64,000 nt of DNA from NCBI GenBank assembly GCA_019090455.1, contig JAHRWA010000016.1, positions 1 to 64,000 on the forward strand. Direction: 5' to 3'. Positions 1 through 64,000 of this stretch are shown here, one piece after another. The stretch comes from Pseudomonadales bacterium. GTDB taxonomy: Bacteria; Pseudomonadota; Gammaproteobacteria; Pseudomonadales; DC-out160. Every line of letters begins with the position of its first letter. Within the stretch, counting starts at the first letter, position 1. The notes beneath the pieces were generated by a model, which ran no database searches, had not been told where the DNA came from, and worked only from the letters and a program-made list of their open reading frames with translations. The translations under genes were made by a program, and so were the position numbers.

Positions 1-2
1 AA

Positions 3-221
3 AATATTAGGAGTGACAAGCGCGGCGCTATCGATACGGATTTGCCCTGCTCGCTTGAACGATTAAAAATAGAGCCTAAGCATTGGCTTTACCTCACGCA
101 ACATTTTGAGAGTCAATTTAAAACACTCGTCGGCACCGCTTTTCAAATAAAAGACGCTGCATCTAAATTCGGTTTCCAGCGCTCGCCTGGAATTAACAAT
201 AGTATTCAGCTCATCATCTAG
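3..221 (+). CDS. REP-associated tyrosine transposase, C-terminal end (partial)
   Basis: The reading frame is open from the left edge to a TAG at 219-221 and encodes the last 72 residues of a protein whose start lies outside the window. The translation contains DKRGAI, then LERLKIEP, HWLYLTQHFE and F..LVGTAF. This is the order seen at the C-terminus of the long Y1 (HUH) transposases associated with REP palindromes in gammaproteobacteria. These enzymes nick and rejoin single-stranded DNA, but the catalytic HUH and Tyr residues would lie upstream and are not visible. No REP palindrome or IS end was recognised next to the stop codon. The family call rests on pattern memory of this tail, so it is moderately sure. 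Whether the gene is intact cannot be judged. Confidence 0.6.
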   Translation, partial: NIRSDKRGAIDTDLPCSLERLKIEPKHWLYLTQHFESQFKTLVGTAFQIKDAASKFGFQRSPGINNSIQLII

Positions 222-466
222 AGCGGATCAACTAAGATTTACTTTCTATATTCTAACTTGGAAGAGTTAACCGTGTGCGCTCGCCGAGCGCTGTGGAGAC
301 TTACACCTGTTTTTATTCTGTGAGTTACACTTTCTAGTGGCAGCACCTACGGCAACGATAGTGTGATATGGGGGAGTCTGATTTCGTCAATCTGATTATT
401 TAGGATGGGTGTCCTATTTGTTACGGTGAATAAATTGTTTAATAACAATGGTATACGATAAAGTGG
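222..466. other. Intergenic DNA without a recognised gene
   Basis: This AT-rich spacer separates the transposase stop from the toxin-antitoxin promoter. I see no ORF with a ribosome site, no terminator hairpin with a T-tract and no transposon inverted repeat in it. Confidence 0.5.
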
Positions 467-524
467 TTGAGAAAATAAGAGTTTGTTGTATCATTACGTT
501 AAACAGTGTTAAACAACGTTTAAC
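467..524 (+). promoter_or_regulatory. Promoter and three-half-site operator of the toxin-antitoxin operon
   Basis: TTGAGA (467-472) and TATCAT (489-494), 16 bp apart, form a good sigma-70 promoter. Immediately downstream lie three copies of the same heptamer at an exact 10 bp step: GTTAAAC at 498-504, GTTAAAC at 508-514 and the inverted form GTTTAAC at 518-524. The last two form a perfect palindrome with a 3 bp spacer. Half-sites on one face of the helix over the expected transcription start are what an RHH antitoxin needs to repress its own operon cooperatively. The sites are seen directly; the binding is inferred. Confidence 0.7.
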
Positions 525-536
525 GAGGTGACGAAT

Positions 537-803
537 ATGTTAGGTGTTCGATTAGATGATGAGTTAGAGCAACGTCTTACAGCGCTTTCTGAAAAGACCA
601 ACCGCACTAAAAGCTATCACGCCAAAGAGGCGATTAAAGTGTACTTGGAAGAGAAGGAAAAGATTGCCGCTCGCAATGCGGAAACACTCGCACGATGGGA
701 AGCTTACAAGACGACTGGTGAAACAGTTGAGAATGAAAGCGTGATGAAATGGTTGGACTCTTGGGGAACGGATAGCGAAGAATCATGCCCACTCGACAAA
801 TAG
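537..803 (+). CDS. Ribbon-helix-helix antitoxin (RelB/ParD-like)
   Basis: This 88-residue protein starts MLGVRLDDELEQRLTAL, an N-terminal beta strand and helix typical of ribbon-helix-helix DNA-binding antitoxins. A second helix follows around KSYHAKEAIKVYL, and the C-terminal half is charged and helical, where such proteins wrap the toxin. I chose the ATG at 537 because GAGG (525-528) sits 8 nt upstream. An in-frame GTG at 528 would overlap that site and add only three residues. It overlaps the downstream ParE-like gene by 19 bp, the usual antitoxin-first arrangement that couples translation. It probably represses its own promoter through the GTTAAAC half-sites just upstream and neutralises the toxin by direct binding. 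The exact subfamily is not certain. Confidence 0.85.
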   Translation: MLGVRLDDELEQRLTALSEKTNRTKSYHAKEAIKVYLEEKEKIAARNAETLARWEAYKTTGETVENESVMKWLDSWGTDSEESCPLDK

Positions 804-1117
804 TTTGGTTACCGAAGGCGCTCCGAGATCTGGAGCGCCTTCGTTCATTTTTAAAAGACAAAAATCCGATAGCTGCGAGAAAAGCAGTTGACGTCATTAA
901 AAACGGCGTGAAGGAATTAAATAAGAATCCAAAAATTGGGTTGCCAGTGTCAGTAGAAGAAGGCGACGATCCCGAATTAACGTGGTTCCGCGATCTTTAC
1001 ATTAAGTTTGGCAATGGTAATTATGTGATACGGTATCGAGTCGATGAAGAGGAAGAAATAATATCGTCGACAATCGTTGTGATTGCTCAACTCTGGCATA
1101 GTAAAGAAGATCGATAA
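785..1117 (+). CDS. RelE/ParE-family toxin
   Basis: This 110-residue protein fits the ParE/RelE fold: an initial strand (QIVWLPKALRDLERL), two amphipathic helices (KNPIAARKAVDVI..GVKEL), a conserved segment around GLPV and TWFRDLYIKFGNGNYVIRYRV, and a final strand ending VVIAQLWHSKEDR. ParE members poison DNA gyrase and RelE members cleave mRNA in the ribosome. The closing WHSKEDR and the R-D-L-Y-I-x-F segment look more ParE-like, but the target cannot be assigned from sequence. It begins inside the antitoxin gene (19 bp overlap), so the two are co-translated. Location next to a transposase remnant suggests this edge of the window is a site of gene gain. Confidence 0.85.
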   Translation: MPTRQIVWLPKALRDLERLRSFLKDKNPIAARKAVDVIKNGVKELNKNPKIGLPVSVEEGDDPELTWFRDLYIKFGNGNYVIRYRVDEEEEIISSTIVVIAQLWHSKEDR

Positions 1118-1182
1118 CCACATAGTCCCCGCTTGTCACGAGCCCCGCATGCTACGCGGCAGAACAACCAGGGCACCCATAC

Positions 1183-1434
1183 TTAATACTTGCCCCGATC
1201 GTCAAATACTATATGTTCATACAGCTCTAGATGTTTAATCAAACAACCTATAACCCCCATGCCAAAACCCAGAAAATCACTCGTATCGATAGACGCAACG
1301 CCGTCAATGGATCGAAGACAAGCTGCTTTTCTTAGGCTCCGTCTTCGCGATAGATATTTGTGCTTTTTCAGTAATGAGTAATCATACCCATACTGTTCTG
1401 CATATTGATCAAGACACGGCACTAGAATGGTCAT
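1183..1434 (-). CDS. Possible small protein or decayed gene, unrecognised
   Basis: This frame encodes 83 residues starting MTILVPCLDQYAEQYGYDYSLL and ending HIVFDDRGKY, with a basic stretch (KHKYLSRRRSLRK) in the middle. The frame also stays open for five codons upstream of the ATG, back to a TGA, and there is no convincing ribosome site, so the ORF could be the remains of a longer gene. It lies downstream of nth on the same strand. Nothing in it allows a functional call. The rest of the gap between the ParE-like gene and nth holds no other supported feature. Confidence 0.25.
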   Translation of the reverse strand: MTILVPCLDQYAEQYGYDYSLLKKHKYLSRRRSLRKAACLRSIDGVASIDTSDFLGFGMGVIGCLIKHLELYEHIVFDDRGKY

Positions 1435-1493
1435 CCAGCGAACCCGAATTCAACTCTCTTGGTTTCAACTAGTAAGTGCAATCTACAATTTTT

Positions 1494-2129
1494 TTAATAT
1501 TCAGTCTTGTCTTTGAATTCACACAAATCTTCAATGGTACAAGCGCCACAGCGAGGTTTTCGGGCTGTACAGACATAGCGCCCATGGAGTATCAGCCAAT
1601 GATGAGCGTCGAGTATGAAATCCTTGGGGACGTGGCGAATGAGTTTTTTTTCCACGGCGAGTACATCTTTGCCTGGCGCAATTTTTGTTCGGTTTGAAAT
1701 TCTAAATATGTGAGTGTCCACCGCCATGGTGGGTTGATTGAAAGCCGTATTCAAAACTACGTTAGCCGTTTTTCTGCCGACTCCGGGTAGGGCTTCTAAT
1801 GCTGCACGAGTGGAGGGGACTTCTGATTCATGTAATTCCACTAGCATCTTGCAGGTGTTGATTACGTTCTTTGCTTTTGTATTGTAAAGGCCGATTGTCT
1901 TAATGTATTTTTTTAAACCCTCTACACCCAGCTTGGCCATCTTGTCGGGTGTACCGGCTTTTTTGTAAAGTGCTTCGGTGGCCTTGTTTACGCTGACGTC
2001 TGTCGCTTGAGCGGAGAGAATGACGGAAATCAATAGCTCGAAGTTGGAATTGTAATTCAATTCCGTTTGGGGATTTGGATTGTCTGCTTTAAGGCGCGTA
2101 AATATTTCGTAACGCTTGTCTGCATTCAT
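1494..2129 (-). CDS. nth: Endonuclease III, DNA glycosylase/AP lyase
   Basis: This enzyme removes oxidised pyrimidines from DNA and cleaves the resulting abasic site in base-excision repair. The 211-residue length matches the family. The helix-hairpin-helix LPGVGRKTANVV (residues 114-125) holds the catalytic lysine K120, and VDTH supplies the catalytic aspartate D138, the same numbering as E. coli Nth. Near the C-terminus four cysteines in C-x6-C-x2-C-x5-C spacing (CTARKPRC, GAC, TIEDLC) bind the [4Fe-4S] cluster. It is the last gene of the rnf block, 50 bp after rnfE on the same strand, an arrangement known from several gammaproteobacteria, so it is probably co-transcribed. No anomaly was seen. 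Confidence 0.97.
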   Translation of the reverse strand: MNADKRYEIFTRLKADNPNPQTELNYNSNFELLISVILSAQATDVSVNKATEALYKKAGTPDKMAKLGVEGLKKYIKTIGLYNTKAKNVINTCKMLVELHESEVPSTRAALEALPGVGRKTANVVLNTAFNQPTMAVDTHIFRISNRTKIAPGKDVLAVEKKLIRHVPKDFILDAHHWLILHGRYVCTARKPRCGACTIEDLCEFKDKTEY

Positions 2130-2179
2130 TGTTTTTCTGCGTGCCGTCTTTTCTGGATTTTAAGTTTGTCTGTGTGGGC

Positions 2180-2959
2180 TTAAGTAATCGTGCCGGTAAC
2201 GCGGACTCTGCGTCCGCTACTGGCTGTTTTGTTTTTTCTGGCGAGTTCGCGATCTTTCTGTTTTTTATCGATAATGTTTTTGATCGCCATAAGCAAGCCC
2301 AGTCCAATGAACGCACCAGGGGGTAGTACAGCAAAGAGAAAAGATTTGTAATCGGCTACTAAAACGAGAGTCCAGTCTTTTGCGAAATCTCCAAACAATA
2401 GATCCATGTCAGCGAATAACGTACCTTGTCCCACAATCTCTCGCATGCATCCCAGAAGGAAAAGGACTATCGCAAATCCGAGACCCGTAGTGATGCCGTC
2501 TATTAGGGAGGGGAGTACGCTGTTTTTTCTGGCAAAGGCTTCGGCTCTTCCCAACACTGCACAGTTGGTGACTATCAGTGGAATAAAAATGCCCAGTATT
2601 TCGTATAGCTCATAGGTGAACGCGTTCATTAACAATTCGATACAGGTTGTGACGGCGGCGATGATCATAACGAATGCGGGTAATCGAATCTCATCGGCTG
2701 CAAATCGGCGCACCATAGAAACTAAGACATTCGATCCGGCTAAGACAAGAGTGGTTGCCAGTCCCAAGGCTAAGGCGTTTACGACTGAATTAGAGACGGC
2801 AAGCAGAGGGCATAGGCCGAGTACTTGGACTAATGCGGCATTGTTTCCCCAGAGGCCATCGTAGGCGATTTTATTGTAATCAGTGGTGGGGGTCGCATCT
2901 GTATCGTCAGAAGCTTCTATGTCTGCAATGGATATGTCGGTAACGGAAATGTCAGTCAT
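2180..2959 (-). CDS. rnfE: Rnf complex membrane subunit RnfE/RsxE
   Basis: RnfE is one of two related six-helix membrane subunits (with RnfA) that form the core of the Rnf complex, which couples ferredoxin-NAD(H) electron transfer to ion movement across the inner membrane. Family signatures include [20 protein letters not shown] and [19 protein letters not shown]; the cysteines in LGLCP and TNCAVLG are the conserved pair thought to ligand an intramembrane iron-sulfur centre shared with RnfA. The 259-residue protein carries an extra acidic N-terminus of about 30 residues (repeats of TDIS followed by [10 protein letters not shown]) not usual in the family, and a basic C-terminal tail. It overlaps rnfG by 8 bp. 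Confidence 0.95.
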
Positions 2960-3632
2960 TTGGATTTACCTCGCCAGTACGATTGGAGGTGTCAAAAGTA
3001 TTGTCGTTTATCATTGCTGTGTCGTTAAACACATTTGATTTCTCAGCTTCAAAATACTGCAATGTATTGTGCACCGCTTTCACCACGGCTCTGGGTGTAA
3101 TGGTTGCGCCAGTAAAGGAGTCAAAGTCGCCGCCGTCTTTTTTAACCCCCCAACCACTCTCTTTTGGGTTGTTTAGCGATGTTCCTGTAAATCCTAATAT
3201 CCACTCGGATTTTTTGAGTTCAATTTTGTCTCCTAGGCCGGGAGTTTCTTTATGGGGAGGAATGACGCGAACACCCGCGATAGTGCCATCAGCATAGACG
3301 CCAATTAATAAATTAATCGGGCCTCCGTATCCTTCCGGTGCCGTGACGGGGAACACCGCAGCAACGGGACCTTCACTGTTGCGAGCCAAATAGGCGGTAA
3401 AATCTTTTTTGTTGCCTAAGGAGCCGGCCGCTATCGTTGTCGTTTCCGCTAACATATTGTTGCTGTGACTCGTCTTTGGAACGACCTCATACAGGGCTTT
3501 TTCTAATGCCGCAATTCGATTGAGTTCTATCTTGCCTTTAGTCATTTCGTACGTGGCGACGCACAACCCTGTTGATACTATTGCGAACAGAGCGAGAAGA
3601 ATGCTGTCTTTTGAAATGGCATTTCCCAACAT
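2952..3632 (-). CDS. rnfG: Rnf complex subunit RnfG, covalent FMN carrier
   Basis: RnfG is a membrane-anchored periplasmic flavoprotein that passes electrons within the Rnf complex. The 226-residue protein has one N-terminal membrane helix (about residues 8-28) and an FMN-binding domain. The motif D-S-F-T-G-A-T-I-T (171-179) is the ApbE flavinylation site, with T177 the expected FMN-linked residue. [12 protein letters not shown] and PGLGDKI are further family signatures. Covalent FMN requires an ApbE transferase, and one is encoded at 25692-26663. The gene lies 2 bp after rnfD and overlaps rnfE, so translation is coupled. Confidence 0.95.
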
Positions 3633-3634
3633 GA

Positions 3635-4708
3635 TCAGTTAGCTCCCTTCTGTTTTTGGCCTACCTTTTTATGCCCGTATGTTCGAGGTTGAACATAGTA
3701 ATCAATGGTGGGAGCACATAAATTCATGAGGAGTACTGCAAAGGCAACGGCATCGGGGTAGCCGCCCCAGACTCGAATAATATAGATTAATGCACCTATG
3801 CCGAAGCCATAAATAAGGCGTCCAATATTGCTGGTAGCGGCGCTCACGGGATCGGTTGCGATAAAAAAAGCACCGAGCATGGTTCCGCCACTGAGCAGAT
3901 GAAAACTGACGGGACCAAAAGAGTTGTTAAACCAGTGAGAGAGGAATGAAAATAAGCAGAGGGCTGAGAGATAAGCCACAGGAATGTGCCAGGTAATTAT
4001 ATTTCGGGCTATTAAGTATAGCCCCCCAAGCAAAAAGCCGAGATTTACAAAAGCCCAACCTTTACCGATAGTGATCCCGTAAAATTCGCCAAACACTGGG
4101 CTTTCAACTGCTGCGCCAAAAGTCAGTGCGTTGCGAGATGCTGTTTTTAATGTATCCAGTGGCGTGGCCATGGTAAAGGCATCGATGCTTTCGCCATTGA
4201 TGTTACTAGTGAAAATTGCTGATAGCGCAGCATAAAAATCAAGTTCACTGTGGCGTGCGCCGTCTACCTCTAAAGCCGGTAACCAGGAGGTCATTTCTAC
4301 GGGATAGGACACTAGCATTAACGCATAACCAATCATGGCGGGATTGAAGGGGTTGTAACCCATTCCGCCATAGAGGTGTTTTGCGATAATAATGGCGAAG
4401 CTGACGGCTACTAGGGTTAACCACCAGGGCGCGGTGGGGGGTATGGCTATTGCCAATAGAATGGCGGTTACCACGGCGCTGTAGTCTGACAAGTAGAAGA
4501 GAATAGGTTTTTTTCGCAGTTTAAGAACCAGTGCTTCACTGAATAAGGCAACGGTTATCGCCAAGGCAATATTGATTAAGGTACCCCAGCCAAAAAAATA
4601 GGTAAGGGCTGCGACTCCCGGAATAGTGGCGTAGATAACCTGTCGCATAAACGCGCCGGTATTGCCGGGAGCTTGTGAATGAGGTGAGGTGATGGAGAGT
4701 AATGCCAT
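3635..4708 (-). CDS. rnfD: Rnf complex membrane subunit RnfD
   Basis: RnfD is an NqrB-like polytopic inner-membrane subunit that carries FMN on a threonine and sits between the cytoplasmic RnfB/RnfC and the periplasmic RnfG. The 357-residue protein has about nine hydrophobic helices. The flavinylation site is DAFTMATPLDTLKT, with T182 in ATPL the expected attachment residue. GGMGYNPFNPAMIGYA and GGTMLGAFFIATDPVSAATS are strong family signatures. It begins 2 bp after the rnfC stop, which fits tight operon packing. Confidence 0.95.
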   Translation of the reverse strand: MALLSITSPHSQAPGNTGAFMRQVIYATIPGVAALTYFFGWGTLINIALAITVALFSEALVLKLRKKPILFYLSDYSAVVTAILLAIAIPPTAPWWLTLVAVSFAIIIAKHLYGGMGYNPFNPAMIGYALMLVSYPVEMTSWLPALEVDGARHSELDFYAALSAIFTSNINGESIDAFTMATPLDTLKTASRNALTFGAAVESPVFGEFYGITIGKGWAFVNLGFLLGGLYLIARNIITWHIPVAYLSALCLFSFLSHWFNNSFGPVSFHLLSGGTMLGAFFIATDPVSAATSNIGRLIYGFGIGALIYIIRVWGGYPDAVAFAVLLMNLCAPTIDYYVQPRTYGHKKVGQKQKGAN

Positions 4709-4710
4709 GG

Positions 4711-6528
4711 TTAAGTCTGTTTCTCCGAAGTCTCAGTGTCTTTGGTCTTTTCTGTATTGGTAATAGGAGGGGTAACGGTAATGGGGGAGCTAGATTTTTC
4801 TTTAAATGCCTTGAAAGCGTTTTGAGCTTTTTCCGCTTTTTCTTTCAGTCGCTCTACTTTGGCACGATGAGCTTCAAGTTGTTCTTTTTGTTCGTCGCCA
4901 GCGGTACTTTCGGCAACGGCTAAGGCTTTTTCTGCGTCTTTCCATAACTTTGTCGATTTGGCCATTGCTGTTTTAAGAATTTTTAAGGCGTCGTCGGACT
5001 TGTTGGCCGGCTCGGCATCGGACGCTGTTCCCTGCGCGGCTTCCTCTGCGGCCTTTTTGGCTTTGGCGGCTTTTGCCTTTGCTGATTTTTCTGCTCTCGC
5101 TTTACGTTTCGCTTCTTTCGCAGCGGCTTCCTTAGCTAAGCGATCTTCCCTGGCTTCAAATCGTTGCTTCGCTTGATCAGATTTTACCGATTCACTTTCC
5201 TGTTTCTTTATTTCACCTTTGGCATATCGAAAGTACTGAACCAGTGGGATGTTGCTGGGACAGACATAGGAGCATGCGCCGCATTCAATACAATCGGATA
5301 AGTTGTACTGCTGCACTTTTTCTAACTCTTTACTGCGTGAGTACCAGAACAATTGCTGCGGTAATAGTTGCATCGGGCAGGCTTGGGTGCAGGTGCCGCA
5401 TCGGATGCAAGCTTGCTCAGGATTTTGTAAAGGCAGCTCTTCTTCAGTCGATGCGATGAGGCAGTTGGTAGACTTGATGAGCGGTATTTCGGTGCTATGT
5501 AAAGTGAACCCCATCATTGGCCCACCCATAATCAGGCGGGATAATTGACTACCATCGACCCCTGCGTGTTGTAGTAAATGGGCCACTGAGGTGCCAATTC
5601 GCGCCCAAACATTACCTGGGTTTTTGATCGCGCCGCCAGTTAAGGTAGTCACGCGTTGTATGAGAGGTTCGCCCTTTACGACAGCTTGATACACCGCGTA
5701 AGCAGTCCCGGTATTCTGGCAAACCACGCCCACTTCTGCGGGAATTGATCCCGAAGGGACTTCTCTACCGGTGAGGATTTGTATTAACTGTTTTTCACTA
5801 CCGGATGGGTATTTAGTGGGGACGGTGACGACTGTTATTTCAGGGCCGTTATTTATCTTACGAGCCGCTTCACTCATTGCAGAGATGGCTTCTGGTTTGT
5901 TGTCCTCAATGCCCATGAGAATGGTTTTAGGGTTCACCAGTCTCGCGATAATTTGAATCCCTAAGATGATCTCATCGGCGCGTTCTCGCATTAACATATC
6001 ATCTGCGGTGATATAGGGTTCGCACTCAACGGCATTGATGACGAGAGTGTCTATCACGGTTTTGGGAGGAGGTGATAATTTGACGATTGTAGGGAAGCCT
6101 GCGCCTCCCATTCCAGTAATGCCTGCGTCGCGAATATGCTCTCGTAAATCGTCAAGTGTAGCCGTTAGTGGGTTTTCAACGCCTTGGTGATCGATCCATT
6201 GGTCTTTGCCATCAGTTTCGATTACAACGCAGGTGCCATCAATTTGCGAAGGATGCTGTACGGTTCTTGGCCCAATTTCAATGACGGTTCCAGAAGAAGA
6301 GGCATGGATAGGCGTGCTGACAAATCCATGGGCATTCGCGATTTTTTGGCCCTTTAATACGTGGTCTCCCACCTTGACCAGTGCTTTTGCCGGTGCACCG
6401 ATGTGCTGTTGAAGTGGAATAATCAGCCTCTTTGGCAGATCGATTTCGCTAATGGGGCTTAGTGTGGAAATTGATTTTCGTTGGGGCGGGTGAATGCCTC
6501 CTGGGAAATCCCGTATTCGGTGGCTCAC
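4711..6528 (-). CDS. rnfC: Rnf complex NADH-oxidising subunit RnfC
   Basis: RnfC is the peripheral cytoplasmic subunit that binds NADH and FMN and relays electrons through two [4Fe-4S] clusters. The 605-residue protein starts with the Rnf-type N-terminal domain (GGIHPP, then IPLQQHIGAPA), followed by the glycine-rich nucleotide region GMGGAGFPT and the ligand sets CIRCGTCTQACP and CIECGACSYVCP. The last 160 or so residues are a long Ala/Lys/Glu-rich coiled coil of variable length in this family. The start is GTG in the sequence TAGTG, which overlaps the rnfB stop by one base; GAGG lies about 8 nt upstream. Translational coupling to rnfB is therefore likely. Confidence 0.95.
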   Translation of the reverse strand: MSHRIRDFPGGIHPPQRKSISTLSPISEIDLPKRLIIPLQQHIGAPAKALVKVGDHVLKGQKIANAHGFVSTPIHASSSGTVIEIGPRTVQHPSQIDGTCVVIETDGKDQWIDHQGVENPLTATLDDLREHIRDAGITGMGGAGFPTIVKLSPPPKTVIDTLVINAVECEPYITADDMLMRERADEIILGIQIIARLVNPKTILMGIEDNKPEAISAMSEAARKINNGPEITVVTVPTKYPSGSEKQLIQILTGREVPSGSIPAEVGVVCQNTGTAYAVYQAVVKGEPLIQRVTTLTGGAIKNPGNVWARIGTSVAHLLQHAGVDGSQLSRLIMGGPMMGFTLHSTEIPLIKSTNCLIASTEEELPLQNPEQACIRCGTCTQACPMQLLPQQLFWYSRSKELEKVQQYNLSDCIECGACSYVCPSNIPLVQYFRYAKGEIKKQESESVKSDQAKQRFEAREDRLAKEAAAKEAKRKARAEKSAKAKAAKAKKAAEEAAQGTASDAEPANKSDDALKILKTAMAKSTKLWKDAEKALAVAESTAGDEQKEQLEAHRAKVERLKEKAEKAQNAFKAFKEKSSSPITVTPPITNTEKTKDTETSEKQT

Positions 6529-7106
6529 TAGAGTGTCCTCACTGAAATCATTTGAGGCACGCCATCCGATCCATTGGGTTTAGTCCAGATCCAATCTTGC
6601 TGTGTTTCTTTGACGGGCTCTAAAATAATGCAATCCACAGGGCAGGGTTCTAGGCATAAGTCGCAGCCAGTACATTCGTCTTCAATGACGGTATGCATCT
6701 TTTTAGCGGCTCCCAAAATAGCGTCGACAGGGCAGGCCTGAATGCACTTGGTACAACCGATGCACTCTTCTTCTATGATGATGGCGACTTTCTTAACCTC
6801 TGAGACTTCGCCGCTTTCCTCATCTAATTCGATGACATCTCTATTGAGTAGGTCGGAAAGCTCAACGATAGTATCTTCACCCCCTGGCGGGCATCGATTA
6901 TGAAGCTCGCCCGCAGCGATAGCTTCGGCATAAGGTTTACAACCTGGGTGGCCGCATTGGCCGCATTGAGTTTGAGGCAGTATTGAGTTGATTTGATCCA
7001 CGACAGGATCTTCATCAACTTCAAATCGAATAGAGGCAAAGCCCAATACAGCACCAAATATAGCGCCCATCACGAGCAGGGCAAGAATGGCAAATACGCC
7101 TGTCAT
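6528..7106 (-). CDS. rnfB: Rnf complex ferredoxin-like subunit RnfB
   Basis: RnfB accepts electrons from, or gives them to, soluble ferredoxin at the cytoplasmic face. The 192-residue protein has an N-terminal membrane helix (about residues 3-24), a Fe4 domain with C48, C51, C56 and C72 (CGQCGHPGC and a later C), and two ferredoxin-type clusters ([14 protein letters not shown] and [14 protein letters not shown]). The length matches the short gammaproteobacterial form rather than the long clostridial one. The stop overlaps the rnfC GTG start. Confidence 0.95.
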
Positions 7107-7151
7107 TCAGTTTTCTCCAGCTTTTCTAAATCGAGGGGATTTGAGTCAATC

Positions 7152-7754
7152 TCAGAGAGCAGTAAGCCCCGTAAATCCCATAAATGCTAAGGACATCAGT
7201 CCGGCGGTAATCATGGCGATGGATGGACCTTTGAAGGGTTCTGGTACATCGGCGACAGTGATGCGCTCACGCATGGCAGCAAATAACACGAGTACCAAGG
7301 AAAATCCGATTGCGGCTCCAAAACCATAGATAGCGGAATCGAAAAGGGAATCTGTGCCTTTTTTTACGTTTAATAGAGCTACCCCTAACACCGCACAATT
7401 ACTGGTAATTAAGGGCAGGAATACGCCCAATACACGATGTAGTAACGGACTCGTTTTTTTGACGAACATTTCAGTAAATTGCACGGTGACCGCGATGACC
7501 AAAATAAAGGCGAGTGTTTTTAAGAACTCAACATCGAGAGGAACGAGTATGTAGGTGTAGGTCAAATACGCGAGTATAGATGACAGAGTGAGTACAAAAG
7601 TGGTGGCGAGAGACATGCCCATAGCGGTCTCAAGTTTATTTGAGACCCCCATAAATGGGCACAAACCAAGAAATTGGACCAGCACGAAATTATTGACCAA
7701 TACTGTGCTGAGCAGTATGACCACAAATCCAGGTACCGTCACTTCCATACGCAA
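7152..7754 (-). CDS. rnfA: Rnf complex membrane subunit RnfA/RsxA
   Basis: RnfA pairs with RnfE as the inverted-topology membrane core of the Rnf complex. The 200-residue protein shows six hydrophobic helices and the signatures [18 protein letters not shown] and [17 protein letters not shown], which include the conserved cysteines of the LGLCP and NCAVLG loops. The family is usually about 193 residues. The start used here (MRMEV) may be two codons early, since M3 is also possible. It is the first rnf gene, 45 bp before rnfB and about 50 bp after the SulP gene, so the promoter may lie either in that short gap or upstream of the transporter. Confidence 0.95.
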
Positions 7755-7806
7755 CCTTCCGTTTTGCTAGCAAAATACGCGGAGGAGCATACCATAAGCA
7801 AAGATC

Positions 7807-9372
7807 CTAGCCTAAGCTATTCATCGCCACTGAATATTTGGGATCTTCGATTACGTTGACCTCTACGAGGTTACCAGCTTTTTTCAGAAGCTTTTTACAT
7901 TCCGCACTCAGGTGCAATAAATGTAGCTTCTTTCCTGCGGCCTCATATTTATCTGCCAGAGCATCAATCGTTTCCAAACCCGAATGATCGCAGACTCGAG
8001 AGTGGGAGAAATCAATGATGACCTCAGCTTTATCTTCGGAGGGAGTAAACTGCTCAATGAAATGAGTCGTAGAGCCGAAGAATAAAGGACCTGTTACGGA
8101 ATAAACGGTTGAGCCGTCCAACTCTTCTTGGCGAGAGACTTGAACGTGCTTTGCGTGTTCCCAAGCAAACACAAGGGCCGAAACGATAACACCGACAACA
8201 ACCGCGACTGCAAGGTCAGTGGCCACTGTCACCCCAGAAACGAGCACTAATACAAAAGCGTCGCTGGGAGGGATCTTGCCCATGATTCGGAAGCTACTCC
8301 ATTCGAAGGTTCCGAGTACGACAATAAACATAACCCCGACTAAGGCGGCTACGGGAATTTGCTCGATCAGTGACGATGCAAACAGAATAAACCCGAGTAG
8401 ACATAATGCTGCGGTGATTCCTGATAAACGGCCGCGACCACCCGAATTAACGTTGATCATACTTTGACCTATCATGGCGCAGCCACCCATACCACCGAAC
8501 ATGCCAGTGACTGAATTGGCGACACCTTGTGCGATGCATTCTTTGTTGCCCTTACCGCGAGTATTGGTCACTTCATCCACTAAGCGTAAGGTTAGTAATG
8601 ACTCAATTAACCCGATGGCCGCCAAAATGATGGAATAGGGCAATATGATGAAAAGGGTTTCTAAAGTAAATGGCACCGAGGGGATATGAAATGAAGGTAA
8701 TCCACCTGAAATAGAAGCAATGTCGCCTACCACTTTAGTATTCAAGTCTAGTCCCCAGACCAGCCCGCTGACGACGATGATGGCTGCCAGAGATGAGGGA
8801 ATCGCTTTTGTTAGGCGAGGAAGGAATTTGATGATAACCATTGTGAGTAGAATCAAACCTAGCATGGTAGACAGTATGTTTTTCTCTAGCCATGCAATAT
8901 CTAAAATACTACCTTCCCATGTTGTTCCGGTAAGCCAGCCTGGCTCGCCAGCGACACCGAATTGACTGAGTTGCGAGAGGAAGATAACGATTGCAAGGCC
9001 ATTAACAAAACCTAACATCACGGGGTGTGGGACCATACGAATGAATTTGCCCAGTTTCATGACACCGGCTGCCATTTGAATTATTCCCATCAGAACAACC
9101 GTGACAAAGAGGTATTCAACACCATGATCAGCTACCAAGCTGACCATCACTACGGCTAATGCGCCGGTCGCACCGGAAATCATGCCAGGTCGACCGCCAA
9201 TAACGGCAGTGATTAGCCCCACCATAAAGGCGGCATACAGGGCAACTAATGGGTCAACACCCGCTACAAATGCGAAGGCAACGGCTTCGGGTACTAATGC
9301 GAGTGCGACGGTAAGTCCTGATAAAATATCGTTTTTAATACTGATACGGCGGCTTTGTTGGAACTCAAACAT
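7807..9372 (-). CDS. SulP-family anion transporter with STAS domain
   Basis: This 521-residue protein has the SulP architecture: about 12-14 hydrophobic helices over residues 15-410, then a cytoplasmic STAS domain. Signatures are [23 protein letters not shown] near the N-terminus, the [17 protein letters not shown] loop, and [15 protein letters not shown]. In the STAS part, [20 protein letters not shown] holds the serine-containing loop. Members carry sulfate, bicarbonate or dicarboxylates with Na+ or H+, and the substrate cannot be read from sequence. The subgroup with G-x-F-G-G-M-G-G-C is often annotated as Na+-dependent bicarbonate (BicA-like) or sulfate carriers. It directly precedes rnfA on the same strand. 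A link to an Rnf-made ion gradient is possible but speculative. Confidence 0.9.
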
Positions 9373-9567
9373 GCAGTTTCCTTGCTAACAATACCTGCTT
9401 CAATAGGTATGAAAAGTGATGCGCTCCATGCGAATTTACGTCCAAGACCCGTATATCGTGGGTCATCCCTGTTTTTGATGTTAAGTGACGGAAAAAGATG
9501 TGGATAAGTATTGATCAAAAAGTGGGGGGCGAATAATAACCAATTTTAAGGAAAAATACAATGAACT

Positions 9568-9627
9568 CAGCCTCTTCCTCTGTTCCAGTGTTGGAGACAG
9601 AGTTGAGGCTGGAACTGAGGAAGGCTG
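9568..9627 (-). terminator. Long hairpin just after metG, possible terminator
   Basis: Arms at 9574-9588 and 9609-9623 match at 14 of 15 positions, and the stem can be lengthened by CAGCC/GGCTG with a 2-nt bulge. The loop is about 20 nt. On the minus strand it begins 4 bp after the metG stop. The T-rich stretch that follows (around 9551-9556) is not immediately adjacent, so it may work as an mRNA 3-prime stabiliser rather than a classic intrinsic terminator. Confidence 0.5.
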
Positions 9628-9630
9628 GAT

Positions 9631-11676
9631 TTACTTGATTCGCATACCAGGAACCGCGCCCTCATCAGGACTTAAAATCCAAATATCGTCACCACCGGGT
9701 CCGGCAGCCAGAACCATTCCTTCTGATACGCCAAAGCGCATTTTTCTCGGGGCTAGATTGGCAACCATTACCGTCAATCGACCCACCAAGTCCTCGGGTG
9801 CATAAGCAGATTTAATACCGGCAAATACCTGGCGTGTTTCCCCGCCCAGATCTAGCGTCAGCTGCAATAGCTTGTCCGCTTTCTTCACATGTGAGGCCTC
9901 GATAATTTTCGCTACGCGTAAATCCAGTTTGATGAAATCATCGTAATCAATGGTGTCGGCGATGGGCTCTTCAGTGATCGGGCTTTGGGCGGAGGCCGCT
10001 GTCGTTGATTGTCCTACCGCATTTTCTTGAACGATATCTTCTTTTGACGCCGCCATCATTTTATCGACGTTTTCTTTTTCCACGCGTTGCATTAGTGGCT
10101 TAAATTTGTTGATTTTGTGGCTGGTGAGATAGAGATCAGCATCTTGCCAGCAAAGGCTGTCAACGTTCAAAAAGGTCTCAGATTTCTCGGCGGTAATGGG
10201 TAATACGGGTTTAAGGTAGATCATCAGCAATCTGAACAAATTGATGCCGGTGGAACACACATCTTGTACTTCCGGTGCTTTACCTTCCTCTTTCGCCAAT
10301 ACCCAGGGTTTTGCTTCATCTATGTATTGGTTAGCGCGGTCAGCGAGTGCCATAATTTCTCTAATCGCTCTGCCGAATTCACGGTCTTCGTAAAGTTGCG
10401 CGATGACTTCTTTGCCGTCGGTGAATGCCTTAACCAGTTCAGGTTGGCTACAATGACTGCTGAGTTGACCGTCAAACTTCTTGGTAATAAAGCCAGCACA
10501 ACGACTCGCTATATTCACGAGTTTACCCACCAGGTCTGAATTCACCCGTTGGACAAAGTCGTCCATATTCAGATCCAGGTCGTCAACGCGATTATTGAGC
10601 TTTGCGGCGTAGTAGTAACGTAAGTGCTCAGGATTTAAGTATTCTCGAAAGGTGCCTGCTTTAATAAAGGTGCCGCGAGACTTCGACATCTTTTGCCCAT
10701 TCACAGTAACAAACCCATGAGAAAATATAGCGGTTGGTGTTCTGAATTCAGCACCTGATAACATGGCGGGCCAAAACAAGCCGTGAAAACTGACAATATC
10801 TTTGCCAATAAAGTGATACAGCTCTGTTGTGGAATCTTTATTCCAGTAGGTGTCAAAATCCAATCCGTCCGTGCGATCACACAAATTCTGGAAGCTAGCC
10901 ATGTAACCGATGGGGGCGTCTAACCAAACGTAAAAATACTTGCCCGGATAATTGGGGATTTCAAAGCCAAAGTAGGGCGCTTCTCGGGAGATATCCCATT
11001 GCTTTAATCCCGATTCAAACCACTCAGATAGCTTATTTGCGATTTGATCTTGCAGGTGGCCTGCGCGTATCCATTCTTGCAGCATTCCTTGAAATTTGGG
11101 TAGATCGAAAAATAGTTGAGTCGATTCTTTTTCAATGGGGATTGCGCCAGAAAGGGCAGAAACAGGATTCACTAATTCCGTGGCTGAATAGGTCGTACTG
11201 CACTTCTCGCAATTGTCACCGTATTGATCCGGCTCGCCGCATTTTGGACAGCCGCCTTTGACAAAACGGTCAGATAAAAATAGGCCTTTTTCGGGATCAA
11301 ATAGCTGAGTGATTTGGCGTTCGACAATATTGCCCTTGTCGTGATTTCGCTGATAAATCAGCTCAGACATTTTCCGATTTTCTTCAGAGTGCGTGGTATA
11401 GAAGTTATCAAATTTAATGTGAAAGCCTTCAAAATCAGCTTCATGTTCTGTTTTGACTTCCGCTATTAGCTCTTCTGGTGTTTTGCCTAGCTTTTCTGCT
11501 CTTAACATAATGGCCGTGCCATGGGCATCATCGGCACAAACAAAGATACAATTATGACCGCGCATATTTTGAAAACGTACCCAAATATCAGTTTGAATAT
11601 GTTCCAATAAGTGCCCTAAATGGATAGAGCCGTTGGCATAAGGGAGAGCGCTAGTGACTAATATCTGACGAGTCAT
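9631..11676 (-). CDS. metG: Methionyl-tRNA synthetase
   Basis: This enzyme charges initiator and elongator tRNA-Met in the cytoplasm. At 681 residues it is the long, dimeric form. The class I signature HLGH is at residues 19-22 and KMSKS is in [14 protein letters not shown] zinc knuckle uses C143, C146, C156 and C159 ([17 protein letters not shown]). The last 110 or so residues are the EMAP/Trbp111-type tRNA-binding domain ([12 protein letters not shown] to the end), joined by a low-complexity linker. The gene is divergent from mrp, as in many gammaproteobacteria. The 303 bp between the two starts probably holds both promoters, though none was picked out with confidence. Confidence 0.97.
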
Positions 11677-11979
11677 GAAGTGAAAGCCTTGTGTGTTTGA
11701 AATTTAACCTGAGATGCCGTGCGAGTGCCGTAATATACCGTCTACTCACGTTCAGTGCATTCAATATTAGCAGCAGTTTACGCGGTGAAGGGAGGGTAGC
11801 CCCCTTCAATTTGGAAATGCTAATAAATCTTGTATATCGACCAGTCTCTCTATACTGTTCAGCACCAACTGCTAGGAACCAAAACCGGTCTAAATCAGTC
11901 ACCAAAAACCATCGTCCATCATTCAGAATTCACTCTCTATCGATTCACAATCGGTCACCCACAATGTAAGGAATCGCTT

Positions 11980-13074
11980 ATGGCGCATCTCGATGAAAAT
12001 CAAGTTATTGAAATCTTAAATAATTGGATTGACCCTGAGCTGGGTGTTGATTTGGTTTCTGCGAAAGCAGTGCAAGCTGTTCGAATCGAAGACGACGCAG
12101 TGGCTGTTGATATTTCACTAGGCTTTGTTGCCTCGGAGGCTCTTGCTAATCGTCTTAAACAGGAAGTGGAAGCGGTATTGCAGCCATTGGCGGCTAGCGT
12201 TTCAGTTAATGTGTCCTGGTCTGTGCAGCCCTCAAATACCAACACTAATTTACCTTCCTTAACCGGTGTGAAAAATGTCATCGCCGTGGCTTCTGGTAAA
12301 GGGGGGGTGGGCAAATCCACTACCGCTGTGAATCTAGCACTAGCATTGAATCATCTTGGCGCAAAAGTGGGAATATTGGATGCGGATATCTATGGCCCAA
12401 GTCAGCCCATGATGTTGGGGATTCCTGAAGGGACTCACCCTGACGTCGTTGGTGAAAATAGTTTTGTTCCTGTTGCCGCACACGGTTTGCAGTCCATGTC
12501 GATTGGTTACCTCACCACAAAGAATACGCCGATGGTCTGGCGTGGCCCGATGGCAAGTGGCGCATTGCAGCAAATGCTCATGCAAACGCTCTGGAAAGAT
12601 GTGGACTACTTGATTGTTGATATGCCGCCAGGTACGGGCGACATTCAGCTGACCTTGGCACAAAAAGCACCTGTTGACGGAGCCGTTATTGTCACGACTC
12701 CCCAGGACATTGCTTTGCTTGATGCCAGAAAAGGCATCGAAATGTTTCGGAAAGTGAATATCCCAGTGATTGGAGTTGTGGAAAATATGGCAGTGCACAT
12801 CTGTAAAAACTGTGGTCAAGAAGAAACAATCTTTGGTGAGGGCGGTGGAGAAAAGGTAGCGCTCCAATATGACACGACTGTTTTAGGGCAATTGCCATTA
12901 TCACTCGCTATACGTCAAATGAGTGATGCTGGTCAGCCGACTGTGGCATCTGATCCGGATGGGCCCGAAGCACAATTGTTTTTGAGCACAGCGCAGAAGT
13001 TAGCGGTGGCGCTTTGGGCCAAAGATATTCAATCAGCAGGTGGGTTTCCCTCTATCTCCATATCCGATGATTAA
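11980..13074 (+). CDS. apbC: Iron-sulfur cluster carrier protein Mrp/ApbC
   Basis: This P-loop ATPase of the Mrp/Nbp35 type holds and transfers [4Fe-4S] clusters to apoproteins. Residues 1-80 form a MIP18/DUF59 domain, and the deviant Walker A GKGGVGKST is at 106-114. IVDMPPGTGD is the Walker B region, and the C-x2-C pair in ICKNCGQ bridges the cluster between subunits. I chose the ATG at 11980 (MAHLDEN), which has AGGA 7 nt upstream. The frame is open back to 11830, but those 50 extra residues have no family counterpart. In this window it is a plausible helper for the many iron-sulfur proteins (RnfB, RnfC, Nth, fumarase). Confidence 0.95.
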   Translation: MAHLDENQVIEILNNWIDPELGVDLVSAKAVQAVRIEDDAVAVDISLGFVASEALANRLKQEVEAVLQPLAASVSVNVSWSVQPSNTNTNLPSLTGVKNVIAVASGKGGVGKSTTAVNLALALNHLGAKVGILDADIYGPSQPMMLGIPEGTHPDVVGENSFVPVAAHGLQSMSIGYLTTKNTPMVWRGPMASGALQQMLMQTLWKDVDYLIVDMPPGTGDIQLTLAQKAPVDGAVIVTTPQDIALLDARKGIEMFRKVNIPVIGVVENMAVHICKNCGQEETIFGEGGGEKVALQYDTTVLGQLPLSLAIRQMSDAGQPTVASDPDGPEAQLFLSTAQKLAVALWAKDIQSAGGFPSISISDD

Positions 13075-13184
13075 TTCGAGATATTGATGATTGAATTTGA
13101 GGCCGATAAAAAGAGATAAATAGAAAGAAAGAAATTAAGACCTAGTTAGGTCTTTCAATAAAATTTGAAATTGAGAGTTAAATA

Positions 13185-13751
13185 ATGAGTGTAAAACCTG
13201 ATAAATGGATTCGCCGAATGGCAACAGAGCATGCGATGATTGAGCCATTTCAGCCTGGCCAAGTGAGAGAGGGGGAAAACGGTCGCGTCATTTCCTACGG
13301 CACGTCAAGTTACGGTTATGATGTGCGTTGTGCTGATGAGTTTAAGGTTTTTACCAATATCAATTCCGCAACGGTGGACCCCAAAGCATTTGATGAAAAT
13401 AGTTTTGTCGATGTTAAAAGCGATGTCTGTGTCATTCCGCCAAATTCATTTGCACTGGCAAGAACCGTAGAATACTTCCGTATCCCACGTACTGTGCTGA
13501 CTATTTGCTTAGGGAAATCGACGTATGCGCGTTGCGGCATCATTGTGAATGTGACGCCGCTAGAGCCTGAGTGGGAAGGGCATGTGACTTTAGAGTTTTC
13601 GAATACGACGTCATTACCCGCAAAAATTTACGCCAATGAAGGTGTTGCGCAGATGCTATTTTTTGAGTCCGATGAGGAGTGTGAAGTTTCCTATAAGGAT
13701 CGCGGTGGGAAATATATGAAGCAGCAAGGCGTTACTCTGCCTAAAGCATAG
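13185..13751 (+). CDS. dcd: dCTP deaminase
   Basis: Dcd converts dCTP to dUTP, feeding dTTP synthesis. The 188-residue length matches the Pseudomonas-type enzyme. The catalytic core is visible as [20 protein letters not shown] followed by [12 protein letters not shown], which holds the conserved Arg, catalytic Glu and substrate-binding segments. The C-terminal [19 protein letters not shown] closes over the nucleotide. It follows mrp by 110 bp on the same strand, an adjacency seen widely in gammaproteobacteria. That gap is A-rich and shows no clear terminator. Confidence 0.96.
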
Positions 13752-13761
13752 TGGGGTTATT

Positions 13762-13848
13762 ATGGATGAAAAAAACAATCGTAACGTTGCCGTAAAACTT
13801 AGAAAGTTATCTGAATTTTATGTTGAAGTTAGCCTAACCCAACAATAG
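13762..13848 (+). CDS. Possible 28-residue peptide between dcd and csp
   Basis: An ATG at 13762, preceded by GGGG, opens a 28-codon frame (MDEKNNRNVAVKLRKLSEFY then VEVSLTQQ) ending at 13848. It is charged and could form an amphipathic helix. Its end overlaps the first hairpin downstream of dcd. No family is recognised and the ribosome site is weak, so it may not be real. Confidence 0.15.
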   Translation: MDEKNNRNVAVKLRKLSEFYVEVSLTQQ

Positions 13849-13880
13849 AATGTTGGTGACCTCAAATCTGGGGTTTTCAT
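13839..13880 (+). terminator. Hairpin pair downstream of dcd
   Basis: CCAACA/TGTTGG (13839-13844 and 13851-13856) is a perfect 6 bp stem with a 6-nt loop. A second stem ACCTC/GGGGT follows at about 13859-13874 and runs into TTTTCATTTT. The second is the better intrinsic terminator candidate and would separate dcd from the cold-shock gene. Confidence 0.45.
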
Positions 13881-13930
13881 TTTAGTCACATCAGTGGTTA
13901 CATTGATACAAAACGGGAGTAAAGGGTGTT

Positions 13931-14143
13931 ATGTCAGAAGAATCAGTCACCGGTACCGTTAAGTGGTTTAACGACGATAAAGGGTTCGGTTTTATAGAAC
14001 GCGAACCCGGAAAAGATGTGTTTGTTCATTTCCGTGCAATCAACGGTACAGGTCGCCGTACTTTGAGTGAAGGTCAACAGGTAACCTTCGACGTGACTCA
14101 AGGTGAAAAAGGACCTCAAGCAGACAACGTAACACCACAATAG
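13931..14143 (+). CDS. Cold-shock domain protein (CspA family)
   Basis: This 70-residue single OB-fold protein binds single-stranded RNA and DNA and melts mRNA structure. Both RNA-binding motifs are present: KGFGFIE (RNP1) and DVFVHF (RNP2), preceded by the conserved [12 protein letters not shown] start. The end [14 protein letters not shown] matches the CspA/CspD class. It is monocistronic, with hairpins on both sides. The long leader after dcd could carry cold-responsive structure, as in other csp genes, but that is not shown here. Confidence 0.95.
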
Positions 14144-14218
14144 GTTTTTGTGGAGAGTTATGGATTGTTGTTTTGAGTGTTGTTGTGAGTGATAAAAAAC
14201 ATAGCTTTCAGTGTTTGT

Positions 14219-14250
14219 GGCGGGTTTTTAGTGAACGATTGAAACCTGCC
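14219..14250. other. Inverted repeat between convergent csp and DUF3108 genes
   Basis: GGCGGGTTT (14219-14227) and AAACCTGCC (14242-14250) pair at 8 of 9 positions plus one G-U. It sits between two converging genes, where a bidirectional terminator is expected, but neither strand has a T-tract after the stem. Confidence 0.35.
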
Positions 14251-14262
14251 GCATACTGAGAA

Positions 14263-15045
14263 CTATTTTAGTTTCTTAAGTGTAATAACGAAGCTTTGCT
14301 CAACTTTATCCGGATTGTTCCTTTCTCTTTTTTCTTGTTCTAGTCTAATAAGTAGATAATCCAGTTCTGGTGCTAGCCACAATGTAGTGGATCGCCTGTC
14401 TTCACTTTTTCTTGTTCGTTCTAGTTTGAGTGCTTTGATCGTGCCGATGCCTGTTTCTATGTTTTCCTCTGCAGTGACGGTAAAATGATGCTCCTTGATA
14501 ATATCTCTATCTGCTATTTGAATTGAGAAGCTCTTATGTCCTGCTTTTAGGTGGCAACGAACGGCGAGGTGTTCGCTGAGCTTATCGGTTAGCTCTCCCT
14601 GCCATGTAAAGCGACTTTCGAGTTCTTTATCTTGATATACGGCTTCTCGTTTTTCCCAATTGAAGAGAGTGGTACGGTTGCGATCTTTGCTAAGCCCTTT
14701 TCTTTGGTAGTTATAACGTGAAGGGCGTATTGTGCATTTCTGTGTGTCGAACCAGCTGAAATCGGACTGTTCGTTAATGGAGGTGAACATTGATTTCGCT
14801 TGCATAGAAAATCGATAGATATCCTTTTCTAAGCGCAAAGTTCGAACGGCTTTTCCTTTGAAAGGTATGCCTTTTGCGCGGGCAATATAATGGGCCTGAA
14901 AAGGTGGGATGGGGGAGAGGCTATTAGTTTCATTGTCGGTTGTGTCCGCCACTGAATCTGCCGATATGACAGTGGTGGAGAATATTGTGAAAAAACCAGC
15001 TAGGAGGAAAGAGGTAAAGTGACTCCCTAATAAGGGGTTTTTCAT
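14263..15045 (-). CDS. DUF3108 exported protein
   Basis: This 260-residue protein has an N-terminal signal peptide (hydrophobic stretch around residues 12-29, with a likely cut near SADS). A soluble beta-rich domain follows that matches DUF3108: FQAHYIARAKGIPFKGKAVRTL at its start, then a middle W-x-G-E-L-TDKLSEH segment and the final YLLIRLEQE. The molecular function of this family is not established; its members are periplasmic. The position right after purN on the same strand (15 bp) is conserved in pseudomonads and relatives, so it probably shares the purM-purN transcript, although no role in purine synthesis is evident. Confidence 0.85.
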   Translation of the reverse strand: MKNPLLGSHFTSFLLAGFFTIFSTTVISADSVADTTDNETNSLSPIPPFQAHYIARAKGIPFKGKAVRTLRLEKDIYRFSMQAKSMFTSINEQSDFSWFDTQKCTIRPSRYNYQRKGLSKDRNRTTLFNWEKREAVYQDKELESRFTWQGELTDKLSEHLAVRCHLKAGHKSFSIQIADRDIIKEHHFTVTAEENIETGIGTIKALKLERTRKSEDRRSTTLWLAPELDYLLIRLEQEKRERNNPDKVEQSFVITLKKLK

Positions 15046-15060
15046 TTTTTTGCCTACTCC

Positions 15061-15774
15061 TCACATATCATCGAGTACATCGTCTGTTGGTCGCTGCCCT
15101 TGCGAGGCAAGGTTCGCTCCATCCAATGTAGCTACATTATCGATCATTGTCAGTCTTTTTAGGCTAAACCACTGTATACAGAGCGGTAATAACTTGTGCT
15201 CTTTTTTTCTGACCTTGGATTCTAGGGTTTGTGCTGTATCGGTGGAATCAATTTTTACGGCAGCTTGTGCTATGACAGGACCCCCATCAAGTTCCTCAGT
15301 GACAAAATGCACGCTACAACCATGTTCTAAATCACCTGCGTCAATTGCTCTTTGGTGAGTATTTAATCCTTGGTATTTCGGGAGTAATGAGGGATGCACG
15401 TTTATTAATTTACCGATTAAGCTGCGCACAAAACCAGGAGTCAAAATGCGCATGAATCCCGCTAGTATGACTAGGTCTGGTTGGTAGCTTTGTACTTTTT
15501 CGAGTAAGGCATTATCAAAGGCCTCGCGATTTTCATATTGTTTGTGGTCTAGACAAATCGCAGGGATACCTTGTTGGGCCGCGCGTTCTAGTCCATATGC
15601 ATTAGGGCGATTACTGATGACAGCACGAATAGTGGCGTGATGAACCTTGTTGTTATTGATGGCCTGAATGATTGAATCTAAATTGCTGCCATTACCTGAA
15701 ATCAGTATGACTAGGGACACCTCACCCTTGGGAGAAGGAAAGGTGCTACCCGATGGCTTAGGAGGCTGCGTCAC
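15061..15774 (-). CDS. purN: Phosphoribosylglycinamide formyltransferase 1
   Basis: PurN transfers the formyl group from 10-formyl-tetrahydrofolate to GAR, the third step of purine synthesis. The nucleotide loop ISGNGSNLDSII is near residue 25. The folate-binding and catalytic region is INVHPSLLPKYQGLNTH, with the catalytic His and Asn-bearing segments, and HFVTEELDGGPVIAQAAV includes the catalytic Asp. The protein is 237 residues, about 20 longer than usual, because of a proline-rich N-terminal leader and a C-terminal tail. It follows purM by 5 bp. Confidence 0.95.
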   Translation of the reverse strand: MTQPPKPSGSTFPSPKGEVSLVILISGNGSNLDSIIQAINNNKVHHATIRAVISNRPNAYGLERAAQQGIPAICLDHKQYENREAFDNALLEKVQSYQPDLVILAGFMRILTPGFVRSLIGKLINVHPSLLPKYQGLNTHQRAIDAGDLEHGCSVHFVTEELDGGPVIAQAAVKIDSTDTAQTLESKVRKKEHKLLPLCIQWFSLKRLTMIDNVATLDGANLASQGQRPTDDVLDDM

Positions 15775-15779
15775 GTGGG

Positions 15780-16835
15780 TTAGCTTAAATCACTTAAGGT
15801 GACATACGGTTTTCCGCTAGAACTGGGATTAATCGAGCCTAAAATCCATGCCGTTTCTCCTGCTTTTTTCAGGGTGCTAATGGCTTTTTCAGCCTGATCA
15901 CCCGGTACAGCGATAGCCAATCCAATTCCGCAATTAAACGTGCGGTACATTTCTTCTGTTTCGACGTTGCCCTGGTCTTGTAGCCATTTAAAAATATCAG
16001 GCCACTGCCAGCTGCTGGTATCAATGACAGCTTTGGTATCTTGGGATAACACCCTGGGAATATTTTCAGGAAGGCCGCCGCCAGTAATATGGGCGATGGC
16101 GTTAACCTTAACGGTTTTTAAAAGCTCAAGAATAGGTTTGACGTAGATACGAGTCGGAGTCAATAAAACTTCACCTAGTGTGCTGTCACCAAAAGGTTGA
16201 TTCAGAGGGCTGTTGCTCACTTCTAGAATTTTGCGTATTAGTGAATAGCCGTTTGAGTGTGGCCCTGAAGCCGCTACGCCTATGAGTGTGTTGCCTGCAG
16301 CAACGTTGTCGCTGGTAATAATTTTTGATTTTTCCACAACCCCAACGCAGAACCCCGCTAAATCATAATCTTCATCTTGGTACATACCCGGCATTTCTGC
16401 GGTTTCCCCGCCGGCCAGTGCGCAACCGGCTAGTTCACAGCCTTTTCCTATGCCCATAACCACTTGTTCGGCGCTTTCCACGTTGAGTTTGCCGGTGGCG
16501 AAATAGTCTAAGAAAAAAAGAGGCTCGGCACCGGTGACAATGAGATCGTTTACACACATTGCCACCAGGTCTATACCAATGGTGTCATGCTTGTTGAGCT
16601 CAGTGGCGAGCTTTAATTTGGTGCCGACTCCATCGGTGCCAGAAACCAATATCGGTTCATCGTATTCTTTCGGGATTTCACATAGGGCCCCGAAGCCGCC
16701 AAGACCCCCCATCATTTCTGGCCTACGCGTTTTTTTCGCTATGCCTTTGATCCTTTGTACGAGATCATTCCCCGCGTCGATGTCAACTCCAGCATCTTTA
16801 TAGCTTAAAGATTGAGATTTAGATTTGTCGCTCAT
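15780..16835 (-). CDS. purM: Phosphoribosylformylglycinamidine cyclo-ligase
   Basis: PurM closes the imidazole ring to give AIR in the fifth step of purine synthesis, using ATP. Signatures of the AIR synthase family are [16 protein letters not shown] at the start, [14 protein letters not shown] (ATP site), the [22 protein letters not shown] loop and [13 protein letters not shown] start at the ATG at 16835 (MSDKSKS), giving the normal length of about 351 residues. The frame is open 29 codons further upstream, but that stretch has no family counterpart. It leads the purM-purN-DUF3108 transcript and is divergent from the DUF2066 gene; the 230 bp between them should hold both promoters. Confidence 0.95.
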
Positions 16836-17067
16836 GCGGTAATCGCCTATATAGTGGTGTTGCAGTCGGTGGGCTGATAGTCCGTTGCTTGTGGCTTTCA
16901 GTATAGAATAGTGCAAAATCAACAGGCTTCTAAAAAAGCGCAGTATTGTACCAAGCTACGCTATAGACTGATAGCGGTGGAAGTCGCAAGCTTCAGCGAT
17001 TATTTCTGTACTGGGCTTTAAGTATCCTTGATACAATTTAGCAACAGCATTAAATAGGATGGTGCGT

Positions 17068-18315
17068 GTGAAAAATGACCAAAAAATCCGAAATGATCGG
17101 GAATCAAATCAATACAAGGTATTACGTTTTCGATATCTGTTAGCTGTCATTTTGCTATTGGTGTTGCCGGTATCCTTGCCGGCAGTCAATCTCAAGGGTC
17201 TCTACAGTGCAGATGTATTGGTCATTGACCAATCGCGATCAAAACGAACGGCTGCAGCGCAAGATGCATTGGCTGAGGTGTTAATTCGAGTGAGTGGTTC
17301 ATCTCAAATATTATTAGATCAACAGATTCGAAAGGAGCTGCTGAGGCCTGAAAAATATTTGTTGCAATATAGCTATGTCCAAACCGATCAAATTCTGTTA
17401 AATCGAGCGAATGAAGAGGTGCTGGCCAAGCGACTGTTACTTTCATTCGATCCAAGCTTAGTACTAAGAACCTTAAAAGAAGCCCAACTGCCAATTTGGG
17501 GCTCCAATCGAGCACGTGTATTGGTCTGGTGGGGGGTTGAAAATGAAGGTGATCGCTATCTTCTCAGTGCGGATGAAAATGACCCAGTGCAAACCGGCTC
17601 CGGTCGATCCGTGAAAAAACATGACGGTATCGTTGAAAGAGGAGTCGTCGAGCGACTTTACAAAGAGACGATTCGGCGGGGGGTGCCCATCACCATCCCT
17701 TTGATGGATTTGCAGGATTCAACCACTGTCAGTACGAGTGATGTTTGGGGTTTTTTTACTGAAAATATTGAAGTTGCATCTAGACGTTATGGTCCCGAAG
17801 CCATTTTAATAGGACGTGCTATGCCTTCGTTGAACGGCGAGTGGTTGGGTAGTTGGATGCTATTGTTGGACGGTCAAAGTTATTGGTATGAGGGCACGGC
17901 TGGATCGGTGGATTATTTGCTGGCCGAAGCGGTGGATAATATTGCTGAAAAACTTGCCGAGAAATATGCGGTTATTATTAGAGAGGATTCTTCTTTCGGT
18001 ATCAATTTGAAGGTCTTTGATATTCATGAGTTGAAGGATTACGCTGCAGTCTCCTCGTATCTCGATGCATTGGTGCCTGTTCGTAGAGCCCATTTGCGAC
18101 AAGTTGAGGGGGATGTTTTGACGTTTAATATCCAGTTGGATGGCGATACGGAGCAACTAAAACAAGCGATTGCACTGAATGATAATTTGATACCTGTGGT
18201 TGGAGCACCTTTGTTTGTGAGTCAACCTAATGATAAGTTGGTGCCGGAAGGTTACGTTAGTGCCGAACAGCCAACCAAGGAGCCACATCTACAATATCGC
18301 TGGGTTGCCGATTAG
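17068..18315 (+). CDS. DUF2066 protein, predicted periplasmic
   Basis: This protein of about 415 residues has an N-terminal hydrophobic segment (YLLAVILLLVLPVSLPA) that acts as a signal peptide or anchor. The DUF2066 pattern follows: LYSADVLV, then RTAAAQDALAEVLIRVSGS and LLLSFDPSLVLRTLKEAQLPIWG. Function is unknown in the family. I prefer the GTG at 17068, which has AGGA 8 nt upstream, over the ATG at 17059, which has no ribosome site at a workable distance. The order DUF2066, CDP-alcohol phosphatidyltransferase, hda, facing purM, is conserved in many gammaproteobacteria. It is 24 bp upstream of the next gene, so the three are probably one operon. Confidence 0.85.
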   Translation: MKNDQKIRNDRESNQYKVLRFRYLLAVILLLVLPVSLPAVNLKGLYSADVLVIDQSRSKRTAAAQDALAEVLIRVSGSSQILLDQQIRKELLRPEKYLLQYSYVQTDQILLNRANEEVLAKRLLLSFDPSLVLRTLKEAQLPIWGSNRARVLVWWGVENEGDRYLLSADENDPVQTGSGRSVKKHDGIVERGVVERLYKETIRRGVPITIPLMDLQDSTTVSTSDVWGFFTENIEVASRRYGPEAILIGRAMPSLNGEWLGSWMLLLDGQSYWYEGTAGSVDYLLAEAVDNIAEKLAEKYAVIIREDSSFGINLKVFDIHELKDYAAVSSYLDALVPVRRAHLRQVEGDVLTFNIQLDGDTEQLKQAIALNDNLIPVVGAPLFVSQPNDKLVPEGYVSAEQPTKEPHLQYRWVAD

Positions 18316-18339
18316 AAATGATTCGCAGAAGGATTTAAT

Positions 18340-18903
18340 ATGCAATGGAGTTTGCTGCCGAACGCGATCACTATTTTTCGAATAGTACTCATTATACCTG
18401 TGGTATCGGCATTGTTATCTGAGGATTTTTTAGCGGCATTACTGTTGTTTTTCATCGCAGGGGCATCTGATGGCTTGGATGGGTTTCTGGCTCGCCGATA
18501 TGATTGGTCTAGTGAATTTGGTGCGTTAGTCGATCCGCTAGCCGATAAAATATTACTGGTTTTTACGTATATTGCGCTGGCGATTATTGGCATTTTTCCA
18601 ATTTGGTTTGTTGTGATAGTCGTTGCACGGGATGTATTAGTGTTGGGTGGAGTTGTTTTCTATAGTTTGTTTTGGGAGCCAGTTAAAGGGCGGCCTACTT
18701 TGATGGGGAAAGCCTGTACCTTTGTTCAGATTGGGTTTGGGTTGATCACCGTTTTTCAGTTGGCCGTCGTAGCGTTGCCGAGTTGGGTGCAGACAGGGGG
18801 TATTTATATTGTGGTTGTGCTTTGTTTTATCAGTGGTGCTCAATATGCCTGGATTGGTGTGACGAAGGTGCGCGAAGTTAATTTAGAAGCGAGAAACTCT
18901 TGA
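18340..18903 (+). CDS. CDP-alcohol phosphatidyltransferase family protein
   Basis: This 187-residue inner-membrane enzyme transfers a phosphatidyl group from a CDP-activated lipid to an alcohol. The full catalytic signature is visible: S-DGLDGFLARR, then EFGALVDPLADK, matching D-G-x2-D-G-x2-A-R-x8-G-x3-D-x3-D. About five hydrophobic helices are seen. It resembles PgsA (glycerophosphate acceptor), but the acceptor of this hda-linked paralogue is not certain. AGAAGGATT precedes the ATG. The stop TGA overlaps the TTG start of hda. Confidence 0.88.
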   Translation: MQWSLLPNAITIFRIVLIIPVVSALLSEDFLAALLLFFIAGASDGLDGFLARRYDWSSEFGALVDPLADKILLVFTYIALAIIGIFPIWFVVIVVARDVLVLGGVVFYSLFWEPVKGRPTLMGKACTFVQIGFGLITVFQLAVVALPSWVQTGGIYIVVVLCFISGAQYAWIGVTKVREVNLEARNS

Positions 18904-19604
18904 GCGACCAGTTGACCAACCAGCTGACACTGGGAATGTTGTTGAAAGAGGAATACGACTTTTCTTTTTTCTTCCCTGGAGATAATAAAGAGGCTACGGA
19001 AACCTTAGAACGCTTTAGCCAGGGGAATGGGGAATCCTTTATTTATCTCTGGGGGCCTAAAGGAACCGGAAAGTCCCATCTGATGCAATCGGTTTGCCTC
19101 AATGCTGCTGACAATAATCTAGCGTGTAGTTATCTGCCCATAGAACGATTAAAAGAATATGGAGCTGAAATATTTGATGGTTTAGAGTCTCAGAACATCG
19201 TCTGTATTGATGATATAGATTTGTTAGTTGGGGACCCTCAATGGGAAGAATGCCTTTTTCATTTGTTTAATAAAATTCGTGATAACAATAATCGTTTGCT
19301 TATGTCTGCAAGCAAATCACCGAGGCAACAAGTCTGTGTTTTACCGGATTTACATTCCCGCCTGACCTGGGGGTTGACTTTTCAGCTCAAAGGTTTAAAT
19401 GACGAAGAAAAAATTATCGTGTTGCAACGTAGTGCGGATAGACGGGGTTTTAGGTTGTCGAATGAGGTAGCTCAATATATTTTCAATCGATGCACTCGGG
19501 ATTTTTCAAGTTTATTTCATGTGCTCGATAAATTGGACAAGCAATCATTACAGCAAAAAAGAAAGTTAACGATACCGTTTGTGAAAGAGGTTATGTCTTG
19601 GTAG
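18900..19604 (+). CDS. hda: DnaA regulatory inactivator Hda
   Basis: Hda with the DNA-loaded sliding clamp stimulates DnaA-ATP hydrolysis after initiation, preventing re-replication. The clamp-binding motif QLTLGM (residues 8-13) is at the N-terminus. Walker A is GPKGTGKSH (52-60), Walker B VCIDDIDLL, and the arginine-finger region lies in LHSRLTWGLTFQL. The length of 234 matches the family. The start is TTG in TTGA, sharing bases with the stop of the preceding gene. No strong ribosome site is seen, so expression probably depends on translational coupling. Confidence 0.93.
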   Translation: MSDQLTNQLTLGMLLKEEYDFSFFFPGDNKEATETLERFSQGNGESFIYLWGPKGTGKSHLMQSVCLNAADNNLACSYLPIERLKEYGAEIFDGLESQNIVCIDDIDLLVGDPQWEECLFHLFNKIRDNNNRLLMSASKSPRQQVCVLPDLHSRLTWGLTFQLKGLNDEEKIIVLQRSADRRGFRLSNEVAQYIFNRCTRDFSSLFHVLDKLDKQSLQQKRKLTIPFVKEVMSW

Positions 19605-19698
19605 TAATTGTTTGTAGATGATAACCCCTGTCTTCAAGAGAATAGTACGTTATCTTGAAGTGAATAGCCCTTATCGGCAATTGATGATTGAGTCGGAT

Positions 19699-21441
19699 TT
19701 ATGTATCTGTTGCACCAAATAGCGCTTTCCTGCTTTTAGGCTTTCTAACAAGGTGCTTGAATTCCAGGTGCTCAAACAAGGGGCTACTGATAAGGGTTTT
19801 CGTCAGTTCAATATTGTGGCGTTCTGTTATTTTTGGATGTTTCACAGAAATAGGCAGTTTGCGGTGTTCGTATCTCTCATTTTGATTGTAGTTGTCATTT
19901 TTTGTCGCGAGGTGTAAAGGGCCAATAAGGGAGGATATCTGATTTCCGGAGTGATCTTGGGATGTTACTAACAATGCAGGGCTATCCGCTAATTCCTCTA
20001 AATGGGATTTGATCATGATGGGGCTGGCATTGTCGCAAATAATTTTTATACCCAAGCGAGAATCACTATCGCCGTTTTTGAAAATCCAGCATACAATCCC
20101 GAGTTTCAAATCTTCACGTTTATTACCTATGATAGCCACAATTTGCCCGGTGGTTAAATGTCTATCTAGTTTGTGTAACGCGGGTGCTGTGTTATTTGAG
20201 GCTTGTGTTAGGTCGTTAGAAATTTGTACGCAAATGCCATCGATACTCTTGTTTTCGGTGTTCCCTTGCACGTAAATTTCCTTGCTGCGGTCTCTATCTT
20301 GAATAGAGTCAATCACAGTTGGAGGGGTATGAGATGGTGAAAGTGTTGAGTGGATAGGCGCTAACCCCCAAACGATATCCACGCTTTCTGTCTCCACTAT
20401 ACGGTCTTTCTTTCTGTTAGAGTTAGGGCGCCAAGCCAGACTTAATCGAGAGAGAAGTGAAATTGATTTTAAATTATTAGGATCGGTTTGCTGATGATTG
20501 TCGAGGTGGTTGCCTATTCCTATTTCTAACGGTGAACCTAGTTGCTTTAAATGCAGTAGATGCCGATCCATGAGTTCCTGGATTTTCTTGATAGAAAGCC
20601 ATCTTAAAATAACGGTGTTATGGAATGGCACGGCGCCAAATATAAATGCGTGATAATTTCCTTTAAGGTTCAAACAAAAGCAATGGGTATTACCGAGTGC
20701 ACGCGATGGCAGTATTTCTATCGTGTCAGCCCATTGTGCCAAATAGTCGGAAACGTTCCAAACTTCGCCCAATGACAAGCTGAAAGGATCTGACAGTGAC
20801 AGTAGTTGAATCTTAATAAATAATGTTCGTACAGATTGACATTGTTCAGGATCGATGGGGTTGTATTGATCCACGTTAAGACAGGAATGTGCTTCACAGT
20901 AACGGTATATGTCGTTTATTTCTTGCCAATTGTGTTCGGTAGCTTTACGAAAAAAAGCGTACTGAATGAGTAGTTGCCGGTCATGATAAAACAAAACCAT
21001 GTAAGCATTTTGGGCTATTTCTAACTGATTTTCTGGATCGCTAATTAAACTGATGAGTATGTGTTTATAGGCATACCCCATTTCTTTTTGTAGCTCAATA
21101 AGCTTTCCTATGTCAGCTTGATCGAATGGAGGTAGGAAACCATTGAGCTTGAAAAAGTCACTGTAAATAAAATTTCGGTAATAATCGCTAATTCGCCCAA
21201 CAGCAACATTAAATGGACTCGTCGCTAAAATACGAGTCGGCACAGGCATTTCCGTGCGATTGTAAATTTTGATTTTGTCCAATGCGAGTGAAAGTGCAGT
21301 GGGAATATCATCAAATGGGAGCGAAAGCACATCGTGGCCAAAATCCCGAGCATTCTTGTACTTTATAGCTTGGTAGGTTTTAGCAATTTTTGGACGTTGT
21401 AATTTTAAAGTTGAAACTACCATGAAATACCAGGGGCTCAA
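19699..21441 (-). CDS. Unrecognised 580-residue protein, possible PilZ-like C-terminal region
   Basis: No signal peptide or membrane helix is visible, so it is probably cytoplasmic. The N-terminal third (LQRPKIAKTYQAIKYKNARD, then LPFDDIPTALSLALDKIKIYNRTEMP) is helical. A middle part contains short Leu-rich helices. Near the C-terminus LTTGQIVAIIGNKRE, then LGIVCWIFKNGDSDSRLGIKII reads like the G-x-L/I-V-A-I..W-x-x-G-I-x-x-W-x..LG-I-x pattern found in PilZ-like beta barrels of long gammaproteobacterial proteins of this size. The arginine and D/N-x-S-x-x-G residues that bind c-di-GMP in true PilZ domains were not found. It stands alone, convergent with hda and divergent from fumarase. Confidence 0.5.
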   Translation of the reverse strand: MSPWYFMVVSTLKLQRPKIAKTYQAIKYKNARDFGHDVLSLPFDDIPTALSLALDKIKIYNRTEMPVPTRILATSPFNVAVGRISDYYRNFIYSDFFKLNGFLPPFDQADIGKLIELQKEMGYAYKHILISLISDPENQLEIAQNAYMVLFYHDRQLLIQYAFFRKATEHNWQEINDIYRYCEAHSCLNVDQYNPIDPEQCQSVRTLFIKIQLLSLSDPFSLSLGEVWNVSDYLAQWADTIEILPSRALGNTHCFCLNLKGNYHAFIFGAVPFHNTVILRWLSIKKIQELMDRHLLHLKQLGSPLEIGIGNHLDNHQQTDPNNLKSISLLSRLSLAWRPNSNRKKDRIVETESVDIVWGLAPIHSTLSPSHTPPTVIDSIQDRDRSKEIYVQGNTENKSIDGICVQISNDLTQASNNTAPALHKLDRHLTTGQIVAIIGNKREDLKLGIVCWIFKNGDSDSRLGIKIICDNASPIMIKSHLEELADSPALLVTSQDHSGNQISSLIGPLHLATKNDNYNQNERYEHRKLPISVKHPKITERHNIELTKTLISSPLFEHLEFKHLVRKPKSRKALFGATDT

Positions 21442-21722
21442 TGTTGAGATAGTCAGGGAGGGTCGTTTGGAGTTGTTTAAAAGCTGTAATCAGTCACGAA
21501 TGAATTCATTTCTCGTGAGGAAGTTTAGCCTTCTATCCTTTTCGATTATTCTTCCTGTTTTCTATCCTAATTTCAACTGCATAAAGCTAAATTATCGAGA
21601 AGATATACTGGGTTCTGTGTTGCCTAAGTGAATGACTTGTGCATTTTAGATGCTTTGCCATTGGGGGATGTGAGAGAATAAAGCAATGATCACCCAATCA
21701 ATGTAAGAGGTTTTAACAAACG

Positions 21723-23240
21723 ATGACTGTCATCCGAGAAGATCACTTGATACAAAGTGTGGCTGATGCGCTACAACATATTTCCTACTACCATCCCGTT
21801 GATTTCATCCAAGCATTGCACAAGGCTTATGAACGAGAGGAGTCACAGGCGGCCAAGGACGCAATGGCACAAATACTAATCAACTCAAAGATGTGTGCAG
21901 AAGGCTTACGGCCAATTTGCCAAGATACCGGTATTGTTACGGTTTTTTTGAAAATAGGGATGAACGTGAGTTGGCAGGGGACTCGTTCAGTTGATGACAT
22001 GGTAAATGAGGGTGTACGCCGCGCTTATACCCACCCTGACAACGTGCTACGGGCATCAATATTGGATGATCCTGCAGGCGCGAGAAAAAATACCAAAGAC
22101 AATACACCGGCCGTGATTCACTACACCATTGTACCAGGAGATACTGTAGATATTACGGTAGCTGCGAAAGGAGGTGGGTCGGAGAATAAAGCGAAGATGG
22201 TCATGCTTAATCCCAGCGATAGTATTGTTGATTGGGTATTGAAAACGGTACCGACAATGGGAGCGGGTTGGTGTCCTCCGGGTATGCTAGGTTTAGGGAT
22301 TGGCGGTACCGCAGAGAAGGCGATGCTATTGGCTAAGGAGTCCTTAATGGACCCTATCGACATACATGATTTGATGGAGAGAGGGCCTCAGAATAGAGCT
22401 GAAGAATTGCGATTGGAAATTTTTGAAGGTGTGAATAATCTGGGTATTGGTGCCCAGGGTTTGGGTGGATTGACGACTGTATTAGATATAAAAATAAAAG
22501 ACTATCCCACTCACGCAGCCTCCTTACCCGTAGCCATGATTCCTAATTGCGCGGCAACACGTCATGCCCATTTCGTTTTGGATGGGTCAGGTGTCGCCAA
22601 ACTTAATCCCCCTAAAGTTGATGATTGGCCTGACATAGCTTGGGGAGCGGGAGCCAACGCTAAACGCGTTGATTTAAATACGGTGACGCAAGCGGATATA
22701 GAAAGCTGGTTGCCAGGAGAAACAATATTGCTTTCTGGCTCTATGTTAACGGGTCGTGATGCAGCTCATAAACGTATACAAGAACTTTTGGCGAAAGGGG
22801 AAAGCTTACCGGAAGGGCTCGATTTTAAAGGTAAGTTTATTTATTACGTCGGTCCTGTCGATGCGGTACGAGATGAAGCGGTTGGGCCTGCCGGTCCTAC
22901 TACTGCGACGCGCATGGATAAATTTACGGATATGATGCTGGAAAAAACGGGACTAATGGGAATGATAGGGAAAGCCGAACGCGGCCCCGTCGCTATCGAA
23001 TCGATAAAAAATCATAAAGCGGTTTATCTTATGGCAGTGGGTGGTGCAGCGTACTTAGTCTCTAAAGCAATTAGAGAGGCAAAGATTGTGGCTTTTAAAG
23101 ATATGGGTATGGAAGCTATTCACGAGTTTGTCGTGGAGGACATGCCTGTGACCGTTGCTGTGGATTCAAAAGGTGAGTCCGTTCATCAAACGGGTCCGGC
23201 ACTTTGGCAACAGAAAATAGCGATTAGACAATCCAGCTAA
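21723..23240 (+). CDS. fumA: Fumarate hydratase, class I (iron-sulfur)
   Basis: This enzyme interconverts fumarate and malate in the TCA cycle. The 505-residue protein contains both the alpha-type and beta-type regions of the fused class I enzyme. Three cysteines in family positions bind the [4Fe-4S] cluster: C66 (RPICQDTG), C184 (GWCPPGMLGLGIGG) and C276 (PNCAATRHAHF). The C-terminal half shows LSGSMLTGRDAAHKR, then GPVDAVRDEAVGPAGPTTATRMD. AAGAGG lies 11 nt before the ATG. It is monocistronic, followed by a clear terminator. The cluster is oxygen-sensitive in this class. Confidence 0.95.
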   Translation: MTVIREDHLIQSVADALQHISYYHPVDFIQALHKAYEREESQAAKDAMAQILINSKMCAEGLRPICQDTGIVTVFLKIGMNVSWQGTRSVDDMVNEGVRRAYTHPDNVLRASILDDPAGARKNTKDNTPAVIHYTIVPGDTVDITVAAKGGGSENKAKMVMLNPSDSIVDWVLKTVPTMGAGWCPPGMLGLGIGGTAEKAMLLAKESLMDPIDIHDLMERGPQNRAEELRLEIFEGVNNLGIGAQGLGGLTTVLDIKIKDYPTHAASLPVAMIPNCAATRHAHFVLDGSGVAKLNPPKVDDWPDIAWGAGANAKRVDLNTVTQADIESWLPGETILLSGSMLTGRDAAHKRIQELLAKGESLPEGLDFKGKFIYYVGPVDAVRDEAVGPAGPTTATRMDKFTDMMLEKTGLMGMIGKAERGPVAIESIKNHKAVYLMAVGGAAYLVSKAIREAKIVAFKDMGMEAIHEFVVEDMPVTVAVDSKGESVHQTGPALWQQKIAIRQSS

Positions 23241-23282
23241 TGTTTACAGTGATAATTCACGTTTAATCTATGGCCTTAAAAG

Positions 23283-23318
23283 TGGGGAGCATTGTGTTCT
23301 CCCCATTTATCCCCCCTC
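23283..23318 (+). terminator. Intrinsic terminator after fumarase
   Basis: TGGGGAG (23283-23289) and CTCCCCA (23299-23305) form a 7 bp GC-rich stem with a 9-nt loop, followed by TTTAT and, after a C-rich run, a T8 tract. Confidence 0.75.
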
Positions 23319-23368
23319 CCTTTTTTTTCTTTTGACTTTTTCTAGGCAATGGTTTCCGAATCACAATG

Positions 23369-23416
23369 TTGTCGCAATGACATGTCATAGTGACAGTGTG
23401 ACCTGCTTTGCGACAA
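23369..23416 (+). promoter_or_regulatory. Nested palindromes upstream of the CheY-CheC operon
   Basis: TTGTCGCAA (23369-23377) and TTGCGACAA (23408-23416) are a perfect 9 bp inverted repeat 30 bp apart. Directly inside is the perfect 10 bp palindrome TGACATGTCA (23378-23387), then further TGACA/TGT half-sites. The arrangement suggests an operator for a dimeric or looping regulator, about 170 bp before the response-regulator start. The regulator is unknown. Apart from this and the fumarase terminator, the 345 bp gap holds nothing I recognise. Confidence 0.5.
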
Positions 23417-23585
23417 TATAGTTGACGGAAAATGTAGTTTCAAACCAATTAGCTAAAAAATTATTTCTCACTTCTTCTCGATATTCAAAACCTGTCTATA
23501 CTCAGATATACGTATTGGAACCAAATCGATGGGGCTAATAACGTAGCTTTTAATGACTCAGCGGAAGTCTAGAGAAGAAGGGATT

Positions 23586-23951
23586 ATGACCATACCATTA
23601 TTGATTTGCGATGACTCAGCCATGGCGCGTAAACAGGTGAAGCGCTCTTTGCCTGACCACTGGGAGGTGGATATCACGTTCGCTACGAATGGTGTTGAGG
23701 GGGTTGATGCTATCCGAAGTGGCAAAGGGGAGATGGTGTTTCTTGATCTCACCATGCCGGAGTTGGATGGATACGGTGTACTGAAATCGGTTCAGGATGA
23801 AGGGCATAAGTCTATTATCATTGTGATTTCGGCAGATATTCAACCTGAAGCCAGAGAGCGCGTCATGAATTTAGGCGCTTTAGATTTTATAAAGAAACCG
23901 GTAGATTCCAAAAAATTACAAGATGTACTGAAAAACTATGGTCTGCTATGA
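23586..23951 (+). CDS. Single-domain response regulator (CheY-like)
   Basis: This 121-residue receiver domain has no output domain. The acidic pair is D9-D10 (ICDDSAMAR), the phosphoacceptor D54 (VFLDLTMPELDG), the switch serine around S82 (VISADI) and the conserved lysine in FIKKPV. I start at the ATG at 23586, which has GAAGGG upstream. The frame is open to 23553 but adds only MTQRKSREEGI. The gene overlaps the CheC-like gene by 4 bp (ATGA), so the regulator and its probable phosphatase are made together. Its kinase is not adjacent; the ChpA-like kinase at 46774-50367 is one candidate in this window. Confidence 0.93.
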   Translation: MTIPLLICDDSAMARKQVKRSLPDHWEVDITFATNGVEGVDAIRSGKGEMVFLDLTMPELDGYGVLKSVQDEGHKSIIIVISADIQPEARERVMNLGALDFIKKPVDSKKLQDVLKNYGLL

Positions 23952-24583
23952 ATGACACTGTTGTACTGAGTAACGATCAAACCGACTGTCTGCAAGAAAT
24001 CGTCAATGTGGCGATGGGGCAGGCGGGAGACTCTTTAGCACGGTTTTTGGAAGTTTTTATTAACTTATCGGTACCTCGAATTCGACTGGTAGAAGCAGAA
24101 GATTTACCACAAACGTTGACTGAAATGGTCGGGCATTCTGGTCTTATCTCAGCTGTTAGGCAGGGTTTTTATACTGCCGATGATGGAAATGGATTGCGAG
24201 GCGAGGCAATTGTCCTTTTTGGTGATACAAGCTTTAAGGAACTAGCGGATATTTTGGCATATGAAGATGACCTCGACGCCCAAGCTGAAAGTGAATTATT
24301 GCTGGATGTGACGAATGTGCTTAATGGAGCCTGTTTGAGTGGTATTGCGGAGCAAATTGGTACGGAATTGGCGTTTACTCCCCCATCCGTTTTAGGTCAG
24401 CATATCGCAGCGAAAGAGGTTGTTACCAAAGATAACTTACTCTGGATGCAGGCATTATTAGTTGAAATTAACTATTCCCTCGAAAACCGATCTTTCAATT
24501 GTAACCTCATGATGCTGATGCCTGAGGATGCGATCGAAGTATTGAAGTTTGCACTTGATAAGTTGTTGGAAGATTTCGATTAA
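23948..24583 (+). CDS. CheC-family protein, probable CheY phosphatase
   Basis: This 211-residue protein contains two copies of the CheC/CheX active-site pattern [DS]-x3-E-x2-N-x22-P. The first is D13-x3-E17-x2-N20-x22-P43 (CLQEIVNVAMGQAGDSL..). The second, in the LLLDVTNVLNGACLSG helix, has exactly the same N-x22-P spacing but Asp in place of the Glu. CheC proteins dephosphorylate CheY or, in stand-alone forms, act as adaptors. The 4 bp overlap with the preceding single-domain receiver makes that protein the likely substrate. Loss of the second Glu suggests that site may be weaker. Confidence 0.88.
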   Translation: MNDTVVLSNDQTDCLQEIVNVAMGQAGDSLARFLEVFINLSVPRIRLVEAEDLPQTLTEMVGHSGLISAVRQGFYTADDGNGLRGEAIVLFGDTSFKELADILAYEDDLDAQAESELLLDVTNVLNGACLSGIAEQIGTELAFTPPSVLGQHIAAKEVVTKDNLLWMQALLVEINYSLENRSFNCNLMMLMPEDAIEVLKFALDKLLEDFD

Positions 24584-24630
24584 GCTTCGATAGCGCCTGC
24601 TGCCAAATAAGATACCAATAGGATATTAAA

Positions 24631-25596
24631 TTGTTTGAGTTTACCCCCACGAAAGAATTACTTGGCTTTATTGTCGATAGGATTAATGTGGGTGTCTTTA
24701 TTGTTGATAAAGATTGCAAAGTGCTGTTATGGAATCAGTACATGGCAAACCATAGCTATAAGAAACAGGAGCTTGTGTACGGACAAGACTTGTTTACTCT
24801 CTTTCCCGATTTGCCTCAGAAGTGGTTCAGAAAAAAAATTGCAAGCGTGTTTATGCTGAAATCCTTTGCGTTTACTTCGTGGGAACAGCGGCCTTATTTG
24901 TTTAAGTTCCCTCATAACCGCCCCATTACTGGAGGGGTGGAATATATGAATCAAGATTTAACACTCATGCCGGTTAAGAATGATGAGGGTGAAGTTGTCG
25001 CGGTGAGTATTACGTTATTGGATGTGACTGATGTTAGCGTGTATCAAACCATGCTCAAAGAAGCGATGTCTAAACTCGAATTAGCCAGTCAAACAGACGG
25101 TTTGACGGGGTTGAATAATCGGGCACATTGGGAAAAACGTTTGTTAGAGGAATATAATCGCGTCCAACGTTATGGATCGACATTGACTTTGATTATGCTC
25201 GATTTAGATCATTTTAAAGCGGTCAATGATACTCATGGGCATCTTGCAGGTGACGCAGTGTTGCGTGATGTGTCTAATAAATTAAATGAAACATTCCGTG
25301 AGAGTGATATTGCTGGGCGCTATGGCGGGGAAGAATTTGGGGTTGTGTTGCCTGCTACTGATCTGCAAGGGGCTATGATCGTTGCTGAGAGGTTGCGTCA
25401 ACAAATCTGTGCTGCACCCATACACTACGATGGAGTTGATATACCCGTTAGTATTAGTGTGGGCCTGTCTGAGTATAATCCCGATGCCGACACTCATGAA
25501 AAGTTGATTGCCCAAGCTGACGAGGCGTTGTATCAATCAAAGCATAGTGGCCGAAATAAATGCACTAGCTACCCGTTCGATTCCTCTGTCACCTAA
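24631..25596 (+). CDS. PAS-GGDEF diguanylate cyclase
   Basis: This enzyme makes cyclic di-GMP from two GTP. Residues 10-135 form a PAS-like sensor (LGFIVDRINVGVFIVDKDCKV..WN), and a short helix leads to the GGDEF domain from about 150 (DGLTGLNNRAHWEKRL). The active site is GGEEF at 232-236. The RESD at 223-226 is an intact inhibitory I-site, five residues upstream, so product feedback is expected. No membrane helix is seen. The start is TTG with AGGAT about 8 nt upstream, and the gene follows the CheC-like gene by 47 bp. The likely logic is a cytosolic signal, and perhaps the CheY/CheC pair, setting c-di-GMP for motility or biofilm. Confidence 0.93.
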   Translation: MFEFTPTKELLGFIVDRINVGVFIVDKDCKVLLWNQYMANHSYKKQELVYGQDLFTLFPDLPQKWFRKKIASVFMLKSFAFTSWEQRPYLFKFPHNRPITGGVEYMNQDLTLMPVKNDEGEVVAVSITLLDVTDVSVYQTMLKEAMSKLELASQTDGLTGLNNRAHWEKRLLEEYNRVQRYGSTLTLIMLDLDHFKAVNDTHGHLAGDAVLRDVSNKLNETFRESDIAGRYGGEEFGVVLPATDLQGAMIVAERLRQQICAAPIHYDGVDIPVSISVGLSEYNPDADTHEKLIAQADEALYQSKHSGRNKCTSYPFDSSVT

Positions 25597-25691
25597 TTGT
25601 CTTGCTTACGTTAGGTGTTTCTCGCCAGCTGTTATAAAATTCGCTCCCCCCGTTTGTTTTCATTGAATACCTATACCAAAGCAGGCTTATC

Positions 25692-26663
25692 TTGCATAAG
25701 ATTCAAATTATTACATTTCTCATTGTCATCAGTGTGACCAACCATGCGAGTGCTGACTGGTTTAAGAAAACAATGCCTGTGATGGGGACTTCTGTCATGG
25801 TGGAGTTGTGGCACGTAGATAGCGAACTATCTGAAGCGATTGTCGACGAAGTTTTTCAGGAAATTTACAGAATAGAAAATTTAATGTCACCCTATTTGCC
25901 TGATAGTGGCCTGTCTCGAATTAACCAAAACGCCTATAGCATGGCTGTTAAACCAGATGCTGAGTTGTTTGCTGTTATTGAACAAGCCCTCCTTTTTTCA
26001 GTGAAAACCGAGGGAGCTTTCGACATCAGTTTTGCGTCAGTCGGCCATCGATTTAACTACCGAGAAGGAAAAAAACCCAACGCAATTGAATTCGAAAAGT
26101 TGCGTTCCCTGATTGATTACCGTTTAATCAAGCTGAATCCTCAGAACAAAACGATACGCTTTCAGCGATCTGGTGTTAAGCTCGATTTAGGTGGTATCGC
26201 AAAAGGTTACGCGGTGGATAAGGCGATTGAGTTGTTGCGTCAATGGGGAATTCAATACGCGATTGTTACCGCCGGAGGCGATAGTCGGATTTTAGGGGAT
26301 AGAAAGGGTCGCCCTTGGATAGTGGGAATTAAAAATCCACGAGCCGACAATGTGCTTATTTCGCTTCCTCTGGAAAATGCAGCCGTTTCTACCTCAGGCG
26401 ATTATGAGCGTTTTTTTGAAAAAGAAGGGGTTCGCTACCATCACATCATAAACCCTAAAACGGGTCATTCAGCCGATTCGTTGAGAAGCGTTACTATTAT
26501 CGGTGATGACGCTATGATGACGGATGCACTGTCCACCAGCGTTTTTGTCATGGGTATCCATGATGGGTTAGCCTTGCTAGAAAGCATTGAGGATATATCG
26601 GGGGTTTTGATCGATCAGGCTAACAATGTCCATTATACCAGCGATTTGATTGGGCTAAAGTAG
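25692..26663 (+). CDS. apbE: FAD:protein FMN transferase (ApbE)
   Basis: ApbE cuts FAD and links FMN to a Thr or Ser in exported proteins, including RnfG and RnfD. The 323-residue protein has an N-terminal signal peptide (IQIITFLIVISVTNHASA) with no lipobox cysteine after it. MGTSVMVEL is the typical opening, LDLGGIAKGYAVDKA is the FAD-binding region, and HHIINPKTGHSA and DALSTSVFVMG hold the metal-binding Asp and Thr. The start is TTG (MHKIQII) by the frame; AGGC is 9-12 nt upstream. It converges on the minus-strand redox and envelope block 26699-37825. It may modify the Rnf subunits, an unknown target in that block, or both. Confidence 0.93.
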   Translation: MHKIQIITFLIVISVTNHASADWFKKTMPVMGTSVMVELWHVDSELSEAIVDEVFQEIYRIENLMSPYLPDSGLSRINQNAYSMAVKPDAELFAVIEQALLFSVKTEGAFDISFASVGHRFNYREGKKPNAIEFEKLRSLIDYRLIKLNPQNKTIRFQRSGVKLDLGGIAKGYAVDKAIELLRQWGIQYAIVTAGGDSRILGDRKGRPWIVGIKNPRADNVLISLPLENAAVSTSGDYERFFEKEGVRYHHIINPKTGHSADSLRSVTIIGDDAMMTDALSTSVFVMGIHDGLALLESIEDISGVLIDQANNVHYTSDLIGLK

Positions 26664-26698
26664 TCGAGCTAACATCGGTTAGTTTTGTTAGTCGAGCT

Positions 26699-28783
26699 TT
26701 AATTCCACCAAGATTTTATGTTTAGAATGGTGCGCCTCTTAGGCATGACGGGCTCCGAAGAGGTTGGTAAGTCGGTGCCCTCTTCAGGTAGTAATCCCTT
26801 TTTACGCCTTTCAATTACGTAAGAGATATCATGTAGATGTGCGATGGAGAGCAAGGTTTCTGATTTTAGTTGCTCCAGCTCATCGATTTGTTCTTCAAGA
26901 ATCTCGCTGGCAATGCTTTGCATATAAGATTGATGTTTATGAAGACTGAGTTGTACACGGGCCAGTGTGGAATCCAGAGACTCATTTAAAACCATAAATC
27001 GCCCTTTAAACCCAGCAAAGCGTTTTTCTGCATTATCATGTGCTAACGTTAGATTTTTGATACGTTCATCTAGCGTTTGGCGCTGTTGTTGAATTGCATT
27101 AGTTTGTTTTTGAATATTCCAATATCGCTCCCCCGAATTTTCACTAATATCCCAACGCCAAATTCCGCGAAGAAAATTAAGCTGCACTTTCTCTTTTTCA
27201 AAAAAAGTACTGTCTTTGTGTTTTTGCAGCAATGCAGCGACGTCATCTAATCTGTACTTTGTTTCCAGTTCATTCAATGATGCTGTTGCGGCGATATTGT
27301 TGCCGGATAGCGCAGCGTGTTGAATAGGGGAGAGTTTATTTAGGTTTTGAGTTAATTCAAGTCGACTCTGAATGGATTGATTGATGACCTCTTTTGCATG
27401 AGGTGTTAGTGCTGCCAAGCGATTTTGATTGAGTTGCAACATGTCGGTAAAGACCGGCATATTTTGTTGCCAGCGTTGGATTAGGAGGCTGAGGCGCTGT
27501 AGCTCTCGATAATTGCGATAACTCTCATTGAATCGATGACTCGCAAAAAACTGGTAAAGGTAATATGAGGCTAATTTCTTTTCTGGTTTGAAGTTGGGTA
27601 GATTGGACATAGGGTCAATGGAATAATCCAGTGGTGGACTTAAACCATCCACCCAAGTATCGGTATTGACAACCTCGATCGCTTTTTTGATTCGTATTTG
27701 CTCTGAGTTGAAAATCGATTTCGCCTCGATATAGCCATCCAAGGCCGTTTTTAACGCGCCCAATTGTTCGTAAACAAAGGGTATGTGCAGATAGACTTCC
27801 TGTACCGATCGATCAATCGAGTCGCGTTGTTTGAGTTCGCTCCAAGGTGTGAGCGCTTTTTCATAATTTTCTTTTGATAAATGGGCCCAGCCTAAAGCAA
27901 ATAATGCCGGATTCGCGAAGGGGCTATCGAGACGAATGTCATTCAAAGTCAGAATGGCAGAGTCGAACTTATCTTGACGAAGGAAATTGATGCCCAGTGC
28001 TAATGCAGATTTATCCTTTAAAGCAGAGATTTCGACATCTTCTCTAGGGAGCTCAAGAATGGCATCGAATAATTTCGTTGATTTGACGCCTTTGCCTAAG
28101 CTTGCGAAGGCTACCGCCATATTATATTTTGCATAGATATTAAGGCGACTAGTGCGAGGAATAGCGCTGAGTTCTTTTACTGCTTGGGAGAAGTTTTTAT
28201 CTCGCATTAGCAATATAGCGTTTAGGATTTTCCGTTCGTTTTCTAAGTTACGGCTCAAATTTTTTAATTGTTGATTTAAAATATGATTGGTTCGATCATA
28301 ATTACCACGCTGGTAGTGCAAAGCCGCGAGATAAAACCAGGCCTGATCTCTAGATTCTTTTTCAGTGGTGCGATCAATGAGTCGATTAAAGATGGATTCC
28401 GCTTCATCAATGAGGCCATAGGATACATAAAGGGAGCCGAGTAATAGTTCTGCGTGGTCCTTGTGTTTAGTTAAGGTCCCGTGTTCTTGAGCGACCAGAG
28501 TCCGGGTGATACTGGAAAAATAACGTTGTTGATAATAATCATACAAGATTTCACCATAGGCAATGTCCTTGACGTAATGAGGTACATTGAGTGGGTCTTT
28601 CACCTTCGCGCTGTGTGAGCTGCCAGACCAGCTGACCAACATAGCGGTAATGATTAAAGCGAAGGTATAGAAGGTAACAGACAGAGGCCGGTGTCTGGGT
28701 CTACTGTTGCTTAACTTTAAGCTGGGCCGGGCGCGAAAGTGAGATAGTGAGATAGTCGTGAATTGATTGTTAGTGATGCTCAT
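26699..28783 (-). CDS. TPR-rich envelope protein
   Basis: This 694-residue protein has one N-terminal hydrophobic helix (about residues 36-56) as anchor or signal, preceded by a basic segment. Residues 75-330 read as tetratricopeptide repeats, for instance LLLGSLYVSYGLIDEAESIF, FYLAALHYQRGNYDRTNHIL, KYNMAVAFASLGKGVKSTKLF and ALFALGWAHLSKENYEKALTPW. The C-terminal third is helical and coiled-coil-like (QTNAIQQQRQTLDERIKNL.., then HLHDISYVIERRKKG). TPR domains bind protein partners, so it is probably an assembly scaffold for this block. It is the last gene of the minus-strand run, 9 bp after the coiled-coil gene. Confidence 0.75.
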   Translation of the reverse strand: MSITNNQFTTISLSHFRARPSLKLSNSRPRHRPLSVTFYTFALIITAMLVSWSGSSHSAKVKDPLNVPHYVKDIAYGEILYDYYQQRYFSSITRTLVAQEHGTLTKHKDHAELLLGSLYVSYGLIDEAESIFNRLIDRTTEKESRDQAWFYLAALHYQRGNYDRTNHILNQQLKNLSRNLENERKILNAILLMRDKNFSQAVKELSAIPRTSRLNIYAKYNMAVAFASLGKGVKSTKLFDAILELPREDVEISALKDKSALALGINFLRQDKFDSAILTLNDIRLDSPFANPALFALGWAHLSKENYEKALTPWSELKQRDSIDRSVQEVYLHIPFVYEQLGALKTALDGYIEAKSIFNSEQIRIKKAIEVVNTDTWVDGLSPPLDYSIDPMSNLPNFKPEKKLASYYLYQFFASHRFNESYRNYRELQRLSLLIQRWQQNMPVFTDMLQLNQNRLAALTPHAKEVINQSIQSRLELTQNLNKLSPIQHAALSGNNIAATASLNELETKYRLDDVAALLQKHKDSTFFEKEKVQLNFLRGIWRWDISENSGERYWNIQKQTNAIQQQRQTLDERIKNLTLAHDNAEKRFAGFKGRFMVLNESLDSTLARVQLSLHKHQSYMQSIASEILEEQIDELEQLKSETLLSIAHLHDISYVIERRKKGLLPEEGTDLPTSSEPVMPKRRTILNIKSWWN

Positions 28784-28792
28784 TGCTTCTGT

Positions 28793-29524
28793 TTATTCCC
28801 AATCTTTAAAAGCAAACTCAGGCTGTTGCTTAACCCTATCGCCAGAAATGATTAACTGTAGGTACTTCGGGCCTGTCTTTTTTTCAAATTTGGTAGAAAC
28901 CGCCCGTCGATAATCTCTGCCTTCGGGGCCTGTACCCACAATAACTGCGACGACCTCATGTTCTCCCGATGCGAGGTTTTCGGTGTGTAGGCGTTGTATC
29001 GCGCCCCTCGAAAGCGCTATTAGCTCTCTGTCGGTGTATAAGTGGTTTGCGACAGGTTTGTCATTCATTTTTAACGTGACTGAGTCAAGTTTAAAGTACT
29101 GCCCGACATCAATAGACAGAAAAACCTTGGTTTGTGTATTGCTGGGAAAGAGAAGATCCTCTTCAAGAATAAATAGATCTCTGTTTATTTTCAGAATATC
29201 TTTCTTAATATTTTGTAACTCATGCTCTAGGCTGAGGCGTGTGTCATCCGTTGTTTCAGCTTTTACTTCCTCAGTTACGATTTCTTCGGCCTTATCGTCT
29301 TTTTCCTCGACCTGCGGACTCTCGGCTATAGTCTCTTTGACCTGAATGTCCTCAACCTGAGTTTCTTCGACTTTAGTCTCTTCAGCCTGAGTCTCTTCGA
29401 CCTTAGTCTCCTCAACCTGTTTCTCTTCCATTTCGGCCCATAATGGAGAGGTTAGGCAGAGGCATAGTGATATCGCTTTTCGGAGGTTTCTTGCTTCTAA
29501 TAGGGAGCCTACAAAATAGTTCAT
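28793..29524 (-). CDS. Periplasmic protein with Glu-rich repeats and coiled coil
   Basis: This 243-residue protein has a signal peptide ending near LWAEMEE. Low-complexity VEET-type repeats follow (about residues 32-80), then a coiled coil (RLSLEHELQNIKKDILKIN). A compact beta-rich C-terminal domain begins TKVFLSIDVGQYFKLDSVTL and includes ASGEHEVVAVIVGTGPEGRDY and KYLQLIISGD. I have seen this last domain next to TPR genes in other proteobacteria but know no assigned function. The repeats look like a flexible periplasmic spacer, and the domain could bind the barrel protein encoded just upstream. Confidence 0.65.
   Translation of the reverse strand: MNYFVGSLLEARNLRKAISLCLCLTSPLWAEMEEKQVEETKVEETQAEETKVEETQVEDIQVKETIAESPQVEEKDDKAEEIVTEEVKAETTDDTRLSLEHELQNIKKDILKINRDLFILEEDLLFPSNTQTKVFLSIDVGQYFKLDSVTLKMNDKPVANHLYTDRELIALSRGAIQRLHTENLASGEHEVVAVIVGTGPEGRDYRRAVSTKFEKKTGPKYLQLIISGDRVKQQPEFAFKDWE
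29351..29429 (-). repeat. 30-bp tandem repeat inside the coiled-coil gene
   Basis: A 30-bp unit occurs at 29351-29380 and 29381-29410 with few changes, and a third partial copy follows to 29429. It encodes the VEETKVEETQ-type repeats. Copy number may vary between strains by slippage. Confidence 0.8.
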
Positions 29525-29542
29525 CGTTACAATTGCCTTATC

Positions 29543-30214
29543 TTAAAAAAATAAACCGACGCCAAAAGTGTATTCTATATTATGGCTAGTGTCGTCAGGG
29601 TCCAAAAAATTCTTATTGAGAAAATAGCTACGTACATCCATATGATAGCTGAGCCAATCGGTAGGGATGGCTCTTAGTCCACCGCCAAAGTGTAGGGAGG
29701 AGTAATGTTCCTGATCGACGGAGAGTCGACCCATTCCTGTGGCAAGGTAGAAGGTAGTATTGATTGCGCGGTTTTTTCCAATAAAGATTTGCCCCGGAAG
29801 AACGTTCATCCCGAGTGAGATATTCATATAATTCATTGTCTCCCCATCAAAGACGCTACCTCGGCCACTTTTGTCCAGATTGATGTCTTTTGCTTGGCCT
29901 TTGGCAACACTGCCTTCTACGAAGAATAGATCGCTTGAATGGAAGTTAATTCTCACGCCTGCAATGGGCTCGGCTCTAAATCCATCCATTTTATAGGCAC
30001 CAATATAAACGGTAGCTTCAATTTTTTCAGTATCTATTACGGGGGCCTTCCGGGCATCACGCTTGATTTCCGGTGAAATCGCTGGAGTAGATGTGTCTAA
30101 TTCGGCAAACGCGTGCGGGATGAATAAAGTGAGAGTGATGCTGCACAGCATGATTGATAGCGATTTAATGTTATTGTTAATGGCTCGAGAATGTTTCTGT
30201 ATCGATAAACTCAT
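29543..30214 (-). CDS. Outer-membrane beta-barrel protein
   Basis: This protein of about 223 residues has a signal peptide (SIMLCSITLTLFIPHAFA) and alternating hydrophobic strands ending in aromatic residues. EATVYIGAYKMDGFRAEPIAGVR, then YMNISLGMNVLPGQIFIG and HFGGGLRAIPTDWLSYHMDVRSY precede the terminal YTFGVGLFF. The order, including the NVLPGQ/E-I-F segment, matches the second barrel half of the protein at 32878-34158, so the two are paralogues. The family is the barrel group first named in myxobacteria (OMP_myx_plus, from memory). I prefer the ATG at 30214, which has GGAG upstream, to the ATG at 30247, which would lengthen the signal peptide oddly. Confidence 0.75.
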   Translation of the reverse strand: MSLSIQKHSRAINNNIKSLSIMLCSITLTLFIPHAFAELDTSTPAISPEIKRDARKAPVIDTEKIEATVYIGAYKMDGFRAEPIAGVRINFHSSDLFFVEGSVAKGQAKDINLDKSGRGSVFDGETMNYMNISLGMNVLPGQIFIGKNRAINTTFYLATGMGRLSVDQEHYSSLHFGGGLRAIPTDWLSYHMDVRSYFLNKNFLDPDDTSHNIEYTFGVGLFF

Positions 30215-30286
30215 TTTACATCGACTCCAGTGATGGATAGATCCCAATGATGTATCAGACCTAAGTGAGGCATAGAGTGGTAGAGG

Positions 30287-30796
30287 CTAGCCACACTGTA
30301 AATTGCCATCAAGTATATAGTGTAATCGGATCATTCGGCCCTGCCGCATAATGTCTAAGTTTAATTCAGCTCGATGTGGTAATTGTCGAACTTCTGTGGC
30401 CCAGGATCGTTGATTTGCTAAATCAATATTGTTGAGTCGAATAATGGTGTCACCCCTTTTTAAACCATAGTGCGTAAAAATGCTGTTAGATGAGACATGT
30501 TTTATGAAATACCCCTCCAAATTAGGGCCACGATAACGCGCAGATAAATGAATCTGCGACAAACTCTCACCGACATTGTCAGTAAGACTCTGTAATTCAA
30601 ATTGAGACAGATATCGACATTCGCTAGAGCTTGATGGCGAAACAGTGGCGCTGAGATTATTGCTCCATAAAATGGTGATTGGAGTGGCGAAGAATAGCAA
30701 GCCCGTGATCAGCAGTCGGATGACTATCAGCTGCGAACTGAGGTGCATTGATTTTAGTTTGGGTCTGGGTCTGGGTTTAAATCGAAAAGGTGTCAT
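30287..30796 (-). CDS. Membrane-anchored PDZ-domain protein (GspC-like)
   Basis: The protein has a proline- and arginine-rich cytoplasmic start, one membrane helix (LIVIRLLITGLLFFATPITI) and a periplasmic part. That part ends in a PDZ domain (LEGYFIKHVSSNSIFTHYGL, then KRGDTIIRLNNIDLANQRSW and ELNLDIMRQGRMIRLHYIL). The layout resembles GspC of type II secretion, but no other gsp gene is present. The start is uncertain: the ATG at 30796 gives 169 residues and a 22 bp gap after the DUF3570 gene, while an ATG at 30877 would overlap that gene by 58 bp. It probably acts as a periplasmic clamp or docking protein for its barrel and TPR neighbours. Confidence 0.65.
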   Translation of the reverse strand: MTPFRFKPRPRPKLKSMHLSSQLIVIRLLITGLLFFATPITILWSNNLSATVSPSSSSECRYLSQFELQSLTDNVGESLSQIHLSARYRGPNLEGYFIKHVSSNSIFTHYGLKRGDTIIRLNNIDLANQRSWATEVRQLPHRAELNLDIMRQGRMIRLHYILDGNLQCG

Positions 30797-30818
30797 GTTT
30801 GATACTGCCCGTCTGTGT

Positions 30819-31976
30819 TTAAAATGGCCAGGATAAGTAAAATTGAACGCGATAGGCGCTAAACTGATAGGCGTCATCTGAACCTAATTCAATATAATCG
30901 TGATAAGTAAAACGCATCAAATCTAAGCTGGCATTGAGACTCACATCCTTGAATGCCCCCTCCAACTTTCGGCCCCAATCATAGCTGGCAATGAGGCCAA
31001 AGGTATGCTGTTTAAATTGGCTGAAATTTTTGTCGCGAGTGAGGTAGAGAGTTGATTGGTCGGCATTGTTGTTAAAAAAGGACGCTTCAGATTGAAGATA
31101 ATAACGATAATGTAAATCTATTTCCCACATGGGATTAATCGGTTGAATGTGAGTAATTAAAAACGTGTGGGAAGTCATATCCCATGAGTCGGTGAAATAA
31201 CGATATTTTAAGACAGCCACCGATTTGGGTTGCATATAGAGACTATTCGAAAATGTGAAGCTATGCTGGATTCGAGTTTCCGGTAGTTGCTGAGCCACCA
31301 GAGCACCTTGCTGCATCGCTGCTAAGTACTGATTTCCTAGTGGACCCTGTTCGCTGACGTGTTCATAGTGAAATTGACTTAACCAATATTGACTCATTGC
31401 CTGAGAGAAATTTAACCGCAGGTTATGACGATCAAGATTTTGTTCTGTTTGGGTGTCTACTCGACCTACTACATCCCATCCTCGGCTAAAGCCAAACCCA
31501 AAGGTACTGCTACTACCAAACATTTCTTGTGAGATATCGATGTGGAGGGTGGATGCTCTGAGGTCGTCCTCGTCGCTATAGCCCGTTTGCAATAAAATTA
31601 AAGTGCCGTTGTTGAGGATATCTAAGCCGAGACTAGTGGCATTTCTTTTTTCACTGTATTCATCGACGCTGGCCTGAGTTTTAACATCTGTTGAGCCATC
31701 GTGAGTGCTGTCGATGATTTGACTTAAACTCAAGCCATAGCGATTGTTGACGTGTTTACGAACGAGCACCTGAGAAGAGGCCACCGTTGTGTCGTCACCA
31801 CTGTAGTAATGCGTAGAGACTTCAGCTTTCTCCTTGGGTAAAGAGGCGGCTATAGACTGTTGTGACAGGAAAATAGAGGGGGCAAATAGCCAAGCCAATA
31901 AAGCTGGTGTCAATAGTGAAAAGGCTGTCCGGTGCATAGACGGGCTATCGTGAGAGGAAAGACTAATTACGTCCAC
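30819..31976 (-). CDS. DUF3570 protein, predicted outer-membrane barrel
   Basis: This 385-residue protein has a signal peptide (LLTPALLAWLFAPSIFLS..SIAA) and a beta-rich body ending in the aromatic YRVQFYLSWPF, typical of outer-membrane barrels. The DUF3570 pattern is clear: AEVSTHYYSGDDTTV, LKYRYFTDSWDMTSHTFLI, then WEIDLHYRYYLQSEASFF. The family has no proven function. From memory of surveys of ApbE loci, DUF3570 genes recur with DUF4266 and thioredoxin-like genes beside apbE, the same set as here. It overlaps the DUF4266 gene by 14 bp. Confidence 0.85.
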   Translation of the reverse strand: MDVISLSSHDSPSMHRTAFSLLTPALLAWLFAPSIFLSQQSIAASLPKEKAEVSTHYYSGDDTTVASSQVLVRKHVNNRYGLSLSQIIDSTHDGSTDVKTQASVDEYSEKRNATSLGLDILNNGTLILLQTGYSDEDDLRASTLHIDISQEMFGSSSTFGFGFSRGWDVVGRVDTQTEQNLDRHNLRLNFSQAMSQYWLSQFHYEHVSEQGPLGNQYLAAMQQGALVAQQLPETRIQHSFTFSNSLYMQPKSVAVLKYRYFTDSWDMTSHTFLITHIQPINPMWEIDLHYRYYLQSEASFFNNNADQSTLYLTRDKNFSQFKQHTFGLIASYDWGRKLEGAFKDVSLNASLDLMRFTYHDYIELGSDDAYQFSAYRVQFYLSWPF

Positions 31977-32196
31977 CTCCGTTGCTTATTCCCGTATTTC
32001 GATCAGTATGATGACGAAACTGTTGTATTGATTCGTGACGTGAGGAACTCATTAATCTGTCTTCGAGAAAGCTCCTTTGGTAAGACTCCACCCAGGGTTT
32101 TTGGGGTATAACAGAGCAGCCGATTATATTGAGGGCTATGACTAGCAGTATCAGCTGCTTGACAATTTTAATGTCAAATTTAGTAGAGGGTATCAT
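31963..32196 (-). CDS. DUF4266 small lipoprotein
   Basis: This 77-residue protein has a lipoprotein signal (LILLVIALNIIGC, with lipidated C27), then PWVESYQRSFLEDRLM, which matches the DUF4266 core. The family usually ends in a Ser/Gly-rich tail with GGGCGCN. Here the tail is RNTGISNGGGRN, so the two terminal cysteines are missing. The role is unknown. Overlaps on both sides (4 bp with the thioredoxin gene, 14 bp with DUF3570) indicate tight translational coupling of the three. Confidence 0.8.
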   Translation of the reverse strand: MIPSTKFDIKIVKQLILLVIALNIIGCSVIPQKPWVESYQRSFLEDRLMSSSRHESIQQFRHHTDRNTGISNGGGRN

Positions 32197-32756
32197 TGCG
32201 TTAACAGCTCACGAATTTCTTGTTCGTAAAGAAGGGCGAATCCAGGCTGATATCCCTTGTGCTCATGTCGGATATTACCGTCACGGTCAATGATGAAGGT
32301 GCTTGGCATTTCTTTGACCTTGTATTTTTTGCTGGTTTCTTGCTTCGGGTCAAAAAGGATAGCGTAGGTTATTTTGGTGTCGTGTAAGAATTCTTCGACT
32401 TCTCTACGATTGGTGTCGTTATTGATGCCAATTACCATGACTTCAGACTCTGGGAATTTCTCTTGAAGCTTCGCTAATTTTGGCATTTCTTGGCGACAGG
32501 GTCCACACCACGAGGCCCAAAAATTGAGTAGCACAATTCTACCTCGTAGATCCAAAAGTCGAGTGTTGGGGCCTTGAAAACGTTTTAATGTGAAGTCGGA
32601 AGCAATGTTGTTTATTTCTTTGACCTGTTTGTTATCTTTTGCGTTGGCCGCTTGAAACGATAAGCTTAAAAAAAGTGGTAGGAGTAACGTAGTCATCAAG
32701 AATAATGTTGAGCGCGAAATGCTGGGTATCGTTGAAGTCATGGGTAATTCTTCCAT
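32193..32756 (-). CDS. TlpA-like exported thioredoxin
   Basis: This 187-residue protein has a signal peptide or anchor (residues 16-40) and a thioredoxin fold with the active site W83-C84-G-P-C87. The segment KEMPSTFIIDRDGNI holds the cis-proline. It resembles TlpA/ResA, which reduce disulfides in the periplasm, typically to keep CXXCH cysteines ready for haem attachment or to serve metal sites. The neighbouring genes encode CXXCH and CX4CH proteins, which makes that role attractive here. The first ATG (32756) is used; an ATG five codons later has the better-placed GGAAGA. Confidence 0.88.
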   Translation of the reverse strand: MEELPMTSTIPSISRSTLFLMTTLLLPLFLSLSFQAANAKDNKQVKEINNIASDFTLKRFQGPNTRLLDLRGRIVLLNFWASWCGPCRQEMPKLAKLQEKFPESEVMVIGINNDTNRREVEEFLHDTKITYAILFDPKQETSKKYKVKEMPSTFIIDRDGNIRHEHKGYQPGFALLYEQEIRELLTQ

Positions 32757-32877
32757 TGCTCTTTCTCTATTTAAATGGCTGTGCTTTATTTAAAAGACGG
32801 TACTGTTTTCAATGGCGGTACTGTCTTTAAATGGAAGTACAACAAAATATTTCTCGGGTTAAAAAATTTAATTAACG

Positions 32878-34158
32878 CTAGAAAATATAGCTGAGGCCAT
32901 AGTGTATTTCAAAATTGTTAGTTGTGATTTCTTCGCCAAAAAGGTCTGAGTTAAAAAGGTGATTGCGCACATCCCAGTGGATAGCGAAATTGTCTGTGGG
33001 ACTAATTCTAAGTCCGGCACCGACTGTCACTGTAAAGTAGTCCTCATTCTTGATTTCAGTGTTGCCAACACCGGCAACAAAGTATAGCTGTGTTGCCCAA
33101 TCGAATTTTCCGCGAAAGACAATTTCACCCGGAAGAGCGTTGTATCCCATCAGCAGGCTATAATAGCGCATTTGATCATCGTCAGAAAAAAGATTAAACC
33201 CACTGCTCTCAAATCCTCTATCAACGAGTTTACTGGAAGCCAAGTTACCTTCTACAAAAAAATCTTCCGAAATAAAATAAGCAAGCCGTAACCCTTGAGA
33301 TGTGTTGGCACTTAAATCTTGCATGCTATAGGAGCCAATGAAAAGACCAATTTCAAAGTCTAGTGTGTTGGGGCTGGTAGAAAACATTTTTTCGAATAAG
33401 GTTTCGGCGTGAGAGCCGTAAAAAAATGAAAATCCTACGGTCCATTCCTGGTGTGAGCCAATTTCTTCGTCACTGAGATACACGAAATAGTTACGATAAT
33501 CGAGCCGCAATAGAAAACGGCTAGAGAGATAATAGTACATGCCCGTACCCACGTTAAAGGCATCTGAGTCTGAGGCCAAAGCATTCTCAATGCTGCTATC
33601 CGGTACCGTATTGAATTGGCCTACTCCGAGTGTGAAATAGGGAGATAACCTGCCTAAGGTGAAGGGATGCAGTAGCAGATTGAGATTGTACGCAGTGGAC
33701 GTACTGATAGCATCTGACGCTTTTAACCAGCCTAATTCAGCGGAAAAAAAGGAGTTGAGTCGGTATGCTAATCGGGCTCCTAGCGCACTTCGGCTAGCGA
33801 GGTTGCCGCCACTAAACCCGAATTCGAAACGTTGGTTTTGATAGTTTTGCAGAATATATTGTTCAAAGCTAATCGGTTCTCCCGATGGGCTTAAACTAAG
33901 TTGAAGGTCTTCTTTGTAGGCCCATCCAACTTTGCCGTTTTGTGAACGTACCTTAAACCAGCCTGTGCGTATCTGAATGATTTCGATCCATTCTCTTCTT
34001 TCAGCAATATCGAAGATAGGGTATCCCCGTCCGGGACCGGAATAGATATTGACGTAGGACTCGCGAACTGTGAAGCGTTCTTCGGCTACAGCAGTCTGTG
34101 TGTTGAGTAGCAGTGCAATGACGGTAATTACCGTAATCAGGGAATGGGATAGAGTCAT
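32878..34158 (-). CDS. SH3-domain protein with two tandem outer-membrane barrels
   Basis: This 426-residue protein has a signal peptide (ending TAVAEE) and a bacterial SH3 domain (VRESYVNIYSGPGRGYPIFD, then GWFKVRSQNGKVGWAYKEDL). Two barrel-like halves of about 150 residues follow. The first contains RLSPYFTLGVGQFNTV, the second YNALPGEIVFRGKFDW and NFAIHWDVRNHLF, ending LSYIF. The second half is a paralogue of the protein at 29543-30214. SH3 domains of this class often touch peptidoglycan or proteins. A fusion of SH3 with two barrels is unusual. It overlaps the upstream haem lipoprotein gene by 4 bp. Confidence 0.75.
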   Translation of the reverse strand: MTLSHSLITVITVIALLLNTQTAVAEERFTVRESYVNIYSGPGRGYPIFDIAERREWIEIIQIRTGWFKVRSQNGKVGWAYKEDLQLSLSPSGEPISFEQYILQNYQNQRFEFGFSGGNLASRSALGARLAYRLNSFFSAELGWLKASDAISTSTAYNLNLLLHPFTLGRLSPYFTLGVGQFNTVPDSSIENALASDSDAFNVGTGMYYYLSSRFLLRLDYRNYFVYLSDEEIGSHQEWTVGFSFFYGSHAETLFEKMFSTSPNTLDFEIGLFIGSYSMQDLSANTSQGLRLAYFISEDFFVEGNLASSKLVDRGFESSGFNLFSDDDQMRYYSLLMGYNALPGEIVFRGKFDWATQLYFVAGVGNTEIKNEDYFTVTVGAGLRISPTDNFAIHWDVRNHLFNSDLFGEEITTNNFEIHYGLSYIF

Positions 34159-34679
34159 TGGATAGAGTCATTGATAGAGGGGTTGGCAATCGGATTAGCA
34201 ATCCATTGGTAGAGAAGTAGATAGTTTTCATCACCCGTGCTGATAAAAATATCCCCCCCGCCGTGGGAGCCCACTGGAGCGTATGAGCCTGTTAAAGGTT
34301 CCAATAAGAGGAGGCTGGCTTCAGGTTGATTCATGTCAATAAAGGAGAGCGTGTTGAGATAGTTTTGTATCATTTCAATACTGTTAGCATCTGTGACGTT
34401 GGCGTTGATTTTAAATCTTCCGCCGTTGCCCGTGATTGCATTGTGGCAGTCCGCGGAAGCACAAGTTTTTCCATTTATGTTTGTGTCGAAAAGAGGGTTG
34501 ATAGCGCTGGCAAAGCCATCTGTGTCATCGAACTTCAATGTTTGAGCGGGTTGAAAAGGTTCATTATCCACTTTTTCACAGCTGACGATTCCTAGTAGCA
34601 ATAAGATAATAACGGCGAGCGAACTTATATTGGATTTCGAAAAGTTGATGTGAAGCTGTTCAATAAAGGTTTCCAGCAC
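34155..34679 (-). CDS. Small lipoprotein with CX4CH haem-like motif
   Basis: The protein has a lipoprotein signal (SSLAVIILLLLGIVSC) and a domain with CASADCH, a CX4CH variant of the c-type haem motif, in the context TNINGKTCASADCHNAITGNG. This layout occurs in single-haem lipoproteins found beside larger multihaem proteins. A later HGGGDIF and W are also typical of cytochrome-like domains. I prefer the GTG at 34679 (AGGT about 11 nt upstream). The ATG at 34784 would put 50 residues encoded by tandem repeats in front of the signal peptide. It may be an electron partner of the HzsA-like protein. Confidence 0.6.
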   Translation of the reverse strand: MLETFIEQLHINFSKSNISSLAVIILLLLGIVSCEKVDNEPFQPAQTLKFDDTDGFASAINPLFDTNINGKTCASADCHNAITGNGGRFKINANVTDANSIEMIQNYLNTLSFIDMNQPEASLLLLEPLTGSYAPVGSHGGGDIFISTGDENYLLLYQWIANPIANPSINDSIQ

Positions 34680-34740
34680 GGTGATGTGACCTACTTCTTT
34701 AGTTGTAGAAATGGAACTAGTGGTAGAACTAGTTACAGAT

Positions 34741-34776
34741 ATAGAACCTAAAACCCATATAGAACCTAAAACCCAT
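34741..34776. repeat. Perfect 18-bp tandem duplication
   Basis: The unit ATAGAACCTAAAACCCAT occurs twice in a row (34741-34758 and 34759-34776), with more degenerate GTAGAACTAGT-like copies just before it. It covers the stop codon of the HzsA-like gene (34766) and the start region of the next ORF, so it probably arose by slippage and blurs that start. Confidence 0.85.
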
Positions 34777-37700
34777 TGATCCAAATTCTTAGCAATTGGT
34801 AATTGATACTGTCGGTAGGCAAGTAGGCTGACGCGCTTAAGGGTAATCCAGTCTGGGGGTCCAACTCAACCGACTTATAAGGGTGGAGCAAAGGATTATT
34901 GTTAACTGATGCCGGTTTTGAGAGAAGAGTGCTGTTCGAAGGGGAGCTAAAATCATCTATCATGCTGAATACCGCATTAAAGTCACTTTCCGTGTTGCCC
35001 GTTAAGATCAATCGATTTCCCGGTAGTTCGGCTTGAGTGATGACGGTGAGATCAATGGATGTCGTCATGTCAGTGGGTGAGTCGTCAGCGGCTTGTGGTC
35101 GATGACAGTAGCCGCATTCTTCCATCAGCATAGGGTGAATAACGTCGCTAAAATCGGCTTTTGCTTGATTGAGCTGTGTGTCGCTGACGCTTTGTCTCTG
35201 TATTTCTGATAAATCCAATAAGTACCCTCCGCTTACATCGTTTGCTGCATTGGGTTCGTAAGGCGAATTAGAAAATTGCGCACCCAAATCAATCCATTCA
35301 TTGATGATGCGTAATTCACCGTTACTTAAGAGTCCCTGATGATTCATGAGGTGATCATCTAATGAATAATGAATGGCTTTGATTTCTGTATGGTATAACA
35401 CTTCGGTCAAAATACTACTGCGTGAGAGCCCTGCGGTAACTAAAGGGGCTTTTCTGAGTATCAGACCTTTGCCATCACTCCCTTGGATTGCCTGAGGAAA
35501 TTGCTCATTTAATAGCGGTGTGCCTAGCAGTAAGGACTGATAAGAAGTGGGTTGACCTGTTGCATTGGGGGTGCTGGTAAGATCCAGTCCGGCAGACCCA
35601 TTGATGTCAGTTCGAACATTGCCGGAGTAATGACAAAAGGTGCAGGTATCGCTGCCAAAAACACCGCGCTCCCGTTCCCAAATAGGTTGTATGTGCTCGG
35701 AGTAATTGATAGTGCCATTGTCGGGTGTTACCAGGACGTCAGTATAATCGAGCTGTTCAGATAAGTCGGGTGTTCGGCCCGCCAGGCTAGGGTCTGTCCA
35801 TACGTCTTGGTAGGAGGGTGTGGCATTGAGTTGAATAGAATCGTTTTGAGTTTCTCTCGCTAAGGTTTCCGCCATTGTCTCATTGATGGTTCCCGTTGCC
35901 GTAACAACTTGTTGCGGTGAGAAGTAGGTGTTTGGGTGAGCTGATTTTAAACTCTCTGTGTTAATTGAGGGTGCTGTTCGCGGGGAGTGGCATCCGTGAC
36001 AGGTGCGAGTCTCGCCAGGACGTACTTGCAACCAACTTAAGTGAGGAGCGAAGGAGCGGCCCTCTTTATCAAGTACTTCAATAGTGATTGGGGTGTCTGC
36101 TGGAATTTCTGCTCGAATGGAGCCATCGGGATGAACCGGTCCATAGCCGACGATTTGTCGCATTTCGTAGTCGGTCTCACCTAGGGTTTTTTGAGCGATG
36201 CCTGAGGGCATGGGGATACCCTTTGTTATTCGAAAATAGCGGGCAGGTCGATCATTCGCTGTGCTTTGCCTGGGATCTTTTAAGGTACTGATGTCTGCAA
36301 TGGCATCGCGTAGATCATTGGGTTCTGTTGGTGAAATGGTATCAAGTGTTTCGCCTAGGTTGGAGGCAAAAACGCTGGCATCCATACGTGCCAAATATCC
36401 ATTGTCGCTATCATACACGCTGAGTATATTGAGAATGCCTGTGGGTATTTCATTCGCTGTTAATTCTAATGTCAGTTGATTTCCCGTATTGCGTATTTGC
36501 TCTGGTGTTGAAGGTACAGGGTAGGTGGAGGGTATTGTTCTGGGACGAATAATAACAGCGCCAAAAACACTATTTTCTCCCTCAGCTAATACCAGAGTTT
36601 GCATCGTCTTGGTGGTGGTATCGACCATCACCAGTTGGTATCGTGTGGGGATTTCTTGATTCTCTATGATAGTGGTAAAGGGATTGGCGATATTCACTTT
36701 TTGAGTGTATCGATAGGATGCAATGAATCGATGACTGCCATCCCACAAAGGGTAAGCGTTAGCAAAACGCCCTGCGGTTGAAAAAGTGTCTGCCAAGGGA
36801 ATGAGGCTTTCGGTTGGTTGGTATTGATCTCGAAGCTCTTGTTCAATTGCCCCCTCCGTCAGTGCACGGCCATTGGGTTTAGATTGTTCATCGAAATGGT
36901 GGTTGTCTATTATCATTACTGCACCGCCTTGTAGCGTTCCGCCCAGTGGCAGTACAGTACAAAGCAATCGACCATCTTCCATTTCTCTCGGTGCCAAGTG
37001 ACTGTTGCCTTCGCTAAAGGCGCCGTATTCAATAAATAATCCGGTACCGTCGGGATTAATGCCATATAGGTCATAGCGGCTTTTATTACCCAGATGAGAC
37101 CAGCGACTAAAAATAATTTTGCCATCACTGCGTACCGTGGGAAATCGATCGTGACTGAGATTGAAACTGATTTGCTGAACATCGCTGCCGTCGTTATTCA
37201 TTGTATGGAGTACCGTAGCGGGATTACGCCGGTATTCATCCACATACTGATAAGGTTCTTGTCCTTGATGAGCTAATAGCAATTGGCTGCGCTGCTGACG
37301 ATCTGAGGAAAAAACAATTCTCCCATTGGGTAAAAAAGCAGGGTCAATATCATTGCCATCATCATTGATTAATATCGGGGAGAGAGCAGCAGTGTCGATA
37401 TCGTAATGCCAGATATTGAAGGTGGTGTCTTGAGGTCGGCGTAGGGATAAAATTAAGGCGCTGCCATCGAAGGAAACGTTAACGCTTTGTACATCCCCTT
37501 CACCCTGAGTTTCCGCTTCAGTGAGATTGATTTCTTCTGCGCTAGCAAGAAGAGAGGAGCGGTAGAAAAGGTCGCCACCGGCACAAAACGTGACACTATC
37601 AATTGCGTCGTTGATCGCGGCAGTGCAACGGATAACATAAGCAAGGGCAATAGGTTTAGATTCTAATGTTTGTCGCTCGCCTGGATTATCGTCAGTGAGA

Positions 37701-37825
37701 ATTAAACTACTGTCATCCTGTGAGCCACCGCAAGCGGATAGAGTCAATAGAAGCAAAAGTAGGATCGCACTCATTTGTGTTCGAATTGTTTGAATCCTAA
37801 TTTGAAAAAAAGTAGAAAGCTGCAT
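34766..37825 (-). CDS. HzsA-like multihaem beta-propeller lipoprotein
   Basis: This 1019-residue exported lipoprotein has lipobox LSAC with C32. Residues 60-430 show TolB/PD40-type propeller blades (DPAFLPNGRIVFSSDRQ, FPTVRSDGKIIFSRWS). Residues 560-616 match the hydrazine-synthase alpha middle domain (HPDGSIRAEIPADTPITIEV, then PGETRTCHGCHSPR). Three c-type haem motifs are present: C609-x2-C612-H, C728-x2-C731-H and C904-x2-C907-H. True HzsA makes hydrazine in anammox bacteria. Members outside that group are widespread and have no proven reaction, so I do not propose hydrazine chemistry. It is the first gene of the minus-strand run and presumably its main redox enzyme or binding protein. Confidence 0.8.
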   Translation of the reverse strand: MQLSTFFQIRIQTIRTQMSAILLLLLLTLSACGGSQDDSSLILTDDNPGERQTLESKPIALAYVIRCTAAINDAIDSVTFCAGGDLFYRSSLLASAEEINLTEAETQGEGDVQSVNVSFDGSALILSLRRPQDTTFNIWHYDIDTAALSPILINDDGNDIDPAFLPNGRIVFSSDRQQRSQLLLAHQGQEPYQYVDEYRRNPATVLHTMNNDGSDVQQISFNLSHDRFPTVRSDGKIIFSRWSHLGNKSRYDLYGINPDGTGLFIEYGAFSEGNSHLAPREMEDGRLLCTVLPLGGTLQGGAVMIIDNHHFDEQSKPNGRALTEGAIEQELRDQYQPTESLIPLADTFSTAGRFANAYPLWDGSHRFIASYRYTQKVNIANPFTTIIENQEIPTRYQLVMVDTTTKTMQTLVLAEGENSVFGAVIIRPRTIPSTYPVPSTPEQIRNTGNQLTLELTANEIPTGILNILSVYDSDNGYLARMDASVFASNLGETLDTISPTEPNDLRDAIADISTLKDPRQSTANDRPARYFRITKGIPMPSGIAQKTLGETDYEMRQIVGYGPVHPDGSIRAEIPADTPITIEVLDKEGRSFAPHLSWLQVRPGETRTCHGCHSPRTAPSINTESLKSAHPNTYFSPQQVVTATGTINETMAETLARETQNDSIQLNATPSYQDVWTDPSLAGRTPDLSEQLDYTDVLVTPDNGTINYSEHIQPIWERERGVFGSDTCTFCHYSGNVRTDINGSAGLDLTSTPNATGQPTSYQSLLLGTPLLNEQFPQAIQGSDGKGLILRKAPLVTAGLSRSSILTEVLYHTEIKAIHYSLDDHLMNHQGLLSNGELRIINEWIDLGAQFSNSPYEPNAANDVSGGYLLDLSEIQRQSVSDTQLNQAKADFSDVIHPMLMEECGYCHRPQAADDSPTDMTTSIDLTVITQAELPGNRLILTGNTESDFNAVFSMIDDFSSPSNSTLLSKPASVNNNPLLHPYKSVELDPQTGLPLSASAYLPTDSINYQLLRIWINGF

Positions 37826-38166
37826 GATTTAATATCGGTAGGTTCGTTTGTGAGTCATTTGCTGCCCAGGTAAAAGGTGCTTAATAGAGTGACTGTTTGA
37901 TTGGATGTGAACTCGACCAAATTGTTAAAATATATGTTAATTCAAGCGTATGTTAAATCAAGAATATGATGGTAAATCAAAAATTTAAGATGGCTAAGTT
38001 GATGTTCATCCAATGAGCAGAAGCTTAGCATTAAGGCAGGATAATAGGAATGGGCTGTAGGGCGACTATCGCGCCCTCAGGGTGGTATTAAATTATTGTA
38101 ATTCGAGCTTTCTGGAGGCTTTAAACTAGGGGGAAATTCGAAGTTTCTTGGAGCTTGGTTATCACT
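37826..38166. other. Promoter region of the HzsA-like operon, with 16-bp direct repeats
   Basis: This gap holds no gene. At 37933-37948 and 37949-37964 there are two 16-bp direct repeats beginning TATGTTAA, then a third degraded copy (TATGATGGTAAATCAAAA). They lie about 110-140 bp before the HzsA-like start and could be activator sites. On the other side, no clear terminator was found after the TetR gene. Confidence 0.45.
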
Positions 38167-38742
38167 TTATTCCTGCACCATCATTCCCTGTAAGAGAGGG
38201 AAGCTCATTAGGTGACTGTGTATCTTTGACATTTCTTCCGGCGTGTAAGGCATTCCATTGAGCAACCAGCGCTTCATTACGTGGTAGCCCGATCCGGTGA
38301 CATGCTCAACGGCATACTCTAAATAACCTGGATCATCAATGATAATTCCGTGGTTACGAGCAATGTTTCCCATCCAGCGCGAGGCGTGATGGCGTAATCG
38401 GTCGTAGCATAAATGATCCGCGTCTGAGCTAAATAGCAGCGTTACCATATCTGCATTTTGTTGTATTAACGTAAAGCCTAACTGACTAATGAGAGTGGAA
38501 CTGTTTTCATCGAAGTTCTTCAAGATGGGCTCAATTTCTTCCATCAATTCTTCGAGTAAGTCGTCGAATATGCAGGAGAAAATCTTTTCTTTAGAGGGGA
38601 AATAATTGTATATGCTCTGGCGGGATATGCCTGCTTTTTCGGCGATGGTTTTGATGCTGACTTTGTGCAAGGGCTGTGTTTCTAAGCAGGACAGCATTGC
38701 TACTTTTACTTTCTCTATCGTTTTTTCTGAAACTGAAGTCAT
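38167..38742 (-). CDS. TetR/AcrR-family regulator
   Basis: This 191-residue regulator has the standard N-terminal helix-turn-helix (VSIKTIAEKAGISRQSIYNY then FPSKEKIF) and a variable C-terminal ligand-binding domain. It is divergent from the ABC cassette that starts at 38988, so it probably represses that operon and itself from the 245 bp between them. The ligand cannot be inferred. Confidence 0.92.
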   Translation of the reverse strand: MTSVSEKTIEKVKVAMLSCLETQPLHKVSIKTIAEKAGISRQSIYNYFPSKEKIFSCIFDDLLEELMEEIEPILKNFDENSSTLISQLGFTLIQQNADMVTLLFSSDADHLCYDRLRHHASRWMGNIARNHGIIIDDPGYLEYAVEHVTGSGYHVMKRWLLNGMPYTPEEMSKIHSHLMSFPLLQGMMVQE

Positions 38743-38803
38743 TTTTTTAGGCTTATTATCGTAGAGTTAAATTTAATCTTCCATGCCTTTTTGTATGGCA
38801 TCG

Positions 38804-38835
38804 CGAAACCCTTTCGATGGCACCAATTCAAATTG
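38804..38835. promoter_or_regulatory. Candidate operators between tetR and the ABC operon
   Basis: CGAAA-CCC-TTTCG (38804-38816) and CAATT-CA-AATTG (38824-38835) are two short perfect inverted repeats in the divergent region. Either could be the TetR operator. The arms are only 5 bp, so the call is weak. Confidence 0.3.
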
Positions 38836-38987
38836 AGCTTAACTGTAAACCAATGTTTCAATTTGGAAAAGGGTTATCTACCATAATAGACGGCGACTCA
38901 TTGTAAGTATACAGTATGTGGGCCAAGTGCAGGGTGATGTTTTGCGAAGCCGTCACAATTTTATTCGTTTATCAAATGAGGTTAAGC

Positions 38988-39707
38988 ATGTTGGAGATTA
39001 TTCGCTTAGAAAATGTCACCAAACAATATCCATTGGGTCAGGTATGGGTGGATGCTTTAAGAGGGGTGAATCTCACCCTTTATTCGGGTGAGTTTGCCGC
39101 TCTTGTTGGACCCTCGGGTAGTGGTAAGAGTACCTTGCTGAATATGATTGGCTGTGTTGATTTGCCCTCTACCGGCAAAGTGTTTGTTGATGGTAATGAA
39201 GTATCAAATCAAAGCGACAAGCAGCTGACTAAACTTCGATTGTATAAATTGGGTTTTATATTTCAGACTTTTAATTTAATGAATGTGCTCGATGTCTATC
39301 AAAATGTCGAAATGCCGTTATTGCTACAAGGCAAACTTAGCAAGAAACAACGCCAATACCGAGTCAATAGTTTAATAGAGCGAGTCGGGCTTAGTGCACA
39401 TATGAAACATAGACCCAATGAATTGTCAGGCGGGCAACGCCAGCGTGTTTCAATTGCCAGAGCGTTGGTGGGCAAGCCAAGAATTGTACTCGCGGACGAG
39501 CCTACGGCTAATTTGGATTCTGTTACCGGAATCGAAATAATCGATCTCATGAAAGAAATTAATCAAACGGATCAAACTACCTTCCTGTTTTCTACCCATG
39601 ATGACCGAGTTGTTTCCAGAGTTGATCGAGTGATTCCCATAGAGGATGGTCTTATTAGGCAGTCTATCGAGAAAGGTCTTGCCGATAGTCGGTTTGTAAA
39701 CGCTTAG
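38988..39707 (+). CDS. ABC transporter ATPase (LolD/MacB type)
   Basis: This 239-residue ATPase shows Walker A GPSGSGKST, the Q-loop in FIFQTFNLM, signature LSGGQRQR, Walker B IVLADEPT and the H-loop STHD. The FQTFNLMNVLDVYQNVEMPL segment is characteristic of the LolD/MacB/FtsE class, which drives mechanotransmission-type exporters rather than classical pumps. I start at the ATG at 38988, which has TGAGG 8-9 nt upstream; the frame is open to 38916 without family support. Two FtsX-type permeases follow directly. Confidence 0.93.
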   Translation: MLEIIRLENVTKQYPLGQVWVDALRGVNLTLYSGEFAALVGPSGSGKSTLLNMIGCVDLPSTGKVFVDGNEVSNQSDKQLTKLRLYKLGFIFQTFNLMNVLDVYQNVEMPLLLQGKLSKKQRQYRVNSLIERVGLSAHMKHRPNELSGGQRQRVSIARALVGKPRIVLADEPTANLDSVTGIEIIDLMKEINQTDQTTFLFSTHDDRVVSRVDRVIPIEDGLIRQSIEKGLADSRFVNA

Positions 39708-39724
39708 AGAGGGGGTTTTTCCGA

Positions 39725-41902
39725 ATGAGTTTCAGTGTCCTACAGCTTGTATTTGAACTTTCCTGGCGCAGTTTGTGGAGCCATCGTATAAAGAGCGTTG
39801 TAGTAGGAATCATTATTCTCTTTGGTGTATTTTTGTTGGTGGTGGCGGATGCCTTATTAGAAAGCGCCAATACGGCTATGGAATCCAGTATTACCTCCAG
39901 TATTACTGGCCATTTGCAGGTTTATGATCAGGCAGCGGAAGACACCCTATCGCTAATGGGAATTATCGGTAATCGAGGCGCGAAGCCTAGCTTAGGTCGA
40001 ATCGCCAATTTTAAAGCAGTGAGAGATGTTTTAGCGTCCCATCCTAATGTGTCTGCGGTGGTTCCCATGGGAGCGGATTCTGCGATTGTTTATCAGGGCA
40101 ATGCGGTGGATAAAACGCTAACTGCACTGCGCCAATCAATAAAACACAATCAGTCTGCTGAGAAACAGAATCAGATTCAAAAACTACTGATGTTAGTAGA
40201 TAAGTTGGAAGAGCAATACGGTTTGACGATTGATATCAGTAATAATCAAGAAAAGTTTAGCTCCGCTATCGAAGATTTGCAGACAGTGAAGACAGAGTCT
40301 TTTTGGCGCGATTTCGAGAAGAATCCCGAATCCTCTTTGCAATTTTTGGATACGCATATTGCGCCTCTAGTGAGTGAGACGAATCCCATTTTTCTAGAGT
40401 TTCTCGCTACGGATATTACCCGCTTTAAAGCGGCCTTTTATCGTTTTAAGTTGGTAGAGGGGGAAATGCTACCTGAAGGCGCGCGTGGCATCATGATAAA
40501 TCACACGCAATACGAGGAGTATCTTAAGGATCGAATAGCGCGGATGTTTGATGTCATTCATGATGCATTGCATAAAGAGAACAGAGCGATAAAAACGGAT
40601 CTTGAATTGCAGTATTATATTCGTCGCCGCTCGAAAGAGTATCAATTATGGTTGTTATCTTTGGATGCGCGCGGGGCTGAAAAGATGAGGAGGGAATTGG
40701 CCATTTTTATTCCTTCATCTTTCTCTTCATCATTACAGCCAGAACCTCATTCAAACGTGGGTGAGGCAGAGGATAACAATCTTGAGTTTTATCTCCAGCA
40801 GTTTTTAGATTTGAATGATGAAAACTTTGATCGGCATTATCAATTTTTTTATGACCGAATTGCACCCATGATTCAACTTTACCAAGTTAATGTGGGCGAC
40901 TTAGTCCCTTTGCAGAAGTTGGGCCCCGGTAGCTCCTTAAAAGCCAAGTTCTACGGAACCTTTCAGTTCGAGGGAGTAGAAGATAGTGGGTTCAGCGGGA
41001 TTTACAACTTGATTGATTTAATGAGTTTTCGAGATTTATACGGATTTATGACCGAAGATAAAAAACGGGAAATGGTTCAGCTAAAGAAGGAGTTCAGTAC
41101 CGTCGAATTTGATCGGGCTGGTGTGGAGGACGCATTGTTTGGGGGGGATTCCGCTTCGTCCATCGTGGATTTCGGCACAGATGATGAAAAGGGTAGTGAC
41201 TCTGATTCTGATAGTGACAACGACAGTGACAGTGAATCCAGTGTTTTGGTGAACACGCGTGAGAGAATGCAAGTGTTGATCGATACACGCTATACCTCTG
41301 AACAATTAGATCAGGGACCCGTGCTCAGCGCGGCTCTTGTACTGAAAGATCCAGCGCTATTGAAACAGACAGAAGAAGAGATCAACCAGTTAATAAAAGA
41401 AAAGAGTTTACCGCTGCAAATTATTGACTGGCAAACCGCTGCTGGGTTCGTGGGTCAAATGATACAAGTGATGCAGATCGTATTAATGACTTTTATCGTC
41501 TTTGTGTTTTGTATTTCTATGGTGGTGGTCAACAACGCCATGTTGATGGCGACGATGCAACGTTATCCGGAGATAGGGACGTTACGTGCAATTGGCGCGG
41601 GGCGGGGCATTATTCTCGGAATGTTTTTTGTCGAGAGTTTAATGCTAACCCTGATTGCCGGTGGACTCGGTGCGCTATTAGGCCTTGTGCTGGTGCAGTA
41701 TTTGGGAATGGTGGGCATACCTGCTCCGACATATGAGTTTCGGTTTTTATTCGGGGGGGAAGTGTTGTTTCCGCATATAGATGAAGACAATATTTACCTG
41801 GGTCCACTCGTGATCATTGCGGTTAGCATTGTGGCGACATTGTATCCCGCATTGTTAGCGACACGAGTTCCCCCTGTGGTGGCACTGACTACGCAAGAGT
41901 AG
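39725..41902 (+). CDS. FtsX/LolC-type ABC permease with large periplasmic domain
   Basis: This 725-residue permease has one N-terminal membrane helix (about residues 20-42), a periplasmic domain of roughly 550 residues and three C-terminal helices with the FtsX pattern (NNAMLMATMQRYPEIGTLRA then IGAGRG; VVIIAVSIVATLYPALLATRVPP). The periplasmic domain is larger than in LolC/LolE or MacB. It contains a striking Ser-Asp run (S491 to about S506, SDSDSDSDND-type) that may be a flexible or cation-binding linker. It is 17 bp downstream of the ATPase, and with the next permease it forms a heterodimeric pair. Confidence 0.88.
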   Translation: MSFSVLQLVFELSWRSLWSHRIKSVVVGIIILFGVFLLVVADALLESANTAMESSITSSITGHLQVYDQAAEDTLSLMGIIGNRGAKPSLGRIANFKAVRDVLASHPNVSAVVPMGADSAIVYQGNAVDKTLTALRQSIKHNQSAEKQNQIQKLLMLVDKLEEQYGLTIDISNNQEKFSSAIEDLQTVKTESFWRDFEKNPESSLQFLDTHIAPLVSETNPIFLEFLATDITRFKAAFYRFKLVEGEMLPEGARGIMINHTQYEEYLKDRIARMFDVIHDALHKENRAIKTDLELQYYIRRRSKEYQLWLLSLDARGAEKMRRELAIFIPSSFSSSLQPEPHSNVGEAEDNNLEFYLQQFLDLNDENFDRHYQFFYDRIAPMIQLYQVNVGDLVPLQKLGPGSSLKAKFYGTFQFEGVEDSGFSGIYNLIDLMSFRDLYGFMTEDKKREMVQLKKEFSTVEFDRAGVEDALFGGDSASSIVDFGTDDEKGSDSDSDSDNDSDSESSVLVNTRERMQVLIDTRYTSEQLDQGPVLSAALVLKDPALLKQTEEEINQLIKEKSLPLQIIDWQTAAGFVGQMIQVMQIVLMTFIVFVFCISMVVVNNAMLMATMQRYPEIGTLRAIGAGRGIILGMFFVESLMLTLIAGGLGALLGLVLVQYLGMVGIPAPTYEFRFLFGGEVLFPHIDEDNIYLGPLVIIAVSIVATLYPALLATRVPPVVALTTQE

Positions 41903-41934
41903 TACTTTAGTAAGGGATTTAAGAGAAACATATC

Positions 41935-43302
41935 ATGAAGCAATTGATTGGGCTTTATTTTACGATCGCAATTCGAAATTTGCTACAAGCAAAAAAGCGT
42001 AGCTTTATGTTGGGGAGCGCTATTGCCCTGGTGACGATGTTACATGTGTTGTTGTTAAGTATTTCCAATGGCTACTTACAAGGCTTGGTTGATGGTGCTA
42101 CCTCTGTCGCGGCTGGCCATCTCAATGTGACGGGACTTTATAAGTATAAATCCACGACGATGTATCCTTTATTGAAGGACAGTTCCACCATTCGTGATTT
42201 GATCGCCGATGAACTGGATGATGTGACCCACGTGGTGGAGCGCAATAGCATTGTGGGAAAAATGATTGGGGAAAAACGGACAATTTTTTTATTCTTACAA
42301 GGTATCGATCTTACTCAAGAGGTAAAACTGACAGAAGTGCTGTCTCTAGCGAAAGAGAGCAGTTATCGAAAAGGCGGTAGAGACGAAGTATTAGGTAGTT
42401 TCGATGCGTTGGAGGGGGAGGGGACAACGCAAGAAAATGGTATTTTGCTCTTTGCAAATCAGGCGGAACAATTAGGCGTTACCGTTGGTGATTCGATTAG
42501 CTTTCAAGTGCAGACGCTTTCCGGCATTAATGTCGTGGAATTGCGGGTGGCAGCGATTGCAGAAGATGTGGGCATGATTAGTCGCTTTTTTACTTTTGCG
42601 ACTCGGGTGACAGTGCAGAATGCGATGTATCTGGGCGATAATGTGTCGGCGCGTATATTGGTCTATATCAAGGATCGAGAAAAAGCGCCCGAGGCATTGG
42701 AAAAGTTACGTCAGCGTTTCAGTCAAGAAGGTTTTGAAATGACGGACTATGAATCCAGTTCATTGATTCGACGTTGGACTAATTTGGAGCGGCAAGATTG
42801 GATTGGTCAGCGTTTGGATCTGACTACATGGGAAGACAATATTAGCGAAGCCAAAATTGTTGTCAATAGTTTTACCAGTATCAGCTATGTATTAGTGACG
42901 ATACTCTCGGTCATCATTGCCGTGGGTATTCTTAATACCTGTTGGATTAGCGTCAAAGACCGCACCAATGAGATTGGATGTATTCGAGCCATTGGCATGA
43001 CATCGAGCGGGATCTTAATATTATTTATGTTGGAAGCTTTATTGCTAGGACTTTTCTGGGCAATGGTTGGTGCGGGAACAGGCTATTTCATTGTGCAATT
43101 GATTTCTCTTGCGGAGATACCCATCACCAATGAAGCGATACGGATTGTGTTGTTTTCGACTAAATTGACCTTAGATATTGGGTTGGGTGATTTGATGGAA
43201 GCGGTTCTATTTTTCGCTGTTGTGACTGCCATATCTGCTTTGTTCCCGTCTATCCGAGCAGCAAAAATACAACCCATACAAGCTATCAATCATATTGCTT
43301 AG
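41935..43302 (+). CDS. FtsX/LolC-type ABC permease
   Basis: This 455-residue permease has a helix near residues 25-47, a periplasmic domain of about 260 residues and three C-terminal helices. LNTCWISVKDRTNEIGCIRA then IGMTSSGILILFMLEALLLG and LFPSIRAAKIQPIQAI are FtsX/LolE signatures. At about 60% of the length of the preceding permease it is the more ordinary partner. The ABC ATPase, two unequal permeases, a LolA-like carrier and a barrel are in one strand-continuous operon. Confidence 0.9.
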   Translation: MKQLIGLYFTIAIRNLLQAKKRSFMLGSAIALVTMLHVLLLSISNGYLQGLVDGATSVAAGHLNVTGLYKYKSTTMYPLLKDSSTIRDLIADELDDVTHVVERNSIVGKMIGEKRTIFLFLQGIDLTQEVKLTEVLSLAKESSYRKGGRDEVLGSFDALEGEGTTQENGILLFANQAEQLGVTVGDSISFQVQTLSGINVVELRVAAIAEDVGMISRFFTFATRVTVQNAMYLGDNVSARILVYIKDREKAPEALEKLRQRFSQEGFEMTDYESSSLIRRWTNLERQDWIGQRLDLTTWEDNISEAKIVVNSFTSISYVLVTILSVIIAVGILNTCWISVKDRTNEIGCIRAIGMTSSGILILFMLEALLLGLFWAMVGAGTGYFIVQLISLAEIPITNEAIRIVLFSTKLTLDIGLGDLMEAVLFFAVVTAISALFPSIRAAKIQPIQAINHIA

Positions 43303-43315
43303 GAATAAATGTCGA

Positions 43316-44155
43316 ATGAATATAGCCATGAATCCCGGTATGTTGACCGTCGTTACCGTAATGACCCTAATGCTTCTTTCATTTTCAAACCCGTCTTTTT
43401 CTGCATCTTCTAGTGCTTTACCTTCTAACGAAGATTCGTTGAATCAGTTGCAAGTGGATACCATTCTTTCGGAAATCGATGAACGTAGTCAGTTCGATAC
43501 GGATTTTAAAGCGTTAATCTATTTACAGCAAAAACACCGTGAAAAGGGAGAGCTACTCTACCAAGCTGCAGTGTATCGGCGTGATGAAAATGACAGGTTC
43601 ATGATGTTGTTTCGAAAGCCTAAGTCTGAGGCAGGTAAAGGCTATTTAGTCATGGAGAAGAATCTATTTCTGTTTAGTCCCAATACCGGGGATTGGTCTC
43701 GGGTGAGTGAAGATCGTATTGCAGGAACGGATACCAATTTAAATAATTTTGAAACCTGGAATTTGGTGGAACGTTTTAATGCTACCTTTCTGTCGAATGA
43801 AAAATTAGGCAAGTTTCACGTTCATCATATCACCTTGGAGAGTAAGCCGGGTAAGAAGGTGGATCATCCTAAGATGGACCTTTGGATCGAAAAAGATTCT
43901 CATCATGTCTTGAAGCAGCAGGATTTTGCATTATCGGGAAAATTATTACGTACCACCTATCGTACTAAGTGGAAAAAGCTCACTAACGAAAAAGAGAGTG
44001 AAAACAGCACAGCTCGCTATATTCCACTTGAAACTCGCGTTTACAACGAAGTAGAAAAAGGCAATCAGACTATTATCGTGATCGATCAAATTGCGCTAAC
44101 GCCATTGGCCGATAATATTTTTACCAAAGCCTGGTTAGAGAGTAAAAGCCGGTGA
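43316..44155 (+). CDS. LolA-like outer-membrane lipoprotein-sorting protein
   Basis: This periplasmic protein of about 279 residues has a signal peptide ending FSASSS. The body matches the LolA-like family often annotated as outer membrane lipoprotein-sorting protein: FRKPKSEAGKGYLVMEKNLF then LFSPNTGDWSRVS; WIEKDSHHVLKQQDFALSG; and a final DNIFTKAWLES. Such folds carry an acyl chain across the periplasm. I start at the ATG at 43316 (AGGA 11 nt upstream). The frame runs back to a TTG at 43295 inside the previous gene. It overlaps the barrel gene by 4 bp. Confidence 0.85.
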   Translation: MNIAMNPGMLTVVTVMTLMLLSFSNPSFSASSSALPSNEDSLNQLQVDTILSEIDERSQFDTDFKALIYLQQKHREKGELLYQAAVYRRDENDRFMMLFRKPKSEAGKGYLVMEKNLFLFSPNTGDWSRVSEDRIAGTDTNLNNFETWNLVERFNATFLSNEKLGKFHVHHITLESKPGKKVDHPKMDLWIEKDSHHVLKQQDFALSGKLLRTTYRTKWKKLTNEKESENSTARYIPLETRVYNEVEKGNQTIIVIDQIALTPLADNIFTKAWLESKSR

Positions 44156-45672
44156 CGGTAAGTTTTTTTTCTGCGGTCAACTTCCTTCGTCTATCCTCGT
44201 TTTTGACGCCTGTGTTTTCTCTTGTGTTTAGCCTGGTCTGGTCGTGTTCCTTATCCTGGTCAACGTCTGCTATCGCGGCTGACTCAGCAGAGTCGTCGAG
44301 AGAGGCAGCCTTGTTTGGAGGTGGAGAGGTTGGGGGTGAAGAGGAGCCTTATCAATTTGATGAAAATGCCTTGTTCAGTGAGGACGCTGTGATTCGTGAT
44401 CAAGTCGAAGAGTTCGCGGGAGAAGGAAAGGGTTCCATTGTGGATTTATTCGGACAAAAACTCAATGATGCAGACAACCGTCTAGACATCGGCGGTCAAT
44501 ATTATCATTCCAGTTTCTTATTATATTCCGAGCATAGTAGCATTGGTGAAAGCCGTATTAGCCATACCGGTGTCGTTGATATTTATTTTGATGCGCAACT
44601 GGAAGATGATGTTCGTTTTTTCTATCAGCAAAAGGTCGTGCATTCCTTTGATGCGGGTGAAAGCCCCATATTATTGTTTCTGTCGCAATTCAGTGGCGAT
44701 AGCCCGGTAGATCAGTTGTGGTTAAAGTTTAAAGTCAAAAACAAGTACTTTGTCACACTCGGGAAACAACCGACGAAGTGGGGTAGCGGTTTGGTCTGGC
44801 AGCCCACGGATTTTCTCAATGCACAAAAGTTTAATCCCCTGGAACTCATTGATCAGCGTCTCGGTGTCAGTTTGTTGAAAGTCGAATACCCTATTAGCAA
44901 CAGAGGAATCAACTTGTATAGCGTATTACAGGTAAATGATGCGAATCAGGTGCAAGACTTGGGTTGGTTATGGCGAGCGGAATTTCTGACAGAGGTGGGA
45001 GAGTATGCCATTTCATTAGCCGCAAAAAATAATGATGCGTTAAAAGTGGGTTTTGATCTGTCTCGTGGTCTAGGTCCCGTGGATCTTCGTTTTGATATGG
45101 CCGTTATTCATGATGATCATCAACCTTTTTATGAGGGGGAGTTTAATTTTGCTGATGGGCTGTTGCAAACGCCGACGGTAGTGGATCGAAGAGATGAATG
45201 GATGCCTCAAGTTTCAACAGGGTTTCTATACAGCCGATCGTTTAAAGAAGATTATCATTATATTTTAACCGTTGAATATTTATATAATGATTTGGGTTAT
45301 GACAATAGCGAATTGTTAAGTTGGTCTATTATTAATAGCTTGATTCCCAATGGGGGGTCGTTCAGTCCTCTTTATTATAGTCAAGAATATGTGACTATCG
45401 GTTCAATGATAACGGGGTTTGGCGCGGATAATGATGTTAGCGTTAACGTGTTGGTGATAGGGAATTTGAGTGATGGTTCTGGCGTCGTACAGGGGGTTTA
45501 TAGTGCACAGCCTTTTAGAGATTTAGGCGTCTCGTTTTCGGTAGGTTGGTTTTTTGGAGGCGATGGTACCTTTCGACCTGATGTTGCACTATTGGATACG
45601 ACCTTACTCGAAGGGATTAATTTGAACTTGCCCCGATATTCTACCGAGGTGCAGTTGCGAGTTAAGTTTTAG
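44152..45672 (+). CDS. Predicted outer-membrane beta-barrel protein of the ABC cassette
   Basis: This 506-residue protein starts GTG, overlapping the LolA-like gene by 4 bp. It has a signal region (FSLVFSLVWSCSLSWSTSAIA) and an acidic, Gly-rich linker (EVGGEEEPYQFDENALF). The body of alternating strands runs to a terminal STEVQLRVKF, the aromatic end expected of an outer-membrane barrel. KYFVTLGKQPTKWGSGLVW and FGADNDVSVNVLVIG are representative strands. I do not recognise a specific family. In context it is the natural outer-membrane acceptor or exit for whatever the ABC-LolA-like route moves. Confidence 0.75.
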   Translation: MTVSFFSAVNFLRLSSFLTPVFSLVFSLVWSCSLSWSTSAIAADSAESSREAALFGGGEVGGEEEPYQFDENALFSEDAVIRDQVEEFAGEGKGSIVDLFGQKLNDADNRLDIGGQYYHSSFLLYSEHSSIGESRISHTGVVDIYFDAQLEDDVRFFYQQKVVHSFDAGESPILLFLSQFSGDSPVDQLWLKFKVKNKYFVTLGKQPTKWGSGLVWQPTDFLNAQKFNPLELIDQRLGVSLLKVEYPISNRGINLYSVLQVNDANQVQDLGWLWRAEFLTEVGEYAISLAAKNNDALKVGFDLSRGLGPVDLRFDMAVIHDDHQPFYEGEFNFADGLLQTPTVVDRRDEWMPQVSTGFLYSRSFKEDYHYILTVEYLYNDLGYDNSELLSWSIINSLIPNGGSFSPLYYSQEYVTIGSMITGFGADNDVSVNVLVIGNLSDGSGVVQGVYSAQPFRDLGVSFSVGWFFGGDGTFRPDVALLDTTLLEGINLNLPRYSTEVQLRVKF

Positions 45673-45750
45673 GGTACTGTTAAGATTGTTGCTGAATGAT
45701 AAATGCTAGTCGGTTAGTAACAGGGCTATCTTTGCCCATTCTCAATCGAA

Positions 45751-46302
45751 TTACATTCCAGATGAAACGTGATGATTGTAGAGGTGATCTAAGTCGAGTA
45801 TGTAGATCATTTTATCGTTGACAGAACAGGCTGATTGAATGCTGCTAGAAAAGGGTAATGACAGCTCATCCGGTAGCTGTGAAAAGGAAGAATCTTGTAT
45901 GCTTGTTTTTTCAATTGAATCAACAGTAAAACCAATATGATTCACACCCTCGCTTTTATCTAAGAATTTCAAAACCATTATTTTTTTGATGGAACTGTGG
46001 CTACCAGAGGTTCCAAGATCAATAACGGGTAGTATTTTTTGTCTCCAGTAAATCACTTCATTACAAAATGAGGGGGCAAGGGGGATAGCGTGTCGCGTAG
46101 CCTCTCCCAATAGTTCAGAAACCTGATGTATTGAGACGGCTAAGGTGATTTCCTTATTGAGATGTAATAGCCAGCAGTCTGTTTTTATGGTGGATGATGT
46201 GGGGGAGGTTGCTCCAAGGTCAGTTCCATTGAGGTTAGATAGATTGGGGCCAGAAACATTGGGGTTAGAAACTTTGGTATTTGTAACCAGGTCACTTAAC
46301 AT
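45751..46302 (-). CDS. CheW-like adaptor with Asn/Ser-rich N-terminus
   Basis: This 183-residue protein has a low-complexity N-terminus with repeated NPNVSGPNLSNLNG-type units, then a CheW domain (TDCWLLHLNKEITLAVSIHQ, IYWRQKILPVIDLG, HIGFTVDSIEKTS). CheW couples receptors to the CheA kinase. It is the last gene of the chemosensory operon and one of three CheW-type proteins in it. Confidence 0.85.
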   Translation of the reverse strand: MLSDLVTNTKVSNPNVSGPNLSNLNGTDLGATSPTSSTIKTDCWLLHLNKEITLAVSIHQVSELLGEATRHAIPLAPSFCNEVIYWRQKILPVIDLGTSGSHSSIKKIMVLKFLDKSEGVNHIGFTVDSIEKTSIQDSSFSQLPDELSLPFSSSIQSACSVNDKMIYILDLDHLYNHHVSSGM

Positions 46303-46304
46303 TA

Positions 46305-46763
46305 CTAATTATCCTTAACTAATGGTAGAGGGGCCTGCTGATGCAAGTAGGTGGCGAGATGGCTGGCATCAGTAAGGCAATGTAAGTTCGGTTCCCGAAA
46401 GAGAACACCAAGTATTGGTGAATCAGCATTATTCATTAAAGGGGGGAGCTGTTTGAATTCGCTCTCTTCGTATTGAATGTTGGTAACTTGATCGCAGGCT
46501 AGAGCAAACCGCATCTGCGGTTTTGATTCCGGAGTAATAAAGGCAAAAACCTGACGGTCCGGCTCAGGTGTCTGCTCAGCCAATACTGGATTGGGTATTA
46601 AATTCTCTGAGATATGAAATATCGGCCAATCCAATTTAAGAGCAGATATATCTACCGTAGCATCTGAATTCGATTCAACGGTAGAAATATCCCTGTGGGG
46701 AAATAGCAGCGATAATTTTCCAATATTAATACAGGCTAAACTGTTTTGTTTTGACTGGTACAT
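46305..46763 (-). CDS. Divergent CheW-like protein
   Basis: This 152-residue protein keeps the CheW outline (SLACINIGKLSLLFPHRDI, FALACDQVTNIQ, PILGVLFREPNLHCLTDASH) but lacks the usual G-x-I-x-x-R-G-x-x-V-P-V-x-D segment. It sits between the CheA-like kinase and the last CheW gene, 10 bp after the first and 2 bp before the second. In Chp-type operons the corresponding slot is taken by ChpC or another CheW-like adaptor, which is the best comparison. Confidence 0.7.
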   Translation of the reverse strand: MYQSKQNSLACINIGKLSLLFPHRDISTVESNSDATVDISALKLDWPIFHISENLIPNPVLAEQTPEPDRQVFAFITPESKPQMRFALACDQVTNIQYEESEFKQLPPLMNNADSPILGVLFREPNLHCLTDASHLATYLHQQAPLPLVKDN

Positions 46764-46773
46764 GAGTTCTACA

Positions 46774-49700
46774 CTAGTGAATAGGTTGATCGGAAGCAGG
46801 CTTTTGAATTAAACGGTCAACCAAATCTAATAGATCTGATTCGGTATAGGGTTTCGTTAAATAGTAATCGACGCCGCTTTGAACCGCGAGTTCTCGGTGT
46901 TTTCGTGTAGACCGGGAAGTAATCATCACTACAGGAACGCTTTGTAAACGTTCTGATTTTTTGACATAGGATGATAATTCCAGTCCATTCATACGAGGCA
47001 TCTCCATGTCAGTCAATATGACGTCGGGTATCGTCGATTCGAGTAATGTAACGGCATAGACGCCGTCCTGTGCCTGTAGTGTTTTATAGCCCATGTCATT
47101 CATCAAATGCTCCAATGAGCGACGTACGCTAAAGGAATCATCGACGATAAGTACTGTTTTTTGCGCTTCAAAGGTATCCGGCTTGTGAACATCAACTTCG
47201 TAATTGGTTGAATGAGACTGATGCTCCGCATTCAATATTAGTGAAATAATATCTAACACAGGAATGAGTTTACCGTCAGCTGTGATCGCAACACCGTCAA
47301 CTCCGCGAGAGCTTTTGATATGGTGTCCCATGGGCTTTATGATGATTTCTTGGTTGCCTTGAATACTGTCGACGGCTAAGGCAACAATCGTGTTACCCAC
47401 ATCGATGAGTAAAATTGGCAGGCTATCAATGGTAATGTGCTGTTTGTTTAAATGGCTATTTTCACCATATATTACACTTCCCATCGTTAGCAGAGGATAA
47501 ACCACATCGTTATATCGGTATCCATACTCCTCTTGAGTCCCGTGTTTAACCACTTCACCAGAATGCGGATGCAGTAATTGTATTAGCTGTTGACTGGGAA
47601 TAGCATAGCGTTCGTAGTTGAGCGAAACGATAATTGCATGGGTCGACAGGTGAGAAAGAGGCACATATAGGCGTATTGTGGTTCCTTCATTCGGCAGGCT
47701 AGTGATATCAATTTTTCCGTTGAGGCTTTTTATGCTGCTGTTGACTACGTCTAGGCCCACGCCTCGCCCGGATAGTTGATCGACTTTATCTCGAGTGGTA
47801 AACCCTTGGGCGAGAATTAGGTTGATACACTGTTGTTGATCTAAATTCTGTTCCTGTGTTATTAGACCTTTACTCAAGGCGATGTTACGGATTGACTCAG
47901 CGTTAATACCTTGTCCATCATCAGTGCATTCTATGCAGATATTGTTGCCTGATTGCTTGAAAACGATATTGATGTTGCCCTGATCCGGTTTTCCCAAATC
48001 AAATCTCTGTTCAGCATTTTCAATACCATGATCAATTGCATTTCGAATGATGTGCATGAGAGGATCCGTTAACGCGGAAAGGATCTCTTCATCAACTGAA
48101 AGATTATTGTCGATGATATTCAGTATGACCGGCTTTGCCGTGATACGTGCTGCATGACGCACACAGCGTTGTAGTCGAGATTGAATCGATTTGACAGAGA
48201 TCATCTTGGTCGACTTGGCCAGATATTGTAGATCTTTATTGAGTTGTAGATGTTTTACGAAAAGTGAGTCCAGGTGAATAAGCTGTTCTTGCATGTCGAT
48301 ATTTAATTCGCGACTGTCTATTACCGTCTCAATGAAGCTATGTACCGTTCCATGAATTTCGCTGTATTGATCCAGTTCCATAGAGTCGAACGCATCGGTA
48401 GATTGTGCGTTCTGAGTCATGCGTTTTGTAGAAGAAGATAATGATTTAATGTCGACAATTTTTTCTAATTCAAAACGATGCTCCTGAATTTTTTCATCCT
48501 GAGTGAGTTGGTTTTTAGCTTTAAGCATCATGCTTTTGACTTGTTCCCGTGTTTGAATCAGTGAAATTGTCATTTCTTCTACTATTTCAAATAGTGATTC
48601 AATCGTTTTAGCCGGTACTTGAATTACGTTTTCATGCTCAGTGGTATTATTGCTCTGGTCCTTATCCTGGGTGCTAAGGGCTTCGTTAGGAGTTGATTCC
48701 TCGTTTGGATGGAGAAGTTCTGTCCTCTCAGCTGTGTGTTCCAGTGAGGTGACTTCTGATGAAGTGTCTTCAACTAATTGAGTCTCAGCTTCTTGTATTA
48801 AATCGGGTTGAGATATAGCAGGTTGAGATATAATAGGTTGAGATATAGCGGGTTTAGTGATGTCCGACTGAGTCGACGTCGAGTCGATGGTCCCATTGAT
48901 GTGATTAAGAAGTTGCTGCAATAGGTGTTGAGCATTATTTGGCAGATCGCTGTTTCCCGCGAGATGATCAACCATGGATTCGATGCAGTCGGCGGACTCC
49001 TCTAACAGCTCGTTTAGCGATGCGTTGAGTCTATCGGGGTTGTCGTGTAGAGCTTCCAATATATCTTCTAGATAATGAGCCATATTGGCTACGCCAAATA
49101 TGCCTACGATATTGGCAGAGCCTTTGATTGAGTGGGTCAGTCGCTGCGCTGTTTTCAAGAGGCTGGATAGATCTCCGCCATGACGGATTAATGCAATACA
49201 ATTGCTTAATTCGGTAGTTTGATGAGGAACGTCATGTAGGAATGCAGTGACTAATTCAGGATGCACCTCATCTGATAGCATGACGGAAACATCAGCTTCA
49301 CTGGCTAACTGTTTGGTTGGCTCCTCTGGATTGTCTTCTTCTATTTCAACGCTAGCTTCACTCAGTAAGCGAATGAGAGTGTGTGATTCTTGTTCGTGAT
49401 GAGGATAGTCCCACGAAGAGTTTTCACAATGAGTCGCAATGTCGATTATATGCTGGTCGAGATTCTCTTGTGATCCTCCTATGCTAGAAAGCAGGCCAAT
49501 TATTTTCCCCGGTAATACTGAAAATAGTTCAAATTGAATGGCTCGCTTGTCATCATTATTCTCTATCGATGGGGTGTTGATTGTTGAGGTATTGAATGTT
49601 GAGGTGTCATCATCTGAGGTGTCCATGGTGGGTGTGTCAATTGCTGACATGTTGCGACTGACAAAATCACACAGATGAGCTATCCCATTTATGTCTAAAA

Positions 49701-50367
49701 TTTCTGCAGTACTGTGAATTCTATCGATATGAGAAAGGTATCTTTTCTTGGGCGCAAGTGGGGGAGGCACTGAAGAATCGAGCTGACTATCTGGCGGAGA
49801 GAAAATGTCAAATAGAAGCTCATCCAGTTGGCCTTCAATTGCAGCTAACTCATCGATAAACAGCTGAGTAGGATCATTTGGGTTCGAGAGAGTGCGTGTT
49901 TGGGTTTCTTGAGATTGCTGTGAGTTAGATTGCTCTGATATAGAAGGTTCTGTATTCGTTAGACCTGACTCTCGTGAATTTGGGATAGGAAAAAGTGAGT
50001 TGATCCAAACGACTCTCATATCTTCAGGGAAAACGTCAGTGATTTTCTTCGCTAAATCTCGGTCGTCTGGTGAGCGCAAGTAGGAGATTAAGTTGGTACT
50101 CCATGCTGCTAGCTCACGCGTCTTTTGTGGAGATAAGAAAATTTCGTCTTGTTGGCAATCAATAAAGCGATCAATATACTCTTTGCAAATCTCACCCATG
50201 GTTTGAAATTCGATAATTTCAGCCGCCATTGCGAGGTCGTCAATGGACGCTCGGCAACTTTGAATTTCGATAGGGCTGGAGTTGTGCGCTTGCAGCGACG
50301 TGCTTAAGTCATCTAGCGTTGAAGATGCGATGTCACTAAATGCCCTTAATTGATCAGCACTAGGCAT
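46774..50367 (-). CDS. ChpA-like hybrid chemosensory histidine kinase
   Basis: This 1197-residue CheA-type kinase has a receiver domain. The N-terminal 400 residues contain degenerate Hpt-like helices. The one canonical Hpt has H412 (RLTHSIKGSAN). After a Gln/Thr-rich linker come the dimerisation region, the HATPase (N-box HIIRNAIDHGIE near 776, G1 DDGQGIN near 817, G2 GRGVGLDVV near 868), a CheW-like domain (910-1045) and a C-terminal receiver with D1076-D1077, phosphoacceptor D1120 and K1172. Pseudomonas ChpA has up to eight phosphotransfer sites; here only one looks active. Its likely targets are the two PilG/PilH-like receivers at 54141-55270. Confidence 0.93.
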   Translation of the reverse strand: MPSADQLRAFSDIASSTLDDLSTSLQAHNSSPIEIQSCRASIDDLAMAAEIIEFQTMGEICKEYIDRFIDCQQDEIFLSPQKTRELAAWSTNLISYLRSPDDRDLAKKITDVFPEDMRVVWINSLFPIPNSRESGLTNTEPSISEQSNSQQSQETQTRTLSNPNDPTQLFIDELAAIEGQLDELLFDIFSPPDSQLDSSVPPPLAPKKRYLSHIDRIHSTAEILDINGIAHLCDFVSRNMSAIDTPTMDTSDDDTSTFNTSTINTPSIENNDDKRAIQFELFSVLPGKIIGLLSSIGGSQENLDQHIIDIATHCENSSWDYPHHEQESHTLIRLLSEASVEIEEDNPEEPTKQLASEADVSVMLSDEVHPELVTAFLHDVPHQTTELSNCIALIRHGGDLSSLLKTAQRLTHSIKGSANIVGIFGVANMAHYLEDILEALHDNPDRLNASLNELLEESADCIESMVDHLAGNSDLPNNAQHLLQQLLNHINGTIDSTSTQSDITKPAISQPIISQPAISQPDLIQEAETQLVEDTSSEVTSLEHTAERTELLHPNEESTPNEALSTQDKDQSNNTTEHENVIQVPAKTIESLFEIVEEMTISLIQTREQVKSMMLKAKNQLTQDEKIQEHRFELEKIVDIKSLSSSTKRMTQNAQSTDAFDSMELDQYSEIHGTVHSFIETVIDSRELNIDMQEQLIHLDSLFVKHLQLNKDLQYLAKSTKMISVKSIQSRLQRCVRHAARITAKPVILNIIDNNLSVDEEILSALTDPLMHIIRNAIDHGIENAEQRFDLGKPDQGNINIVFKQSGNNICIECTDDGQGINAESIRNIALSKGLITQEQNLDQQQCINLILAQGFTTRDKVDQLSGRGVGLDVVNSSIKSLNGKIDITSLPNEGTTIRLYVPLSHLSTHAIIVSLNYERYAIPSQQLIQLLHPHSGEVVKHGTQEEYGYRYNDVVYPLLTMGSVIYGENSHLNKQHITIDSLPILLIDVGNTIVALAVDSIQGNQEIIIKPMGHHIKSSRGVDGVAITADGKLIPVLDIISLILNAEHQSHSTNYEVDVHKPDTFEAQKTVLIVDDSFSVRRSLEHLMNDMGYKTLQAQDGVYAVTLLESTIPDVILTDMEMPRMNGLELSSYVKKSERLQSVPVVMITSRSTRKHRELAVQSGVDYYLTKPYTESDLLDLVDRLIQKPASDQPIH
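48806..48850 (-). repeat. 15-bp tandem repeat in the kinase linker
   Basis: Three consecutive 15-bp units (48806-48820, 48821-48835, 48836-48850) and a degraded fourth encode AISQP/IISQP repeats in the linker after the Hpt domain. It is an in-frame coding repeat, probably length-variable. Confidence 0.85.
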
Positions 50368-50379
50368 AGTAATCTCCTT

Positions 50380-52224
50380 TTATGACGCTTTTTTCTCTTC
50401 ATTAATAGGCACTACGTTATTAGGTAAAGTAAAGGTGCCTACTGATTCGAGGAGATTATTCGACAGCGTTACAAGGCTATGCGTATTGCTACTTTGTTGT
50501 TGTAGCTCCGTATCCGTTTCTTTTGTTTTTTCCTGAATGCCGTGTGCTTCTACCTTCAACCGCTCATTGAGTTTCGCTTGTTGCAGAGATCGTTCCGCAA
50601 TTTTTGCAACGGCTAGGGCAAGGTTATTCGTTTTTTCTTGTGTTTCTTGCATCATTTGACCGGCTTGAACTGCTCGGTCGGATCCACTAACCACTTGGCT
50701 AATGGATTCGTTCATTGTTGCCATGGTTTCTTGCGTTTCATTCTGAATATTACTGACCAGTGCCGCAATTTGAGATGTCGCATTTCGTGAGCTTTCTGCT
50801 AACCGCTGTACTTCGTCTGCTACCACCGCAAATCCGCGACCGGCTTCACCCGCGGCAGCGGCGTGCATGCTGGCATTGAGTGCGAGTATGTGAGTTCTTT
50901 CAGCGATGTTATTGATTAAGTCCACGATAACGCTGATTTCCTGAGAACGTTCACCCAATCGCTTTATCCGTTTTTCCGTTTCGCTGATGGTTCCACGAAT
51001 TTCATCCATTCCTTTTACAGTACTCGTCACCGCTTCAAATGCTTTGTCCGATGAGTTTGAAGCATCGTCGGCCATGCTGTTGCAGCTCTTAGAAAGTTTA
51101 GCAATGATGTTCATTGTTTTTGATGCATTCTCAAGACGCTCGATGGTGGTGTTAACCATTGAACGTTCTGATTCGGCGACCTTGGAGACTTTGTCTCCCT
51201 GACGTTTTACGTTTGAGGCATTGAATTCGACCTTTTCTGCTATGGAGAGTATGTCATTGAGTACTTTAGCTGTCTCCATGGATACAAGGTTCATTGCATC
51301 GGCAACAGGACCTGTTATGTCTTCACTCACGGGTATAGTGACAGTAAGATCTTTTTCACTCATTTGTGATGTGGCTTCTAGCAAACGAATAATCGAGTTG
51401 TTGAGTTCTTCGTTTTCTTTTTCCGTTTCTACCAGTGTTGCAACTTTATCATCGAGTAATGTGTCTAGTGCGTTAGAGAGTTTAGCTAACTCGTCAGTAC
51501 CTTGAAGGTGGGTTCTCGCATCGAAGTCACCAAGGGTTATCGTTTCCACTGTGGATACAACCTTTGAAATAGGCGTTGTGATAGAGGTTCGTATTGATGA
51601 TCCCAATGCAACAGCGATACCAATGCCTAGCGCCACAAACAGGAGGCTCAAGGAGATAAATGCTAGTTGGTAAGTTTGAAATTGATTAAAATCGGCTTCT
51701 GCTATGGTTTCTAAATCTTGGATTGATTTTTGAAGTTCCATCGTGAGAGGTAATATCATTAAGTTAAAATCGTTGAGCATAAATAAGGATAGGTTTCCTC
51801 GGTTTTGACTTTTTCCTAATGCAATTATCTCATCGATTGCGCTGTAGAAAAGAGTGAGACTTTGGGAGTATTGCGCCTCAACCTGTGCTCTTTCATCCTT
51901 GTCGTATGACTGTAGTAGGGTGTCCCAACTCGCATGAAATGATTGTAGGTTGTTGTTGATCGTTTTGTTAGTCTCAACCCAGGTTGATGTTCCTCGGCTG
52001 AGATTGTTGATGGGAACCACAAACTCCTGGTTCATTTTGTTATATATTTCGCTCAATGAGGCGCTGTATTGAATATCCCGATGGAACTTGTTTGTCGTGA
52101 TAGAAGCAGAGCCTAGACCGGAAGCCATTAAGACCCCGGTGAGTATTAAAATTGAGGTCATGGTAGAAACGAGTATGAACAAACGTTTACTAATATCGAT
52201 TTGACTTAAATAATGAGTGAACAT
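50380..52224 (-). CDS. PilJ-like methyl-accepting chemotaxis protein
   Basis: This 614-residue receptor has TM1 (about residues 13-36), a helical periplasmic domain of about 150 residues, TM2 (186-208) and a HAMP domain. A second HAMP-like segment (MSEKDLTVTIPVSEDITGPV) resembles PilJ. The signalling tip spans about 438-475 (INNIAERTHILALNASMHAA then AAGEAGRGFAVVADEVQRLA). No CheR or CheB gene is in the operon and no CheR-docking pentapeptide is at the C-terminus, so methylation may be absent or supplied in trans. The solute-binding protein encoded just upstream could present ligand to its periplasmic domain. Confidence 0.93.
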   Translation of the reverse strand: MFTHYLSQIDISKRLFILVSTMTSILILTGVLMASGLGSASITTNKFHRDIQYSASLSEIYNKMNQEFVVPINNLSRGTSTWVETNKTINNNLQSFHASWDTLLQSYDKDERAQVEAQYSQSLTLFYSAIDEIIALGKSQNRGNLSLFMLNDFNLMILPLTMELQKSIQDLETIAEADFNQFQTYQLAFISLSLLFVALGIGIAVALGSSIRTSITTPISKVVSTVETITLGDFDARTHLQGTDELAKLSNALDTLLDDKVATLVETEKENEELNNSIIRLLEATSQMSEKDLTVTIPVSEDITGPVADAMNLVSMETAKVLNDILSIAEKVEFNASNVKRQGDKVSKVAESERSMVNTTIERLENASKTMNIIAKLSKSCNSMADDASNSSDKAFEAVTSTVKGMDEIRGTISETEKRIKRLGERSQEISVIVDLINNIAERTHILALNASMHAAAAGEAGRGFAVVADEVQRLAESSRNATSQIAALVSNIQNETQETMATMNESISQVVSGSDRAVQAGQMMQETQEKTNNLALAVAKIAERSLQQAKLNERLKVEAHGIQEKTKETDTELQQQSSNTHSLVTLSNNLLESVGTFTLPNNVVPINEEKKAS

Positions 52225-52273
52225 GTTTTTGTCCTGAGTTCAGTGAGTACGGCTTTAGGTTAAGTGATAGGGT

Positions 52274-53515
52274 CTAGATGGCTTGTTTCCAGTCTTCTTT
52301 GTTTAATGTGGCGTACTCCCCATTTCGGTAATAGATCATGGTGACCAGTTTCGATCCTTGATTCCCATTGTTGAAATTTAACTTAACACCACCCAGATCA
52401 AATCTTTTCCCTTCGATAGCGGATAAAAAGTTTTCTCTGGTGATTTCTCCTTTGATATTTCTTAATGCGCTCAGTAACATTTTACCGACTAGAAAGCCTT
52501 CAAGTGTGACATAGCCGTAGTCGTTTTTGAGGACCTCTCTGGCTTCATTGAGTATGGGTAAGTCATCATCTAGGTTGGGTACAACTTGAGTCATGACAAC
52601 GCCTTCGGTTACGCCAAACTCGTTGAGTACTGATTTAAGATTGTTGGCACCAGTAAAAGAAACGGCACTTACAATCCAGTGATCTCCTTTATAGCGAGAA
52701 TACCCAGCAAACCGTCCAATAGCGTTATAGGTTCCAACGGAGACGATTAGCTTGCATTTAACCTTCTGCTCTTTTTCCCAATTTTTTAGTGAATCGTATC
52801 CCGGTTTTGAATTGAGCGTGTTGCGTTGATAAACGCCTATGGGGCCTATGTTGTTTCTAGCAGGATTATCTCCTTCCATCGCTAGAACCTGATTGAGCAG
52901 TTTTATGATGTGTTTTGAACCCTTAGTACTGGCGATTGCTTGCTTGATACCGGCAACGCCCGCCATTCCATACGCGTCGTTTTGTACATAGGCACAAATC
53001 TCACTGGCATCCATCCCGGAGCTTAATGCGGAATCAATAACAGCAGCGGTTTCTTGCACATAGCTTGCCCGATAGTTTATGACGTTACCCACACCGGGTC
53101 GTAATAAGCCAGCTCCTGTGAAAAACCCCACAGCTGGTACATTATTTTTAGCCAGCAGAGGTAGAGAAACCTTTGCGGTGGGTGTGCCGACATTGCCGAG
53201 CATTAAGAAAATACCGTCGTCAATGAGAGATTCGGTTGCTCTAATTGTTAGTGGAGGGGAATAGGAATCGTTTCGGGTAAGATAATCAATACGCTTACCT
53301 CGAACTAGCTGCCCTTTAAGTGCAGCCAATATTCCCTTCCTCATATTCAAGCCCAGCCCTTTGGATTGTCCTTCGATATCAAGAACGCCGCCAATGCGTA
53401 TGCTGGTTTTTGTTATTCCTGTTTCTTGCGCAGGGCTTTGGATACAAAAAAGAAGAAGAACCATCGGGATAGCGTATCGAAACTTGTATTTAATATTGGA
53501 AGTGTTTTTATTCAT
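52274..53515 (-). CDS. LivK-type periplasmic solute-binding protein
   Basis: This protein of about 413 residues has a signal peptide (YAIPMVLLLFCIQSPAQE) and a type I periplasmic-binding fold (Peripla_BP_6). TKTSIRIGGVLDIEGQSKGL, LIDDGIFLMLGNVGTPTAKV, VPAVGFFTGAGLLRPG and NDAYGMAGVAGIKQA are typical. This class binds branched-chain amino acids, amides, urea or short aliphatic acids; the ligand is not predictable. There is no ABC permease or ATPase beside it. It lies within a chemosensory operon, so sensing rather than uptake is likely. The ATG at 53515 gives a normal signal peptide; one at 53554 overlaps the CheW stop as TAATG. Confidence 0.88.
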   Translation of the reverse strand: MNKNTSNIKYKFRYAIPMVLLLFCIQSPAQETGITKTSIRIGGVLDIEGQSKGLGLNMRKGILAALKGQLVRGKRIDYLTRNDSYSPPLTIRATESLIDDGIFLMLGNVGTPTAKVSLPLLAKNNVPAVGFFTGAGLLRPGVGNVINYRASYVQETAAVIDSALSSGMDASEICAYVQNDAYGMAGVAGIKQAIASTKGSKHIIKLLNQVLAMEGDNPARNNIGPIGVYQRNTLNSKPGYDSLKNWEKEQKVKCKLIVSVGTYNAIGRFAGYSRYKGDHWIVSAVSFTGANNLKSVLNEFGVTEGVVMTQVVPNLDDDLPILNEAREVLKNDYGYVTLEGFLVGKMLLSALRNIKGEITRENFLSAIEGKRFDLGGVKLNFNNGNQGSKLVTMIYYRNGEYATLNKEDWKQAI

Positions 53516-53553
53516 GACGAAATTCCAGTTTAAAATTGAGAGAGTGTTGAGCA

Positions 53554-54084
53554 TTAATTCATTTGTGAAAATAATTGGCTAAACAGTGATTCGGTATTCA
53601 ATTGAATCCATAGTTTGTCTTTTTCATAGATTCGATCAATGTGTTTATGCAAGCCCTTGGGCAAGGTGACATTGGCGTTAAAAATATCGTCATCTGAAAG
53701 TTGGATCTTATAGGGGAATTCAGGGATCTCAATTCCACAGATGTTCTTGTTTTTCCCAATGGCGAGAATGTGGGACTGCTGAGACTTTTTGTTTTTTATT
53801 GAAGGCATATCGTAGTAGTGGTTGAGGTCTACAACAGGTACGCTATTGCCTCTCAGATTAATTACACCCTTAAACCAAGCAGGTGTTAATGGAATGTTAC
53901 ATAGATTCTCTTTTTTAAAAATTTCGCAATACTGGTTTTCATCAATGAGGGCGCCGATAGTTCCTATCATAAAGCAATGATAGTTGTGTGTTGTTCTGGT
54001 AGCTTCTGAAGTGATCGAATTACTGTCATCAATAATGAGGCCGGCTGAATGAAAAGCCTCACTGGGTAAAATGAGTGTTTGCAT
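53554..54084 (-). CDS. CheW/PilI-like adaptor
   Basis: This 176-residue CheW-domain protein contains the conserved PAWFKGVINLRGNSVPVVDL segment and the GKNKNICGIEIPEF strand. In Pil-Chp operons the PilI adaptor lies between PilH and PilJ. Here the order is the same except that the solute-binding protein gene comes between this gene and the receptor. It is probably the main receptor-kinase linker. Confidence 0.9.
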   Translation of the reverse strand: MQTLILPSEAFHSAGLIIDDSNSITSEATRTTHNYHCFMIGTIGALIDENQYCEIFKKENLCNIPLTPAWFKGVINLRGNSVPVVDLNHYYDMPSIKNKKSQQSHILAIGKNKNICGIEIPEFPYKIQLSDDDIFNANVTLPKGLHKHIDRIYEKDKLWIQLNTESLFSQLFSQMN

Positions 54085-54140
54085 TATTTGCTGTTATCTC
54101 TAATGTCGATCCAATGTCGTTATATCAGTGCCCACCATAG

Positions 54141-54506
54141 CTAGGCGTGATTTGATATTTGTTCGATAATCTGATCTTTGGTATAGGGCTTCGAGACAAT
54201 ACTTTTACCGCCTTGTTTTATTGCCCACATTTGATCGGCGCGTTGTTTCTTGCTGCTGACAAATATGACGGGTATTGAGGATGTCTTTGGGTTTTTAGTG
54301 ATTTCTCGGCAGGCTCTATATCCGTCAATACCTTTCATTACAATGTCTAAGAGAATTAAATTAGGCTGCTCACTTTCCGCTTTTTGTATGGCTTGTTCAC
54401 CTGAGGTAGCGGTAATGATTTCAAAATTTGACCCCTCAAGCATGTGTTTCAAATTCAGTAAATCAGTTTTTGAATCGTCAACAATGAGTATTTTGCAAAT
54501 TGCCAT
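54141..54506 (-). CDS. PilH-like single-domain response regulator
   Basis: This 121-residue receiver has the acidic pair in LIVDDSKTD, phosphoacceptor Asp in LILLDIVMKGIDGY, a switch Ser in VIFVSSKKQ and the Lys in VSKPYT. No output domain is present. Position and length match PilH, which in Pseudomonas counteracts PilG in twitching control. It is 5 bp after the PilG-like gene. Confidence 0.92.
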   Translation of the reverse strand: MAICKILIVDDSKTDLLNLKHMLEGSNFEIITATSGEQAIQKAESEQPNLILLDIVMKGIDGYRACREITKNPKTSSIPVIFVSSKKQRADQMWAIKQGGKSIVSKPYTKDQIIEQISNHA

Positions 54507-54511
54507 AGTGA

Positions 54512-55270
54512 TTACCTCTGGGAACTTTGAAGGTTAGTGGTGCTATGCTGCTTGTGAGATTTGTCGATCATTTTCTGAAAGACTTTTCTCAGTTGTTCGT
54601 CTTTGGGTGGTTTAGTCAGAAAGGCATCGCAGCCTGACATTCCGCCACGTACACGATCAAAAGGGGATTTATTGCTGGTTAACATGACGGTAAACGAGTC
54701 GGAATGATCTTTAATGGATTTACAGACTTGATATCCATCGAGTCCTGGCATGATAACGTCAAGGAAAATAATATCGTATAGCTTGTTTAATGCCTTTTGC
54801 TGAGCGCTTATTCCGTCTTCGGCGTAATCAATCGCAATCGGTACATCGGTCATCAATGGTAATTTTAGCTCCATGAATCGCCTAACAGGAAGACTGTCAT
54901 CGGCTACTAAAACTTGAGTTCTATCCGCGTTTAAGTGTTGGGTTCGTAGCTCAGCTTCTGTGAAGGCTTCAACCAGTTTTCTGAGAACCAGTGGTCGCAA
55001 TACATGGATCTGATTGCTGAGCATGGGTTTGTTTTTAGATATTAAAATGGTGGTCGCACTACTTTTTAGCTGCCTCCATTTATTGAGTGAATAAGGGTTG
55101 TCACCATTCACTATGACCATATGTGCATTGGTCTGCTCTTCGTATTTAACAAGTTCATAGTCTCGGAATTGTTTAGTTCCAAGTCTAAAAAGATTTTGTA
55201 TGAAAGTAATGTCGCGCTCTGACAATCCAATATGGAGAATGCGTATTTTACTTTCACTGATGTTTCTCAT
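54512..55270 (-). CDS. Two-part response regulator, PilG-like
   Basis: This 252-residue protein has a C-terminal receiver with complete active site (VLVADDSLPVRRFMEL, IIFLDVIMPGLDGYQV, VMLTSNKSPF and FLTKPPKD). Its N-terminal 110 residues keep a receiver-like strand order (IRILHIGLSERDITFIQNLF, HMVIVNGDN, TTILISKNK) but have no phosphoacceptor, so they look like a pseudo-receiver. PilG itself has only one domain; the extra module may bind a partner at the cell pole. It is the first gene of the operon, so the promoter should be in the AT-rich DNA just upstream of 55270. Confidence 0.85.
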   Translation of the reverse strand: MRNISESKIRILHIGLSERDITFIQNLFRLGTKQFRDYELVKYEEQTNAHMVIVNGDNPYSLNKWRQLKSSATTILISKNKPMLSNQIHVLRPLVLRKLVEAFTEAELRTQHLNADRTQVLVADDSLPVRRFMELKLPLMTDVPIAIDYAEDGISAQQKALNKLYDIIFLDVIMPGLDGYQVCKSIKDHSDSFTVMLTSNKSPFDRVRGGMSGCDAFLTKPPKDEQLRKVFQKMIDKSHKQHSTTNLQSSQR

Positions 55271-55914
55271 GGTTTAGGAAACGCCTGTTTATGAGTTCTA
55301 TACTGAAAAATAAATTAAATCTGTAAATATAATTTAGGCTGAAAGTGTTAAATACTTCCACCTTCATATCTAAAACCTAGACTCAGTTATCACAAAAAAC
55401 AACCAATAAAATGAGATGCGATAAGCGCTAGATTGAGCTGGTGAATTAAGGAATAAATGATGAATATATGAGGGCAAAAGCTTAGACAAAAGTGTCATAA
55501 GCATGCCTGTTTTGATGGCTATATCGGACGAAATGCGACTCAGATAAATTTACATTTAGCTAACTTTGTTTGTCCTTGGATTGGTGGTGAGTGTTATAAA
55601 GAAAATGAGAATGTACCATCGCGGTTGTTTCAAATTACCGATCATAGCTCCTCTGTTTTCTTCTGTTCTAAAGTCAAGACTGCAAAATTTCTAGCAATGG
55701 GTTCCCCTCATTCAAAGTTGATGACGGTTGATTTATAAGTTAGTCCAAGAAAGTGATTGGGCGTCGTAGATGACGTTGATTTGTACTGACGCATGAGTTT
55801 ATTTTAATCATCACCTATTTCTTGTTATCTTAAGTGTCGATATATTTTACATGTCGGTGAAGGTTTGGTGATGCTGAGGTCGTAACTAGTTGAATATACT
55901 GAAATATATTTAGT
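55271..55914. other. Long AT-rich intergenic region
   Basis: This 644-bp stretch between the divergent chemosensory and PEP-CTERM genes has no ORF with a credible ribosome site and no tRNA. It should hold the chemosensory promoter at its left end and upstream activator sites for the sigma-54 promoter at its right end, but I could not pick out either with confidence. Confidence 0.4.
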
Positions 55915-55930
55915 TGGCATTATATTTGCT
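55915..55930 (+). promoter_or_regulatory. Sigma-54 promoter of the PEP-CTERM gene
   Basis: TGGCAT-TATAT-TTGCT matches the RpoN consensus TGGCAC-N5-TTGCW at every position but one, with exact GG-to-GC spacing. Transcription would start near 55941, leaving a leader of about 80 nt before the ATG. In bacteria with PEP-CTERM/exosortase systems a sigma-54 activator of the PrsR type is the usual partner, which supports the call. Confidence 0.75.
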
Positions 55931-56021
55931 TTTGTTGTTTTGAATTTACACGTTTAGATTGCTGTCAATTGGCAATTTAATATCAATACCAACAGATATA
56001 GATTAAAAGAAGGATAATAAT

Positions 56022-57182
56022 ATGCTAAACAGCAAACGAAATATTCTTGCCGCTAGCGTACTCGCAGCGACATTGGGTGCGAGTACAGTAGCGAATGCAT
56101 CCCACTTTCGTGGTGGAGCATTGGTTGCTAGTGTTGATGCGAGTGGTGTGGTTACAGTTCAATCAACTTCATTTTGGCGTCCTACTGCAGTTTCTGGCAC
56201 ACACAACACTCTTAATGGTGAAGGTAGTATCACCCTTAATGGGGGCGGGAATTGGACTGATTGGACCCAGACTTCCGAGTTAACTGACGTAAGTGATTCT
56301 CGATTTACCATCACCACTGAAACTTATACCACTACTGTGAATGGGGCAGGTAGTTACGACATACGCTGGAGTAGCTGTTGTCGTGTTGGTGGTATTAACA
56401 ATGCTTCGCAATCTCATGAGAACCTGGATTCAACTATTGTTTGGGATGGCACTACTGCTAATACCCCGATTCTATTTGATTTTTCAGTAATCAATCCAGA
56501 GGTTGAGCGAGGCGAAGCTTATACTGATAGCTTGGGGGCTCTTAGTGGTAATGGTGGAACGTTAAGCTATAACCAAGATTTGAATTTAAATATCAATTCT
56601 CAAATACCGGGTTTCGTTGTTGATCCAGCGACGGGGGCTTTAACTATTTCAGCTGCCGATACGGCTGCCATGGTTTATGATAATGGTGGCAACGATGGTG
56701 CCGATTATGCGTTCAGCGGTAATATCGTAAGCTCTGATGGTAGTAGTGTTGAGTTTGATTGGTTGTTTGATGCGGTTGTAGCCGACCCAACTAATAATAA
56801 CTTGGCGCCGGAAGTTACCGATATCGTAATAAATGCGATGGTAGGTGATGTGCTAGGAGATACTGTTATTGGTACTGATCCCAATGGCGATCCATTGACT
56901 TGGGATTTGCTTTCGTTCCTTGGCACTGGCGATAATGGATTGTTCAGTTTTGACCCTGCTACGAACTCCTTCACTTGGGATACTGCTGGAAGTGCTGTTG
57001 GACCTTATATCGCTAATATCAGAGCTTGTGATGCACAGGCTTGTGACGTTGGTTCTATCACTATCAATCTTAGTGAGCTGACTACTCCTCCGACTAATGT
57101 GCCAGAGCCTGCGACTTTAGGGTTGTTGGGGTTGAGCTTAGCTGGTTTAGGTTGGGCACGTAGACGTAGTCAAAAAGCTTAA
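56022..57182 (+). CDS. PEP-CTERM surface protein with cadherin-like domain
   Basis: This 386-residue exported protein has a signal peptide ending ANASHF and Gly/Ser/Thr/Asn-rich beta domains. A cadherin-like segment at about 258-350 contains APEVTDIVINAMVGDV then TDPNGDPLTWDL. The sorting tail at 360-386 has the VPEPATLGLLG motif, a membrane helix and the basic end WARRRSQKA. Exosortase cuts at such tails and the protein is then released or attached with exopolysaccharide; no exosortase gene is in this window. AAGGATAATAAT before the ATG is a strong ribosome site. It stands alone, with a sigma-54 promoter upstream and a terminator downstream. Confidence 0.93.
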   Translation: MLNSKRNILAASVLAATLGASTVANASHFRGGALVASVDASGVVTVQSTSFWRPTAVSGTHNTLNGEGSITLNGGGNWTDWTQTSELTDVSDSRFTITTETYTTTVNGAGSYDIRWSSCCRVGGINNASQSHENLDSTIVWDGTTANTPILFDFSVINPEVERGEAYTDSLGALSGNGGTLSYNQDLNLNINSQIPGFVVDPATGALTISAADTAAMVYDNGGNDGADYAFSGNIVSSDGSSVEFDWLFDAVVADPTNNNLAPEVTDIVINAMVGDVLGDTVIGTDPNGDPLTWDLLSFLGTGDNGLFSFDPATNSFTWDTAGSAVGPYIANIRACDAQACDVGSITINLSELTTPPTNVPEPATLGLLGLSLAGLGWARRRSQKA

Positions 57183-57220
57183 TATAGAAGTTTTTATTTT
57201 ACACTTCCGTATTATCAAAT

Positions 57221-57249
57221 AAAAAAGGCACCTTCTAGGTGCCTTTTTT
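57221..57249. terminator. Bidirectional intrinsic terminator
   Basis: AAAAAAGGCACC and GGTGCCTTTTTT form a perfect 12 bp stem around the loop TTCTA. It lies between the convergent PEP-CTERM and CMD-family genes and can serve both strands. Confidence 0.93.
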
Positions 57250-57303
57250 ATGTTTCTTTGTTTCTGTACTATTATTTTGCTCTCTGTTTTCTCCCTCGAT
57301 GTT

Positions 57304-57909
57304 TTATTTTCCCAAAGTATCAAAAAAACTAGGTAGACCTTCATCTAGTTGTACGCCCAGTGAATTAAGTGCCCAGGAAACCATATTGTATTGTCCAATA
57401 GTAAAAACTAGGTCCATCATTTGCTGTTGCGATAATCCATTTTCTATTAATGAATCCCAAGTTTTCGTGGAAATAATTCCTGATTCTTTTAATTCATCTG
57501 CGGCGAGAATGGTCAGCGCTTCGAGGTTGCTCCAGCCTGATGCTCCGGGACCTTCTGTGATGCGAATAATTTCTTCCTGAGTTAAACCGCTCATTTCACC
57601 AATCCAAGCATGCTGTGAAAGCTCGTAATCGGATTGATTCAGATAACCAATTCGTATGATCGCAATTTCACGAATGCGAGCTTCAAGACTGTTAGTGCCC
57701 ATGATATGCATTGCGAACTGATTCCAGCTTTTTGCCAAGGTAGGATGGTTGGCTAGGGTTGCTGTTACATTGAATACTTTTGCCATCATCTCTGGCAGCT
57801 GAGATTTTTCCGTAACGTCCTCGGGTAACCATGAACTTTTTTTAAGTTCAGTGTCCCACTTTCCAATTTCTAGTGGTTGTACTCTGGGTTGATCTAGTTT
57901 CGTAGCCAT
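57304..57909 (-). CDS. Carboxymuconolactone decarboxylase/AhpD-like protein without the CxxC
   Basis: This 201-residue helical protein of the CMD family (LEARIREIAIIRIGYLNQSD, YELSQHAWIGEMSGLT, EALTILAADELKESGIIS, YNMVSWALNSLG) resembles members encoded near fatty-acid and steroid catabolic genes. The redox cysteines of AhpD and the Cys common in YLNCxYEWxQH relatives are absent (the segment reads NQSDYELSQH), so peroxide-linked disulfide chemistry is unlikely. A lyase, isomerase or binding role in the adjacent acyl-CoA pathway is possible. It is divergent from the SDR gene. Confidence 0.85.
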   Translation of the reverse strand: MATKLDQPRVQPLEIGKWDTELKKSSWLPEDVTEKSQLPEMMAKVFNVTATLANHPTLAKSWNQFAMHIMGTNSLEARIREIAIIRIGYLNQSDYELSQHAWIGEMSGLTQEEIIRITEGPGASGWSNLEALTILAADELKESGIISTKTWDSLIENGLSQQQMMDLVFTIGQYNMVSWALNSLGVQLDEGLPSFFDTLGK

Positions 57910-58371
57910 AGCTTCTATCCTTGTTAGCAGGTTTAGTTGATTGTGGGTGTTAAGGTTGGTGGGAGTTAATGGTGATGTTTTGAGTCACAACTTTTAAATC
58001 ATAATTTGTTTTTTCATAACATTAGGGAGCTTAACCTAGCCAAAAAGTGAAAAGAAGTCTGATTTTTTCGCTGATAAATCAATAGAAAGGTGGTGTTGTC
58101 TTTACTCACACTTTTTTTTGTATGTATGGTATGTTTCCGGTGCTGCAAACGGATAACTTTATTTTCTTCCCGGGGTATTCATTGAATACCGCAATTTCAG
58201 AAGTGTAATAAAAAAATAGTTTTAAAAAGTGATGAAAATTGCCCTGGAAGAAGGAAGTGGCAGGTAGCTATTTTATACGCTGGCCTTGGTATTGGAGGCG
58301 ATCCCCTGCCTGCATAATGTTAAAAGTTAAAGCGAACTGAAAATTTTAGTAGCATAAAAAAGGAAATAGTT
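57910..58371. promoter_or_regulatory. Divergent promoter region with a 17-bp palindrome
   Basis: This gap between the CMD-family and SDR genes contains GGTATTCATTGAATACC (58174-58190), a perfect palindrome with 8-bp arms and one central base, about 180 bp before the SDR start. Its size and symmetry fit a TetR- or GntR-family operator. No gene is present and no regulator is encoded next to it. Confidence 0.6.
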
Positions 58372-59292
58372 ATGTCAGATGAACTTAGATACGATGGTAA
58401 AGTTGCCGTTATAACGGGTGCTGGGGGTGGTTTAGGACGTTCTCATGCCTTGCTGTTAGCTTCTCGTGGGGCGAAAATTGTTGTCAACGATTTGGGTGGT
58501 TCAGTTGATGGCAGTGCCGATGGATCATTGGGGCCAGCTGGAAAAGTAGTCGCGGAAATTAAAGAAGCGGGTGGTGAAGCGGTAGCCGATGGGCATTCGG
58601 TATCGACTCCAGAAGGGGCTGCGGGCATTATTCGGACCGCGATCGATGCATTTGGTCGAGTGGATATAGTTATTAATAATGCAGGTATTTTAAGAGATAA
58701 ATCTTTTCGTAATCTGACTCCTGAATTGTACGATCCCGTTATTGAGGTGCATTTAAATGGTTCGGTTTGGGTTGCACAAGCGGCTTGGGAATTAATGCGA
58801 GAGCAGAAGTATGGTCGTATTGTTCATACTTCGTCTGCTGCGGGTATTTTTGGTAATTTTGGTCAAGCCAATTATGGTGCCGCTAAGATGGGTATTGTGG
58901 GATTAAGCAATGTTTTGGCTGTTGAGGGAGCAAAATATAATATTAAGTCCAATGTGTTAGCACCGGGTGCCAAAACACGTATGACTGAGGATTTGATGGG
59001 TACAGGCGGCGGTACTATTGATATGGACCCGAGTCTAGTGACTCCTATCGTTGCGTACTTAGCTCACGAAAGTTGTTCAGTTAACGGTGAAATTTATTCT
59101 GCGGCATCAGGTCGAATCAGCCGAGTCTTTATTGGCGTGACTAAAGGTATTTATGAAAAAGACCTGACTCTCGAAAGTGTGAGAGATCGAATTGAAGAAA
59201 TTCGAAGTGAAGAGACTTATTCTGTACCGAAGAGTGCGACCGAAGAAATGGCATTGATCGTGCCTCATCTGAAAGCTCAGGCAAAGAAGTAA
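58372..59292 (+). CDS. Short-chain dehydrogenase, MFE-2/hydroxyacyl-CoA type
   Basis: This 306-residue SDR has the cofactor loop TGAGGGLG, NNAG, the catalytic Ser in HTSSAAGIFGNFGQ and Y-x3-K (NYGAAK). DLGGSVDGSADGS after the second strand and INNAGILRDKSF match the (3R)-hydroxyacyl-CoA dehydrogenase part of peroxisomal multifunctional enzyme 2 and its bacterial relatives. These oxidise 3-hydroxyacyl-CoA with NAD+ in beta-oxidation of fatty acids or sterol side chains. A strong AAAAAGGAAAT ribosome site precedes the ATG. Followed by an intrinsic terminator, it is transcribed alone, towards the two acyl-CoA dehydrogenases. Confidence 0.9.
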   Translation: MSDELRYDGKVAVITGAGGGLGRSHALLLASRGAKIVVNDLGGSVDGSADGSLGPAGKVVAEIKEAGGEAVADGHSVSTPEGAAGIIRTAIDAFGRVDIVINNAGILRDKSFRNLTPELYDPVIEVHLNGSVWVAQAAWELMREQKYGRIVHTSSAAGIFGNFGQANYGAAKMGIVGLSNVLAVEGAKYNIKSNVLAPGAKTRMTEDLMGTGGGTIDMDPSLVTPIVAYLAHESCSVNGEIYSAASGRISRVFIGVTKGIYEKDLTLESVRDRIEEIRSEETYSVPKSATEEMALIVPHLKAQAKK

Positions 59293-59348
59293 ATTTGCAG
59301 GAAAATTAAGGATAGAGACCTATAAAATAATAGGTTTTGGTTCGATAT

Positions 59349-59389
59349 AAAAAAGCCCGATTAGTCGCTATGGTCTGATCGGGCTTTTT
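59349..59389. terminator. Bidirectional intrinsic terminator
   Basis: AAAAGCCCGAT and ATCGGGCTTTTT form an 11 bp stem, with a 16-nt loop. It lies between the convergent SDR and acyl-CoA dehydrogenase genes. Confidence 0.92.
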
Positions 59390-59433
59390 CGTTCTTTGCA
59401 AGCTGACTAATGACATATTAGTCAGGCAACAGC

Positions 59434-60570
59434 TTAGTCACTTAAATCAGCAAATCTTTTCAAGTGATGGTTGGTACTTCCAAATGCGCCGCAGAATAAA
59501 GTAAGCCTTCTAAAATAGTGACCTATATCTAATTCTTCGGTAACACCAATTCCGCCGTGCAGTTGTACTGCTTCTTGAGCGCAATGACGTGAATTTTGGC
59601 CGATATACACTTTTGCAGCAGAGACTGCTTTTTTGCGTTCAGTTACGTCGGTTGATGACAGTTTTAACGCATTCATGATTGCCATGGATCGACTGGATTC
59701 AACGGCCATAAACATGTCAACTAAGCGATGTTGAATGGTTTGGAAAGAACCGATAGCAACGCCAAATTGCTCTCTTTCTTTAACAAATGCTAAGGTCTTT
59801 TGAAACAAAGCATTCATTTCGCCGATGGCTTCTGCGCATAAAGCAGAAATACCACTATCAACGACTTGATCCAGTAGCGCGTAACCTTGATCTAATTGAC
59901 CAACGATGGCATCAGCGCCAACGGTCACATTTTTCATGGCAATGTTTGCCATGCGAGCGCCGTCCATTGATTGGTAGGAAGTTACCGAGACGCCAGACGC
60001 TTTCGCATCGACCAAGAATAAGGTGATTCCCGCTTCTGACATTTGATCGCCACTAGTGCGCGCAGAAACAATAACTTTGTCTGCCCAAGCGCCACCATAA
60101 ACAACGACTTTCTCGCCATTTAAGCTGTATTGTTCGCCAGATTTTGCTGCGGTTGTAGCGACATCAGATAACTGAAAACGAGATTGTGTTTCGGCGTAAG
60201 CCACTGCCAATAAAGTTTCCCCAGCAATAACGCTTCCCAAAACTTCTTCTTTTTGAGTGGGAGTACCCCCGAGTGCTAATGCGTTGCCGCCTAGCACGAC
60301 TGTTGCCAGGTACGGTTCAACAACCATGCCGCTACCAAAAGCTTCCATAATAATGTTGGTGTCAATTGCACCACCACCAAAGCCTCCGTCCTCTTCTGAA
60401 AATGAGATACCTAACCAACCTAGTTCAGCAAATTGTTTCCATAGAGCTCGGTCAAAACCGTCTTCAGTTGCAATGATTTTATTGCGCGTTTCAAAATCGT
60501 ATTCATTTCTAACAAATTTTTCTACGCCGTCTTTAATGAGCTTTTGCTCACTTGATAATGAAAAATCCAT
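59434..60570 (-). CDS. Acyl-CoA dehydrogenase, small-partner type
   Basis: This 378-residue acyl-CoA dehydrogenase begins MDFSLSSEQKLIKDGVEKFV and contains FAELGWLGISFSEEDGGFGG, LNGEKVVVYGGAWADKVIV and VQLHGGIGVTEELDIGHYFR. The usual catalytic Glu region near the end is replaced by LTLFCGAFGSTNHHL, with no Y-E-G-T motif. Such divergent subunits pair with a second acyl-CoA dehydrogenase to form alpha2beta2 enzymes in steroid side-chain catabolism (FadE/ChsE type). The partner here would be the gene 12 bp upstream. The substrate is not proven. Confidence 0.9.
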   Translation of the reverse strand: MDFSLSSEQKLIKDGVEKFVRNEYDFETRNKIIATEDGFDRALWKQFAELGWLGISFSEEDGGFGGGAIDTNIIMEAFGSGMVVEPYLATVVLGGNALALGGTPTQKEEVLGSVIAGETLLAVAYAETQSRFQLSDVATTAAKSGEQYSLNGEKVVVYGGAWADKVIVSARTSGDQMSEAGITLFLVDAKASGVSVTSYQSMDGARMANIAMKNVTVGADAIVGQLDQGYALLDQVVDSGISALCAEAIGEMNALFQKTLAFVKEREQFGVAIGSFQTIQHRLVDMFMAVESSRSMAIMNALKLSSTDVTERKKAVSAAKVYIGQNSRHCAQEAVQLHGGIGVTEELDIGHYFRRLTLFCGAFGSTNHHLKRFADLSD

Positions 60571-60582
60571 AACTAGCTCCTA

Positions 60583-61758
60583 TTACTTAAGACCCAATAA
60601 CATTTTGGCAACAACGTTCTTTTGAACTTCGGTACTACCACCGTATATGGTGCAGGCTCGAAGGAAGTTGTATTGTTCTGTTGCATGTAAAAATTCTGCA
60701 GGTGCTACTGTCTCGTCTGCCTTCCAGACGTAAGCATAATTTCCTGCCATTTCTACTCTGAGCTCTGAGAGCGATTGTTGAGTCTCCGTCCCTTTCACTT
60801 TAAGAAGTGATGATTCTGGGCCCGGTGCACGTCCGGCCGCCGTATCGGCGAGAGTTCGAAAATTTGTGTATTCAAGTGCTAACAATTTGATTTCTTCTTC
60901 GGCTATCTTTAAACGTAACTGTTCGTCTTCGATAAGCGGAGCCCCGTTCGCCGTTTGGGTTTTTGCTAGCTCCTTAAGGTTGCTGAAATTCAATTTAGAA
61001 TCGGCAACACCGGCAATGGTCGTTCGCTCATGAGTCAGTAAGTATTTTGCAATAGTCCAACCTTGGCCTTCAGCACCCACTAAGTTCTTTTTCGGAACGC
61101 GGACATCATCAAAAAAGACTTGATTCAAATGATGCTCACCATCAATGCTGATAATAGGGCGTACATCGATGCCTTCAGCTTCCATATCAATTAAAATAAA
61201 TGATATGCCGAGTTGCTGTTTGCAATCGTTGTCAGTTCGAACCAGGCAGAAACAAAGGTTTGCATGATGACCATAGGTCGTCCAAATTTTTGTTCCATTG
61301 ATAACGTATTCATCACCATCTAAAACCGCTTGAGTTTTCAAGCTGGCTAGATCCGATCCTGCACCTGGCTCGGAATAGCCTTGGCACCACCAATCATCAC
61401 AATCTTTTATTCTGGGTAGATAGAGATCTTTTTGCTCTTGAGTACCAAAGGCCATGAGAACGGGCCCAAGCATGATCACTCCCATTGACATGCCGACTGG
61501 AGCACCCGCTGCGGCTCTTTCGCTGTCGAAAATGTAGCGTTGAGTCGCTGTCCAGCCTGGGCCACCATGCTCTTCAGGCCAGCCTACGACGAAATAACCG
61601 GCTTTGCTAAGCGTTTTCTGCCAGGCAACCGTTTCATCTTTAGAGAAGGGGGCTCCAATTTGGTGTTTACGCTTTACATCTTCGGGTAGGTTTTCTTTAA
61701 ACCAAGTTCTGACTTCTTGCTGAAACTCGAGTTCTTCTTTTGTATAGTCAATATTCAT
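60583..61758 (-). CDS. Acyl-CoA dehydrogenase, FadE/ChsE type
   Basis: This 391-residue enzyme shows VGWPEEHGGPGWTATQRYIF, WCQGYSEPGAGSDLASLKT, INGTKIWTTYGHHANLCFCL and the C-terminal CTIYGGSTEVQKNVVAKMLL. The canonical Y-E-G-T is Y-G-G-S, so the catalytic base probably comes from another glutamate, perhaps the one in LLTHERTTIAG, as in the long-chain and steroid-type branches. The first gene of a two-gene operon, it oxidises an acyl-CoA to the enoyl-CoA and passes electrons to ETF. The link with the SDR and CMD-family genes suggests one catabolic regulon. Confidence 0.92.
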   Translation of the reverse strand: MNIDYTKEELEFQQEVRTWFKENLPEDVKRKHQIGAPFSKDETVAWQKTLSKAGYFVVGWPEEHGGPGWTATQRYIFDSERAAAGAPVGMSMGVIMLGPVLMAFGTQEQKDLYLPRIKDCDDWWCQGYSEPGAGSDLASLKTQAVLDGDEYVINGTKIWTTYGHHANLCFCLVRTDNDCKQQLGISFILIDMEAEGIDVRPIISIDGEHHLNQVFFDDVRVPKKNLVGAEGQGWTIAKYLLTHERTTIAGVADSKLNFSNLKELAKTQTANGAPLIEDEQLRLKIAEEEIKLLALEYTNFRTLADTAAGRAPGPESSLLKVKGTETQQSLSELRVEMAGNYAYVWKADETVAPAEFLHATEQYNFLRACTIYGGSTEVQKNVVAKMLLGLK

Positions 61759-62112
61759 AGTGCTTTCCTACACAGGTTTATGGGTGTCTTAGGCATGAAG
61801 GGTAAGCCTAAAACTGATTTGCTAACGATATTGATAAAATTATTTTTACAACAATAACGTTTATAACTACAACGTTTATAACAACATTTCCAACTACAGC
61901 AAACGGTCAACATGTGAACGGTCAGGGTTTCCTCCCGGAGCTCATTATCGAGAAGACGAGGATTGTATTGTTATGCATCAATACAGAGTGCTCTAAACAA
62001 ACTGCTCTAAGGATGTGCCCTGCTAAATAAATGATAAATCAACGGAAAATAAATGTTGTATAACGGGTTTGAAACAACAAAACTTCAGCGGTTGAAATAG
62101 CAATAAAGAAAA
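61759..62112. promoter_or_regulatory. Divergent regulatory region with 15-bp-phased repeats
   Basis: No gene is seen. ACGTTTATAA occurs at 61857-61866 and 61872-61881, and AACGGTCA at 61902-61909 and 61917-61924; both pairs have a 15-bp period. TGTATTG/CAATACA (61964-61970 and 61979-61985) is a perfect inverted repeat with an 8-nt spacer. These are candidate sites controlling the acyl-CoA dehydrogenase operon, the DMT permease or both. Confidence 0.45.
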
Positions 62113-63135
62113 ATGCCTGTCGTCAGTTTAATGCGATGCGAAAGGATAAAGCATCACCTCTCGTTGATCAAGGGAGAGGATAGGGTGGTCGAATGCTTAT
62201 TTACGAGTGTATTGGTACGGAGAGGCGAGTTCATTAATATATTCAATAAAACCGTAAACGAAGCTCTGCCTATTGGGGCTCGTTTTATGATTCTAAGTGC
62301 CCTGTCATTTAGCGTCATGTCTCTATTTGTTAAGGCTGTTGGGCATCAACAAATCCCCGTATTGGAGATAGTGGCAGCCAGATCAATCGTCTCCTTGGCG
62401 ATAAGCTACTTTGCGCTTCGTCGTCAGGGCATTGCTGTATTAGGAGAGCGCAAAGTGTTGCTTTTTGCCCGGGGGCTGGTGGGGTTTCTTGCGTTGAACT
62501 GCGTGTTTTATGGTATCACTCATTTGCCGCTGGCAAAGGCGACGATATTGCAATATCTGCATCCTATGTTTACCGCAGTATTGGCTGTTGTCCTATTAAA
62601 AGAGCATCCGACTCGGGGTACATTGGTCTGTATTGCGTTGAGCTTTGTGGGATTGCTGATAATTGTTCGTCCCCAAGCCTTGTTTTCCTATACCTCAGGG
62701 GAAGGCGAAATGTTTGCAATTCTTGCAGCAATAGCCGGTGCGTTTGGCAGTGGGGTGGCCTACATATTAGTAAGAAAACTGAGTAGTTCAGAGCATCCTC
62801 TGGTCATCGTTCTTTATTTCCCGTTGGTATCGCTACCGGTGAGCATTGTTTTGCTGTGGGATGATTTTGTGATGCCAAAGGGGGTGACGTGGTTTTATCT
62901 GTTAGCTATTGGAGTGACAACTCAAGTGGGGCAGGTTGCTTTGACGAAAGCCATGCAAACTGAGACGGCGAGTAGGGCCACTAGTTTTGCCTATTTACAG
63001 GTGGTTTTCGCGATTGTGTTGGGCTTAGTATTTTATCAGGAAGTTCCTTCTTGGTCCACATGCTGGGGCGCAGTTCTTATTATTGCCGGTGCTTATCTCA
63101 ATGTGAGATTGACATTGAACACAGGGTCAAAATAA
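62113..63135 (+). CDS. EamA/DMT-family transporter
   Basis: This inner-membrane protein has about ten helices in two EamA repeats. Repeat one is MILSALSFSVMSLFVKAVGH to LSFVGLLIIVRPQAL, including ATILQYLHPMFTAVLAVVLL. Repeat two is FAILAAIAGAFGSGVAYILV to VLIIAGAYLNVRL. Members export metabolites or amino acids; the substrate is unknown. The 340-residue frame starts at an ATG with only a weak AAAGAAAA upstream. The first 50 residues are soluble and basic, unlike the family, so the true start may be later. No operon partners lie on this strand. Confidence 0.85.
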   Translation: MPVVSLMRCERIKHHLSLIKGEDRVVECLFTSVLVRRGEFINIFNKTVNEALPIGARFMILSALSFSVMSLFVKAVGHQQIPVLEIVAARSIVSLAISYFALRRQGIAVLGERKVLLFARGLVGFLALNCVFYGITHLPLAKATILQYLHPMFTAVLAVVLLKEHPTRGTLVCIALSFVGLLIIVRPQALFSYTSGEGEMFAILAAIAGAFGSGVAYILVRKLSSSEHPLVIVLYFPLVSLPVSIVLLWDDFVMPKGVTWFYLLAIGVTTQVGQVALTKAMQTETASRATSFAYLQVVFAIVLGLVFYQEVPSWSTCWGAVLIIAGAYLNVRLTLNTGSK

Positions 63136-63182
63136 AAACGAAATGCGCCCCTCTGGGTTCCGTAGATTTGTGTTATTGGATC

Positions 63183-63746
63183 TTACCTGATGATGCGGTC
63201 ATATTCAGCGCCACTTGGAACAGCTTTTAGCTTTCTCATTTCTTTTAATGCAGTGGCTTCGTCGACAACGACCATTTCTGCTTCACCTGATTTATTTTGT
63301 TTTAGTTTGATGTAGTAACTGGTTGCACCAGAAAAATTCATGTCGTGTTGGATAATGACATTTGAAAGGGATTGGTCTTCAAGTGCTTGTTTAATACTAA
63401 TCGTTTTGTTCTCAAGTTCACTGAGAATTGTGGCCTTGAAGCTGCCATTGGGTAGAGCGCCGACCAATTTCTCGCCCATAAATATATTGGGGGGATGCTT
63501 TTCATTAACGCCTGCAAGGCTGGATCTTTGACGATAAAAATAGACAATGGCATTGTCTGATAAGTCAGCTAAATTAGATTGATTGGGCTGCGTCAGGCTT
63601 ATTGGTTTGTTTTCCGTTAATGAGGCGCAAGATATTAGCAATAGACAAAGGATTGCAATGAGCCCGAGAGGTGCATATATCGGTTGTTGGAATTGATGCG
63701 GGTTAAGTTTTGATTGGCGAGTTAAGTGATCAAATTTTGTTTTCAT
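63183..63746 (-). CDS. DUF2846-type lipoprotein
   Basis: This 187-residue protein has a lipobox (LLLISC, with lipidated C40) after an unusually long basic n-region; a later start is possible. The body shows NAIVYFYRQRSSLAG, IFMGEKLVGALPNGSFKATI and TSYYIKLKQNKSGEAEMVVV, which is the DUF2846 pattern. The family is of unknown function and usually outer-membrane- or periplasm-facing. It is convergent with the DMT transporter gene, and 48 bp separates them without a clear terminator. Confidence 0.75.
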   Translation of the reverse strand: MKTKFDHLTRQSKLNPHQFQQPIYAPLGLIAILCLLLISCASLTENKPISLTQPNQSNLADLSDNAIVYFYRQRSSLAGVNEKHPPNIFMGEKLVGALPNGSFKATILSELENKTISIKQALEDQSLSNVIIQHDMNFSGATSYYIKLKQNKSGEAEMVVVDEATALKEMRKLKAVPSGAEYDRIIR

Positions 63747-63937
63747 ATATCCTTCCTTAGATTTGTTTTTTATAGGTTGTACCGATAGTGTCGTTATTTT
63801 CCAAAATTGGCCCTGAATACAGAAAGTGTCTCCAATGACAGAAGGTAGTCGCTAATACTCTTATTTCAAGATTTATTGGATACAAGGTTTCTTGCGTAAG
63901 TGGCGAGTCGATGTCCTGCAGGGATTCGTGGATTTAC

Positions 63938-63970
63938 AAAGACTCCATGTGATTGGAGTCTTTGTTTTTT
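63938..63970 (+). terminator. Orphan intrinsic terminator
   Basis: AAAGACTCCA (63938-63947) and TGGAGTCTTT (63954-63963) form a perfect 10 bp stem with loop TGTGAT, followed by GTTTTTT. The T-tract points to plus-strand transcription. No plus-strand gene is visible in the 190 bp upstream after the divergent DUF2846 start. Confidence 0.85.
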
Positions 63971-64000
63971 ATCGATGAGTTTTAGTTGTGGAGAAGGGGT

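Follow-up and report, generated by a model that had tools for sequence, protein, structure and literature searches.

Among the closest described systems to the locus analyzed here are the Myxococcus xanthus Glt/Agl (and Nfs) machinery and its gammaproteobacterial "core complex" of unassigned function (Group B of Luciano 2011; PMC3169522, PMC3858216). The accessible text of these papers, from 2011 and 2013, leaves open the role of the core in nongliding Gammaproteobacteria; that of the 2011 paper also notes an extra core gene absent from Myxococcales, and its main text contains none of the words cytochrome, thioredoxin, and redox. Clusters of ApbE, DUF3570, thioredoxin, and DUF4266 genes, some linked to DsbD, were described by Meheust in 2021 in the accessible part of PMC8238504, whose main text does not mention HzsA, hydrazine, gliding, ExbB, or barrel. 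The redox and Glt-like sets of genes are not joined in the accessible text of PMC8238504, PMC3169522, PMC3858216, or PMC12758564, and we found no report joining them in a literature search that had most subscription papers and all preprints outside its scope.

Here, we analyzed a 64,000-nucleotide stretch of a Pseudomonadales genome (the window) in which both sets of genes are represented. An earlier note, made from the letters of the window alone, described an apbE gene facing ten consecutive minus-strand genes, stated that DUF3570, DUF4266, and thioredoxin genes recur beside apbE, and guessed at an undescribed trans-envelope system. All eleven open reading frames lie as described, with apbE converging on ten genes that extend from 37825 to 26699 (Table 1), and the association of these genes with apbE had already been published (PMC8238504, accessible part). 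From TPR to the HzsA-like gene, the intergenic gaps are 9, 18, 39, −59, −14, −4, 121, −4, and −19 bp (the −59 varies with the start codon chosen for the PDZ gene), spacing as in a single operon. Scans for promoter-like sites (21 versus 26.5 expected by chance) and terminator-like sites (15 versus 12.4) were uninformative, and no tRNA gene was found in the window.

Table 1 Genes of the block (window coordinates)
Gene product	Coordinates	Strand	Basis
ApbE FAD:protein FMN transferase	25692..26663	+	PF02424 4e-81
TPR, exported TPR protein, part of Glt-like core	26699..28783	-	TPR families
CC, small conserved exported protein, marker of Glt-like core	28793..29524	-	Alignment; without Pfam or NCBIfam match
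BAR2, outer-membrane beta-barrel	29543..30247	-	TIGR04565 4.5e-29, above cutoff
PDZ protein, lineage specific	30287..30877	-	PF00595 9e-4 and GspC-like 2e-11, both below cutoff
DUF3570 outer-membrane barrel with 16 predicted strands and a lost flavin motif	30819..31976	-	PF12094 1.9e-20
DUF4266 lipoprotein, C-terminal CxC lost	31963..32196	-	PF14086 E 0.013, below cutoff
ResA/TlpA-type thiol-disulfide reductase, WCGPC	32193..32756	-	PF00578 1.4e-31; ResA 3e-34, below that model's cutoff
SH3BAR, SH3 domain and two OMP_myx_plus barrel stretches	32878..34158	-	Pfam/NCBIfam profile matches
CytLip, lipoprotein with CX4CH heme-type motif	34155..34784	-	Sequence
HzsA-like lipoprotein cytochrome with a beta-propeller and an HZS_alpha middle domain	34766..37825	-	HZS_alpha 8e-19 and PD40

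Two block genes match the OMP_myx_plus model TIGR04565 (140 and 101 bits; cutoff, 60), and SH3BAR corresponds to two separate genes in most relatives. The PDZ gene, which the earlier note had counted as part of the unit, was found, in the comparison of relatives' loci, only within this genus, in the window and in sister genome G001 (L151 and L198 being one contig); we rejected it as a core part. Also rejected were the Lol-like ABC/FtsX/LolA genes at 38916 to 44155. In a comparison of 61 sources, the window plus 60 loci, they match only the window and G001; among 181 sources, FtsX and LolA again match only these two, and a further three loci (L187, L229, and L258) have a match to nothing but the generic ABC ATPase.

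The HzsA-like protein has the hydrazine synthase alpha fold, and its middle domain contains CxxCH. Its predicted structure, a model of moderate confidence (pLDDT 67), matches hydrazine synthase alpha (PDB 5c2v; Z 33.4, rmsd 3.3, 597 residues aligned), with which it shares the propeller, middle heme domain, and C-terminal heme region. However, there is a third CxxCH in the window protein (its motifs are CHGCH, CTFCH, and CGYCH), and the block has no recognized beta or gamma subunit, neither being suggested by Pfam matches of the block genes. We rejected identity with hydrazine synthase because a paralog in the same genome (L038) reaches only 44 bits against the NCBIfam alpha-subunit equivalog cutoff of 800. 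The propeller also resembles TolB (Z 27 to 28 in a structure search with the model), and profile searches matched a TolQ/TolR-like channel among the genes of the conserved run described below. Tol-Pal shares these two features; in contrast to it, the run has a GltG-type arm and heme and flavin parts, and Pal and TolA were not recognized among its genes. The earlier note counted two heme-motif lipoproteins in the block; the second of these, CytLip, has CX4CH in 13/13 distinct sequences, including that of the window, and CXXCH in none. By a loose pattern applied to distinct sequences, lipobox-like starts occur in 66/77 HzsA-like, 13/13 CytLip, and 39/52 U2 proteins. U2 is a lectin-fold protein in relatives' loci. 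Matches to MtrC/MtrF were all weak and were not used as proof.

The genes that the earlier note read as a TPR scaffold and a "coiled-coil spacer" are part of a motor-driven Glt/Agl-like core, which it missed; the rest of that core lies just past the window. The supposed spacer, CC, is a conserved family with 30 invariant columns across 10 aligned sequences, among which the charged N-terminal repeats are peculiar to the window, and it may be the extra non-Myxococcales gene of the 2011 study. The next assigned gene after CC is TPR in 80/80 named loci (the best 80 among 568 relatives). The core is split in the window genome, with CC-TPR at 26.7 to 29.5 kb and TPR2-TPR3-ExbB-ExbD-ExbD-GltG at 64.0 to 71.5 kb of the same contig (C10), beginning 7 bp beyond the window end; the motor genes are thus ∼26 kb from the block and 34 kb from CC. 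Many relatives have these genes in a single cluster. Glt/Agl shares the trio of ExbB and two ExbD genes, a GltG-like TonB arm with an AgmX/PglI C-terminal domain, and TPR proteins. The core described here differs in being tied to HzsA-like cytochrome, DUF3570, DUF4266, TlpA, and ApbE genes. The proton channel is evident in L035 (PF01618, 1e-29; PF02472, 1e-17 and 1e-13), with the same gene set beside the window (L114, by BLAST). Matches to the AgmX/PglI C-terminal domain (NF033768) are above cutoff, including at C10:64019-64288, but L035 scores only 70 bits with the model for the complete GltG equivalog (NF033760; cutoff, 650), short of strict orthology. Any homology to GltC, GltD, or GltE is putative and weak: TPR and TPR2 match general TPR-type models, and TPR3 has matches to the GltE model that are far under cutoff (6e-4 in L035 and 2e-6 in L053). 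TPR2 and TPR3 also weakly match surface-lipoprotein or polysaccharide-export TPR models, and the TPR_Slam matches, all weak, were not used as proof.

The two halves, redox and core, occur in the same genomes and close to each other, frequently as one uninterrupted run. In Gammaproteobacteria, the run comprises HzsA-like, (CX4CH lipoprotein), SH3-barrel, barrel, TlpA, DUF4266, DUF3570, and (ApbE) genes, followed by CC, TPR, large TPR, small TPR, ExbB, ExbD, ExbD, and a GltG/AgmX-like arm. Across a sample of the class, CC is present in 51/52 genomes with HzsA (≥100 bits) compared to 83/369 genomes overall (Fisher, 3e-39, with genomes treated as independent and phylogeny ignored) and in 55/61 when HzsA matches down to 40 bits are taken; 30 of 31 families with HzsA (≥100 bits) also have CC, and 32/83 CC genomes have no HzsA match at ≥100 bits. 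Within the 51 genomes, the two genes share a contig in at least 38 and lie within 20 kb in at least 37 (23 kb apart in one), these being lower bounds because one search scored only the two best candidates per genome, which likewise makes copy numbers minima. In the other 13, some of them fragmented MAGs, the genes are on different contigs; place lists omit second pieces of one gene in approximately six genomes, leaving genome counts unchanged. Among 95 nearer genomes, all 22 with HzsA at E ≤ 1e-10 have both CC and a GltG-type domain above cutoff, each of which occurs in 32/95 (23/26 HzsA genomes at E ≤ 0.001), and HzsA lies within 16 kb of CC in 16/22, places having been compared by eye; the pair is unlinked in G005, G012, G057, G058, G065, and G082. 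HzsA, TlpA, DUF3570, CC, TPR, TPR2, ExbB, ExbD, and GltG lie on one strand at one locus in 16 loci, a count in which L163 and L213 are the same place. Gene order takes several forms among relatives, and a second HzsA subtype, of which 2/5 distinct long proteins have no CxxCH, directly follows GltG in C86 of the window genome (its only CC-bearing place besides the window), G001 C151, G030, G068, G074, and G092. Given these counts, the block represents more than chance. The earlier note had named scattering of the ten genes among homologous genomes as the outcome that would tell against a unit, and the neighborhood comparison did not find it; its proposed trans-envelope system survives as a conserved genetic unit, with the PDZ gene removed and the overlooked motor core added.

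ApbE, DUF3570, thioredoxin, and DUF4266 genes lie side by side in the window, as in the published clusters (PMC8238504, accessible part), with DUF4266 assigned by position and by a BLAST match (3e-10) to a relative in the same gene position, and with a thioredoxin that matches AhpC-TSA/Redoxin rather than the PF13899 of that study. Unlike those clusters as described there, the window copy has neither flavin motifs nor CxC. No [ST]GA[ST] site occurs in its DUF3570 or elsewhere in the block, which bears out the earlier note; site 1 reads DSTHDGS in the alignment (residues 89 to 95). This absence looks like a derived loss, because DxxSGAS- or DxxSSAS-like sequences are retained in most relatives. 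Among 58 DUF3570 rows (proteins with identical last 200 residues merged beforehand; L214 excluded as truncated), only 10 of the 57 that could be classified have the published motif exactly, and 42 have S, A, or T in place of its G; flavinylation of most such barrels is therefore only putative. Of the canonical DUF3570 rows, several were set aside as wrongly chosen frames, and only L054, L058, L060, L061, and L062 were read, the last with SGVT instead of SGA[ST]. DUF4266 ends in CxC in 56/59 distinct sequences, a set that includes the window's, which ends in NGGGRN; that of the sister genome ends in TGGEYY. Loss of the flavin site and of CxC tend to go together: CxC is lost or absent in 4/5 motif-lost rows (L147 keeps it) versus 2/52 motif-intact rows, in both of which DUF4266 was not found (L152, located away from this system, and L252, which lies at the edge of a contig). 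An AlphaFold2 model of DUF3570 (pLDDT 81.7) suggests that the flavin site is on the outer side of the outer-membrane barrel, in a loop that is itself poorly modeled (parts under 50 pLDDT). Fold searches place BamA, PelB, PgaA, CymA, BcsC, and OmpG within a few Z units; as these are generic barrels, we assign no function from them.

It seems somewhat probable that the block encodes a version of a composite machine of the cell envelope whose two halves work together. One half would be an outer-membrane and surface redox module, consisting of the HzsA-like cytochrome lipoprotein with its heme-type and barrel partners, a DUF3570 barrel carrying (in the window, formerly carrying) covalent flavin attached by ApbE, and a thiol pair formed by TlpA and the CxC end of DUF4266. 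The other would be a Glt/Agl-type core, with an inner-membrane ExbB/ExbD-like proton channel, a TonB/GltG-like arm, and periplasmic TPR and CC proteins. Proton flow through ExbB/ExbD could move the arm, and TPR and CC could relay this movement to the barrels and cytochromes, which would thereby be positioned, assembled, or energized at the cell surface; electrons could pass from the periplasm through the thiols (TlpA to DUF4266) to the DUF3570 flavin and on to the hemes, or in reverse. The window copy is aberrant: in this genus, it is probably a heme-only variant using the motor genes on the same contig, because the flavin site and CxC are lost while the heme motifs, TlpA, CC, and TPR are kept. 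More doubtful is the specific proposal that the proton motive force, via the Glt-type arm, moves or energizes a surface complex of HzsA-like cytochromes and DUF3570 with its flavin in an extracellular loop. If that proposal is true, inner-membrane mechanical work serves surface redox chemistry, a role that may have been the original one of the apparatus that gave rise to myxobacterial gliding. At the level of gene linkage, the block is a copy of a widespread and apparently undescribed system that ties a proton-driven motor, similar to that behind gliding in soil bacteria, genetically to surface heme and flavin proteins. The cytochrome and flavin partners, whose distribution is nested within that of the core and which are often contiguous with it, give a concrete, testable prediction for the core's role, a lead on the function of a gliding-type motor in nongliding bacteria, and they extend the reach of the DUF3570 flavin system.

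Other readings of the union were weighed. The motor half may instead export and assemble, carrying the HzsA-like protein, CytLip, and, in relatives, U2 onto the outer surface, with the redox genes serving only maturation (thiols for heme, ApbE for flavin). The lipobox-like starts of all three, the weak export-type matches of TPR2 and TPR3, and the likeness of the DUF3570 barrel to PelB, PgaA, and BcsC are consistent with this, as is the thioredoxin, since TlpA/ResA proteins are cytochrome c maturation reductants. However, BamA and porins score alike against that barrel, no dedicated secretion partner was identified, and the joint loss of CxC and flavin site is left unexplained; we consider this rather unlikely. 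It is less likely still that two unrelated envelope systems share loci through joint inheritance and form no physical machine. Horizontal transfer of the core, inferred in the accessible text of PMC3169522, would allow it, and the modules are separable: they are unlinked in 6/22 of the nearer genomes, and contig C95 of the window genome (19.7 kb) carries a redox module without CC. The near-complete nesting of HzsA families within those with CC, the several gene orders, and the second HzsA subtype placed directly after GltG argue against it. The canonical C95 copy, which retains CxC and DTLSSAS, raises the further question of whether the window block is its decaying duplicate. This is very improbable: the block consists of ten open frames with CxxCH/CX4CH, WCGPC, and lipoboxes present, it holds the only CC-TPR pair on contig C10, where the rest of the core lies, and all ten genes are retained in the sister genome, divided between two contigs (TlpA is interrupted by the end of each), at best-match identities of 51 to 78%.

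RnfG (FMN_bind, 3e-20) and RnfD, encoded at 2952 to 4708 of the window, are ordinary candidate targets of ApbE, and with the block DUF3570 having no flavin motif, it is plausible, if short of an even chance, that apbE serves the Rnf complex and stands beside the block incidentally. The window genome has two more ApbE genes, however, and ApbE adjoins CC or HzsA in many relatives. In the 80 named loci, the best matches among 568 relatives and a nonrandom set, the closest assigned gene that lies upstream of CC on its strand and ends within 500 bp of it is ApbE in 28, TlpA in 26, DUF3570 in 14, U3 in 4 (no Pfam match up to E 1 for two U3 proteins), BAR2 in 1, and none in 7. In the sister genome, an apbE that is 72% identical to that of the window occupies the equivalent position and also converges on TPR (L151).

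We identified a genetic unit that joins redox proteins to a Glt/Agl-like motor core. By gene coordinates, neighbors in the ten-gene block are no more than 121 bp apart, with overlaps in five pairs. Profile searches resolved a redox half: an HzsA-like cytochrome, CytLip (a lipoprotein with a CX4CH motif), SH3BAR (an SH3 protein that also has two barrel stretches), a thioredoxin of the ResA/TlpA type, DUF4266, and DUF3570. The block continues with a PDZ protein, BAR2 (the second OMP_myx_plus barrel), CC (our name for a small exported protein that matches no family), and a TPR protein. Using the HzsA-like protein as query in 95 related genomes, we read 20 regions, including two from the same genome and one from the sister genome, G001. 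The order HzsA, SH3BAR, barrel, TlpA, DUF4266, DUF3570 recurred, with a DUF3570 match in 16 of the 20 regions and ApbE adjacent to or inside the set in several. Since this order repeats in relatives, the genes are not scattered there, and the outcome that the earlier note named as refuting its proposal did not occur.

Coordinates of features in the window, on its contig (C10), and at related loci
Feature	Position	Strand	Remark
Endonuclease-III-like gene, then RnfE/G/D/C/B/A families	1494-7754	minus	window
Rnf complex	2180-7754		window
apbE	25692-26663	plus	window; faces the ten minus-strand genes
Ten-gene block	37825 down to 26699	minus	window; opposite apbE
TetR regulator diverging from ABC ATPase, two FtsX permeases, LolA-like, unknown 506-residue protein	38167-45672		window
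CheW, large CheA-type hybrid kinase, methyl-accepting receptor, periplasmic binding protein, in a row	45751-53554	minus	window
GltG (TonB-like arm)	64007-64945		C10, past window end (locus L114)
ExbD, ExbD, ExbB, TPR3 (small), TPR2 (large), in order after GltG	up to 71472		C10 (L114); contig end 71595
U3 example	9130-10731		locus L169; homologues elsewhere
Second HzsA-like subtype	9541-11232		locus L053
Second HzsA-like subtype	7793-10726		locus L052

At two loci, L035 and L036, the run continues through CC, TPR, a TPR protein of ~970 residues, a small TPR protein, ExbB, two ExbD proteins, and a TonB-like arm. In L035 the arm carries an AgmX/PglI C-terminal domain above the NCBI cut-off, and its best match is the gliding protein GltG (1.2e-19; 70 bits against a model cut-off of 650). 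HzsA, TlpA, DUF3570, CC, TPR, TPR2, ExbB, ExbD, and GltG all lie on the same strand in 16 loci, two of which (L163 and L213) are one place. A 2011 paper (PMC3169522) describes for Gammaproteobacteria a Glt/Agl core complex to which it assigns no function, with an additional gene absent from Myxococcales; the gene content of the L035/L036 run is close to this complex, and CC may be the extra gene. Both halves were known separately beforehand, and in the open-access literature we saw no paper joining them. Genes for a MoxR-type ATPase and a VWA protein, perhaps an additional assembly partner, adjoin the core or the HzsA module at L131, L144, L035, and L036.

In the window genome, CC occurs only in the window and on contig C86. 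The motor core on C10 begins 26 kb from the block at its near edge and 34 kb from CC; because this core lacks a CC of its own, the CC-TPR pair of the window probably completes it. In G001, CC-TPR and TPR2-to-GltG are likewise on separate contigs (L138 and L151; the latter is the same contig as L198, of a Pseudomonadales MAG, isolate NORP220).

On the best-supported reading, the two halves would form one composite machine, its proton-driven core of Glt type acting on, placing, or assembling outer-membrane and surface redox proteins. The genetic unit itself is shown; how energy is passed on, which way electrons run, and what the machine is for are inferred. A rival is that the two halves share loci by genetic hitch-hiking alone. 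Among the 95 relatives, CC was found in 32, a GltG-type domain above cut-off in 32, and both in 31; none of the 22 genomes whose HzsA-like match reaches E ≤ 1e-10 lacks either. Relaxing the threshold to E ≤ 0.001 gave 26 genomes; of the four added, G074 has CC and G077, G080, and G083, with weak partial HzsA matches, yielded none. Of the 22, HzsA and CC lie within 16 kb in 16, with places compared by eye, and not in G005, G012, G057, G058, G065, and G082. In 369 genomes drawn evenly across the class, CC was present in 83, HzsA (≥100 bits) in 52, and both in 51 (Fisher p = 3e-39, relatedness ignored), G127 being the only genome with HzsA without CC; counted down to 40 bits, 55 of 61 HzsA genomes also have CC. 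The shared 51 have both on one contig in 38 cases, ≤20 kb apart in 37, and by family CC accompanies HzsA in 30 of 31. In the same sample 32 of the 83 CC genomes carry no HzsA at ≥100 bits; therefore, the core can exist without HzsA.

Another possibility is that the motor core serves export or assembly. Finally, apbE alone might serve the Rnf complex: RnfG, a conventional ApbE substrate, carries FMN_bind in the window. The best 80 of 568 CC matches, not a random sample, were examined as named loci for the nearest same-strand gene assigned by our query set and ending ≤500 bp upstream of CC, which was ApbE in 28, TlpA in 26, DUF3570 in 14, U3 in 4, and a barrel in 1; the other 7 loci had no such gene. 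In all 80, TPR is the next assigned gene after CC, and HzsA is visible in 31 of the 42 with ≥8 kb upstream; taxa among these best matches include Ketobacter, Candidatus Thiodiazotropha, an Olavius algarvensis endosymbiont, Ectothiorhodospiraceae, Nevskiaceae, and Halieaceae.

By its sequence, the window copy of the block is aberrant. At site 1 of DUF3570, 57 classifiable rows divide into [DE]xx[ST]GA[ST] (10), [DE]xx[ST][SAT]A[ST] (42), and neither (5); DxxTGA[ST]-type motifs of canonical DUF3570 proteins align at this position. The window protein, of the HDGS type, has lost the motif. D89 and S95 of this site are invariant in an 18-sequence alignment that includes the window, and not in the wider set. 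A C-terminal CxC ends DUF4266 in 56 of 59 distinct sequences, window counted, and is lacking only in the window, the sister, and G090. CxC or a detectable DUF4266 is missing in four of the five motif-lost rows and in 2 of the 52 remaining rows (p = 2e-4, with relatedness ignored); the fifth, L147, keeps its CxC end. The loss is common to the genus of the window genome and seems to have occurred in other lines as well, which suggests a joint role for the flavin site and the CxC. In the DUF3570 model (pLDDT 82), 16 long strands fill the chain from residue 50 to its C-terminus, with longer loops mostly on the side of loop 93-107 and short turns opposite; these sides, with an aromatic last residue in 57 of 58 distinct sequences, are traits of outer-membrane barrels. 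Loop 93-107 (S95, S103), modelled at low confidence, would face outside if both ends are periplasmic, a topology assigned by rule. The best structural matches of the DUF3570 model are general barrels, including the PelB, PgaA, and BcsC export channels. For the HzsA model (pLDDT 67), 597 residues align with the alpha subunit of hydrazine synthase (Z 33.4, rmsd 3.3), and the propeller alone matches TolB (Z 27-28).

In many relatives, three genes diverge from HzsA: U1, with one CxxCH in 61/61 distinct long sequences; U2, with two CxxCH in 50/52 distinct sequences and a concanavalin/LamG-like domain; and U3, of ~530 residues with an RRDF-type (twin-arginine-like) start and no match in a Pfam search. 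The window copy lacks all three; U3, U2, and U1 adjoin the HzsA-to-DUF3570 run of the paralogue (L038) on contig C95 of the same genome. A second core type on C86 is directly followed by another HzsA-like gene, cut by the contig end and with no CxxCH in the available part. This second subtype also lies directly 3' of GltG in G001 (C151), G030, G068, G074, and G092, and five distinct long proteins have two CxxCH (three proteins) or zero (two). Loci L199-L207 hold a variant core ordered GltG, TlpA, CC, TPR, with HzsA not found within the available flanks. Among the sources examined, the TetR/ABC/FtsX/LolA-like set beside the block is common only to the window and the sister.
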